From Effusibacillus pohliae DSM 22757 (GTDB lineage Bacteria; Bacillota; Bacilli; Tumebacillales; Effusibacillaceae), in NCBI RefSeq assembly GCF_000376225.1, contig NZ_AQXL01000107.1, forward strand, positions 1 to 40,485: a stretch of 40,485 bases of DNA, read 5' to 3'. The notes beneath the pieces are model-generated. The model made no database searches, was not told where the DNA came from, and was given only the letters and a program-made list of their open reading frames with translations. The position numbers and the translations under genes are program-made. This document shows, piece by piece, positions 1 to 40,485 of this stretch. Position 1 is the stretch's first letter, and each line of letters opens with the position of its first letter.

Positions 1-111
1 GCCTCGGGGTCGATCCCCCATAAAAAACACAACCTTCCTGTCCTGCTTGGTTTCATATTCGCTTATGGACGCCGAAAAGTAAATCGCTTTGGAGGACATT
101 TTCATAATCAT
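1..111 (-). CDS. N-terminal part of an unidentified protein, running off the window
   Basis: An open frame starts at an ATG at 109-111 and stays open for 37 codons to the left edge. The visible part has mixed composition (KMSSKAIYFSAS, then a KQDRKVVFFMGD stretch) that is plausible for a real protein but matches no family I recognise. The only upstream purine-rich element is GGGGCACAAC, a weak ribosome binding site that is also one arm of a small hairpin (116-131). A second in-frame ATG lies at 103-105. It has the same direction as the SDR gene 27 bases upstream and could be co-transcribed. It may also be chance, because only 111 bases are visible. Confidence 0.35.
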   Translation of the reverse strand, partial: MIMKMSSKAIYFSASISEYETKQDRKVVFFMGDRPRG

Positions 112-138
112 GTTGTGCCCCGCCAGGGGCATGGGGGT

Positions 139-954
139 TTAAGCCTTTATGTTTTGCGAGGGCGTTCTCGGTTCATGCTTTAGCTTCCCCTGCACCATAC
201 GGACGATGCGGGTAACCGTGTTGCGCGGGAGAAACCGGACCGAGAACGCCATCAGTTTGTTTTTTAGCCCGGGAATCACAACCGTCTTGTTTTGCATCAA
301 CCCGACATAGCCGATGTTCGCCACCGTTTCGGAATCCATGGTTCCGCTTTTGAACAGTTTGGACTGCTCCAGCCCCGCCCGTTTTTCAAACCCGGTGCTG
401 GTGGGGCCGGGGCAGAGGGCGGTGACGCTGACGCCGGTACCCTGCAACTCATTCGCCAGTGCCTCCGAAAAGGACAGGACATAGGCTTTCGTCGCATAAT
501 ACACGGCCATTAGCGGCCCAGGCTGAAAGGCTGCCATGGAAGCCACGTTCAGAATTTTTCCTTCCCCCCGTTCCATCATCGCCGGCAGGAACAATTTGGT
601 GAGCTGCGTCAAAGCTGCGATATTGAGCTGGATCATCTCCCATTCGGCCTGCCCGTCGGTTTCGCTGAAAAAGCCGTACAGACCGAAGCCGGCATTGTTG
701 ACAAGCACGTTCACCCGGATGGACTCTTTTTGCAGTTCTTCATAAATTTCAACCGGTGAAGCGGGCAGCGCCAAATCTTTGACAATCACTTTCACGGATA
801 TCCCGAACTGCTCTTGCAATTCTTTTGTCAACCGGGACAAAACCGACTCGCTTCTTGCCACCAGGACAAGATCATATCCGTCTCTCGCGAACAGCTTGGT
901 CAAATCTCGGCCGATTCCACTGGATGCTCCTGTAATCAGTGCTGTTTTCCCCAT
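139..954 (-). CDS. SDR family NAD(P)-dependent oxidoreductase
   Basis: A 271-residue classical short-chain dehydrogenase with a Rossmann fold. The N-terminus carries the cofactor loop TGASSGIG, followed by NNAG in the middle and the catalytic YxxxK as YYATKAY, with an upstream Ser in the NVASMAAF strand. The family reduces or oxidises carbonyl/hydroxyl groups with NAD(P)H; the substrate cannot be told from sequence. The ATG at 954 is chosen over an upstream in-frame start because GGAGGAG lies 6 bases before it. The C-terminal tail is basic (KLKHEPRTPS). The gene sits directly downstream of an ArsR repressor gene and has its own copy of the repressor-type palindrome 44 bases upstream of its start, so it is probably the regulated target. 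Confidence 0.9.
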   Translation of the reverse strand: MGKTALITGASSGIGRDLTKLFARDGYDLVLVARSESVLSRLTKELQEQFGISVKVIVKDLALPASPVEIYEELQKESIRVNVLVNNAGFGLYGFFSETDGQAEWEMIQLNIAALTQLTKLFLPAMMERGEGKILNVASMAAFQPGPLMAVYYATKAYVLSFSEALANELQGTGVSVTALCPGPTSTGFEKRAGLEQSKLFKSGTMDSETVANIGYVGLMQNKTVVIPGLKNKLMAFSVRFLPRNTVTRIVRMVQGKLKHEPRTPSQNIKA

Positions 955-997
955 TTTTTCTCCTCCGTTTCGCACGATTTCCCAATTTGGTTTGTTG

Positions 998-1013
998 GTT
1001 TAAACATTTAAAC
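998..1013. promoter_or_regulatory. Palindromic operator copy 1 (GTTTAAACATTTAAAC)
   Basis: The 16-base near-perfect dyad GTTTAAACATTTAAAC lies between the ArsR gene and the SDR gene, 44 bases upstream of the SDR start. It differs by one base from the dyad in front of the ArsR gene. Two such rare sites flanking a small winged-helix repressor gene fit ArsR-family operators, which are typically AT-rich 12-2-12-like dyads. Assignment to this repressor is inference. Confidence 0.7.
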
Positions 1014-1050
1014 GTTAAGGGCAAAAACAGGTCTTCGACCGGATCGCAAC

Positions 1051-1371
1051 CTATAGGCAGGTTTCCTCGGCGGCTTTGATCAGTTCTTTCAGCAGTTGCA
1101 GCGCATCTTCCAATTGCAAGGAGTAATAGTTTTCCGTTCCCTTCCGGGTAACGGACACCAGCCCCGCTTCCCGCAAAATTTTCAGATGATGCGAGATGGC
1201 GGGTCTTGACAAAGGCAGCTGCTCTGCAATCTGATTGACGTTAAGATTCTCATGATCGGCCAGCAGAAGGATGATTTCCTGCCGCATCGAATCACCCAGC
1301 GCATGAAACAGCGGGTTGCATTTTCGAAATAGCATCAGCACGTCCTGGTGGTTTGCGGTGGAATCTGACAT
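1051..1371 (-). CDS. ArsR/SmtB-family winged-helix transcriptional repressor
   Basis: 106 residues, the usual size for the family. A winged-helix domain spans roughly residues 20-90: the FHALGDSMRQEIILLL helix, the recognition helix region LSRPAISHHLKILREAGLV and the wing VTRKGTENYYSL. Cysteines occur at Cys18 and near the C-terminus (EETCL), but the alpha-3 metal motif ELCVCDL is absent. A metal-sensing role is therefore not supported, and a redox or small-molecule sensor is possible. The start follows GGGGCGAAGAG. A perfect 16-base palindrome lies 25 bases upstream and a near copy lies before the downstream SDR gene, indicating autoregulation and joint control of the SDR. Confidence 0.92.
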   Translation of the reverse strand: MSDSTANHQDVLMLFRKCNPLFHALGDSMRQEIILLLADHENLNVNQIAEQLPLSRPAISHHLKILREAGLVSVTRKGTENYYSLQLEDALQLLKELIKAAEETCL

Positions 1372-1395
1372 CTCTTCGCCCCGTTTTGTTTTTTC

Positions 1396-1411
1396 GTTTA
1401 AACGTTTAAAC
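1396..1411. promoter_or_regulatory. Palindromic operator copy 2 (GTTTAAACGTTTAAAC)
   Basis: A perfect 16-base palindrome formed from two tandem GTTTAAAC octamers, each itself a palindrome, 25 bases upstream of the ArsR gene start. The copy at 998-1013 differs at one base. The position is right for steric repression of the ArsR promoter. Confidence 0.75.
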
Positions 1412-1504
1412 TAATCGCCTTCATATTACAACGGTACGATCGTTTTTGTCAAGACAAATGACGCAAACAACAAACCGCCGCCCGGTCCGAACGGCGATTT
1501 TCTT

Positions 1505-1957
1505 TTAGTATTCCAGCTTTTTGGCATACTCCCACATCGACTCGCCGACCAGCGACCGGGCGAGAACGATCGCCTCCCGCAGATGAACCAATTGCTGCTC
1601 CTGCCACCGCTTCGCGGTGCGCACCCATTGTTCGGCCGTCCTCGTGGTGGCCGACCGCAACATGCGATCCATGGCTCTTCCCGTTTCCACATCATGCTCT
1701 TCCGCCTCGAGCATGCAGCGAATCATGATTCCCATTACATCCGGGTGCCGTTCACCCGCCAGTATCCGGCGGAGGCATCCAATCGCCGTCGTCCGGTGGT
1801 AACTGCTTTCATAGTTGTGTTTGTCCACGTCCCGCAAACCGGGAAGCGCTTTCGTTTCCGGGTTCAGTTCCATTTGCGTCGACAGCGAGCATTGCACCTC
1901 CAGCGCATACAGACTGTTTTGCAGGTGTGCCAGCACCTGACGATTTGCCATTCCCAT
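1505..1957 (-). CDS. Hypothetical helical protein
   Basis: 150 residues from the ATG at 1957, which follows GGGGAGGGGCGG; an in-frame ATG two codons later (1951) is equally possible. The frame continues upstream, but that extension lacks a ribosome binding site. The protein looks all-helical and is rich in Glu, Arg, Met and Leu, with no signal peptide or membrane segment. A mid-region CMLEAEEHDVETGRAMDRML resembles ferritin-like or four-helix-bundle helices but lacks a clear paired EXXH set. I do not recognise the family. It is divergent from the Uma2 gene across a 180-base gap. Confidence 0.75.
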   Translation of the reverse strand: MGMANRQVLAHLQNSLYALEVQCSLSTQMELNPETKALPGLRDVDKHNYESSYHRTTAIGCLRRILAGERHPDVMGIMIRCMLEAEEHDVETGRAMDRMLRSATTRTAEQWVRTAKRWQEQQLVHLREAIVLARSLVGESMWEYAKKLEY

Positions 1958-2074
1958 CCGCCCCTCCCCTGTTTTTCCGCTACAACCTATGCCCAGAGCG
2001 GAAAGAATGACACCGCGCCCGCTTGTCTCCGCTTGCCATTTTTTCGTGAATCGGAATGGAGCTCCACTCTTCAA

Positions 2075-2103
2075 TTGACAGATACGAACATACGTGCGAC
2101 AAT
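2075..2103 (+). promoter_or_regulatory. Promoter of the Uma2-family gene
   Basis: TTGACA at 2075-2080 and GACAAT at 2098-2103 are separated by 17 bases. The start codon of the downstream gene is 35 bases further on. This is a good sigma-A-type match. Confidence 0.6.
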
Positions 2104-2137
2104 GAATATAAAATGGGTGTGCGCGGAGGTGGAACCC

Positions 2138-2719
2138 ATGGACTATGAAAGCAAGAAAAAGCCGCTTTCAGTCAAGGAGTCAGGGTGGACTGTCGAGGAG
2201 TACCTGAAGCTTCCGGAAGACGGTAACCAGTATGAAATTGTCGGCGGGAGACTGGAACTGAAACCGTCCCCCACAACCACCCACCAGCGGATCAGCCAGC
2301 AGTTGGAGCGTACGCTGATCGATTCGTGCGAACAGGAGTACATTATTCTTCATGCGCCTGTCGACGTGATCCTGTCTGATACGGAGACCCGGCAGCCTGA
2401 CATCCTGCTGGTTCACAGAAGCCGGAAATCGATCGTTCAGGAGCACGGGGTGGTCGGTCCGCCCGATCTGGTGATCGAGATCCTTTCGCCGAACAGCGCG
2501 AAACGGGATCGGGTCATGAAGAAGGAATCGTATGCGCGATTTGGCATACCTGAATACTGGATTGTCGATCCTCCCCATCTGACGATCGAACTGTATGTAC
2601 CGGAGCGTCCCGGTGAGCCGTATGTTTTGGCGAATGTGTTCGGGGCGGAAGACACAGTCCGGTCGGAACGCGTTCCCTGTGTGTCGTTTGTGGTCAGCGA
2701 GGGGCTGAAGATTGTGTAA
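2138..2719 (+). CDS. Uma2-family (DUF820) PD-(D/E)XK nuclease-like protein
   Basis: 193 residues from the ATG at 2138, preceded by GCGGAGGTGGAACCC. The reading frame extends further upstream, but only antisense to the hypothetical gene. Family hallmarks in order: the N-terminal WTVEEYLKLPEDGNQYEIVGG segment, QPDILLV with the metal-binding Asp, DLVIEILSPNS with the Glu of the E-x-x-S variant of the PD-(D/E)XK core, then KRDRVMKKESYARFGIPEYW and a VDP turn. Uma2 proteins are widespread, often multicopy, putative endonucleases of unknown cellular role. A sigma-A-like promoter lies just upstream and a hairpin follows. Confidence 0.9.
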   Translation: MDYESKKKPLSVKESGWTVEEYLKLPEDGNQYEIVGGRLELKPSPTTTHQRISQQLERTLIDSCEQEYIILHAPVDVILSDTETRQPDILLVHRSRKSIVQEHGVVGPPDLVIEILSPNSAKRDRVMKKESYARFGIPEYWIVDPPHLTIELYVPERPGEPYVLANVFGAEDTVRSERVPCVSFVVSEGLKIV

Positions 2720-2736
2720 AGCTGGATACAGACGCA

Positions 2737-2765
2737 CACGCCCCCTGTTCGGCACAGGGGACGTG
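2737..2765. terminator. Hairpin between convergent genes
   Basis: CACG-N-CCCCTG, a 7-base loop, CAGGGG-N-CGTG. It lies between the Uma2 gene and the end of the permease operon, positioned to stop transcription from both sides. Neither side has a long T run, so termination efficiency is uncertain. Confidence 0.45.
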
Positions 2766-2775
2766 GTGTTGTCTC

Positions 2776-4299
2776 TCACATATCAAACTCCGCTTCCCTG
2801 CGCCTGATTTCCTCCTGCGAAGTGGCAAGCGCCGCTTGCGGTCCCGCAAAATGCCGCTTGTAATAACCGAAATCCATCACCAGCAGCAAGACAAACATGC
2901 CGATCAGCGCATACAGCGCATTTTCGTTCGGGGGAATCACCATGATGACGGAGATAAATACAATCCACAGCAGGCTGATGGCGTTAACCGGCTTGCTCCA
3001 GCTTCCGAGATTCCAAGGTCCGTAATGTTTTGGCAAAAATACGCCTTTCGCTTCCGCCCGCAACTTCAGAAAAATGGGGATTCCATACGATACGTACAGA
3101 CCCACCACACTGACCGCGGTCAGAAACGCAAGCGTGGTGTAGCTTGTATCGGGGTTGACCGATTTTACAATATAATCGAACAACGCCAGCGCAAACGACA
3201 ATACCACTGCCAGCCAAATCGCCTTCGCGGGAGTGCGGTATTTGCGGCTGATTTGCGCCCAGTGAGAGCTCCCGGGCATCCCTTTGTCGCGGGAAAAAGC
3301 GTACATCATGCGGGAGAACGAAGTCACCGACGAAAGCCCGCAGAACCACATCGCCAGCGTCACCAACCACAGCACCACGTTGCCGAATGTGCCACCCAGC
3401 GCTTGACTGATAACGTAAATAAACGCGTTGCTGGCACCGCTGGCTGCCGCCGCATCCTGTATCGACAGGGTGACAACGGCCAGCATGATGAACCCGAACA
3501 CGAACGAAAACGCGACGGACGTAAAGATTCCCCACGCGGCACGCACCCGCGGGTTGACCGTTTCCTCGATCGTGTGGGCCGAAGCGTCATAGCCCGTGAA
3601 CGTCCACTGCGCTTGCAGCAGTCCGATCAGAAACGCCAGGGCATACGGTTTGTCGGAGAATGTCTGCCCCAGTTGGAACAGATACTCGATCGGCTGCAGG
3701 CTGTTTTTTGTAAAAAACGCCAGGCTGATGACGAGAACAGCCACCACCGCGATATGATACCAGGCGGAAAAATCGTTCAGCCGCGCGACCATCCGAATCC
3801 CGACATGGTTCAAAATGCCGTGCAGCAGGAGAATGATGCCAAATACGAGCAGCGTCGTCGTTTCGGTCGAACTGTAGCCGAACGCTCCCGCCAGCAGCGG
3901 ATCGGCAAACAGAGCGCATGAATAGTCAATCCCGGCGACGATCCCAATCTGGCCGATCAAGTTGATCCAGGCCGTATACCAGCCCCACCTTTGGTTGCCG
4001 AGAATCGCCGCCCAGTGATAGAGCGCTCCGGCAGTCGGAATCGCCGATGCCAGTTCCGCCATCGAGGTGGCGATCAACAGGACAAACAGCGCCACCAGCG
4101 TCCAGCCGAAGCCCATTATGCCCGGTCCTCCGTAGGTGAGACCGTGACCGTAAAGAGACACCGCCCCGGTTAAAATCGAGATGATCGAAAACGAGATCGC
4201 AAAATTGGAGAATCCCCCCATGTCGCGCAGCAGTTCCTGCGCGTAGCCAAATTGATGCAGGTGCTTCTTGTCTTCCAACGCCTGTTTCCGCTTATCCAT
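2776..4299 (-). CDS. APC-family amino acid/amine permease
   Basis: 507 residues with about 12 hydrophobic segments, a typical APC superfamily permease of the GABA/choline/polyamine type. The N-terminal signature LRDMGGFSNFAISFSIISIL and the following GGPGIMGFGW and AELASAIPTAGALYHW motifs fit this group. It should import a small amine or amino acid by cation symport. It is the last gene of a leftward operon with a glutamine-synthetase-like ligase, an aldehyde dehydrogenase and a gamma-glutamyl hydrolase, so the imported compound is probably the amine consumed by that pathway. The ATG follows AGAAGGGAGGCATACCG. The cytoplasmic tail ends in charged residues. Confidence 0.92.
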   Translation of the reverse strand: MDKRKQALEDKKHLHQFGYAQELLRDMGGFSNFAISFSIISILTGAVSLYGHGLTYGGPGIMGFGWTLVALFVLLIATSMAELASAIPTAGALYHWAAILGNQRWGWYTAWINLIGQIGIVAGIDYSCALFADPLLAGAFGYSSTETTTLLVFGIILLLHGILNHVGIRMVARLNDFSAWYHIAVVAVLVISLAFFTKNSLQPIEYLFQLGQTFSDKPYALAFLIGLLQAQWTFTGYDASAHTIEETVNPRVRAAWGIFTSVAFSFVFGFIMLAVVTLSIQDAAAASGASNAFIYVISQALGGTFGNVVLWLVTLAMWFCGLSSVTSFSRMMYAFSRDKGMPGSSHWAQISRKYRTPAKAIWLAVVLSFALALFDYIVKSVNPDTSYTTLAFLTAVSVVGLYVSYGIPIFLKLRAEAKGVFLPKHYGPWNLGSWSKPVNAISLLWIVFISVIMVIPPNENALYALIGMFVLLLVMDFGYYKRHFAGPQAALATSQEEIRRREAEFDM

Positions 4300-4335
4300 C
4301 GGTATGCCTCCCTTCTGATTCCGATGTTTGCCCCT

Positions 4336-4476
4336 TCACTTCGGTTGGGCCCGGGAGCCAAGAAAGCTCTCATGCTGCGACTCATCAAATGTGCGCACAC
4401 TTTCGTTCGCCCTCCGGCCAATCGCCACCGCCACCGCGAGCGTCACCAATACAAGCAAAATCCCCAGCGCCGTCAT
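4336..4476 (-). CDS. 46-residue single-pass membrane peptide in the amine operon
   Basis: ATG at 4476, preceded by GGAGGTGGGACGGGG, then 46 codons to TGA at 4336-4338. Residues 3-20 (LGILLVLVTLAVAVAIG preceded by TA) form one transmembrane helix, followed by RR and a polar cytoplasmic tail RANESVRTFDESQHESFLG. It lies exactly between the SDR gene (16 bases upstream) and the permease gene (36 bases downstream) with its own strong ribosome binding site. It may be an accessory subunit of the permease, as small membrane peptides often accompany transporters. No family recognised. Confidence 0.7.
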   Translation of the reverse strand: MTALGILLVLVTLAVAVAIGRRANESVRTFDESQHESFLGSRAQPK

Positions 4477-4492
4477 CCCCGTCCCACCTCCA

Positions 4493-5260
4493 TCAAAAAT
4501 AGTTGCACGTGATGCCCCCGTCCACGTTCAGAATCGCCCCGTTCGTCCAATCTGACTCGTCGGACGCCAGGTAAATCGCGCAATGCACGATGTCTTCCGG
4601 TCTGCCGAATCGCCCGCTCGGTTGCCGGCTCAAGCGGATGCGCTTCGCCTCTTCGTCTTTCACCAGCCAATCGAGCAACAAAGGGGTCTCGATCGGGCCG
4701 GGACAGATCGCGTTGCTGCGAATTCCGTGCGGCCGGAACTGGATCGCCAGCGAGCGGGTGAGCGACACGACCGCACCTTTCGATGCGGTGTACGCATCCT
4801 GCGGCACGCTGCAGCCCATAAACGCTACAAACGAGGCGATATTGATGATCGATCCTTTTTGCCGGGGCAACATCTCCGGAATCACATATTTGCACATCAG
4901 GTAGATGCCTTTCACGTTCACATCCATCACCCGGTCCCACACCTCGACGGGGGTGTCGATCACCGAGTGGTCCTCCGCCGGCATGATACCCGCATTGTTG
5001 TACAGGACGTCGATTTTGCCGTAACATTCGATTGTCCGGCGGACCGCCTGTTTCACACTGTCCTCATTCGCCACATTGCAAGCGAAAAATTCGGCCTCTC
5101 CGCCCGCTTCCCGCACCAGTTCCACCGTCCGCCGGCCCGCCTCTTCGTTCAGTTCGAACACGGCGACTTTCGCCCCTTCTTTGGCAAACAGGCGGGCTGC
5201 CGTCTGCCCCATGCCGCTTCCCGCACCTGTGATGATACAAACCTTATCTTGCAACCGCAT
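4493..5260 (-). CDS. SDR family oxidoreductase (probable dehydrogenase of the amine pathway)
   Basis: 255 residues, classical SDR: TGAGSGMG cofactor loop at about residue 12, NNAG at about 88, catalytic YTASK, and a C-terminal NVDGGITCNYF. It resembles 3-oxoacyl-ACP-reductase/glucose-dehydrogenase-type SDRs. The start at 5260 is preferred because AAAGGAG lies nine bases upstream; an ATG two codons earlier (5266) is closer to that site. It lies between the glutamine-synthetase-like gene and the 46-residue peptide. In this position it could oxidise a hydroxyl group of a gamma-glutamylated amino alcohol, replacing the FAD oxidase of the Puu pathway. That role is inference. Confidence 0.9.
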   Translation of the reverse strand: MRLQDKVCIITGAGSGMGQTAARLFAKEGAKVAVFELNEEAGRRTVELVREAGGEAEFFACNVANEDSVKQAVRRTIECYGKIDVLYNNAGIMPAEDHSVIDTPVEVWDRVMDVNVKGIYLMCKYVIPEMLPRQKGSIINIASFVAFMGCSVPQDAYTASKGAVVSLTRSLAIQFRPHGIRSNAICPGPIETPLLLDWLVKDEEAKRIRLSRQPSGRFGRPEDIVHCAIYLASDESDWTNGAILNVDGGITCNYF

Positions 5261-5371
5261 CCTCATCCGCTCCTTTTGCAAGTTTCATGTCGCTGAGAGT
5301 CAGTACCTGTTGGATCCCAAGTACTCGGAATGCGCTCGAAACTTTGCGTCGCTTTGATGGGAGATGATCGT

Positions 5372-6757
5372 TTACCCCTGCTCAAAATACCGCGCCCGCT
5401 CCCAGGCGGTGACTACCGCGTCAAACGCCTGTTGCTCCACCCGCGCCATGTTGTAATAATGGTCGGCCACCAGTCCGCCAAACACTTCGCGGACGGCCCG
5501 GCTTTCCTTCCACAGTTGCATCGCCTCATACAGCGATCCCGGCACCCGCGGCACGCCCGACACCTTGTAAGCGTTGCCCCTGAATTCGGTCGGCAGCGGC
5601 AATTTCTGCTGAATGCCCTGCAGCCCCGCGCCAATCATCGCCGCATACGCCAGATACGGGTTCATATCCGCTCCCGGAATCCGGCACTCGATCCGCAGGC
5701 TCGCCCCATCGCCGACGATCCGGTAGCCGGCTGTCCGGTTGTCGCGGCTCCACACGATTGACACGGGCGCCCAGCTTTCCGGTGCATACCGTTTGTAGGA
5801 ATTCACATTTGAGGCAAAAAACAGGGAAAACTCCCGCGTATAGGCCAACAAACCGGCCAGAAAAGATTCCATCAGCTCCGACATCCCATACTGCGTCCCT
5901 TTCGGGTCATGGAACAGATTCGCTTCCTGTTTCACATCCCACAGGCTGATATGCAGATGGCCGCTCGATCCGGTCCATCGATGATCCGGTTTGGCCATAA
6001 AGGTGATCGCATACCCCTCTTGCAGGCAGATTTCTTTCGCACCATGCTTGAAAAATACATGCCGGTCGGCGGCGGTCAACGCATCGCCGTACTGCATGTT
6101 GATTTCGTGCTGCCCGGCGCATGCCTCCCCTTTCGACGACTCGATCGGAATGTCCGCTTCCAGCATCCAGTTGCGGATTTTGCGGTAGATCAGCTCGTTC
6201 CGCGTTGCTTGCAGCAAGTTGTAGTCCTCGTTGTAGTGGCCCGCCGTTTGCAGCACGCTGTATCCGTTTTGATGGATCTGTTCGTAGGTTTGCTTGAACA
6301 AATAGAATTCCAGTTCGCTGGCCATCTGCAGGCGAAACCCCATTTTTTCCGCTTTCTCCAACTGGTTCTTTAAAATGCTGCGGGGTGCCACCGCCACCCG
6401 CTCACCCGTCCGTTCATCGACCGGATCGGCTAGCACGAACGCCGTTTTTTCCAGCCAGGGAACCACCCGCAAGGTCGACCAGTCGGGCTGCGCCAGCCAG
6501 TCCCCGTACCCGGTTTCCCAGTTCATCAACTGGTAGCCGCCCGGCGTGTTCATCTCCATGTCGGTCCCCAACAGATAGATGCAAAAATGGGTCCCCTTCA
6601 ACCCGTTGCGCAGGCAATACTCACCGGTCAACCGCTTTCCCATCAGCCGGCCCTGCATATCGCAGATCGCGATGATCAGCGTATCGATTTCCCCTTCGAT
6701 CATCGCCTGCTCCAACTGCTCTTTCGAGATCAATCCGCGATACCGTTTGTGTTTCAT
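5372..6757 (-). CDS. Glutamine-synthetase-like gamma-glutamyl-amine ligase
   Basis: 461 residues, the size of GlnA/PuuA ligases. The N-terminal beta-grasp part has DMQGRLMGKRL. The catalytic barrel has the metal ligands ELEF (about residue 145) and GEACAGQHEIN, the HLH motif in GSSGHLHISLWD, NSYKRYAPESWAP, and arginines in WSRDNRTAGYR and RIECRIPGADMNPYLAYAA. These variants are those of PuuA and GlnA3/GlnA4-like enzymes, which join glutamate to amines using ATP, rather than of nitrogen-assimilating GlnA. The ATG at 6757 follows GGAGGGAGC; GTG at 6763 is an alternative. Neighbours are an aldehyde dehydrogenase (38 bases upstream) and a gamma-glutamyl hydrolase, supporting gamma-glutamylation of an imported amine. 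The amine itself cannot be read from sequence. Confidence 0.9.
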   Translation of the reverse strand: MKHKRYRGLISKEQLEQAMIEGEIDTLIIAICDMQGRLMGKRLTGEYCLRNGLKGTHFCIYLLGTDMEMNTPGGYQLMNWETGYGDWLAQPDWSTLRVVPWLEKTAFVLADPVDERTGERVAVAPRSILKNQLEKAEKMGFRLQMASELEFYLFKQTYEQIHQNGYSVLQTAGHYNEDYNLLQATRNELIYRKIRNWMLEADIPIESSKGEACAGQHEINMQYGDALTAADRHVFFKHGAKEICLQEGYAITFMAKPDHRWTGSSGHLHISLWDVKQEANLFHDPKGTQYGMSELMESFLAGLLAYTREFSLFFASNVNSYKRYAPESWAPVSIVWSRDNRTAGYRIVGDGASLRIECRIPGADMNPYLAYAAMIGAGLQGIQQKLPLPTEFRGNAYKVSGVPRVPGSLYEAMQLWKESRAVREVFGGLVADHYYNMARVEQQAFDAVVTAWERARYFEQG

Positions 6758-6795
6758 TTCCACGCTCCCTCCCCCTCTCACGCTTCTCGTTTCCG

Positions 6796-8250
6796 TCAAT
6801 CCAGCGTCATGGCCACATACTTATACTCCAGATACTCCTGCAGCCCGTGATGGCCTCCTTCCCGTCCCGTTCCGCTTTCCTTGATGCCGCCAAACGGCGC
6901 TTGCGGCACACTGAGGGACGTCCCGTTGACGGCCACCATGCCAAATTCCAAACTTTCGCTCATGCGAAAGACGCGCGAAATATCACGGGTGAACACATAG
7001 GCCGCCAGGCCATACGGTGTATCATTCGCGTGGGCCAGTACCTCCGCCTCCGTTTCGAACGTGATCACCGGTGCCACAGGCCCAAAAATTTCTTCGTGCG
7101 CCAGCGCCATCCCGCGTGTCACGCGATCGAGCACAGTCGGCGCAAAAAAGGTTCCGTTCCGGTACGGCCCATCCGTCAACCTGGCGCCCCCCGTTCGCAC
7201 CCGCGCTCCTTTTGCCGCCGCATCGGCCAGCAACGCCTCCACGCGCCGCAGGGCCGTCTCATCGATCAAAGGACCCACCGCGACTCCCGGTTCCAAACCG
7301 TTGCCGACCCGCAACGCTTGTACACGGGACACGATTGTTTCGGTCAGCGCTTCTGCGATCTCCCCGTGCGCATAGATGACGTTGATGCCGTTGCAGACCT
7401 GCCCGCAGTTCTCAAACTTGTTCGCTACGATCGCATCGGCCGCCCGGTCGAGATCCGCATCGGGGAAGACGATCGCCGGGGCGTTGCCGCCCAGTTCCAG
7501 CGACAGCCGTTTCACCTGATCAGCCGCCTGCCGCATCAGATGTTTGCCGACTTCCGTCGAACCGGTGAACGAGATTTTGCGCACGCGCCGATCCGATAAA
7601 AGCGCTCCGCCGATCGCCGCCGAATCACCGGTCACCAGATTGGCCGCCCCGGCCGGTATCCCGGTATCCATCAGATGCTCAAACAGCGCAATCGCAATTT
7701 GCGGCGTTTGTTTCGCCGGCTTCAGCATCACCGTACAGCCTGCCGCCAGCGCGGGCGCTGCTTTACGCGCCACCATCGCCGCGGGAAAATTCCAGGGCGT
7801 GATCAGGCCGGCCACCCCCACCGGCTGGCGTATCACCAGAATCCGCCGATCGCTGTGCGAGGCCGGAATCCATTCCCCGTACGCCCGCTTCGCTTCCTCC
7901 GCGTACCAGCGGACAAAAGCGGCCGCCCCCTCGATCTCCCCTCTCGCTTCCGCCAGCGGCTTTCCCTGCTCCAACGTCAGCAGCAATGCGAGCTCATCGC
8001 GGTTCGCCAGAATCCGGTCGGCCCAGTCCTGCAGGTATCCCGCCCGTTCATGCGGGGGCAATTTCGACCACTTGGAAAAGGCGCGCCAGGCAGCTTCGAC
8101 CGCCCGCCTTGTCTCGGCTTCGCCTCCCAGCGGGACATGCCCAACCACCTCGCCGGTCGCCGGGTTTTGCACTTCGATCATTTTCGTCAAAGTCACTTTT
8201 TCTCCGTTAATCCACAGGAAGTTCCATCTGTCTGCAGCCAATTTTGCCAA
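6796..8250 (-). CDS. NAD(P)-dependent aldehyde dehydrogenase (PuuC/GabD-like)
   Basis: 484 residues, full length. Motifs: PWNFP, GCTVMLKPAKQTP, the glycine loop FTGSTEVGKHL, the catalytic Glu in LELGGN, the catalytic Cys in FENCGQVCNG, EEIFGPV, and the PFGGIKESGTGREGG C-terminus. The profile is closest to succinate-semialdehyde or gamma-glutamyl-aminobutyraldehyde dehydrogenases. The start is a TTG at 8250 behind a strong GGAGGAGGG ribosome binding site; no in-frame ATG fits the conserved N-terminus. In the operon it would oxidise the gamma-glutamylated aldehyde to the acid before hydrolysis. Confidence 0.93.
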   Translation of the reverse strand: MAKLAADRWNFLWINGEKVTLTKMIEVQNPATGEVVGHVPLGGEAETRRAVEAAWRAFSKWSKLPPHERAGYLQDWADRILANRDELALLLTLEQGKPLAEARGEIEGAAAFVRWYAEEAKRAYGEWIPASHSDRRILVIRQPVGVAGLITPWNFPAAMVARKAAPALAAGCTVMLKPAKQTPQIAIALFEHLMDTGIPAGAANLVTGDSAAIGGALLSDRRVRKISFTGSTEVGKHLMRQAADQVKRLSLELGGNAPAIVFPDADLDRAADAIVANKFENCGQVCNGINVIYAHGEIAEALTETIVSRVQALRVGNGLEPGVAVGPLIDETALRRVEALLADAAAKGARVRTGGARLTDGPYRNGTFFAPTVLDRVTRGMALAHEEIFGPVAPVITFETEAEVLAHANDTPYGLAAYVFTRDISRVFRMSESLEFGMVAVNGTSLSVPQAPFGGIKESGTGREGGHHGLQEYLEYKYVAMTLD

Positions 8251-8293
8251 TGGTTCTCCCTCCTCCGCGATCGTATGCGGTTAATGCCATGCT

Positions 8294-9052
8294 TCACCCG
8301 CCGTTGCGTTGCCGAATCGTGTCAACCAGCCAACGGAATGGAATCAGGCCCGCTTCCGATCGGACGGCCATCATTTCCGGATGCCATTGAATCGCCAGCA
8401 GCTGCGGATGATCCGGATGCACCAGCCCTTCCACGATCCCATCCTCCGCCACCGCCGCCACCTGCAAACCGCCGCCTGCTGCCTTGACCGCCTGGTGGTG
8501 ATAACTGTTCGTTTCGATCTGTTCCGCCTGATAGAGTTGTTGCAAAACAGGCGAAATCAAATTGACGCGATGTGCCGTATACCAGCGAGGTGCCCGCGGA
8601 ACTTGATGGGCCAACACTTCACCCGGGCAGTCTGATAGGTCCAGATACAAAGAACCGCCAAAAAATACGTTCACAAGCTGCATGCCCCGGCAAACGGCCA
8701 GCAGCGGTTTGTTCTGCCGAAGCGCCTCTTCGATCAGGGCCAGTTCAAACCGGTCCCGCTCCGGCACAATCGTCCAGCAGCGCAGATCGGGATGCGACCC
8801 GTACAGCATCGGATCAATATCTTCACCGCCGCTGAGGATCAGTCCGTCCACCGCCTCGATCACCTCGTGCGCGTGCGAAACGTCACCTACCGGCACTCCC
8901 AACGGGATCCCCCCTGCCCGCTGCACCGCGTGGATGTAATCGTGGCCGACCACGCTGAATCCCTGTCCGGGCACGCCGCGGAACGATCCCCCGTATCCTT
9001 CCTCTCCGCGCACATGATAGCCGGTAATGCCGATGATCGGAGTCCGTTTCAT
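8294..9052 (-). CDS. Gamma-glutamyl-GABA-type hydrolase, class I glutamine amidotransferase fold (PuuD-like)
   Basis: 252 residues. Features: N-terminal IGITGYH, DGLILSGGEDIDP, the nucleophile Cys in LAVCRGMQLVNVFFGG, and the His/Glu pair in AIQWHPEMM, which is the peptidase C26 layout of PuuD and YvdE. It cleaves a gamma-glutamyl amide to glutamate plus an amino acid. The ATG at 9052 follows AAGGAAGTGAGGCGA; a longer upstream frame has no family similarity. First gene of the six-gene leftward amine operon; the aldehyde dehydrogenase start follows after 43 bases. I see no clear promoter in the short upstream gap. Confidence 0.9.
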   Translation of the reverse strand: MKRTPIIGITGYHVRGEEGYGGSFRGVPGQGFSVVGHDYIHAVQRAGGIPLGVPVGDVSHAHEVIEAVDGLILSGGEDIDPMLYGSHPDLRCWTIVPERDRFELALIEEALRQNKPLLAVCRGMQLVNVFFGGSLYLDLSDCPGEVLAHQVPRAPRWYTAHRVNLISPVLQQLYQAEQIETNSYHHQAVKAAGGGLQVAAVAEDGIVEGLVHPDHPQLLAIQWHPEMMAVRSEAGLIPFRWLVDTIRQRNGG

Positions 9053-9087
9053 TCGCCTCACTTCCTTTCCACCTGTTTCATTCATAC

Positions 9088-9560
9088 GTGGACACGATTC
9101 GGGAAATGCCTGCAAAAACAAACGAATCCCCGCGTTTGCCGAAGGGGCTTGCAGCCATTGACTGCACGGGCCAAACGGCGCTACACACATTGCGGATGAT
9201 GATTCCCGCTGCGCTCGTGGCAGTAACTTTGTCAATCGCTTTCTTTCCGCATGGGCTGTGGAGCCTGCTGCTGGTTCCGGTTGCCGGTCTGTTTGGCGCC
9301 TGGCAATTTCACGATACCGGATGGGCCATCGCAAACGGCACAATCCTGATTCGTGCCGTCATATCGCGCGCGAGACGGCAATCGTACCGCGCACCCGCAT
9401 CCAGTCCTGTGCGTTGTCCCGCTCTCCTCTGCAGCAGGAGCCGGGTTGCCACCATCAGATCCGCGTTGCGACAGGCAGCGCAAGAAAAGCCTTCAAAATC
9501 CGGGACATCGCGGAACAGGAGGGGACCCGGTTGTTCGACTGGTTCCAGCTTCTGAAGTTC
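9088..9560 (+). pseudogene. Frameshifted C-terminal remnant of a YdbT-like bacterial PH-domain (bPH2/DUF304) membrane protein
   Basis: One frame gives two hydrophobic segments (MIPAALVAVTLSIAFF; LWSLLLVPVAGLFGAW), then HDTGWAIANGTILI. The PH-domain signature then continues in a second frame from about 9355: RHIARETAIVPRTRIQSC and SRSPLQQ. A short VATIR piece is back in the first frame near 9445, and VATGSARKAFKIRDIAEQEG plus LFDWF are in the second frame again. At least three frameshifts and the lack of the larger N-terminal part (YdbT proteins are near 480 residues) mark it as decayed. It is not counted as two genes. The next gene, yfbR, starts 76 bases on. Confidence 0.65.
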
Positions 9561-9636
9561 AAACAGCTCCCGAAGTTGTGGTACACTGGTTGGGGCAAGC
9601 GGTTGCTGCCACTTATCGAATGCAGAGGGATGCAAA

Positions 9637-10215
9637 ATGGAAAGTCATTTTTTTGCCTATATGTACCGGTTGCGCTACATCAAGCGCTGGAGTCTGATGC
9701 GCAACGTAGTGGACGAAAACGTGGCGGAACACTCCTTTCATGTAGCGTTGTTGACCCACGCCCTTTGCTCGATCGCAAACGGCGTGTTTGGCAAACAGGT
9801 GCCGACGGAGAAAGCGGTCACGTTAGCCCTGTTTCACGATGTCACCGAAGTGTTCACCGGCGACATTCCGACTCCGGTCAAACACCACAACCCGAACATC
9901 CTGCACAACTTCCGGGAGATCGAACAAATGGCGGCCGACCGACTGCTGAATATGATCCCCGAGCCCCTCCAACAGAGGTACCGGCCGCTGATTCTGGAAA
10001 AATCGGACCCGCACCTGTGGCACTGGGTGAAAGCGGCCGATTTGCTCGACGCCTATTTGAAATGCGCATCCGAACTGTCGGCCGGCAACCGCGAGTTTGC
10101 CGTCGCGCAAAAGCAGATCGAGCAAAAAATGCAGGAGTTGAACATGCCGGAACTGGACTATTTTCTCGCGCATCTCGCCCCCAGTTTCGAAAAAACGCTG
10201 GACGAAATTTCGTGA
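9637..10215 (+). CDS. yfbR: 5'-deoxynucleotidase YfbR-like HD-domain protein
   Basis: 192 residues, full length for YfbR. HD-domain metal ligands are visible: His in NVAEHSFHVALLTHAL, the HD pair in ALFHDVTEVFTGDIPTPVK, and Asp in KAADLLDAYLKC. The N-terminal MYRLRYIKRWSLMRN matches the substrate-recognition start of the family. YfbR dephosphorylates deoxynucleoside 5'-monophosphates in the cytosol. The ATG at 9637 follows CAGAGGGATGCAAA. It stands alone between a decayed gene and the convergent trhO gene. Confidence 0.93.
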   Translation: MESHFFAYMYRLRYIKRWSLMRNVVDENVAEHSFHVALLTHALCSIANGVFGKQVPTEKAVTLALFHDVTEVFTGDIPTPVKHHNPNILHNFREIEQMAADRLLNMIPEPLQQRYRPLILEKSDPHLWHWVKAADLLDAYLKCASELSAGNREFAVAQKQIEQKMQELNMPELDYFLAHLAPSFEKTLDEIS

Positions 10216-10493
10216 GCATCGGCCCTAAAAAAAATGTGATCGGAAAAATGTGGGCCGGCCAGGTTGCTGTGCAACGCACCAGGAAAAATACCGGGAAAGG
10301 GGCATTTGCCAAATGAAAGATCGCTGGGAGGATCACGATTTGCAACGGCCTGGGATCGCACGGTGTTGCAGGGAAATCCCGCGAGAGCAGAGCAGTTGGA
10401 CCTTTAATCGGAATGTGAGGAATTCTCCAACTGCGGAAAACGGTGCAAGCGGCCGTGAGTGAGGTTTTGTCCGAATGAAATCAGCCGTTCTGA
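10216..10493. other. Gene-free stretch with several inverted repeats (possible structured RNA)
   Basis: No convincing gene. Dyads in order: GTTGC/GCAAC (10263-10275), TGCAAC/GTTGCA (10341-10370), a 9-base pair GCAGTTGGA/TCCAACTGC (10392-10400 with 10426-10434), and ACGG/CCGT (10440-10456). A 49-codon frame at 10314-10463 has atypical composition and a poorly spaced ribosome binding site. The series of stems could be a non-coding RNA or decayed sequence; no known riboswitch core is recognised. Confidence 0.35.
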
Positions 10494-10530
10494 GAAAAAA
10501 TACCCCTGTGTCGGAAAAGACCAGGGGTAT
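10494..10530 (-). terminator. Rho-independent terminator of trhO
   Basis: Read on the minus strand: ATACCCCTG, a 13-base loop, CAGGGGTAT, then a run of six T. It begins a few bases after the trhO stop codon. Confidence 0.88.
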
Positions 10531-10533
10531 GCG

Positions 10534-11415
10534 TTATGATTTGACGACCTGAGCCATGCATTCCTCCGAGCAAAAGCCCTGGAATTTTTCCTCACATTCC
10601 GGGCAGCAGATGTGCTGCAAATGGCAAGGATCGTATGCGCAGTTGATGTAGCGGTCCTCCGGTTTGCCGCAGTGGTGGCATTTTCCGACGATCACGTCTT
10701 CCACCTGATTGATCGGAATGGAGATCCGCTCGTCAAACACGTAGCATTTTCCGTCAAACAGTTGTCCTTTCACTTCCGGGTCTTTGCCGTAGGTGACGAT
10801 GCCGCCTTCCAGTTGATAGACTTCCTTGAACCCTTCTTTCAGCAAAAAGCCGGACAATTTTTCGCAGCGAATGCCGCCCGTGCAGTACGTCAGGATTTTC
10901 TTGTCCTTGTACTGGCTGAGATTTTGGCGGATCCATTCGGGAAATTCGCGGAACGATCGGACTCCCGGCCGGATCGCGTTGCGGAAATGGCCGATATCAT
11001 ACTCGTAATCGTTGCGGCCGTCGAGGATAAGCACATCGTCCCGCTGCATCATTTCGAAGAACTCTTTCGGCTTGAGATATTTGCCGGTCAGTTGGTTCGG
11101 GTCGATGTCCTCCTCCAGCCGGAACGTCACCAGTTCCTTCCGCGGGCGGACCGAAATCCGCTTGAACGCATGGTCATCCGCTTCGTCGATTTTGAATATC
11201 ATATCGGCAAAACGGGGATCGTTGTGCAGCGTTTCCATATACGTGTCGGTTTGCTCAACCGTACCGGAAATCGTGCCGTTAATCCCCTCTTCCGCCACCA
11301 AAATGCGGCCTTTCACTCCGAGTTCCTTACAGAACTGCAGATGTTCTTCCGCAAACCGCACGGGATCGTCTATATGAACATACTTGTAGTACAGCAATAT
11401 TCGATAAGGTTTCAT
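10534..11415 (-). CDS. trhO: tRNA uridine(34) hydroxylase TrhO (rhodanese-domain UPF0176 family)
   Basis: 293 residues. N-terminal acylphosphatase-like region with [16 protein letters not shown], a rhodanese domain in the centre ([16 protein letters not shown]) with the active-site loop [15 protein letters not shown] and its catalytic Cys, and a C-terminal zinc-ribbon-like region with [21 protein letters not shown] and CSEEC. This is the layout of YceA/YbfQ, which hydroxylates wobble uridine on the way to 5-methoxyuridine. The ATG at 11415 follows GGTGGTGCTGCT; longer in-frame extensions lack similarity. Own promoter (11453-11482) and own terminator, so monocistronic. Confidence 0.94.
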
Positions 11416-11452
11416 AGCAGCACCACCTGTCCGTTTGAAAGTAGCAGTTAAC

Positions 11453-11482
11453 ATAATAACACCAATCCATACAACGATGCAA
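11453..11482 (-). promoter_or_regulatory. Promoter of trhO
   Basis: On the minus strand: TTGCAT (11477-11482), an 18-base spacer, TATTAT (11453-11458), about 38 bases before the trhO start. Confidence 0.6.
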
Positions 11483-11584
11483 GTCACCGGCCGCCCCGCT
11501 GTCTGCCAAATCGCTGACTTCAGGTTCCGTGCCGTGTTCTTACTGTAGCACATTTGCGATTCTGAAAAAAGCTGGTTTTCATGC

Positions 11585-11609
11585 AAAAAGCCCCCAAGCG
11601 GGGGCTTTT
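11585..11609 (-). terminator. Terminator of the SASP gene
   Basis: AAAGCCCCCGCTTGGGGGCTTTTT on the minus strand in two arms (11587-11595 and 11600-11608), T-rich on the downstream side and A-rich on the other. It can also act on the other strand. Lies 16 bases past the SASP stop. Confidence 0.9.
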
Positions 11610-11624
11610 ATACCAATTATGAAT

Positions 11625-11828
11625 TTATCGAGCTTGACCGGTTTGTCCAGCCAGCGCCTGTTCTGCAAACGCCACCAGACGCTTCGTAATTTCTCCACCA
11701 ACGGAACCGTTTTGACGCGAAGACGTTTCAGCCCCCAATTCGACACCGAACTCGGCAGCGATTTCGTACTTCATCTGATCCAGAGCGCGAGCTGCCCTAG
11801 CGACCACCTTGTTGTTGTTGTTTGGCAT
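11625..11828 (-). CDS. Alpha/beta-type small acid-soluble spore protein
   Basis: 67 residues, exactly the family's size. The germination-protease site is visible as EIAAEFGV, followed by the DNA-binding signature [18 protein letters not shown]. These proteins coat and protect spore DNA and are degraded at germination. The start follows AAAGGAGGAACTCTCA, a strong site. Expected to be transcribed by sigma-G in the forespore; I could not find a clean sigma-G promoter in the upstream 100 bases. The gene shows that the host sporulates. Confidence 0.97.
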
Positions 11829-11931
11829 TGAGAGTTCCTCCTTTCAGTGGTGTATTTTCAATTTGCGCAGATCCGGCATGTTTTACACTAGAAAATTGTG
11901 GAGCGGCTTCCTTCTGTGAGCGCCCCTTTCG

Positions 11932-11961
11932 TTGGCCTTTCAAAAATGGATGTGCTAGACT
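11932..11961 (+). promoter_or_regulatory. Promoter of speE
   Basis: TTGGCC (11932-11937), an 18-base spacer, TAGACT (11956-11961) preceded by TG at an extended -10 position. The start codon is 50 bases downstream. Confidence 0.5.
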
Positions 11962-12011
11962 AATCGTACTGGACATGTCGAATTTGGATACTGCTGATTC
12001 GGGAGGTTACA

Positions 12012-12878
12012 ATGAATTCCTTGCCAAAATTTCTGCACCATCATAATGATGACATATGGCTGACGGAAAACGAACGGGAAAACCTGCAGATCAGCTACCG
12101 CATCAAAGAAGTGGTGTTCGCTAAAGATTCGCAACTGCAGCACGTGATGATTCTCGATTCCTATGATTTTGGTCGGATGCTGGTGCTCGACGGTGTGGTG
12201 CAAACCACCTCAATCGACGGGTATATCTATAACGAAATGATTTCCCATATTCCGTTAAACTTTCATCCGAATCCGCGCCGGGTGCTGATCATCGGCGGCG
12301 GAGACTGCGGCGCCGCCCGAGAAGTGACGAAATACGAGCAAGTGGAAACGATCGATCTGGTCGAAATCGATGAACTGGTGGTCAAAGCGTGCAAAGAATA
12401 TTTGCCGGAAGTCTCGGGGAACTTGTCCGATCCGCGCGTTCGTTTTATCTACCAGGACGGCGTCGAGTTTGTGAAAAATCTGGAGGCGCAGTACGACGTG
12501 ATTATCGTCGATTCGTCCGATCCGATCGGCCCGGCGAAACAGCTGTTTGAGCTGAGCTTTTACCAAAATCTGCATCGCGCTTTAAAGCCGGACGGACTGA
12601 TGGTCTGCCAAAGCCAGTCGCCGATTTTTCATGCGGACATTATGCGGCAAACGTACCAACGCGTCAGCCAACTGTTTCCGATCACCAAGCTGTACACGGC
12701 GATCGTGCCGACCTATCCAGGAGGACTGTGGAGTTTTACGCTCGGTTCGAAAATCCACGGCTACCTGAACGGCCATCAGCCGTTTGACAAAGATACGCGG
12801 TATGTGAATGAGGGCATCCTCAACCAGTGCTTCGAACTGCCGGAATTTGTGAAAAAGATCATCCAGCCGGCGCGTTAA
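12012..12878 (+). CDS. speE: Spermidine synthase (polyamine aminopropyltransferase)
   Basis: 288 residues, the usual bacterial SpeE length. Motifs: N-terminal DIWLTENERENLQISYRI, the gate region MLVLDGVVQTTSIDGYIYNE, the nucleotide-binding loop LIIGGGDCGAAREV, the acidic motif DLVEIDELV, the catalytic region IIVDSSDPIGPA, and PTYPGGLWSF. It transfers the aminopropyl group from decarboxylated SAM to putrescine. The ATG follows GGGAGGTTACA. No speD, speA or speB is next to it in this window, so putrescine and decarboxylated SAM must come from elsewhere. Confidence 0.96.
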   Translation: MNSLPKFLHHHNDDIWLTENERENLQISYRIKEVVFAKDSQLQHVMILDSYDFGRMLVLDGVVQTTSIDGYIYNEMISHIPLNFHPNPRRVLIIGGGDCGAAREVTKYEQVETIDLVEIDELVVKACKEYLPEVSGNLSDPRVRFIYQDGVEFVKNLEAQYDVIIVDSSDPIGPAKQLFELSFYQNLHRALKPDGLMVCQSQSPIFHADIMRQTYQRVSQLFPITKLYTAIVPTYPGGLWSFTLGSKIHGYLNGHQPFDKDTRYVNEGILNQCFELPEFVKKIIQPAR

Positions 12879-12920
12879 GCCGGGAACGCGGGCTTGTGCC
12901 TGCTGGGAGTATCCGGCTTA

Positions 12921-12958
12921 AAAGGGGCTGCCCCACAAGTACCGGGAGCAGCCCCTTC
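12921..12958. terminator. Bidirectional terminator between speE and the convergent operon
   Basis: AAGGGGCTGC (from 12922), a 16-base loop, GCAGCCCCTT (to 12957). T-rich on the plus-strand exit and AA-rich on the other side, giving weak T runs both ways. Sits between the convergent stops at 12878 and 12960. Confidence 0.8.
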
Positions 12959-12959
12959 T

Positions 12960-13784
12960 TTACAGCAAGCCCTGATCCTTCATTGCCTCTTGCAGCACTT
13001 TGTATCCCGCAAGGCCCTCTCCTTCCGCCGCAACCCACTCGTTCAGCCCTTCCATCTCCATCATCTTGCGGATCTCCGGCTCGTTCGGGTCCATCGCGAA
13101 CAGCAGCTCACGAAACCGTCGTCCGAGCGCGTCGTCAAAATCGGGCAGCACCGTAAAGTTGCAGTGCGAATAGCCGAGGGACGTCCAGACCGATTTCACC
13201 TCGCTGGAGTCGGCCAGTCCCTGTTCCAGCATGCGAATCCAAGTCGATTCGCCGATCGCGCCGGCATCCGCCTCGCCTTGCTTGAGCGCTCGCAGCACCT
13301 CATATTCGCTGGTGCCGGTGTCCCCGTGCTTGCCGACGTCCAGGTTAAACCGGATGAGCTGCAGATCGGTTTCCGGATCGATCCCGTTTTGTTTCAGGAA
13401 ATGATACGGCAGAATCGCCGCCTGTGCCGAATCCGCGCTACCCAACGCGAGCCGTTTGCCTTTCAGATCCTGCAGCGAGTCGATGCCGCTGTCCGCCCGC
13501 GCGACGATTTTCGATGTGAAGTGAATGTCCGTATCGCGCATCCCCAGCACTTTCGCTTTGCCTTCAAGCGCCGCCTGAATCCGCACATACGCCACGTTGG
13601 TGTTCCAGGCGATGTCGATAAACCGGTTGAGCAGCGCATCGACCTGTGCTTCATAGTTGGAGAACAAAACATAATCGATCGGAAACTCGTGTTTCTGGTA
13701 ATAATCCCGGATGATGTCCCAAATCGCGATCACCTTCGGATCGTAGGCGACAGCTCCCACCAACAATGCCCGTTTGCTCGCCAT
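12960..13784 (-). CDS. PhnD-like (phosphate/phosphonate-type) substrate-binding-fold protein without signal peptide
   Basis: 274 residues. The fold is that of ABC-transporter binding proteins of the PhnD/PtxB group: LLVGAVAYDPKVIAIW at the N-terminus, VLFSNYEAQVDALLNRFIDIAWN, then LKGKRLALGSADSAQAAILP and EYEVLRALKQGEADAGAIGE. The start at 13784 follows a strong GAGGAGGAACTGACC site and the family similarity begins within a few residues. There is no hydrophobic leader or lipobox Cys, so the protein appears cytosolic. No permease or ATPase genes are adjacent. It is the last gene of a three-gene operon with an acyl-CoA-dehydrogenase-like protein and a TusA/di-iron fusion, suggesting that it senses or presents a small oxyanion-like ligand there. 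Function unknown. Confidence 0.82.
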   Translation of the reverse strand: MASKRALLVGAVAYDPKVIAIWDIIRDYYQKHEFPIDYVLFSNYEAQVDALLNRFIDIAWNTNVAYVRIQAALEGKAKVLGMRDTDIHFTSKIVARADSGIDSLQDLKGKRLALGSADSAQAAILPYHFLKQNGIDPETDLQLIRFNLDVGKHGDTGTSEYEVLRALKQGEADAGAIGESTWIRMLEQGLADSSEVKSVWTSLGYSHCNFTVLPDFDDALGRRFRELLFAMDPNEPEIRKMMEMEGLNEWVAAEGEGLAGYKVLQEAMKDQGLL

Positions 13785-13900
13785 GGTCAGTTCCTCCTCG
13801 TCATTTATATTCCCGCCAGGTGCACCCGCTCGCGGCCAAGCTCGGGAGCAGGTCGGTTGTTCCGCAACCCGGCGGCCTCCCGGCGTAGCAACCCCGCGCC

Positions 13901-15028
13901 TTAGAAAAGCGGGACTCCCGCAACCGATTTGCCGACCCATTCCTTCAAGACTTCCGTGGTCGGTGCCATCACCGCTCCTGCCCGCGCGTCGCGCAGATAC
14001 CGCTCCACCGGAAGCTTTTGCGTGTAGCCTTGGCCGCCGCACACCTGCATCGCCAGGTTGGTCACTTTGACCGCGCTTTCGGAAGCCAGCACCTTTGACT
14101 GCATCACGCGCAGCACCGCGTCTTCCCGTCCTTCAACCGCCGCTTTCGCCGCATTCCGGGCGAACAGGGAAGCAGATTCTACAGCCCCGAACATATCGGA
14201 CAGGTAAAATTGGATCGCCTGGATTTCCGCCAGCGAACGCCCATCGGCGTATTTTCTCATTTTCGCATGCTCCAGCGCCGCCAGATACGCGCCTCGCGCC
14301 AAGCCGACGTTGACTCCCGACACACCCAGAATAAAGCTCGGTGCCACCACCTGAAAAATCAGGTCCATCCCGTCGCCTTCCGCACCGACCAATTGCGCTT
14401 TCGGCACCCGCACATTTTCCATCAGCAGCGAGATGCTGTTGTTCCCGCGCAGCCCGATGCCGTCCCACTCGCCTGCAAAGCGGACGCCCGGCGTGTCTTT
14501 GTCGACGATGAACATGTTCAATCCTTTATCAGCGTCCGGCGCGTTGGTCAGCACGATGAGAAAATCGGCCTGATCCCCGTTCGTCACGAAGCTTTTCCGG
14601 CCATTCAGAACGAACGACTCTCCGTCCCGTGCCGCCTGGATCTCCGGCGAATAAAAATGGGCCCCCGTTCCCGTTTCGCTGAAAGCGAGCGTCCCGATTT
14701 TTGTTCCTTCGGCGATCGGGCGCAGATACCGCTCCTTTTGGTTCTCGGTCGCTTTTGCCGCGATGACCATCGTCGCGCAGGAGTGCATTAAATAGCACAT
14801 CGCCGTCGATCCGCAGCTTTCTGCAATCGTTTCCGTGACAGCCACCAGATCTTCCAGCGTTCCGCCCAAACCGCCCGCTTCTTGCGGCACGAGCAAACCG
14901 AGCAAGCCCGCTTTTCCAAACGCTGCGAACGCTTCCTTGGGGAATCGCCCGCTGCGGTCGATGTCCGCCGCCAGCGGCGCAACCACTTCATCGGTAATTT
15001 GTTTCGCCAGTTCCAATACGGATGCCAT
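13901..15028 (-). CDS. Acyl-CoA-dehydrogenase-superfamily flavoprotein, atypical active site
   Basis: 375 residues, full ACAD length with all three domains. N-terminal helices (AGLLGLLVPQEAGGLGG), the FAD-contact strand GTLAFSETGTGAH and FVTNGDQADFLIV in the middle domain, and the C-terminal helical domain ending CGGQGYTQKLPVERYLRDARA. In classical enzymes the catalytic base Glu follows this point in a YEGT-type motif; here the sequence reads GAVMAPTTEVL, without that Glu. The protein may therefore use another base or act as a flavin oxygenase or other oxidase, as ACAD relatives such as DszC do. The ATG at 15028 follows AAGGGGAGCTGG, 18 bases after the stop of the TusA/di-iron gene. Operon partner of that gene and of the PhnD-like gene. 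Confidence 0.85.
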   Translation of the reverse strand: MASVLELAKQITDEVVAPLAADIDRSGRFPKEAFAAFGKAGLLGLLVPQEAGGLGGTLEDLVAVTETIAESCGSTAMCYLMHSCATMVIAAKATENQKERYLRPIAEGTKIGTLAFSETGTGAHFYSPEIQAARDGESFVLNGRKSFVTNGDQADFLIVLTNAPDADKGLNMFIVDKDTPGVRFAGEWDGIGLRGNNSISLLMENVRVPKAQLVGAEGDGMDLIFQVVAPSFILGVSGVNVGLARGAYLAALEHAKMRKYADGRSLAEIQAIQFYLSDMFGAVESASLFARNAAKAAVEGREDAVLRVMQSKVLASESAVKVTNLAMQVCGGQGYTQKLPVERYLRDARAGAVMAPTTEVLKEWVGKSVAGVPLF

Positions 15029-15046
15029 GTTGTTCCAGCTCCCCTT

Positions 15047-16330
15047 TTACATAAAATTGGGTGTATGCGCAGTTGAAATTTTCTCTGCTGTTGCCATGTC
15101 CATGCCGATTTGCAGCATGCGTTGAATCCGATGCTCGTACATCGCTTCCTGCAATCGTTTCACCCTTGCAAAGCCTGTTTTCAGCTGTTCCGGGGTGCGG
15201 CCGCCGCCCGCCAGAATCGCCAGTGCTTCCATCAGCTGCGAGTTTTCGTGGGTTCCGGCCCCCGCCAGATATTCGTTCCGTTCCTCCGCCGCTTCCACCA
15301 GCGATTGCACCAGCTTCGGGTTCCGCTGCAACATGTGGCGGACGTGCCCGATTCCGTAGGCGACGTGGCGGCCCTCGTCGATTTTCGCCAGGTGGACGAT
15401 CTGTTCGGACACCGAGTCCGGCGCGTATTCCTCAACGAAGTTCAGCAGGTCGAGAAATGTGCCCTCGCCCAACACATGCAGCAAAAACGATGACTTGAAA
15501 TAATCCTCCTGAATAAACAAACTGTGCAGCGACCGCTCGGTCAGCGTCGAGGAATACTGCAATCCTCCACCGTTGGCGAGCGCCCGCTTGGCAAACGCTT
15601 CGATGTGCCGCGCCTCGTCCTGCACCAAAGTCGACAGGTACATCAGGACTTCGATGTAGTGCGGATTGATCCGCGCCATGAATTTGGCGGGGATGTAGAG
15701 AGCCGAGTACTCGTTTTCCGCCAGGAAGGTCATGATCTGGCAGACAGCCCACTCCATGTCGTCCGGCAGCGGCCGCAACCGGTCCCAGGCAATGTCAGTG
15801 GTGGCATTCCACTGGCTCACTTTCGCCTGCTCGTACAAATCGAGCAGATTGTCCGCCCACACTTCCTCCTTGCGGTTCAGGTCAAAACCGAAATCGGGCA
15901 CGCCCGGTTCCGCCACCGCTCCCCTCGGAACGAATCCGATATAAGCGGGCGCTTGTTCCAGCAGATCCCCGACGCGTCCCTGAAACCAATCGCGGATATC
16001 CAGCTTGCCGCCCGCCCGCAAGGGGATCCGGGTGCCCCAATCCGGTTGTTCGCCGGCAGGATGCGTGTTGCGGAGCAAAAACCGGTAGTGGTCACCTCCG
16101 TCCATCACATTCAGCAATGTAACTTTATGCAGCCGGCACCAACTGCGCAGATCGTCCTTGAAATGCGGATTCGCGCTAACAACCTCCAAAATCCGAATGT
16201 CCCCGAGCCGTTGCAACGCATTTTTGATCAGCAGAAACGCTTCTGACCCGCTTGGCAAATCGCCAAGCTCCAGTCGGTCATCCGGCGTAACGCCCAGCAA
16301 CTCCGTCTGCTGCTGCGAGGATTCGCTCAT
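15047..16330 (-). CDS. Fusion of a Cys-less TusA-like domain to a ferritin-like di-iron oxygenase domain
   Basis: 427 residues from the ATG at 16330 (site AAGGAAGGTGATCG). Residues about 18-90 match the TusA/SirA fold: LELGDLPSGSEAFL, then ILEVVSANP, WCRLHKVTLLNVMD and HYRFLLRN. The CPxP thiol motif is replaced by PSGSE, so sulfur carriage by the usual Cys is not possible. Residues about 175-380 are a ferritin-like helical bundle with two carboxylate/His sets: AENEYSAL with QDEARHIEAF, and LGEGTFLDLL with KIDEGRHVAYG. Together they can bind a di-iron (or Mn/Fe) centre like that of AurF/R2-type oxygenases. First gene of the operon; an AT-rich dyad overlaps its -10 region. Substrate unknown. 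Confidence 0.8.
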   Translation of the reverse strand: MSESSQQQTELLGVTPDDRLELGDLPSGSEAFLLIKNALQRLGDIRILEVVSANPHFKDDLRSWCRLHKVTLLNVMDGGDHYRFLLRNTHPAGEQPDWGTRIPLRAGGKLDIRDWFQGRVGDLLEQAPAYIGFVPRGAVAEPGVPDFGFDLNRKEEVWADNLLDLYEQAKVSQWNATTDIAWDRLRPLPDDMEWAVCQIMTFLAENEYSALYIPAKFMARINPHYIEVLMYLSTLVQDEARHIEAFAKRALANGGGLQYSSTLTERSLHSLFIQEDYFKSSFLLHVLGEGTFLDLLNFVEEYAPDSVSEQIVHLAKIDEGRHVAYGIGHVRHMLQRNPKLVQSLVEAAEERNEYLAGAGTHENSQLMEALAILAGGGRTPEQLKTGFARVKRLQEAMYEHRIQRMLQIGMDMATAEKISTAHTPNFM

Positions 16331-16355
16331 TCGATCACCTTCCTTCTCTATATAA

Positions 16356-16373
16356 CAATATTCTATTATATTG
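16356..16373. promoter_or_regulatory. AT-rich dyad overlapping the -10 of the TusA/di-iron operon
   Basis: CAATAT (16356-16361) and ATATTG (16368-16373) form an inverted repeat with a 6-base spacer. On the minus strand TATAAT (16365-16370) is a perfect -10 inside it. No good -35 is visible, which suggests that an activator or repressor acts here. Confidence 0.45.
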
Positions 16374-16397
16374 ATAACATTTAGTAATTTAGAACAC

Positions 16398-16433
16398 AAA
16401 AAATTCTCCCGGATCCCTCAAGTTCACGGGAGG
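16398..16433 (-). terminator. Terminator of the DUF72/aldo-keto reductase unit
   Basis: Minus strand: CTCCCG (16427-16432), a 15-base loop, CGGGAG (16406-16411), AA, then a T run (16398-16403 on the complement). Begins eight bases after the DUF72 stop codon. Confidence 0.75.
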
Positions 16434-16440
16434 TCTGAAA

Positions 16441-17319
16441 TCAAAGCTGAAACAAATCCAGCTGCCCGTGCACCAAACCCTGATTTTCAATCCCCAGCAG
16501 CCGCATCATTTGTTTGGCGTTGGCGGCGGCATGCCCGCCCGAATTGTTGTTGAAAATCAGGCAGATTTCGTCGGTTGTCTGTTGCAGCAGCTGCAGTTTC
16601 TCTTTCCATTCCAGCAACTCTTCTTTGCTATAGTGGTAGAGGTACCTGACATTCCGCCATGTTTCGTCACCGGTATGGTTCCAGCCGCTTGCGTTGCGAC
16701 CATGAAAACGCACCAGTGTCAACCGGCGGTTGGTTGCGTGCAAAACAGTCGGCACGCAGCCGGGTCCCGCTTGCGGCTCGTCGCAAATGCTGTGGATCCA
16801 GCCCTCACGCTCCATAAACGCCAACGTCTTGTTCCGCATCGGCGGCGCAAACCAGCTTCGATGGCGGAATTCAAGCGCGACCGGCAGTTCCCCCATTTTC
16901 TCTCTGGCGTAGCGCAGCGCGTTGACATGGATGCGGGTGCATTCAAACCAGGGCGGATACTGAAACAGCACCGCTTTCAGCTTGCCTGCCTGGATCACCG
17001 GCTGGATCGACCGCTTGAACGCCTCGAACATTTCATCCAGGCTGGCAAACGGATGGTCTCCCCGCGAATGCCCGGTCATTCCTTGATAGGCCTTGATGAC
17101 GAACGAAAAATCGGGAGGGGTGTCCGCGATCCACTTGCTGTAATTTTTCTCCGGCTGGATCGCGTAGAACGAACTGTCCACTTCCACGATCGGAAAATGG
17201 GCGCTGTAAGTGCGTAGCTTATTTTTTCGTGCTTGCGCGGTCGGGTACAGGTCCGGGTGGTCGCCCCAGCCGGTCAGGCCCACGAGAATCCTGTGCAGCG
17301 TGGATGGATCCCTGTTCAT
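16441..17319 (-). CDS. DUF72 (YecE-like) TIM-barrel protein
   Basis: 292 residues. Family landmarks: ILVGLTGWGDHPDLYP near the N-terminus, FPIVEVDSSFYAIQP, FSFVIKAYQGMTGH, AVLFQYPPWFE, LPVALEFRHRSWF and the late LTLVRFHGRNASGW and IFNNNSGGHAAANAKQ. DUF72 proteins (YecE, YunF) are conserved TIM barrels of unproven function. The ATG lies 5 bases after the stop of the aldo/keto reductase gene and lacks a good ribosome binding site, so it is probably translated by coupling. Confidence 0.92.
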   Translation of the reverse strand: MNRDPSTLHRILVGLTGWGDHPDLYPTAQARKNKLRTYSAHFPIVEVDSSFYAIQPEKNYSKWIADTPPDFSFVIKAYQGMTGHSRGDHPFASLDEMFEAFKRSIQPVIQAGKLKAVLFQYPPWFECTRIHVNALRYAREKMGELPVALEFRHRSWFAPPMRNKTLAFMEREGWIHSICDEPQAGPGCVPTVLHATNRRLTLVRFHGRNASGWNHTGDETWRNVRYLYHYSKEELLEWKEKLQLLQQTTDEICLIFNNNSGGHAAANAKQMMRLLGIENQGLVHGQLDLFQL

Positions 17320-17324
17320 GCCGG

Positions 17325-18152
17325 TTAAAAATCAAAGTTGTCCGGATCGGGGCCAAACCGTTTGTTCCGGTTCATCGCGGCAATTTTCCCCATATCCTCG
17401 GTGGACAGTTCAAAATCGAACACATTCGCGTTCTCCAGAATGCGGCTGTGCGTCACCGATTTCGGAATGGTGACCACCTGTTGCTGCAAATCCCAGCGCA
17501 GCACGATCTGCGCCGGCGTTTTTTCGTATTTCCGGCTGAGCTCCGCCAGCGTCGGGTGATCGAGGTTCCCCTGCATCAGCGGACTCCACGCTTCCAGCTG
17601 AATCTGCTGCGCTTGGCAGAACCCGAGCAGTTCTTTCTGGGTCAGCAGCGGATGGAATTCCACCTGGTTGACCATCGGCTTGATTTCGCAATCGGCCATC
17701 ACGTCCTGCAGGTGGTGAATCTGGAAATTGCTGACTCCAATCGCCCGCACGAAGCCGTCTTTGTACAATTTTTCGAGCGCTTTCCAGGTCGCCTTGTACT
17801 TGCCTTTCACCGGCCAATGAATCAGGTAGAGATCAATATAGTCGAGGCCCAATTTTTTGCGGCTTTGTTCAAACGCTTGCAGCGTCGATTCGTACCCCTG
17901 GTCGGCGTTCCACACCTTCGTGGTGATGAACAGATCCTCCCGCCGCACACCCGCATCGCGGATCGCCCGCCCGACGCCCACCTCGTTCCCGTATATCGCA
18001 GCCGTATCGATGCTCCGATAACCGGCCTCAATCGCCCACCGTACGGCGCTCTCCACTTCCTGCCCTTCCTTCACCCGCCACACACCAAGTCCCAACCAAG
18101 GCATTTCCACCCCATTATGCAGCACCGTGCAATCGGAAATATACTTCGGCAT
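17325..18152 (-). CDS. Aldo/keto reductase
   Basis: 275 residues, (beta/alpha)8 NADPH-dependent carbonyl reductase of the YtbE/YvgN type. The catalytic tetrad is visible: Asp and Tyr in [11 protein letters not shown], Lys in FITTKVWN, His in [15 protein letters not shown] contacts are [20 protein letters not shown]. The ATG at 18152 follows GAGGGGGAACCGGGA; the upstream extension is not conserved. Coupled to the downstream DUF72 gene. Likely removes reactive aldehydes or ketones; the physiological substrate is unknown. Confidence 0.94.
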
Positions 18153-18228
18153 TCCCGGTTCCCCCTCGCGTTTGATTTTTCCGTCTACCATATTGTACCA
18201 TAGTCCGGTTGGGGGATCACCGCCCCCA

Positions 18229-19440
18229 TCACGTTTGCTGCCTGATCTCCGGATTCTCCATACAGAGGAGCCGTTTTTTCACACCGAGAGCATAGTAGAT
18301 CGTAATGCAGAACGAAATCGTCCCAAACAGCAGCACCATTTTTGCAAACCCGATCGTATCTAGGCAAAGTCCGGTCGCCAGCAGCACGATCTGGAATAAC
18401 ACCCGGTCCATCATATTGCGAAACGAAAAAAATCGGCCGTGGTACTCCCGCGGAATCTGTTTCTGAAAGAGAGTGGAAACGAGCGGGAAAAACAACCCGG
18501 CGCAAAGGCCGAACAGGCCAAACGAAAGCAGGGAGGTCCACCGGTGGTCAGCCAGCGCGAGCGACAGGTGGGCCACCGCGATCCCCCCGGCAAACAGCAG
18601 CAACAGCTTGACCGGCTCGCGACCGTTGGCCCATTTTTTCACCAGAAACGAACCGAGCACAAAACAAACGCCTTCCACCGCGTACAGCAGCCCCTTCACC
18701 TGGGGGTCGTTCTGCATCTCGCTGATCCGGATCACCATCAGGTTGAACCCGCCGATGAACTCCGACGGAATCACCGTCAGCACCAAAACCATCACCGCCA
18801 CCGGGAACTGCCGCAAGACGGGAAACATGTCGCGGAAGCCGGTTTTCTCAGCCGTCCGGTTCCGCCGCTCCGCCAGCTTTTGTTCATCGACTCGCAGGAA
18901 AAAGGTGGCGAACAGCAAACAGGCATAGGCAACGAGCGAAGCGGCATACAGGGCGGACAGGCTCATCACCGCCAGCATCAGCCCGGCCAGCGCCGTTCCC
19001 AAAATCCGCGCCACCGTGGCGACATTCATGTGCACGCCGTTCAGCGACAACAGGTCCTGATCCTTCACAATCAACGGGATCACCGATTGCAGGGCGGGAA
19101 AATAAAAGGCGGCCGCCACCTGCAAGGTCACCGCAAACAGCACCATCCACCAGACAGACTCAAAAGAGAGCGCCAGGAACATGAAACACACGCTCACCAT
19201 CCGCCCGAGCCCCGCATAGAGCAAGACGGTTTTTTTGCGGCTCGAGTCGATCACGTTTCCCGCGTACGGGCCGACCAGCACACCGGCCAACAACCCGGCC
19301 GCCAAAATCAGCGATTTCAGGAAGTCGGACGGCACATGCCGCTGCATAAACTCCAGATTTGCTATGATCGACGTCCACAGCCCAAGCCCCGCAATCAGTT
19401 CCCCGGCCAGCACAATCCAGACATTCCGATTTTTCCACAT
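18229..19440 (-). CDS. Major facilitator superfamily transporter (drug/siderophore efflux-like)
   Basis: 403 residues with about 12 transmembrane helices. The N-terminal [17 protein letters not shown] and the loop [18 protein letters not shown] correspond to the MFS motif between helices 2 and 3; the second half begins near [18 protein letters not shown]. Similar in outline to MefA/EntS-type exporters. The start at ATG 19440 is chosen because the hydrophobic first helix follows at once; its ribosome binding site (GGGGCGG) is weak. No dedicated regulator is adjacent, so the substrate is unknown. Confidence 0.9.
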
Positions 19441-19518
19441 ACACGCCGCCCCGATCTGTAAGAGGATGACAACAGTTTTACCGTACCACAAATTCGGGGG
19501 AGAAAATAGTGACGAGGC

Positions 19519-19725
19519 TTACGTCCGTTGCTGCTGCTGTTTGAGCAAATCCCGGATCTCTTCCAAAAGTTGTTCCTCTTTCGATGGTTTGGCCGTCTCC
19601 TCGCCAGCTTCTTCTTTTTTTCGTTTGAATTTGACAATCTTCCCAAACGCCGCCCCTATGATCACCCCGATCGCCAGATCGACCACATTTCCCTTGAGGG
19701 AAAATTTTTTGAATTCGTTCCACAT
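19519..19725 (-). pseudogene. mscL: mscL with in-frame internal deletion (large-conductance mechanosensitive channel remnant)
   Basis: ATG at 19725 behind a strong AGGAGGTACCCCACC site. The 68 codons begin exactly like Msc[21 protein letters not shown], then [11 protein letters not shown]. They jump at about 19632/19633 directly to the cytoplasmic tail KFKRKKEE with the terminal helix [15 protein letters not shown]. MscL is normally near 130 residues; roughly 70 residues are missing, namely the end of TM1, the periplasmic loop and TM2. The frame and the promoter (19814-19842) are intact, so a short peptide may still be made, but it cannot form the pore. An assembly artefact is possible. Confidence 0.85.
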
Positions 19726-19813
19726 GGTGGGGTACCTCCTTTGGGAAGCGGGTGTGTGGGTGTGATGGTTGTGGTGGTTTTGTTGGCATCGAGACGCCCG
19801 GCTTTGGGTTGTC

Positions 19814-19842
19814 ATTCTATCGTACCTATCGGATATGGGCAA
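19814..19842 (-). promoter_or_regulatory. Promoter of the deleted mscL gene
   Basis: Minus strand: TTGCCC (19837-19842), a 17-base spacer, TAGAAT (19814-19819), about 90 bases before the start codon. Confidence 0.55.
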
Positions 19843-19952
19843 TGAATGGGGGGTTAGACCCCAGAACCATTCAATGGAACTGAGGTTTTTACAGTTATCC
19901 TGTAACCGCGCTCACCAGCGAATTCCTTTTGTTTTGTCCAACCTCTGGCTTT

Positions 19953-21425
19953 TTACTGATTTAGGGTCCACACCGTTTTCAACATGGCTTGCATGCTCTC
20001 TGCAATCTGATCGATCTGCCCATCCATCGGAACAGCCGTCAGTGCGAGCACGATCGTCTTTTCCCCCGCCCCAATGTGTGCATGGTGGAAAAGTCGGTTT
20101 CGTTCCTTCAACGATTCCCAAGTGTTTCTACGGCAGGGATACACCATACAGCAGATGGTCTTCTCAGCAGTCGATATGGAAGAGTAAGCTAGAACCTGCA
20201 GCAAATCGATCCGATGACGTTCTCGCAGTGTCTCATCGAGATTACCCCACCGCTCCACGCTCATCTCTTCCCAATGATTCTTGTATTTGGCATCAAAAAT
20301 AATGGTCGTATTCCCCCTGGTATAAATGAGATCGGGCAGCAAATACTTCTGTGACCCCAAATACGGCCGATCCCATCGTAACGGAATGATTGTCTCCCGC
20401 TTTCTTCCTGTACGGACTACGCCACTGTATCTCTTTGCCAAGTGCGATACGATGGTTTCCACCCACGCCTCGAAAAACGTCTCCATGGGCATCATCCAGG
20501 ACAGTCCTTCTAATTCTCCTATTCCAGCCAATCCTCGCTCGTCCACAGTCCAGTGGATGGCTTGGAGTCCATTTCGGAACACATCCGTATGCCCTCTTCT
20601 GGTTTTCCAAGCGTCCAAGTACACACCAGTCGGTTTCTTCGGAGGAATATGTCTAACTCTTTGTAGGAGAGACTGGCATAAATCGAGAAGTCGGAGAACA
20701 ATGGCCCCCGCTTGCCGCTGGGATTCCAAACCGGCCCACTGTTTGAGAAGCGTATAGTGGATGGCAGCTTTCAGTTCACGGTTCTCCTCTAGCTCCGGAA
20801 ACCGGCAGGGGACTTGCAACAACCGGGCATTCGCGACTCGGTTGGAAACGTATGTATCCCATCGGATCGTCCCTTTGGGAGATGTCAGATCTTCTTCTTT
20901 CGTGATGAACTGACGATCCAGGTTTTCGAGTAACTGACGCAAGCGTAATAAAATGGTGGAGGACAGAACCCACGGCGGAATCTTGCGATCAGATTGAGGC
21001 AAAGTAGGCAGGTTCAGAATCGATGGAACCACTCGCCAATTCATCACCCCAAGCATGGATCCGATCCCCATCCACTCAAATCGAGGTCGGACCACCAATC
21101 CGTAATCTGCTTGACCAGTAGTAGGGGACAGAAGTGGAATGGCCCCCACATGAGATTGGGTTTGAAACGAAATCATTACGTCCTGCCCGTCATACTTGAC
21201 ATCGGCGCTAACGCCAAAATCCCGCATAATCCCTCGATTGATTTTGATAAATAAATGGGCCAGCCGTGCTTCCATAGGATGCGGGTCTCTGGCCCGATAA
21301 TCGCGAAACAGCATGGAAGCCGGGATTTGGTGATCCTGCGTGGTGTCTGACAATTCAATGAGGGATTGACCAGCAGGGGGCTCGTTTCTGGGAAGGAGGC
21401 GAAACTGTCGCTTGCGCTTTTTCAT
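19953..21425 (-). CDS. McrC-type nuclease subunit of a McrBC-like restriction system
   Basis: 490 residues. The C-terminal half holds the PD-(D/E)XK core of McrC: LLPDLIYTRGNTTIIFDAKYK gives the PD, D and K ligands. The N-terminal half (residues 1-250) is the McrC DNA/partner-binding part, with SPKGTIRWDTYVSNR and ENRELKAAIHYTL typical of the family. It cleaves DNA with the GTPase/ATPase McrB, usually against modified foreign DNA. Its ATG is one base after the McrB stop codon (TGACATG), so the two are translationally coupled. Codon use and lower G+C than flanking genes suggest transfer. Confidence 0.9.
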   Translation of the reverse strand: MKKRKRQFRLLPRNEPPAGQSLIELSDTTQDHQIPASMLFRDYRARDPHPMEARLAHLFIKINRGIMRDFGVSADVKYDGQDVMISFQTQSHVGAIPLLSPTTGQADYGLVVRPRFEWMGIGSMLGVMNWRVVPSILNLPTLPQSDRKIPPWVLSSTILLRLRQLLENLDRQFITKEEDLTSPKGTIRWDTYVSNRVANARLLQVPCRFPELEENRELKAAIHYTLLKQWAGLESQRQAGAIVLRLLDLCQSLLQRVRHIPPKKPTGVYLDAWKTRRGHTDVFRNGLQAIHWTVDERGLAGIGELEGLSWMMPMETFFEAWVETIVSHLAKRYSGVVRTGRKRETIIPLRWDRPYLGSQKYLLPDLIYTRGNTTIIFDAKYKNHWEEMSVERWGNLDETLRERHRIDLLQVLAYSSISTAEKTICCMVYPCRRNTWESLKERNRLFHHAHIGAGEKTIVLALTAVPMDGQIDQIAESMQAMLKTVWTLNQ

Positions 21426-21426
21426 G

Positions 21427-22893
21427 TCACACCCTCAATTTCTGCATATAGGCGCGAATCTGTTCAGAGAAGCCGGTGACATACCCTTGCACCAGGTACT
21501 CTTCCAGCAATGGCAGCAGAGTTGCCCGAAGCAAGGACAGGTCATCGGTTCCATGCGGATTGAGAAAGTAGGAGTGCCCCGGCATCAACGACATCGCCTC
21601 GTCGTTGGCGTATTCCACAAAAATGGACTGCAGTTCCATAAATAACTGCTGCATAGTCTCATTACTATGCTCGTGGATCACACTCAGTTGCGGCCAAACG
21701 TTCACAAAAGCAAAACGCCTTTGTACGGCAATATCCAGGATGGCAATACTGCGGTCGGCGCTGTTCATCGTTCCAAGTATGTATAAATTGCTTGGCAACC
21801 AAAGCCGGTCATAGAACGGTTCGCCAAAGTCATACGGAAGCATCAAATCCCGTTGCTCCTCCACGGCGTTCGCTTCAAACAAGAAAATGGCCTCACCCAG
21901 TACTTTCGACAGATCCGCACGGTTAATCTCATCGATATGCAGTAGGTAGGGTTTGTCCGGATTTTGCAGAGCTCGCTCGATTGCTACCATCAGATGTCCT
22001 TTCTTGGGAGCAAATTGAAATCCGAATCCGCCTTCTGTCCGCATTGGGGCCAAACCGCCAATGAAATTTTCGTAAGTGGTATTTGCATGGAACTGGACAG
22101 AGAAACCGTTTCCGTGAAAATGTTCATTGAGAAGTATGCGGGCCATCCTGGTTTTACCGGTTCCAGGCGGGCCCTGAAGGATTACAAACCTTCTAGCATT
22201 CAGGAGATCGATAACATCCTCTTCCGATACGGTCGGCATCATGTGTGAAAGATATTGACTACGAATGGTTTCAGATTCGGCCTGTGCACCTTTTAATGGC
22301 ATATGGCCACGTTCTTCAAACATCAAGTCGAGAAACGCAGTAACCGCTGAGCGCGTGGCCTCTTGATCGGCATTGGGTACAAAAAGACCGTATATTTCGT
22401 GACCATACCGTTTGAACACCGACTCGTACAACGAAAACTCACGTTTTACAGAATCAGGAACATTCAAGTCTGTTCGGATCGGGTCATGTTTAGCCCACGC
22501 AATTAATTTTCCCTTGCCGTATTGGTGATTCAACCATTGGCAAATAGACTGAACCTTTCTCGCATGGCCTGGCCTCGACAAGACAGCCTCGTCCGGGCTG
22601 AGTCCCTTTGTACCTACAACTAACCCAACCAGGCACGGTTCGTTTTCAACCGGAAAAATGACGAAACTCAGCCCTCCATAAGCACCTGAATCAGGATTCG
22701 AAGGATGAATGTACGCAGCAAACGGAACTCCTGAATCTCCACGGAACTCAGGAGCGCGCAGTTTGACACTTTTTCGAGCACTTTCCGGATACCGGCCACC
22801 ATTTGCACCAAACAGCTCGTCAAATGCTTCTTGATTACGTTCGTTCCAGTTGGACAGGTCTCGGCTAAGGATGATGTTGATTATTTTTTGCAT
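21427..22893 (-). CDS. McrB-type AAA+ motor subunit of a McrBC-like restriction system
   Basis: 488 residues. N-terminal targeting domain of about 200 residues (SRDLSNWNERNQEAFDELFG onward, with VGLVVGTKGLSPDEAVLSRP), then an AAA+ domain: Walker A GPPGTGKTRMAR, Walker B LLHIDEINRADLSKVLGE, sensor GTMNSADRSIAILDIAVQRRFAF. This matches McrB/DUF3578-type motors; the N-terminal domain decides which DNA is recognised, and I cannot assign its ligand. The start follows TTAAGGAGAAATCGC. It begins only 67 bases after rlmH in the same direction, so it may share that transcript. Confidence 0.9.
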   Translation of the reverse strand: MQKIINIILSRDLSNWNERNQEAFDELFGANGGRYPESARKSVKLRAPEFRGDSGVPFAAYIHPSNPDSGAYGGLSFVIFPVENEPCLVGLVVGTKGLSPDEAVLSRPGHARKVQSICQWLNHQYGKGKLIAWAKHDPIRTDLNVPDSVKREFSLYESVFKRYGHEIYGLFVPNADQEATRSAVTAFLDLMFEERGHMPLKGAQAESETIRSQYLSHMMPTVSEEDVIDLLNARRFVILQGPPGTGKTRMARILLNEHFHGNGFSVQFHANTTYENFIGGLAPMRTEGGFGFQFAPKKGHLMVAIERALQNPDKPYLLHIDEINRADLSKVLGEAIFLFEANAVEEQRDLMLPYDFGEPFYDRLWLPSNLYILGTMNSADRSIAILDIAVQRRFAFVNVWPQLSVIHEHSNETMQQLFMELQSIFVEYANDEAMSLMPGHSYFLNPHGTDDLSLLRATLLPLLEEYLVQGYVTGFSEQIRAYMQKLRV

Positions 22894-22960
22894 GCGATTT
22901 CTCCTTAAAGCAAAGCTATATCTATTGACATGAGAATGATTTTATTTACGTGCGATTTGG

Positions 22961-23440
22961 CTACTTATGATACTTCTCCCCCCGCAAAATTCGAAATCCC
23001 CGGTAAATCTGCTCCAGCAGAATCACCCGCATCATCTGGTGGGGGAAGGTGAACTTTGAAAAAGACAGTTGCAGGTTGGCACGTTCCAGAACGGATCGGT
23101 GCAGCCCCAACGAGCCGCCGATGACAAAGACAAAGCTGCTGTACCCTTGGCTTGCGGTCCGTCCGAAATACTCCGCCCAGGCTTCGGATGTGAAGGCTTG
23201 TCCCTCGATGGCGAGCGCCACTACATAATCCCGCTCCTTAATCTGGGCCAAAATGCGTACTGCTTCCTTCGCCTTGATCGCTTCCGCCTGGGCTGCAGAT
23301 GGATTGTCAGGCGTGGGTTCGTCTGCGACCTCGACGATTTTCACCTTGGCGTAGGCGCTAAGCCGCTTCTCATATTCCTGATTCGCCAGCACCCAGTATT
23401 TTTCCTTCAATTTTCCAACCGCTACTACTGTGATGTTCAT
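22961..23440 (-). CDS. rlmH: 23S rRNA pseudouridine(1915) N3-methyltransferase RlmH
   Basis: 159 residues, identical in length to the standard protein. SPOUT fold: N-terminal ITVVAVGKLKEKYW, YEKRLSAYAKVKIVEV, the SAM-binding knot region FVFVIGGSLGLHRSVL and the signature FPHQMMRVILLEQIYRGFRILRGEKYHK split over the C-terminus. Methylates pseudouridine 1915 in helix 69 of 23S rRNA. As in other Bacillales it follows the CxxH/CxxC and htrA genes. Confidence 0.97.
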   Translation of the reverse strand: MNITVVAVGKLKEKYWVLANQEYEKRLSAYAKVKIVEVADEPTPDNPSAAQAEAIKAKEAVRILAQIKERDYVVALAIEGQAFTSEAWAEYFGRTASQGYSSFVFVIGGSLGLHRSVLERANLQLSFSKFTFPHQMMRVILLEQIYRGFRILRGEKYHK

Positions 23441-23537
23441 ACTGGATCCCCTGCCGCCGGATCATGGGTTGAAGAGGAGCCGCCCCTTGACGTAATCAAG
23501 ATGAAACGCCGTCCACAACCCCGGCGCGATCAAAAAT

Positions 23538-23714
23538 TTACTGTTCGTCCCTTGTCACAAGATATTTGGCCGGTTCGCCGCAAAACTGGCATTTCGAGCG
23601 GCAGTCTTCAAATACGGTTGTTTCCTCGATCAGTCGCAATTCGGGTGGTTCCTGATATGTATTGACAAACTCGTCCAAGGCCATATCGATATGTTCCTCA
23701 CACGCTGTGATCAT
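23538..23714 (-). CDS. CxxH/CxxC small zinc-ribbon-like protein (BA_5709 family)
   Basis: 58 residues from the ATG at 23714, which follows TGGAGGTGCAGC. An N-terminal C-x2-H (ACEEHIDMALDEFVN) and a C-terminal C-x2-C (KCQFCGEPAKYLV) give a probable metal site. This tiny conserved Bacillales protein of unknown role is normally found between htrA and rlmH, exactly as here. A good extended -10 promoter lies just upstream. Confidence 0.9.
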   Translation of the reverse strand: MITACEEHIDMALDEFVNTYQEPPELRLIEETTVFEDCRSKCQFCGEPAKYLVTRDEQ

Positions 23715-23736
23715 GCTGCACCTCCATGTTGACAGT

Positions 23737-23744
23737 ATTATAGC
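23737..23744 (-). promoter_or_regulatory. Extended -10 promoter of the CxxH/CxxC-rlmH unit
   Basis: TGCTATAAT on the minus strand with TATAAT at 23737-23742. The -35 region is weak (TTGGAA with a long spacer), so the extended -10 probably drives it. Confidence 0.6.
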
Positions 23745-23890
23745 ACGATCGAGGAACCATTTTCCAAACAATGGATTCGCTTCCCTGGCCACCGCAAAAT
23801 ACTAGGGAGACGATCTTTGATGTCGGGTCGACTTTCGGTCAACAAAGCAAGGCGGCAGTCTCCGCTAAAGGAGCCATACCAACGCCCAAC

Positions 23891-23922
23891 AAAAAAGGAT
23901 TGCCCGCATCATAGGCAATCCT
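23891..23922. terminator. Terminator after htrA
   Basis: AGGATTGCC (23896-23904), a 9-base loop, GGCAATCCT (23914-23922). On the minus strand it is followed by a run of six T. The plus-strand exit is also T-rich. Confidence 0.88.
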
Positions 23923-23933
23923 TCTTTATTTTA

Positions 23934-25097
23934 CTACTTCAATTCACCCAATGTAACCGATACGGTTTTCTCCTGGCTGTTCCGGTAGATTGTGACCTGC
24001 ACAGTGTCACCCGGCTGTTTGGAAAACAGGTATTTTCGCAGGTCAAGGAATGTGTTGATCTTGACATTGTCGATCTTTGCAATCACGTCGCCTTTTTGGA
24101 TACCCGCTTTATCCGCCGGTCCGCCCGGTTGAACTGCGGAGACGACAACACCGTAGTCGATCGTCAAGCCTGCCCGATAGTTTTCGGGAATGTCTCGGAC
24201 ATCCAGGCCTAAACCAACCCCCAGCGCCGCCCGCACCACTTTTCCTTTGGTCATCAATTGATTGATGATCGGTTTCGCTTCATCGATCGGAATCGCAAAG
24301 CCGAGGCCTTCCACTCCGCTTTTGGCGATTTTCGCCGAGTTGATTCCGATCAGCTGCCCCTTGATGTTGACCAGGGCGCCGCCCGAATTTCCCGGGTTGA
24401 TCGCGGCATCCGTCTGCAGCACTGTCTGCTCATACGTGACTCGACCAGTTGGATCTTCAACCGGGATTTTTCTGTTTTTTGCCGAAATCACACCGACTGT
24501 AACCGTTTTTTCAAACTCACCCAACGGGTTTCCGATGGCGATCGCCGGTTCCCCAATCTGCAGGGCGTCGGAACTTCCAAATTCGATCGGTTGAATATCC
24601 TTGATCTTGTCGATTGGAACCTGTAAGACTGCCAAGTCGGTCAAGCGGTCAGTCCCCAGCACTTTCGCTTTCACATGCTCATCATTGATCACCACTTCGA
24701 CGTCGGACGCACCGTCCACCACATGGTTGTTGGTGACGATATGGCCCTGCTTGTCGATCAGCACGCCGGACCCTTTGCCGACCGGTTGCTCATCCTTTTG
24801 CGAGAAGAAGCTGTCCACTTTTTGCAGGTTGACGACCGTTACGACGGCCGGTTTCGCGCGATTGACCGCCTGCACGATATCCGAATTTACATTATAGGTG
24901 ACACCTTGCACCGGACCGTTGCCGTTGGAAATCACCGTTTGACTCTGTTCCGGCAGTTTGATCAAATTCGCTTTCAGCATCGTTGGCACCAGCAGCAACG
25001 TGCTGCCCGAGCCGACCAAAGCCGCGATTATGACAGATGCCAGCCATTGGGCGGACGTCCGTTTCGGCTTGGCATCGAACTCGTCGTAAAATCCCAT
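23934..25097 (-). CDS. htrA: HtrA-type membrane-anchored serine protease
   Basis: 387 residues. A short cytoplasmic N-terminus (GFYDEFDAKPKRTS), one transmembrane helix at about residues 18-37, a trypsin-like domain with catalytic His in VTNNHVVDGA, Asp in DRLTDLAVLQV and Ser in NPGNSGGALVN, then one PDZ domain (GVVVSAVQPGGPADKAGI). It degrades misfolded exported proteins at the membrane surface. The ATG at 25097 follows AAGGAGGGGAGTGCG. It lies after the wal genes as in B. subtilis (yycK), with its own promoter at 25153-25182. Confidence 0.96.
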   Translation of the reverse strand: MGFYDEFDAKPKRTSAQWLASVIIAALVGSGSTLLLVPTMLKANLIKLPEQSQTVISNGNGPVQGVTYNVNSDIVQAVNRAKPAVVTVVNLQKVDSFFSQKDEQPVGKGSGVLIDKQGHIVTNNHVVDGASDVEVVINDEHVKAKVLGTDRLTDLAVLQVPIDKIKDIQPIEFGSSDALQIGEPAIAIGNPLGEFEKTVTVGVISAKNRKIPVEDPTGRVTYEQTVLQTDAAINPGNSGGALVNIKGQLIGINSAKIAKSGVEGLGFAIPIDEAKPIINQLMTKGKVVRAALGVGLGLDVRDIPENYRAGLTIDYGVVVSAVQPGGPADKAGIQKGDVIAKIDNVKINTFLDLRKYLFSKQPGDTVQVTIYRNSQEKTVSVTLGELK

Positions 25098-25152
25098 CGC
25101 ACTCCCCTCCTTGAGGAATCTAATGCCGTAGTATAGACCACGGCACACTTCA

Positions 25153-25182
25153 ATTATACAAACCAAGCGTTTTTTTTCTCAA
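25153..25182 (-). promoter_or_regulatory. Promoter of htrA
   Basis: Minus strand: TTGAGA (25177-25182), an 18-base A-rich spacer, a perfect TATAAT (25153-25158), 55 bases before the start codon. Confidence 0.65.
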
Positions 25183-25301
25183 CTTATCAAGCGGTTTTTA
25201 CATAAATTGTTCAGATTCCCGCTTACACATTCCATACCCGGTTTCAGGATCGGTCAAACGGTCATACTAGTAAAATGACGCCATTTCGAGGAGGAGTTCT
25301 C

Positions 25302-25520
25302 ATGAAAAAAAGCCGCCTCACAGCCGAGGTCGACTTGCTCGCACAGATTGCCGATCTGAAAGAGATCGATTACAAAAATACGCTGCTGTTGACCGCGCTG
25401 ATCGAACTGCTGGTGGAAAAAGGGCTGATCCGCCGGCAGGAAGTGCTGGGCAAAGCGCAGCTTCTCGATGCGGAACTAGAGCATCAAATCGACCAGCAGC
25501 TTACGTCGGCCCAGCACTAG
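25302..25520 (+). CDS. Small conserved-looking helical protein between walJ and htrA
   Basis: 72 residues. The ATG at 25302 follows GAGGAGGAGTTCTC, a strong site. The composition is soluble, charged and leucine-rich: KKSRLTAEVDLLAQIADLK, then ALIELLVEKGLIRRQEVL, helices resembling a short dimerising or helix-turn-helix-like fold without a recognised family. It is transcribed against the flanking wal and htrA genes. Its stop codon lies inside a perfect 15-bp hairpin (25515-25549). Function unknown. Confidence 0.8.
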   Translation: MKKSRLTAEVDLLAQIADLKEIDYKNTLLLTALIELLVEKGLIRRQEVLGKAQLLDAELEHQIDQQLTSAQH

Positions 25521-25549
25521 GGGGCTGCAGGCGGTGCAGCCCCCTAGTG
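25515..25549. terminator. Perfect 15-bp stem hairpin overlapping a stop codon
   Basis: CACTAGGGGGCTGCA, loop GGCGG, TGCAGCCCCCTAGTG. The left arm contains the TAG of the 72-residue gene. It separates convergent transcription units; there is no T run on the plus side, so efficient intrinsic termination is not certain despite the strong stem. Confidence 0.65.
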
Positions 25550-25629
25550 GAAACGGCGGCGCGTGCCGTTCGCCCCCGGCTCCCGCACACCGCCACCGGA
25601 ACACAGCCGGCCCATCAGCGGACAGGCGC

Positions 25630-26454
25630 CTACCGCGGCTTGATCTCATACAGCGCCGTCGGCTTGTCCGGATATGTATGATGCAGGCGAACCTGTTTGT
25701 TCGCCGCGGCCAGAATGCCCTGAACGGTGACTTCCGCCAGTTCCGGGTAATTGTTTTCCTGCGACAGGTGGGCGAGCAGCACGTCCAGCGTCCGTTCCGA
25801 CATGATGTCGACAAGTGCTTCGCCCGCCGCTTCATTCGACAAGTGCCCCTTGTCGCTTAAAATCCTTTTTTTCAGATGCCACGGATACGGTCCGACACGA
25901 AGCATGTTGATATCATGATTGCTTTCCAGGATATACGCATCCGCGTCGGCAACCGTTTCTTTCACGCGTGAACTCATGTACCCGAGATCGGTCGCCAGCG
26001 TCAGTTTGTTGTTCTCGTGATAGAACACATAGCCGACAGGTTCTCTTGCGTCATGCGACAAAGGGAACGGTTCGATCAGCAGGTCCTCGAATTCGAGCTT
26101 GTCCCCCACGCGAACCGTTTTCCGGTACGGTTCCGGGTACTCTTTCACCACATTGTGCAGGTCATGCCACGAACCTTCGGTTGCGTAGATCGGGATTTCC
26201 GTTCGTTCGTACCCTTTTTTTCGCCGCTGGCTGATGATTTTCCGAGCGACCACCCCGACACCTTTGATGTGGTCGAAATGTTCATGCGTAATCAAGATGG
26301 CGTCCAAGTCTTCCAAGCAGACCGAAATCTCCGCCATCGCCGTTTCAATCTGCTTGCAAGCGACGCCAGCGTCGATCAGGATCCGGGTTTTTTCCGTTTC
26401 CACATACACCGCGTTCCCGGAACTCCCGCTTGCAAGCACACTAAACCGCAACAT
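25630..26454 (-). CDS. walJ: WalJ (YycJ) metallo-beta-lactamase-fold hydrolase
   Basis: 274 residues. N-terminal SVLASGSSGNAVYVET and metal motif ITHEHFDHIKG (HxHxDH), further ligands in FPLSHDA and ATDLGYMSS, and VLLAHLSQENNY near the end. YycJ is a cytosolic MBL-fold nuclease-like protein linked to cell-wall/division control and mismatch repair. The ATG follows GGAGGGCATTCG, 24 bases after walI. Last gene of the wal operon. Confidence 0.95.
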   Translation of the reverse strand: MLRFSVLASGSSGNAVYVETEKTRILIDAGVACKQIETAMAEISVCLEDLDAILITHEHFDHIKGVGVVARKIISQRRKKGYERTEIPIYATEGSWHDLHNVVKEYPEPYRKTVRVGDKLEFEDLLIEPFPLSHDAREPVGYVFYHENNKLTLATDLGYMSSRVKETVADADAYILESNHDINMLRVGPYPWHLKKRILSDKGHLSNEAAGEALVDIMSERTLDVLLAHLSQENNYPELAEVTVQGILAAANKQVRLHHTYPDKPTALYEIKPR

Positions 26455-26478
26455 CGAATGCCCTCCTGCTTGTCCCCG

Positions 26479-27282
26479 TCATCTTGCCAATTCGACTTCC
26501 CCCGTCAACGCGTTGACGTAATAGACCTCCCGATCGCTGAGGATTCTCCACATCGGGATCAGGTACCATTCGTCCGCATTGAACGGCTTGCTGTAATAGC
26601 CGAGCCGAATTTCCCGTATGACCCTATTATCGGCCCTCTTCCCTGATTTGTCTATCGACTCGGACAAGGATCGCAGCGCGTGGAGGGCGGAAATCACCTG
26701 TTTTCTGCCGCCGCCTTCCCCGACCACATTCAGCGCGGTCTGCTGATACCGGATCAGCTTTCCCCCTTGCACGACCAGTTCCAACGGCGCGGAAAAAATC
26801 GGGTAGTTGTTATACATCTGCAGATACTGGATGATGCCGCTGTCTTTCGATTCCTGCAGCTTCCGGTCGTATTGGTACGTCTCTTTCGGCGACAGTTTGG
26901 CGCCGATCTGGGCGAGCGCCTTGTCGCCCGGATTGTCTTCTTCCAGATTGACCGCGATATGTTTCTCCGACAAGTCAACCGTCACCTGACCAGGCCCCTG
27001 GTGCAGCAGCTTGCCGCCGCCGATCCGCTTCGCCCATTCGTCCGGCGGCAGCGGCAGGTACCGGACTTGCAAAAATCCCAGTTCAGGCGTCGTTTTCGGT
27101 ACCTCGGTACGCAACTCCCATTTTTGCGAAGCCAACAGTTCCCGCACTTCCGCCAGCTGTTCGGCGAACGATTGGACGTAACTGGCCTGTTCGGTGCGGG
27201 CTTGCCAATATTGATACCCAAGCACGATATCCAACAGCAGGAACGTCAAAATCAGATAGGTTTTCGCCCGGCTCCAGTCCAC
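26479..27282 (-). CDS. walI: WalI (YycI) regulator of the WalK kinase
   Basis: 267 residues. One N-terminal transmembrane helix (YLILTFLLLDIVLGY) and an extracytoplasmic domain ending with DREVYYVNALTGEVEL, the PepSY-like finish of the YycI family. With WalH it holds WalK in check through transmembrane contacts. The start is GTG at 27282 with GGGGGAATGACAG upstream, three bases after the walH stop. Confidence 0.93.
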   Translation of the reverse strand: MDWSRAKTYLILTFLLLDIVLGYQYWQARTEQASYVQSFAEQLAEVRELLASQKWELRTEVPKTTPELGFLQVRYLPLPPDEWAKRIGGGKLLHQGPGQVTVDLSEKHIAVNLEEDNPGDKALAQIGAKLSPKETYQYDRKLQESKDSGIIQYLQMYNNYPIFSAPLELVVQGGKLIRYQQTALNVVGEGGGRKQVISALHALRSLSESIDKSGKRADNRVIREIRLGYYSKPFNADEWYLIPMWRILSDREVYYVNALTGEVELAR

Positions 27283-27285
27283 CTG

Positions 27286-28563
27286 TCATTCCCCCGTATC
27301 GAGCCATTTCTCGCCCGTTTGCGCATCGTAGATCGCCGTCGGTGTCCTTGGGTATTCCACGACCCATACCGGCTGCAGCCGGACGTTCCCTTCCGCTTCC
27401 TTCGCAGCGTAAGCCAGGTAGAGATCGCTCGCCCCCTGCCGAATCGCTGGTGCAGGAGGATGAATCTCCACAACCTCTTCTTTCAGAACGGCCCCCAGGT
27501 ACATCGCGCTGCGGGTCATGTCCACCACTTCGCTGCCGTTCAGCGCCACCTGAATTCCTGTCACTCCTGACAACACCGGAAGTCCGTGCCGGTACTCGTT
27601 GAACAGATATTCTTGATGCTCCCCCCAGGCGGTTTGCAGCCGGCCGACATACGCCCCCTGCATGCCGCCATGCTCATTGACAAACGCGACCGCCCGCTGA
27701 AACGCATTGTCTTTCGGCTGCGAGTCCTGCTGTTTTTCCAGCGGCTGCGGGTTGGAATAGTGGATTTTGCGCCCTTTTGCAGAGATCTGCACCGTTCGGC
27801 TGCCGTCCGTCACAATCAGCGAACCGTCCCGCTCCTGAATCCTGCGGGTCAGCGTCGGATCGACAAAAAACGTCCGGGCCAATGAATCTGCCGGCAGCGG
27901 TACCGATTTGCAGGTGATCACCGGTACCCTGATTTTTTCGTTCGGCAGCAAAAATGGCCCGTTCGCTCCCGTTTGCTCCACATACTTTGGCAGCGAGCCC
28001 CACTGGGCCAGCTGCTGGAACAGTCCGGCCTGCTCCGCAATTCGGCCGCGGTAGACCGGCTGTCCTTTCGCAACCAGCGCCGCGTAACCGGCACCGGCAG
28101 GGTCCCGATAGACGAGAATCGCGGTAACCTTCAGCGGGAACTGGTTGGGTGCGATCGTCTTCAGGATGCGAAACACCTGTTCCGCGTTTAATTCCGTCCC
28201 GAACTGAAATTGCATGTAGGGGGCGGCGTGAATCGCCTGCAGCAGTGCGGCCGGATCCACCACCGGTAGCCACTCGCGGACCGTCAGCTTTTTCAGCTCG
28301 TCCCACGCTTTTTCGTACGCGTCCGTAAACGGTCCGGCCACGGTGAAACTCTTGTCCTCCAGCCGCGCCGAGATTTGTACAGGCACCAGCACTTGATCCA
28401 CGCTTTTTCCCAACCCGAAAGCGGGATTCGGGATATACCCGGCCTGATCCAGCGGCTCGAACACGGGCGTGTTCGTCCACAGCGCGATCGACAAAACGAT
28501 CGACAACGCCACCAACACTGCCAACAGGGCGCTTTTCACCCGTTCGATGCGATTCGCCGTCAC
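27286..28563 (-). CDS. walH: WalH (YycH) regulator of the WalK kinase
   Basis: 425 residues. An N-terminal transmembrane helix (ALLAVLVALSIVLSIALW) then three extracytoplasmic domains; the fragments PVFEPLDQAGYIPN and IPVSCK-type SITCKSVPLP region are consistent with YycH. The last segment, TAIYDAQTGEKW, resembles the end of WalI. The start is GTG at 28563, overlapping the walK stop by four bases (GTGA) behind AAAGGAGGGGGCGGC, so translation is coupled. Controls WalK activity together with WalI. Confidence 0.93.
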   Translation of the reverse strand: MTANRIERVKSALLAVLVALSIVLSIALWTNTPVFEPLDQAGYIPNPAFGLGKSVDQVLVPVQISARLEDKSFTVAGPFTDAYEKAWDELKKLTVREWLPVVDPAALLQAIHAAPYMQFQFGTELNAEQVFRILKTIAPNQFPLKVTAILVYRDPAGAGYAALVAKGQPVYRGRIAEQAGLFQQLAQWGSLPKYVEQTGANGPFLLPNEKIRVPVITCKSVPLPADSLARTFFVDPTLTRRIQERDGSLIVTDGSRTVQISAKGRKIHYSNPQPLEKQQDSQPKDNAFQRAVAFVNEHGGMQGAYVGRLQTAWGEHQEYLFNEYRHGLPVLSGVTGIQVALNGSEVVDMTRSAMYLGAVLKEEVVEIHPPAPAIRQGASDLYLAYAAKEAEGNVRLQPVWVVEYPRTPTAIYDAQTGEKWLDTGE

Positions 28564-30323
28564 GCCGCCCCCTCCTTTGCAACCGGCAGAGTGAAGGTGA
28601 CTGTGGTTCCTTGATCAACCACGCTTTCAATCCAAATGTGACCGCCGTGCGCTTCAATGATCTGTTTGGCGATCGACAGTCCCAAGCCGGTGCCTCCCAA
28701 TTTTCGCGAGCGCGCCTTGTCCACCCGGTAAAACCGCTCAAAAATCCGGGGGATGTCTTTCGGCGGGATGCCGATGCCGGAATCGATCACTTTCACTTCC
28801 ACAACATCCTGCCGGGTGCTGGCCGTCAAACGGATCATCCCTTGCGGCGGCGTATGTTTCAACGCATTGGAAACCAGATTGTCCAGCACCTGCACCAGTT
28901 TGTCACGGTCGGCCCAGACCATTGGTAGGGTCGGCGGCACTTCCACAAACATCGAAATTTCCTGCTGCCGGCATTGAAACGAAAAGCGATCCGCCACCTC
29001 ATCGAGAATCTGCAGCAAATTGGTGCCAGCGAACGACCACTGCATCTTCCCGGCATCCAGCCGCGACAGCTGCAGCAATTCGCTGACCATACGCACCATG
29101 CGTTCCGTTTCATTTTGGATCACCTGCAAAAACCGGGTGCGCAGGGTCGGCTCTTCGACCGCCCCATCCTCGAGCGCTTCCAGATAGCTTTTGATCGTCG
29201 TCAGCGGCGTGCGGATTTCGTGCGACACATTCGCCACAAAATCGCGACGCGCCTGCTCTTCCCGCTCTTCCTCGGTGATGTCGCGAATCACGATCACCAG
29301 CCCGGCATGCCCCTGTTCGCCGCGAATCGGCGAGGCATACGCTTGCAAAGTGCGTCCTTTCGGCCCTTTGAACTGCATTTCCCGGCCAGCCATCAGGAAG
29401 TCGGCCTTCTCCTGCTCTTCCTCGATCATCAGCAATTGGCTGATCGGCTGCCCGACCGGGTCTTCTTCGCAATCGAGCAACAATTTGGCTGCCGGATTGA
29501 TCCGCACGATTCGGTTGGACGCATCGACGGCGATCACCCCGTCGCTCAGATGGGTGAGAATCGCCTCCAGCTTTTCCCGTTCCCGTTCGTTTTCGGCCAA
29601 GGCCCCCTGCAAGCGGTGGATCAAGTAGTTGAACGCTTCGCCCAACTGGCCGATCTCATCATCGCTGCGGACGTGTACGGTCTGGTTGAAATCGCCTTTT
29701 GCCATCGCCTTCGCTTTCCTCGTAATCTCGACAATCGGGCTGGTGATCGTCTGCGCCAGCGCCACACCAAGGATCGCCGTCAGCACGAGCGCAATCAGCA
29801 GCCCCGTGTAAAACATCACGTTGATCTCTTTGATCGTTTTGTAAATTTTGTTCATCGGGGCAACCAGATAAACCGCGCCGACCACTTCCGAACCGTTTTT
29901 GATCGGCACAGCCAAAAAAGTGTACCGCTGCCCGGTCGGCGCATCCTCCCGGATCACTTCGTCCTTGCTGCCGAGCAGCGCCCGGGTCACCTCCGTTCGC
30001 AGCCGTTTCTGTCCGACATACGACTTGTCGGCTGACGTGGCGATGATCGTTCCATTTTTGTTCAACACGTAGATTTCCGATTCGGAGGCAAATGAAGTAA
30101 TCAGATTGTCGATATCTTTCACCGTTTCCGGGGTGATCTCTTTTTCCATGTAGCGTTCCAGTTGAGCGGACAAAAACCGCGCCTGTGTGTTAATGGTTGT
30201 CGAAAAATTTCCGAGGAAATAGGAGTTGACCGAGCGAATGAAATAGACGCCGATCAACTGCATCGCAAACAAAATCAGCAGCAGGTACATCAGCACGAGT
30301 TTGCCGCGAATGCTTCGGAACAA
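28560..30323 (-). CDS. walK: WalK (YycG) essential sensor histidine kinase
   Basis: 587 residues. TM1 near residues 8-30, an extracellular Cache/PAS-like sensor to about residue 170, TM2 (YTGLLIALVLTAILGVAL), HAMP, a cytoplasmic PAS domain (GVIAVDASNRIVRINPAA), the H-box FVANVSHEIRTPL with the phospho-His, the N-box LDNLVSNALKHTP and G-boxes DSGIGIPPKD and GGTGLGLSIAK. It responds to cell-wall state and phosphorylates WalR. The start is TTG at 30323 behind AGGAGG with nine-base spacing, seven bases after the walR stop. Confidence 0.97.
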   Translation of the reverse strand: MFRSIRGKLVLMYLLLILFAMQLIGVYFIRSVNSYFLGNFSTTINTQARFLSAQLERYMEKEITPETVKDIDNLITSFASESEIYVLNKNGTIIATSADKSYVGQKRLRTEVTRALLGSKDEVIREDAPTGQRYTFLAVPIKNGSEVVGAVYLVAPMNKIYKTIKEINVMFYTGLLIALVLTAILGVALAQTITSPIVEITRKAKAMAKGDFNQTVHVRSDDEIGQLGEAFNYLIHRLQGALAENEREREKLEAILTHLSDGVIAVDASNRIVRINPAAKLLLDCEEDPVGQPISQLLMIEEEQEKADFLMAGREMQFKGPKGRTLQAYASPIRGEQGHAGLVIVIRDITEEEREEQARRDFVANVSHEIRTPLTTIKSYLEALEDGAVEEPTLRTRFLQVIQNETERMVRMVSELLQLSRLDAGKMQWSFAGTNLLQILDEVADRFSFQCRQQEISMFVEVPPTLPMVWADRDKLVQVLDNLVSNALKHTPPQGMIRLTASTRQDVVEVKVIDSGIGIPPKDIPRIFERFYRVDKARSRKLGGTGLGLSIAKQIIEAHGGHIWIESVVDQGTTVTFTLPVAKEGAA

Positions 30324-30329
30324 GGAGAC

Positions 30330-31016
30330 CTACCTCCTCATGCAGTATCCGACACCCCGGCGAGTCAAAATGTACTTTGGATCGCTCGGATCCGTTTCGA
30401 TCTTTTCCCGCAGCCGGCGGATCGTCACGTCGACCGTGCGGATATCCCCCAGGTAATCGAATCCCCAGACTTCCTGCAGCAGATGTTCGCGGGTCAGCAC
30501 GGTGCCGCGGTGTCTCGCCAGATACACCAGCAACTCGAATTCGCGATGGGTCAGGTCCAGCACTTCCCCGTTTTTTGTGACCTGGTAGGTGGAAGTGTCG
30601 ATCACCAGCTCATCGATCACATAACGGGGCTTCGCATGCAGCAGCGGTTCCTGGTTCTGCCGCCGCAGGTTCGCCTTGACGCGGGCCATCAATTCCCGTG
30701 ACGAAAATGGCTTGGTCACATAATCGTCCGCCCCGAGTTCCAATCCGAGCACCTTGTCGATCTCCGAATCGCGGGCGGTCAGCATGATGATCGGCACCGC
30801 CAGGAAGGAACGGATTTCCTGGCAGACCTGAAAACCGTCTTTTTTCGGCAGCATCACATCGAGCAAAATCAAATCGGGCTGTTCCGCGTGCGCCATCTCC
30901 ACCGCCTCTTCCCCGTCGTGGGCGAGGATCACCTCATAGCCTTCCTTCTCCAGGGAAAATTTTAATATATCGGCTATCGGCAGCTCGTCTTCGACCACCA
31001 AAATTTTCTGGTTCAT
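30330..31016 (-). CDS. walR: WalR (YycF) essential response regulator
   Basis: 228 residues, OmpR family. Receiver with acidic pair VVEDE, phospho-acceptor Asp53 in LILLDVMLP and Lys in [11 protein letters not shown]; the C-terminal winged helix has [15 protein letters not shown] and the recognition region [16 protein letters not shown]. It controls cell-wall hydrolase genes. The ATG follows AAAGGGTGGAAATGC. First gene of the wal operon (walR-walK-walH-walI-walJ), read leftward. Confidence 0.98.
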
Positions 31017-31208
31017 GCATTTCCACCCTTTCCTGCTCGCCTATCCATTATCTACTTCAATTGTTGCGGCAAAATTCCTTCATAACAAATTGTTCCAGCA
31101 TGGGAAACCGTTGCTCGGTCCAGACTAACGGGTAGCGAAGAAGTGGAAGCAACAGGCCGTCATCTGTCCCGCTCCGCAGAGGAATCAAATCAACCGGGAA
31201 AGGAATCG

Positions 31209-31619
31209 ATGCCAATGCCAGTCAACCGACCGCTGAACAATCCGTTTGATCCGCTGAAAGAACAGGCGATTCTTGCATCATTCAAAGATCCGGATGTGGC
31301 GCAAAAAGCGTCGGAGGAACTGCAAAAAATGGGGATCGAAACGGTGCAAATCGACCGCGTATCGCCCTATCCAGGCCAGCCGGCGCAGCGCCTGATGAAC
31401 CCGATCACCGGAAAAATCCCGTCACTCGGCGACGTGACGCTCGGCATGGACGACATTTCCAGCCGTGACGCGTCCGTGCTGATTGCAGCCGATCCGTCCG
31501 CCAGCGGGCTGTCGGGCGATCCCGTCTCGGGCGAGGATATCTTGATGACCGTGGTCTGCCCGAAAGACAAGGTGGAGCAGGCTGTGGAAGTGATCAAACA
31601 ACATGGGGGAAACACCTAG
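31209..31619 (+). CDS. Small soluble protein, general-stress-protein-like N-terminus
   Basis: 136 residues. The ATG at 31209 follows GGGAAAGGAATCG; a second ATG is two codons on. After a Pro-rich start it has an ILASFKDPDVAQKASEELQK helix and GIETVQIDRVSPYPGQ strand resembling the ferredoxin-like fold of YflT/GsiB-type stress proteins, a central ISSRDASVLIAADP and a matching second half ILMTVVCPKDKVEQAVEVI. No catalytic motif. It is divergent from walR and followed by a good terminator. The family assignment is tentative. Confidence 0.78.
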   Translation: MPMPVNRPLNNPFDPLKEQAILASFKDPDVAQKASEELQKMGIETVQIDRVSPYPGQPAQRLMNPITGKIPSLGDVTLGMDDISSRDASVLIAADPSASGLSGDPVSGEDILMTVVCPKDKVEQAVEVIKQHGGNT

Positions 31620-31664
31620 GTTCACTTGGCCCGGGAGAGAACCAAAGCAATCACGCATAAAAGG

Positions 31665-31711
31665 AAAGATCGCCTCGATGCACGCGGCCAAACCGAGACG
31701 ATCTTATTTTA
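31665..31711 (+). terminator. Terminator after the stress-protein-like gene
   Basis: AAGATCG with inner CTCG pairs with CGAG and CGATCTT, followed by ATTTTA. It lies between convergent units and is A-rich on the reverse exit. Confidence 0.75.
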
Positions 31712-31728
31712 CAAAATATCCTAATTCG

Positions 31729-33063
31729 TTATTGGAGCGATTGAGGTTTGACCGGATCCTTTTCCATTAAACGGTCAAATTGCATTGCGTTATATGCGAA
31801 AGCAAGCGTTGCGATCACCAATAAAAACAACACAGGGAAATTGTAGCGCGCCTGACCTTCGAAAACAAAATAGATCGCAGCATAAAACAAAATATTCATC
31901 GTCAATATAACGGACGGAAAATCCGCAATACGACGCTTTCGAACTATGGCGACCACAGTTTTCGGGATGTTAATTAGTAAGAACAGCAGACCACAACCGC
32001 TCAACACATGGATGACGATGTCCGAAATGTGTCGAAACAACATAAATCGTCTCGTGTTTTTATTGGCGTTTTCCGCAATCGCCCACATTTCAATATCGTT
32101 TGCTCCACTAAAAAAAGTCAGCTTTTCCCTGGCAACGCCCAATTGCAAAAACTGAAGCGGGTGTGTCACAATCCAATGCTGGGCTTCCGCCCGGTACAAG
32201 GGCTCAAGTTTTGGGGAATACTGAGGATACTCGGCGCCAACCGAGCGCAGTTTTTCCTTGAACCCTTCCCGTGGTGTCACTTTTTCCAGCGGCATGTAGC
32301 CACCGTGGAGATTGTCGCTGTTGTTATTAATGAACAGGTTGACGCCTCCGTTGTAAGAAACCGGAATGAATGCATCGAACGTTTTGTAGTTCCGATAGAT
32401 CCACGGTGAAAGGGTCAACGCCATCGCAACAAACACGGAGGCCGCCATCGCCACGGAACGTTTCAGGCTCTTTGTTTGGATCCAATGTAGCATCACCAAG
32501 ACCGCGGGATAAGCCAGGAAAAACGGTCGAGTTAGAGCCGTCACGGCACAAAGGATGCCCAGCAAGGGGTAACGCCAGCGGTTGTCCACCTTTGTAATGC
32601 TAATCCACAATGTCACAGCGAACAGGAACGTGAACAGGATTTCCGAGCCGAGTACGCTGTTATACGCAATATAATTGGGTAAAAGCGCAAGGATGAGATA
32701 TCCCGCCATGGCCAGCCGCCTGTTCGGCAACAGCTTGCGCATCATGAAGAAAAAAACGACCAGTGAAGCAGTCGAAATGATCACGTTGAACACTTTTGCC
32801 GTAAATACATCGGAATGGCCGACTAAGAGAAAATAACAGCCCAGCACCAACGGGTACATAATCCCCACATATCCGGCCGGTTCCCCGTCGACAGCCAACC
32901 CCTGATGGCGGTAAAAACTGAGCGCTGTCTTGTAATAGCCTAAAAAATCCATAATCGGCGGATTTGGTATCTTCACGATCCACAGATACCGCAGTACTGC
33001 ACCCAAACAGGTGATCAACAGGAAAACGGCAAAGCCTGCCCAGTTTCCCCAATATCGCCTCAA
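31729..33063 (-). CDS. GT39/ArnT-like polytopic membrane glycosyltransferase
   Basis: 444 residues with about ten hydrophobic helices. The first extracytoplasmic loop carries PNPPIMDFLGYYK, with the acidic residue expected in GT-C enzymes such as PMT/ArnT (which use lipid-linked sugars), followed by YPLVLGCYFLLVG, ILALLPNYIAYNSVLGSE and ALTRPFFLAYPAV, typical of the family. The start is TTG at 33063 behind AAGGAGG; no ATG fits. It stands alone; the next gene to the right on this strand is tRNA-Phe. Acceptor unknown. Confidence 0.85.
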   Translation of the reverse strand: MRRYWGNWAGFAVFLLITCLGAVLRYLWIVKIPNPPIMDFLGYYKTALSFYRHQGLAVDGEPAGYVGIMYPLVLGCYFLLVGHSDVFTAKVFNVIISTASLVVFFFMMRKLLPNRRLAMAGYLILALLPNYIAYNSVLGSEILFTFLFAVTLWISITKVDNRWRYPLLGILCAVTALTRPFFLAYPAVLVMLHWIQTKSLKRSVAMAASVFVAMALTLSPWIYRNYKTFDAFIPVSYNGGVNLFINNNSDNLHGGYMPLEKVTPREGFKEKLRSVGAEYPQYSPKLEPLYRAEAQHWIVTHPLQFLQLGVAREKLTFFSGANDIEMWAIAENANKNTRRFMLFRHISDIVIHVLSGCGLLFLLINIPKTVVAIVRKRRIADFPSVILTMNILFYAAIYFVFEGQARYNFPVLFLLVIATLAFAYNAMQFDRLMEKDPVKPQSLQ

Positions 33064-33211
33064 CCTCGATCCGCCTCCTTAACGCCTGCCTCAGTCCGAT
33101 ACTAACAATGAACATCCTATAAAATCAACTTTTTTGGACCGTGCAAGCTGAGTTGTGCAACAACATCCTGCTTCTGCATCAGAATGAAAACACGTCGAAT
33201 AGTCGAATAGG

Positions 33212-33242
33212 AAAAAAGCGAGCCGAAGAGACCCGCTTTTTT
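33212..33242 (-). terminator. Terminator of tRNA-Phe
   Basis: Minus strand: AAAAAGCGGGT, loop, GCTCGCTTTTTT (imperfect stem AAAAAGCG/CGCTTTTT), 22 bases after the tRNA end. Confidence 0.75.
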
Positions 33243-33263
33243 GCCCATCATTTTTGAGTTGTC

Positions 33264-33339
<76 letters not shown>

Positions 33340-33358
33340 GATTGCAAACGTCTCCTTG

Positions 33359-33387
33359 ATCATACTGGAGACGCCGCAGGATGTCAA
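33359..33387 (-). promoter_or_regulatory. Promoter of tRNA-Phe
   Basis: Minus strand: TTGACA (33382-33387), a 17-base spacer, TATGAT (33359-33364), 19 bases before the tRNA 5' end. It overlaps the 3' flank of the small membrane protein gene. Confidence 0.85.
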
Positions 33388-33398
33388 TCGGTTTGCCG

Positions 33399-33569
33399 CT
33401 AGAAGATCCAGACAAAGACGGATACGCATGCGGCGTAAAAAAAGGCGGCCGCCGGAATCCACAACGTATGCAGGGAAGGGTTGGGTTCCCTCCGCCATTT
33501 TGCAATCCCATAGCGAATACAACCGTACGCCAGCAACAAAATGCTGATCGTGAGCACTGTTTCATACAT
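33399..33569 (-). CDS. 56-residue two-helix membrane protein
   Basis: ATG at 33569 behind GGAGGAAAGCTGCT, 56 codons to TAG at 33399-33401. Two hydrophobic helices, ETVLTISILLLAYGCIRYGI and IPAAAFFYAACVSVFVWIF, are joined by a basic loop (KWRREPNPSLH). It is the last gene of the leftward coiled-coil operon, 80 bases after the last coiled-coil gene. No family recognised; a hairpin of helices this small could be an accessory or holin-like peptide. Confidence 0.72.
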   Translation of the reverse strand: MYETVLTISILLLAYGCIRYGIAKWRREPNPSLHTLWIPAAAFFYAACVSVFVWIF

Positions 33570-33649
33570 AGCAGCTTTCCTCCTTTCGGGAGAAACGGTG
33601 TGTGTTTCGTTCCATTTGTGCTAGGTCGCGGGCATATGCGAACCCCTTA

Positions 33650-34177
33650 TTACGGAAGCAGCCGGAGCGGATACAGTTTGTCGTTCAGTTCCTTCAGTTT
33701 TGCGATCGATTGTTGCGTCAACCGGTTCAGCTGCATGACCTGGCCGGCTTCCTGCCCGCTTTGCCCGGCAGAGACGTTGCTCGCCTGCAGAATGCCGGAA
33801 TTCACCTGGCTCATGCTGAACAAGGCGCCGCTTGCCGATTGCGTCACCTGATTTAACGAATCGAGTCCCGCGATGATCGCTTGCTCACTATTGCCGATCG
33901 ACCGCAGTCTGTCGTTCATCCCGGCCAAATTATTGACTATCTGCTCCTGTTGCTGTTCAATGTCGCTCAACGCATTGCTGGTTTCGTACAACGGCTGCAA
34001 CGTGTCGGATGTTTCTTGCACCAAACGCCCGGTTGTCACAATCGACTGGTTGATCACATCCATCGCCTTGTTGATCTTCGCTTGCATGGCGGCCTGTTGC
34101 AGCAGGCTGTAGCCGAACGTACCGCCGCCCGCTGTCCCCAACAAAATCAAGCCGATCGTGACCCATTTTCCCATCAT
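33650..34177 (-). CDS. Membrane-anchored coiled-coil protein 5 of the array
   Basis: 175 residues from the ATG at 34177 (site GGGGAGGGGAAGTC; a second ATG follows at once). One N-terminal helix (WVTIGLILLGTAGGGTFGYSL), then a Gln/Ser/Asn-rich helical domain to the end with heptad-like Leu/Ile spacing (NALSDIEQQQEQIVNNL, NSEQAIIAGLDSLNQV). The few basic residues at the N-terminus suggest that the bulk lies outside the membrane, or that the chain is a long extracytoplasmic coiled coil. It is unrelated in detailed sequence to its four neighbours but has the same plan. No enzymatic motif seen. Confidence 0.85.
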   Translation of the reverse strand: MMGKWVTIGLILLGTAGGGTFGYSLLQQAAMQAKINKAMDVINQSIVTTGRLVQETSDTLQPLYETSNALSDIEQQQEQIVNNLAGMNDRLRSIGNSEQAIIAGLDSLNQVTQSASGALFSMSQVNSGILQASNVSAGQSGQEAGQVMQLNRLTQQSIAKLKELNDKLYPLRLLP

Positions 34178-34222
34178 GACTTCCCCTCCCCGTCTTGTGC
34201 TTTGGCCACCCGGCCGAATGTC

Positions 34223-34951
34223 CTACAGCAAACTGCGTAGCGGATCAATTACGGAAGGTGTCTGTTGCGTCTGCCCGCCGCGCAGCAAGTGTTCGATCAC
34301 TGATGGTGGCTGTTGCTGCTGCAAACCACGGAGCACGTCATTGATTACGGTGGAAGGCTGCCGCAAAAGGTCCTTCAGTTTGCCAAACAGCCTGAACGCA
34401 TCCTGCGATCTTTGCAGTTCCGCCAACAGTCGGTCCATTTGATCGTTCAGCGTTCTTGATTCGCGGCTGCTGACTTGCAACGAACCGGCTACTTTCTGCA
34501 GGATTTCCGCATTCTGCGCCACATCTTGCGTCAGTTGCCGCACCTGGCTGTCCACCTTGTTCGTCCATGTAACGCTGGTTTGCTCCCGCTGCAAAATTTG
34601 TTCCATCAAGCTGACACCTTCGGCCGTCAACTGCTGTTGGGTTTTCAGTTCGATGATCAGGTTTTTGCCGGTTTCCGTCTGTTTTTGCAAAATCGCTTCT
34701 TGCTGATTGAGCTGGCCCAGTTTTGCCTCCACCTTTTGCACCTGTTGATGCAATGATTTCGTGTTGTCAAGCATCTGGTTGGTGGTGCCGCTGAGTTCAT
34801 GAATCATTCCAAGCAGGTCACCCGATTGTACAAATGGCAGTTTCGGGGCGGCCGACGCCACCAGTCCGGCGATCCCGGATGCCAGCAGCAATCCGGCCAG
34901 GCTGATCCACGCCCACCGCGGAACCTGATTCACCTGCAGTTTTGGAATCAT
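34223..34951 (-). CDS. Membrane-anchored coiled-coil protein 4 with C-terminal short repeats
   Basis: 242 residues. The ATG at 34951 shares one base with the stop codon of the upstream gene (TGATG), behind GGGGGGGCAACTG. One helix (WAWISLAGLLLASGIAGLVA), then a long coiled coil (SLHQQVQKVEAKLGQLNQQE, QEAILQKQTETGKNLI). The C-terminus holds three imperfect copies of a P-S-x-V/I-I unit: PSTVINDVLRG, PSVIEHLLRG, PSVIDPLRSL, about 16 residues apart with Gln-rich linkers. Such repeats look like a binding peptide or an anchor. Function unknown. Confidence 0.85.
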   Translation of the reverse strand: MIPKLQVNQVPRWAWISLAGLLLASGIAGLVASAAPKLPFVQSGDLLGMIHELSGTTNQMLDNTKSLHQQVQKVEAKLGQLNQQEAILQKQTETGKNLIIELKTQQQLTAEGVSLMEQILQREQTSVTWTNKVDSQVRQLTQDVAQNAEILQKVAGSLQVSSRESRTLNDQMDRLLAELQRSQDAFRLFGKLKDLLRQPSTVINDVLRGLQQQQPPSVIEHLLRGGQTQQTPSVIDPLRSLL

Positions 34952-35493
34952 CAGTTGCCCCCCCATCTTGGCAAAATTGCCGTTTTCCGGTTCATCTCGT
35001 CGAGGTTCTGGTTGATCCGCTGCTGGTCCTGCATCATTTGATTCAAATTGGCGATCACTTGCCCGTTTGCTAGCGAAATCTTTTGCAAAAAATCGAGCAG
35101 CGCGCGGGCGGTCGCTTCTGTTGTTTGAATCTGACTGACCGATTGCTGCGTCGATTGGCCGATCGTTTGCACCGACTGGTTAATGCCGGCAACCGTCTGG
35201 TCAAGCGTCACCAGCCCTAGATGCATGTCGTGGGTGGCTGATTGCAGCTGTTTGACTGTGCCCGCCATGTGGAGGGTTGTGTCTTTTAACTCGGTCAGAC
35301 CATTGAGTCCGCTTTTCATGGAGTCGGACAGTTGTTGCGCCTCCACGACCTGGGCGCGCAGCTTCTCCGATTTGACCGCAATGTCCCGCTGCACACCCAT
35401 CTGCACCAGGCCGTTCACGCCAAGTCCCAGCAAACACAAGACGGTGATCAATTTCGGAATGGAAAGCGCTTGCAGCCAGTCTTTCGGATTCAT
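34951..35493 (-). CDS. Membrane-anchored coiled-coil protein 3 of the array
   Basis: 180 residues. The start at 35493 overlaps the previous gene by four bases (ATGA) behind GGGGGTGTCACC, so the two are coupled. One helix (IPKLITVLCLLGLGVNGLVQ), then a helical region with repeated Thr/Gln/Ser-rich heptads (LNGLTELKDTTLHMAGTV, GINQSVQTIGQSTQQSV). Resembles the helical rods of chemoreceptors but lacks the conserved signalling hairpin. Same anchor-plus-coil plan as its neighbours. Confidence 0.85.
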   Translation of the reverse strand: MNPKDWLQALSIPKLITVLCLLGLGVNGLVQMGVQRDIAVKSEKLRAQVVEAQQLSDSMKSGLNGLTELKDTTLHMAGTVKQLQSATHDMHLGLVTLDQTVAGINQSVQTIGQSTQQSVSQIQTTEATARALLDFLQKISLANGQVIANLNQMMQDQQRINQNLDEMNRKTAILPRWGGN

Positions 35494-35999
35494 GGTGACA
35501 CCCCCGGCGTTTTTTGGTTCATTTGCTCGGTGTACTGCTTCATCTTTTGCAGATTGGCCCGGTCTTGCTCAGTCAGCTGCTGGAGCCGCTGGAGCGATCG
35601 GAAGAGTTGTTCAGTCGCCTGTTTGAGTTGCTCCATACCGCTCGTGATCGACTGCAGCGATTGGTTGCTTTGACTGCCCGATGCAATCATATTTTGATTT
35701 AGCTGCAGCGTGTCGGCGTTCAACTGATTGATCAGTTGGATGTTGGAGCGGATCGCCTGCGTCACCTGCAACGACGACCCCAGTTGCTGATTCATCTGTT
35801 TGGTGGTGGCGATCACTTGGCCAAGCGACTCGTTTTTCTCGATGATCGCCTTCTGCACGGAGATCAGCCGGGATGTGGAATCGAGGCTCGTGTTGAGGCC
35901 CGAGTCAATTTTTCCAAGGTAGTAGGTGGTCACCATCGTTTGCACCAGCAAACCGACCACCGCGGTCATTCCCAAGTAACCCAACGCTTTCAAAATCAT
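35490..35999 (-). CDS. Membrane-anchored coiled-coil protein 2 of the array
   Basis: 169 residues. The ATG at 35999 is behind GGAGGGGAAAAGCG; the longer upstream frame lacks a site. N-terminal helix (LGYLGMTAVVGLLVQTMV), then a coiled coil with strong Leu/Ile spacing (QLIQ-type QAIRSNIQLINQLNADTLQ, MEQLKQATEQLFRSLQRLQQ). The C-terminus is Gln/Thr-rich and ends PGVSP. Its stop overlaps the next gene start. Confidence 0.85.
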   Translation of the reverse strand: MILKALGYLGMTAVVGLLVQTMVTTYYLGKIDSGLNTSLDSTSRLISVQKAIIEKNESLGQVIATTKQMNQQLGSSLQVTQAIRSNIQLINQLNADTLQLNQNMIASGSQSNQSLQSITSGMEQLKQATEQLFRSLQRLQQLTEQDRANLQKMKQYTEQMNQKTPGVSP

Positions 36000-36018
36000 C
36001 GCTTTTCCCCTCCGTGCG

Positions 36019-36546
36019 TTAAGGCATGTTCGATGCAACCTGGCCGCTCGCTTGTGTGGCGCGGTCCAGTTTGCCGGCAATGCTGCCGTTTACATCGGCC
36101 ACCTCTTGCGCCAGCCGGCTCAACGAGTTGGCGGTCTCCAGCAGCTTTTGCACAGAACCGAATTGGCTGGCGGATGCCTGCTGAACATCACGCAGATCGG
36201 TTGCGAGGATGCCGGCCAAGCGGTTCAAGCTCGAACTCAGCTCGACTTGTTTGCTGCTCAGCCGGTTCAAGTCTGCCAGGGACGCGTCCTGCTCTGACAT
36301 CCCTTGTTGCAGCGTCAGCAGGCCGTTATGAATGCGGGCGGTCGTATCCGACTGCCGATTGATGTTCTCCATGTCTTTCAGGATCTTGTCGTTGACGCTG
36401 TTGATCCCTTCGTTGTTGGCGTTGATATGGCGAATCATCCCAAGGACGTCCAGTTTTTCCGGAATATGCAGATGGGGCACCGGCGCCCACGCCACGACGG
36501 CGAACGGGATGCCAAATGCGAGGATCGCTCGCGTGTAATAGTTCAT
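36019..36546 (-). CDS. Membrane-anchored coiled-coil protein 1 of the array
   Basis: 175 residues. The ATG at 36546 follows GGAGGGAAGAGC, 11 bases after the acyl-CoA synthetase stop. A short N-terminal helix (AILAFGIPFAVVAWAP) precedes a Pro-containing linker (PHLHIPEKLDVLG) and a coiled coil (GLLTLQQGMSEQDASLADL, FGSVQKLLETANSLSRLAQ). Could be anchored or exported by an uncleaved leader. First of five consecutive coiled-coil genes. Confidence 0.85.
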   Translation of the reverse strand: MNYYTRAILAFGIPFAVVAWAPVPHLHIPEKLDVLGMIRHINANNEGINSVNDKILKDMENINRQSDTTARIHNGLLTLQQGMSEQDASLADLNRLSSKQVELSSSLNRLAGILATDLRDVQQASASQFGSVQKLLETANSLSRLAQEVADVNGSIAGKLDRATQASGQVASNMP

Positions 36547-36557
36547 GCTCTTCCCTC

Positions 36558-38408
36558 CTATCTCACCCACAACCGGACCAGGATACCGAAGAGAATGCCG
36601 GCTGCCGCATAGGGCCAGATCGGTCGTTTGCGTCCCTGTTCGGTCGCCTGCGGCTGGCCGGCTGCCGGAAGCGGTTGGCCCGTTGTTTGAACCGATTCAT
36701 CCGTTTGGTCAAAAATCGGCAGGTATTCTTCGCCCGCATACATCGACTCGATCTGCGGTCCGTATTTTTGCAGGATCACCTTGTTGCGGACTTTCAGCGT
36801 GGGCGTCAAATCCCCCGCTTCCATGCTCAGTTCGTTCGCCAGCAGGACTGCACGTTTCGGCCGTTCGAAATCGGCAAACTTCTCGGCGGCGCGCATCACT
36901 TCCTGCCGGATAAGCGATCGGACCGGCTCCGACTGCAGCCACACGTGCCGGTCATCGCCCAGATTGTGCTCGGCGGCGATCGGAGCCAGCGCGGCAAAAT
37001 CGGGCACCAGGAGGCAGGCCACATAAGTTCGCCGGTCGCCGATCAGCACCGCCTCGGCGATGTACGGGCTCAACGTGATGCTGTTCTCGATCGGCCACGG
37101 GGCAACATTTTTGCCGGTGGCAAGCACCAGAATGTTTTTCTTGCGGTCGACGATCTTCACATAACCATCTTCGATTTCCGCAATGTCGCCCGTGCGCAGC
37201 CAGCCGTCTTCCGTGAACGTATTGGCTGTCTCGTCCGGCGCTTTGTAGTAGCCTTGCATGACGTTCGGGCCTTTCACCTGCAGTTCCCCGTCGTCCGCCA
37301 GCCGGATCTGCACGCCGGGAATCGGTTTGCCGACCGTGCCCGGCCGCGCCTCGTTGTAGCGATTGGCGCAAATCACCGGCGCCGTCTCGGTCATCCCGTA
37401 TCCTTCATAGACAGGCAGGCCGGCCTGATGGAAAAATTCCGCAATATCGGCAGCCAATCCGGCTCCGCCCGAGATGATGTAGCGGATGCGTCCGCCGAAG
37501 CCGGCCCGTAATTTTCGCCGGATCAACCAACCGACCGGTAGAACCACCCGCAAAAATCGCGGAATTTTGTTCGTCCGCTGCTGAATGCCGGCGTACACTT
37601 TTTCAAGCAGACGCGGTACGGTGGTGAACACGGTCGGCCGCACCTCGCGCAGGTTCTGCTGGATTTTTTCGATGCCTTCCGCGTAGGCGATGGCCGCTCC
37701 GCACGACAAAACGGCGTACTGTCCGACCGTTCGTTCAAAAATATGCGACAAAGGAAGAAACGATAAGGTGACATCGGTCGGTTCGACAGGCAGGCAGGTC
37801 AAACTGGCTTGGATATTGGAAACAATGTTTGCGTGGGTGAGCATGACGCCTTTTGGCGTGCCGGACGTGCCGGATGTATGGACGATCGTGGCGAGCTGGT
37901 CGTCTTCGATGGAGGAAATGTCGGGCAACTGCAGCGACGGCAACCGTTCCTTTCCGATCGCGCGAATGTCCGCAAACGTCAGGATCTGTCGGCCGCAGTC
38001 CACCGGATCCCCGAAAAATTGCACCGCCAGCTTGAGATGGGACGGCCAGCGGGCGTCCACTTTTTGCAGTTGGGCGGCGTCTTCCGCCATCAGGCAACTG
38101 ACATCCGCATTTCGCAAAATGAACTCCACTTGCTCGGCCGGCAGGGTCGGATAGATCGGCACGACAACCGCCCCAAGCGACAAAATCGCGTAATCGCTGA
38201 TCGCCCACTGCGGACAATTGGTGGACAAAATGGCGACCTTGTCGCCCGGCTGCACGCCGCATGCCAGCAAGCCGGCCGCAACCTCCCGGATCGCGTCCCA
38301 AAATTCCCCGTACGTGATCGACTGATAGCGCTTTCCCTGCTTGTAGAGAAGACACGGCCGGTCAGCGTGATTATTTACTGACTTGCGCAACAATTCGAGA
38401 AGATTCAT
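36558..38408 (-). CDS. AMP-dependent long-chain acyl-CoA synthetase with C-terminal membrane anchor
   Basis: 616 residues. Adenylate-forming signature: P-loop-like HTSGTSGTPKGVMLTH, FLPLSHIFERTVGQY, the acyl-binding turn YGMTETAPV, GWLRTGDIAEIEDGYVKIVDRKK with the hinge, and the catalytic Lys region LTPTLKVRNKVI. Closest in layout to FadD15/AcsL-type long-chain ligases, which make acyl-CoA from fatty acid, ATP and CoA. The ATG at 38408 is behind AAAGGGGAG; GTG at 38414 is an alternative. Unusual tail: a Pro/Gln-rich linker (GQPLPAAGQPQATEQG) then a predicted transmembrane helix WPYAAAGILFGILVRLW. It heads the coiled-coil array operon. Confidence 0.93.
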   Translation of the reverse strand: MNLLELLRKSVNNHADRPCLLYKQGKRYQSITYGEFWDAIREVAAGLLACGVQPGDKVAILSTNCPQWAISDYAILSLGAVVVPIYPTLPAEQVEFILRNADVSCLMAEDAAQLQKVDARWPSHLKLAVQFFGDPVDCGRQILTFADIRAIGKERLPSLQLPDISSIEDDQLATIVHTSGTSGTPKGVMLTHANIVSNIQASLTCLPVEPTDVTLSFLPLSHIFERTVGQYAVLSCGAAIAYAEGIEKIQQNLREVRPTVFTTVPRLLEKVYAGIQQRTNKIPRFLRVVLPVGWLIRRKLRAGFGGRIRYIISGGAGLAADIAEFFHQAGLPVYEGYGMTETAPVICANRYNEARPGTVGKPIPGVQIRLADDGELQVKGPNVMQGYYKAPDETANTFTEDGWLRTGDIAEIEDGYVKIVDRKKNILVLATGKNVAPWPIENSITLSPYIAEAVLIGDRRTYVACLLVPDFAALAPIAAEHNLGDDRHVWLQSEPVRSLIRQEVMRAAEKFADFERPKRAVLLANELSMEAGDLTPTLKVRNKVILQKYGPQIESMYAGEEYLPIFDQTDESVQTTGQPLPAAGQPQATEQGRKRPIWPYAAAGILFGILVRLWVR

Positions 38409-38437
38409 CCCCACTCGCTCCCCTTTCCCCCGAATGT

Positions 38438-38443
38438 ATTATA
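38438..38443 (-). promoter_or_regulatory. -10 element upstream of the acyl-CoA synthetase operon
   Basis: A perfect TATAAT on the minus strand at 38438-38443, 30 bases before the start codon. I see no good -35 at 17-18 bases, so the call is tentative. Confidence 0.4.
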
Positions 38444-38510
38444 GACATACGGATAGTGTCTGATTTTTTTGACTGTTGGGTTTAAAAAATATACCACAAA
38501 AAAGCACATA

Positions 38511-38541
38511 AAAAAACAGCCACCTGGCGAGCAGGCGGCTG
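38511..38541 (-). terminator. Terminator of purA
   Basis: Minus strand: CAGCCGCCTG (38532-38541), loop, CAGGTGGCTG (38517-38526), then a T run. Lies 23 bases past the purA stop. Confidence 0.92.
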
Positions 38542-38563
38542 CTTGTGGTTGGTTCGTTTCTCT

Positions 38564-39847
38564 TTAGTAGATCTCCGTCACCGGGACGGTCTGTTCGCGG
38601 TTCGGGCCGATCGAGAAGATCGCCAGCGGAACGCCCGTGACTTCGCTGATCCGTTCGATATAGGCGCGAGTGTTGGCCGGCAGTTCGTCATAGGAGCGGA
38701 CACCCGTGATATCTTCCTCCCAGCCGGGCAGCGTTTCGTAGATCGGCTCGCAGTTGGCCAGCACCTTCAGGCTGGTCGGGAACTCTGTCAGCACTTCGCC
38801 GTTGTACCGGTAGCCGGTGCAGATTTTCAGTTCCTTGAGGCCGGTCAAAATATCGAGCCGGGTGATCGCCATTCCGTCAAGCCCCGATACGCGCCGCGCG
38901 TGACGGACCACGAGCGCGTCAAACCAGCCGACGCGGCGGGGACGACCTGTCGTGGTACCGTATTCACGCCCCGTTTCCCGGATGAATTGGCCGGTTTCGT
39001 CCAGCAGTTCGGTCGGGAACGGACCATCGCCGACACGGGTGCTGTACGCTTTGACGACGCCGATCACTTTGTCGATTTTCGTCGGTCCTACGCCCGCCCC
39101 GATGCACACGCCGCCGGCCACCGGATTGGATGACGTGACGTACGGATAGGTGCCCTGGTCGATGTCGAGCATCGAAGCCTGTGCACCTTCAAACAATACG
39201 TCTTTGCCGGCGTCGATCGCTTCGTTCAGCACAACCGACGTATCGGTCACGTATGGACGGATGACTTCGGCGTACGACAGATATTCCTGATACACCTGTT
39301 CGAATTTGAACCCTTCCGCACCGTAAATTTTTTCAAAAATCCGGTTTTTCTCCGCCAGATTGCGCTGCAGCTTGGCCGCAAACTCTTCCGGATCGAGCAG
39401 GTCGACCATCCGGATGCCGATCCGCGCCGCCTTATCCATGTAAGCGGGACCGATCCCTTTGCGGGTGGTGCCGATTTTGTTGGCGCCTTTGCTTTCCTCT
39501 TCCAGCTCATCGAGTCGGATATGGTAGGGCATCACGACGTGCGCCCGGTCGGAGATGCGCAGGTTGTCAGTCGAAACGCCATTGTTTTTCAAGTATGTCA
39601 ATTCGTCAACCAACGCTTTCGGGTTGACCACCATGCCGTTGCCGATCACGCAGATTTTTTCCGGATAAAAAATCCCGGACGGAATCAGGTGCAACTTGAA
39701 TTCCTTGCCGTTGATCGAGATCGTGTGACCGGCGTTGTTGCCCCCCTGGTAGCGTGCCACAACTTCTGCTTTTTCCGCCAGAAAATCGGTAATTTTGCCT
39801 TTTCCTTCATCGCCCCACTGGGTGCCCACAACCACTAAGGTTGCCAT
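38564..39847 (-). CDS. purA: Adenylosuccinate synthetase
   Basis: 427 residues, the normal length. N-terminal GTP-binding loop [16 protein letters not shown] with catalytic Asp, NNAGHT with catalytic His, [43 protein letters not shown] split here, RPRRVGWFD and [10 protein letters not shown] near the end. Joins IMP and aspartate with GTP, the first step to AMP. The ATG at 39847 follows TGGAGGTGTTGCCGC. The gene has its own promoter, an upstream PurR box pair and a terminator, as for PurR-regulated purA in Bacillales. Confidence 0.98.
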
Positions 39848-39916
39848 GCGGCAACACCTCCATATCAATACGTTCCCCGGGACATGCGGCCGCCATGCAC
39901 ACGCTGTCCCTTAGTG

Positions 39917-39945
39917 AGTGTAGCAGGAATGGGGCGAAACGTCAA
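39917..39945 (-). promoter_or_regulatory. Promoter of purA
   Basis: Minus strand: TTGACG (39940-39945), a 17-base spacer, TACACT (39917-39922). The transcript would have a leader of about 60 bases with a hairpin GGGACA/TGTCCC (39879-39910). Confidence 0.78.
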
Positions 39946-39950
39946 GATAA

Positions 39951-39993
39951 AATCCGAACGATAAAGGTGTAAGGTCGTTTTTTGTTCGGATTA
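39951..39993. promoter_or_regulatory. Pair of inverted PurBoxes (PurR operator) upstream of purA
   Basis: AATCCGAACGAT at 39951-39962 and the inverted copy TTTGTTCGGATT at 39981-39992, with CCGAAC (39954-39959) and GTTCGG (39984-39989) separated by 24 bases. The Bacillus PurR consensus is A-W-W-W-CCGAAC-W-W-T as two opposed boxes about 16-17 bases apart. The pair lies just upstream of the purA -35. Confidence 0.85.
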
Positions 39994-40116
39994 TGAACCG
40001 TCCCATGATTCATTCCACTTGCGCAGAAGCAACCGATCGTGCCAGCGGCCAAGCACAATCAGGGACAGGGTGGCAAAAATTAACACATCACGTTTTTGTT
40101 CCTCTCTTGACGCCAT
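39991..40116 (-). CDS. Possible 41-residue membrane peptide
   Basis: ATG at 40116, 41 codons to TAA at 39991-39993, with one hydrophobic helix (DVLIFATLSLIVLG) flanked by charged ends (ASREEQKR and RWHDRLLLRKWNES). The frame stays open upstream to a GTG at 40146. No convincing ribosome binding site is seen before either start, and the end touches the PurBox. The helix with correct positive-inside charge favours a real gene; the missing site argues against it. Confidence 0.4.
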   Translation of the reverse strand: MASREEQKRDVLIFATLSLIVLGRWHDRLLLRKWNESWDGS

Positions 40117-40141
40117 GATGCAAACCAGAATGCTTACCACA

Positions 40142-40173
40142 CGCACCCCCAGTTACTTGGTCTAAGGGGTGCG
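40142..40173 (-). terminator. Hairpin after the partial gene
   Basis: Perfect 8-bp stem CGCACCCC/GGGGTGCG with a 16-base loop, 8 bases after the stop of the partial gene at 40181. No T run on the minus-strand exit, so termination is weak or it serves as an mRNA stabiliser. Confidence 0.4.
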
Positions 40174-40180
40174 CCAACTG

Positions 40181-40485
40181 TTAAAACCCGATTCCGTATT
40201 CAGGAAATTTATATCGGTAAGCAGGCTTGTCATCCCGGGGAATAAAGATCCAATGGCGTGTTACTCCCTCCGGAATTCCCGCTGCTTTATACAATTGGAC
40301 CCCTTCATCGCTCCGTTTGTAGGGAGCGAATTTCGACTCTTTAAATGTTCCGCTGTACAGAAGTGTCGTTCCGTTCAGATGAACGTTGGGGGCTCCCGAG
40401 ACAATGCGGTAGATATGGTTCATAACCGGAACTCCGCCGCGCCACCAGACGGTCAGATCCGCTGCAACCGCCAACAGAACGGCCG
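40181..40485 (-). CDS. Hypothetical protein, N-terminus outside the window
   Basis: The frame is open from the right edge to TAA at 40181-40183; about 100 residues are visible. The visible part starts inside a hydrophobic helix (AVLLAVAADLTVWW), then has a polar domain with HIYRIVSGAPNVHLNG, FKESKFAPYKRSDEGVQLYK and ends PAYRYKFPEYGIGF. It looks like an exported or membrane-anchored protein of unknown family. A TTG at 40474 could serve as a start, but no ribosome binding site supports it and coding continues upstream. Confidence 0.65.
   Translation of the reverse strand, partial: AVLLAVAADLTVWWRGGVPVMNHIYRIVSGAPNVHLNGTTLLYSGTFKESKFAPYKRSDEGVQLYKAAGIPEGVTRHWIFIPRDDKPAYRYKFPEYGIGF

Follow-up and report, generated by a model that had tools for sequence, protein, structure and literature searches.

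Five conserved membrane-anchored coiled-coil rods and a linked acyl-CoA synthetase in the Bacillus class: a possible envelope apparatus for fatty-acid uptake and activation

To our knowledge no dedicated machine has been assigned to the passage of long-chain fatty acids through the Gram-positive wall. The gene unit considered here sets an acyl-CoA synthetase (ACS) beside five different membrane-anchored coiled-coil proteins (rods A to E) and a small membrane protein (F). The unit lies on the minus strand of the window, the whole 40,485-nucleotide stretch analysed here, in the order ACS–A–B–C–D–E–F (Table 1), and a check of its open reading frames found every gene where the original prediction had placed it, with the refinement that the earlier ACS boundary at 38408 marks an ATG that lies two codons into the GTG-started frame. 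The tight packing was also measured as described, with 11 bases between ACS and A, a 4-base overlap of B and C and a 1-base overlap of C and D, to which can be added gaps of 19 (A/B), 45 (D/E) and 80 bases (E/F). The gene set is apparently undescribed, a search of open-access literature by titles and abstract openings having found no description of it.

Table 1. Features of the unit and its surroundings in the window
Feature	Positions	Strand	Description
ACS	36558-38414	(-)	618 aa from GTG; ORF and Pfam
Rod A	36019-36546	(-)	175 aa; N-terminal hydrophobic helix, LDxLGMI-type motif, heptad coiled coil
Rod B	35490-35999	(-)	169 aa; N-terminal TM helix and coiled coil of ~145 residues
Rod C	34951-35493	(-)	180 aa; N-terminal TM helix and coiled coil
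Rod D	34223-34951	(-)	242 aa; TM helix, linker, long helix, C-terminal tail; AlphaFold2 model
Rod E	33650-34177	(-)	175 aa; single helix comprising TM and coiled coil; AlphaFold2 model
F	33399-33569	(-)	56 aa small membrane protein, two hydrophobic stretches
Terminator-like stem-loop	38544-38514	(-)	13 pairs; between purA and the ACS gene
tRNA-Phe	33264-33339		directly after F

All five rods recur in the same order in another 32 loci of the class, 33 with the window, and these span ten families, the window's own included; carriers are found in Alicyclobacillus and Lihuaxuella and probably in Effusibacillus. Because the order is kept in 32 other loci the array is more than chance, and the worry that it might be conserved in no other genome is removed. 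A separate profile for each of the five rods recognises the matching gene at its expected position in 32/32 of the other loci, rod E carries almost no insertions or deletions within the rod across 33 sequences, and the 4-base overlap of the rod C start with the rod B stop is found again in 23 of the 32. The array is nonetheless confined to some bacteria of the class, with the set or its remnants in 35 of 398 class genomes, and among 398 genomes of the phylum the window's own was the only one with a full-length rod E match. Weak partial rod E matches in four class genomes of one genus (f18), in frames of 684-705 aa, were dropped as non-rods, and likewise three such matches in other phylum genomes.

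A single structural plan seems to run through the rods. A heptad period of 3.48-3.49 is the best in all five families over 142-150 residues, with 0 of 500 shuffles as strong, and the median rod lengths after the hydrophobic helix are closely matched (B 148, C 152, A 152.5, E 153). AlphaFold2 predicts rod E as one continuous helix from residue 3 to 172, comprising TM and coiled coil (mean pLDDT 84.8), and rod D as a TM helix (12-31), a linker, a 152-residue helix (46-197) and a low-confidence C-terminal tail. The description of the rods as little alike in sequence holds for pairwise comparison, where identity to rod A is 17-20%, and fails for profile comparison, which links C with E at the least (probability 98.1, E 9.7e-14, 171 columns). 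In the reversed-alignment control 24 of 25 pairings gave 55.4 or less, the exception being C paired with its reversed self at 92.4 (E 5.1e-7); since the C-E score stands far clear of this highest control, C and E are clearly paralogues by their profiles. The pairs B-C (95.7), A-B (94.9), B-E (94.7) and A-C (93.8) lie just above that control, A-E (92.3) and A-D (91.9, over 22 columns) do not, and C-D (81.7), D-E (51.1) and B-D (13.0) fall lower. A and B are probably paralogues, the kinship of D with the other rods is uncertain, and a common origin of all five may be supposed.

Searches of curated collections assign the rods to no family. Against Pfam, NCBIfam, PHROGs and PADLOC the window's rods gave sub-threshold or weak coiled-coil matches only, and the possibility entertained with the original prediction, that they are fragments of chemoreceptor or phage proteins, finds no family match at a curated cut-off or at E 0.001. 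MCPsignal (PF00015) was listed for rod C only, at 10.9 bits against a cut-off of 34.6; in PHROGs, rods A, B, C and E and protein F had no match at 0.01 and rod D had three weak partial ones (E 0.002-0.009). Membership in known defence systems was rejected, the PADLOC models giving three weak matches (E 0.0003-0.001) on the rod D coiled coil and none at 0.001 for the other six proteins. A PDB profile search with rods E and B returned nothing more specific than coiled coils at large: chemoreceptors, viral fusion stalks and designed bundles.

The enzyme is better defined. ACS is an AMP-binding protein (PF00501, E 4.4e-89, 299.4 bits against a gathering score of 29.9) with a recognisable C-terminal domain (PF23562, E 9.7e-11, 42.6 bits against a cut-off of 20.8), and no NCBIfam model reaches its cut-off among the 25 matches listed, the best being FadD11 at 333 of 950 bits. 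By family resemblance it is probably a long-chain-type acyl-CoA synthetase, for which a long-chain fatty acid would be the substrate. The predicted C-terminal transmembrane tail was found, as a 77-residue extension ending in a hydrophobic helix, and departs from the likeness to FadD-type enzymes in that 90 unlinked relatives have neither tail nor rod fusion. Across the 33 loci, ACS is fused through its C-terminus to rod A in 12 (all other than the window), tailed and directly upstream in 11 and not adjacent in 10. The tail was present in 11 of 11 distinct separate enzymes linked to rods (12 rows, one gene appearing twice) versus 0 of 90 unlinked rows, among which one gene also appears twice (L102/L207) with a seemingly broken C-terminus, and one genome holds a tail-less paralogue (L055) alongside a tailed enzyme (L047). 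Linked loci, fused or adjacent, fall in both deep halves of the midpoint-rooted rod tree. The tight coupling proposed at the outset, with a synthetase accompanying at least three rods, thus holds for 23 of the 33 five-rod loci, and well beyond the one family that had been named; that no ACS adjoins the rods in the other 10 was unforeseen. In three of these genomes (G155, G181, G095) no ACS of the window type was found at E 1e-60, and in seven the best relative lies elsewhere and is tail-less, so that a tethered enzyme is not indispensable to the rods.

On which side of the membrane the rods stand is suggested by the fusion. Acyl-CoA synthetases require cytosolic ATP and CoA, and because the enzyme precedes the TM helix in the fused protein, rod A should lie outside. 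The mean net charge around the hydrophobic helix agrees (+1.0 to +2.6 on the N-side versus +0.1 to +0.35 beyond), as a bias of the mean that only 17 of 33 rod E sequences display, and SLH proteins, which we take to be wall-binding, adjoin the array in 3 loci. Together these make an extracytoplasmic location of the rods probable. AxA motifs resembling those of signal peptides follow the hydrophobic helix in A (12/32), D (13/33), C (7/33), E (2/33) and B (0/31) and are not taken as proof of anything.

The reading tentatively favoured here, at somewhat less than an even chance, is that the genes of the unit specify a single apparatus of the envelope, in which a hetero-oligomeric bundle of coiled coils, situated in the wall zone, and a membrane-tethered synthetase together take up and activate external fatty acids. 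Five rods, each a heptad helix of ~150 residues behind an N-terminal membrane helix, would bundle outside the membrane in parallel and in register into a coiled coil ~22 nm long, which could span much of the cell wall, and the cytosolic synthetase would be kept at its foot by the tail helix or by fusion to rod A. The bundle would catch long-chain fatty acids and deliver them to the membrane, and they would be made into acyl-CoA as they emerge inside, a step that would trap them and feed beta-oxidation or lipid synthesis. Such vectorial acylation is known with FadD-type long-chain acyl-CoA synthetases. A heteromeric set of rods has indirect support, in that five distinct proteins of similar length and period are kept together; a single hetero-oligomer, its chain number, a channel, a fatty acid as its ligand, the direction of transport and a role for F are inferred. 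From an original list of scaffold, fatty acid uptake, membrane remodelling and spore lipid assembly, the evidence leans to uptake with activation, short of proof: it comprises the fusion in 12 and adjacency in 11 of the 33 loci, the confinement of the tail to rod-linked enzymes, the retention of all five rods with one period and matching lengths, agreement of polar core positions, a fatty-acid-holding coiled coil in another protein (both below), and the number of acyl-CoA dehydrogenases. These are commoner in rod-bearing genomes when the comparison is made family by family (p 5e-5 by stratified permutation, the lowest value that 20,000 permutations allow, with counts up to 9 per genome, 9 meaning at least 9, and with three of ten families lacking a rod-free genome left out). 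The enrichment is not clean, for aldehyde dehydrogenase as control is mildly enriched too (p 0.047) and the ratio of both gives p 0.068, and so the link to catabolism is a weak one. Also against the uptake reading stand the 10 loci without an adjacent ACS, the absence of a prominent permease among neighbours, the charge bias holding as a mean only, the polar core, the uncertain kinship of D and a polar-layer agreement that descent could explain.

Several of these points suit a different account, somewhat unlikely but to be taken seriously, in which the rods form a wall-reaching scaffold or tether and gather the synthetase, with other lipid enzymes, into a membrane domain while fatty acids enter by flip-flop, untouched by rods. 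Anchoring alone would explain tail and fusion, the rods persist where no ACS adjoins, the SLH neighbours suggest a structural wall role, and no permease is prominent (neighbours were compared as clusters, and besides ACS, rods and F no cluster is common to more than 8 of 32 loci). A plain tether, however, needs no five different rods, yet they are kept together in every other locus. That the rods are generic low-complexity coiled coils grouped spuriously and without common function is hardly tenable: weak matches to many unrelated coiled-coil families would fit, but the gene order kept across ten families already refutes it, and five profiles that each find their own gene and a rod E nearly free of indels also speak against it.

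A sensor that relays mechanical or chemical signals through the wall in the manner of chemoreceptor coiled coils, with ACS and a TetR-type regulator as output or feedback, is improbable. TetR-type regulators do lie near the array in 7 loci (three confirmed by Pfam), and the rod B profile matches PDB chemoreceptor chains (2ch7, E 7e-6), but no signalling domain exceeds its cut-off and the match is generic, since designed and viral coiled coils score as well or better (8qae, 3.1e-10; 7y9n, 3.1e-6). One such regulator had eight PDB matches at 1e-5, under general names from which no sensing role was drawn. Equally improbable is spore or outer-envelope lipid assembly, with the set made in sporulation as a source of acyl chains for the membranes or coat of the spore; the excerpted text of two reports describes Alicyclobacillus and Effusibacillus as forming spores (PMC5023266, PMC8502169), but few genomes of the class carry the array or remnants and the dehydrogenase numbers point, weakly, to catabolism instead.

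If uptake is right, the nearest likeness is to the Mce1 importer of mycobacteria, which in the excerpted text of PMC9882608 comprises YrbE1AB, Mce1A-F and MceG with fadD5 in the operon, the six Mce1 subunits making one hetero-oligomeric needle complex that extends ~225 A and has a hydrophobic tunnel serving fatty acids. Both sets combine a number of distinct subunits, which carry a transmembrane helix and extended helical regions, with an acyl-CoA synthetase in the operon. In contrast to the rods with their one steady period, the Mce1 needle is built of eight kinked modules, said there to be unlike 6-helix coiled coils, and FadD5 was absent from the purified complex, whereas ACS here can be fused to a rod. 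Identity with MCE transporters was rejected, the MCE/MlaD domain (PF02470) being found in 0 of 35 rod-bearing genomes, with rings in 4 of 14 control genomes. For a YrbE/MlaE permease and ATPase beside the rods, the result that bears is the comparison of neighbour clusters given above. The likeness would be one of function, a convergent Mce1 counterpart made of plain heptad coiled coils. What the fusion offers is a conserved candidate in which a cytosolic fatty-acid-activating enzyme is tied to a rod that would be extracytoplasmic.

A bolder version, which we regard as unlikely, is a heteropentameric tube of ~22 nm through the wall, whose axial channel of Thr/Asn/Gln/Ser rings between leucine layers would take fatty acids and pass them to a synthetase fused to one tube wall, an import machine of thick-walled single-membrane bacteria. 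The precedent is COMP, whose pentameric coiled coil holds C14-C18 fatty acids in an axial channel for which Met, Thr/Asn and Gln of the core are key elements, as given in the excerpted text of PMC3487892. Rods and COMP would share a left-handed heptad bundle, and Met, Thr, Asn and Gln are key COMP channel residues in that text; COMP, however, is one animal protein forming a homopentamer, whereas here five different long bacterial rods are predicted from genes. Period, length and five distinct chains are compatible with a putative COMP-like bundle of five parallel helices. Many rod core positions are polar, unlike a simple greasy pore. Between families these positions correlate at 0.182 on average in the register set by shared motifs, versus 0.019 (SD 0.056) after random heptad shifts, 3 of 687 of which were as high; with offsets set by those motifs, common descent alone could yield the correlation, and the pairs A-C, A-D and C-E correlate better at another shift. 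If the uptake reading is right, the bundle would be a naturally occurring heteromeric coiled coil in which five defined chains contribute ~21 heptads each, and even if transport fails, coiled-coil partner choice can readily be studied in five different rods that share length, period and operon.

As to the limits of the unit, the stem-loop ahead of ACS is a possible upstream boundary, although terminator-like stems are about as frequent in the region as expected by chance (7 found, 7.3 expected by shuffling). Ahead of ACS a sigma-70 promoter was looked for and gave no match; an 11-of-12 promoter match lies at 33387-33359, ahead of tRNA-Phe. Some of the other loci likewise have the gene for F behind that of rod E.

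The seven genes were all found on the minus strand, where the original prediction had placed them; the contig makes up the whole window. The acyl-CoA synthetase (ACS) comes first, followed by rods A to E in alphabetical order and then by the small membrane protein F. The unit is flanked by purA on one side, with a terminator-like stem between, and by tRNA-Phe on the other. The ACS has an AMP-binding domain and its C-terminal domain, and every rod comprises a single N-terminal hydrophobic helix and then a stretch rich in Gln, Ser, Thr, Asn and Leu, with charged residues at 17–21% across the rod families. Near the unit, as judged by eye, is a two-component pair with genes following it that we take, from family likeness, to be WalR-WalK-, YycH/YycI/YycJ- and HtrA-like, and elsewhere a gene with a P-loop ATPase motif adjoins one with a DAKYK nuclease-like motif, resembling an McrB/McrC-type restriction pair.

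Coordinates of the unit and of other features discussed
Place	Feature	Position	Strand
Window	ACS	36558-38414	minus
Window	rod A	36019-36546	minus
Window	rod B	35490-35999	minus
Window	rod C	34951-35493	minus
Window	rod D	34223-34951	minus
Window	rod E	33650-34177	minus
Window	F	33399-33569	minus
Window	WalR-WalK-like pair and following genes	23934-31016	
Window	McrB/McrC look-alike	19953-22893	
L046	decayed array	7765-10185	
L047	SLH-domain protein	13094-13990	
L055	tail-less ACS	8320-10125	
L115	SLH-domain protein	5708-7030	
L115	extra coiled-coil ORF	13315-13869	
L117	SLH-domain protein	12823-14319	

The system is real and conserved. A rod C search of 41 genomes gave matches in 7, and outside the window's own genome the whole array was present in 5 of 6 neighbourhoods, with fragments only in G001, a closed genome of the same genus. 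A six-row rod E profile run against 398 genomes of the class Bacilli matched in 39, of which 35 were kept; the other four matches, weak, partial and in ORFs of 684–705 aa from one genus, were dropped. Counting the window there are 33 five-rod loci, spread over 10 families, and in all 32 others the order is A-B-C-D-E with each rod recognised by its own profile, two of them having damaged or misread ORFs (A ending early and B a short ORF in L092, B split in L113). B and C overlap by exactly 4 bases in 23 of the 32 and by 1 base in 4. F was recognised in L047-L050, L093, L115, L117 and L120, and is not found everywhere at the sensitivity used. Of 398 genomes sampled across the phylum, a number of which belong to the class, the window's alone gave a full-length rod E match, with weak, partial matches in three others. 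Among 80 listed ACS-search loci four have the array, in Alicyclobacillus tolerans, A. fastidiosus, A. pomorum and Lihuaxuella thermophila, the last two being L095 and L103, already in the locus set. No curated family scored above cut-off on the window's rods and no description was found in the open-access literature, searched in part, and so the system is apparently undescribed.

Remnants only were seen in two of the 35 genomes. At L046 in G001 the ACS and four rods (A, B, C and E) persist as short ORFs or fragments, with neither D nor F recognised, and this species appears to be losing the unit. L118 in G252, where a rod E piece with stops was all that was found, is apparently another decayed array; G252 shares its genus with G279, which has the fused ACS-rod A form.

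The gene set, the fusion and the ACS tail are well supported. Rod A is fused to the ACS C-terminus in 12 of the 33 loci, and also in A. tolerans and A. fastidiosus; L098 is truncated by the end of its contig. A separate ACS lies directly upstream of the rods in 11 (the window, L047, L048, L103-L109 and L112), and 10 lack an adjacent ACS (L049-L051, L102, where it is three genes off, L110 and L113-L117). Separate rod-linked ACSs extend a median of 92 residues past the last conserved motif and end in a hydrophobic helix, a tail that all 11 distinct genes have (they fill 12 rows, L103 and L124 being one gene), with best-window hydropathy of 1.59–2.54, as against a median of 27 residues, and hydropathy above 0.95 in none, for 90 rows of unlinked relatives. 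Thus an ACS anchor, be it tail helix or rod A, is seen only beside rods. G002 has both kinds, a tailed ACS adjoining rods at L047 and, elsewhere, a close tail-less paralogue at L055, a natural control for the tail. In a midpoint-rooted FastTree of rods B, C and E, both deep halves contain linked loci and the unlinked loci are scattered, a pattern which, read off the tree and not from a formal test, suggests an old link with several losses; those loci of the window's genus that have separate genes fall, with weak support, among fused loci.

An ACS requires ATP and CoA and so is cytosolic, and its position before the membrane helix in the fusion, with the rod after, places rod A outside. Mean net charge is greater N-terminal to the helix in every rod family, if not in each sequence. 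In three loci, each from a different family, an SLH-domain protein adjoins the array; two of these proteins come immediately before rod A and have similar C-terminal ends, and the third comes after F. In L115 the rods are followed, after a few genes, by an extra coiled-coil ORF of repeated pattern, with weak profile matches only.

The rods likely form an oligomer. All five family profiles have one sharp hydrophobic period of 3.48–3.49 over 142–150 residues (rod D cut to 150), 3.42–3.52 in 56-residue windows, the strength of which none of 500 shuffles matched. Beyond the hydrophobic helix the median length is 148 for B, 152 for C, 152.5 for A (range 112–173) and 153 for E. Rod D is longer, its 152-residue helix being followed by a tail of low confidence; AlphaFold2 models rod E as a single helix, 3–172 (mean pLDDT 84.8), and some 150 helical residues equal about 22 nm. 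Profile comparison makes C-E kinship firm, and places A-B, A-C, B-C and B-E just slightly above the worst reversed control. On a common axis set by an LGM(I/L) motif at the rod start of A and D and an N-x-K motif near the rod end of B, C and E, rods A, B, C and E start and end, by our reckoning, within about 6 residues of one another, heptad phase agrees, and conserved polar core residues fall in common layers, at level 45 in all five rods and in four rods at each of levels 98 and 154. Polar layers correlate with a mean of 0.182 in this register; random heptad shifts bring the mean down to 0.019 (SD 0.056), and 3 of 687 such shifts reach the value of the register. Certain single pairs correlate better when shifted otherwise, and common ancestry can likewise give such agreement.

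A hetero-oligomeric bundle of the rods would stand in the wall zone with the ACS at its foot, and could capture external fatty acids to be trapped as acyl-CoA. Two precedents make this plausible. Mce1 has six different subunits in a helical needle that reaches ~225 Å and encloses a hydrophobic fatty-acid tunnel, and an operon including fadD5, FadD5 being absent from the purified complex (PMC9882608). The likeness is in several different helical subunits and an operon with an acyl-CoA synthetase; one difference is the MCE domain, found in none of the 35 rod-bearing genomes. COMP is a five-stranded heptad coiled coil holding C14–C18 fatty acids in a channel whose key residues are Met, Thr/Asn and Gln (PMC3487892). 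A shared five-rod bundle, its channel and its ligand are proposals by analogy, and transport is a plausible function.

At least nine acyl-CoA dehydrogenase genes occur in 31 of 35 rod-bearing genomes (two with decayed arrays included) against 30 of 94 rod-free genomes of the same families, with a stratified permutation p of 5e-5, the floor of the test (seven families having both kinds, 26 genomes with rods and 94 without); for genome size p is 0.14. A control family, aldehyde dehydrogenase, is also mildly enriched (p 0.047; 67 genomes, four families), and for the ratio between these two families p is 0.068, so that the tie to fatty-acid breakdown, with relatedness handled by family only, is suggestive and the enrichment is in part a mark of a catabolic gene content that is rich overall. 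In the vicinity of the ACS or the rods, 7 loci carry regulators of TetR type, and Pfam confirmed three of these.
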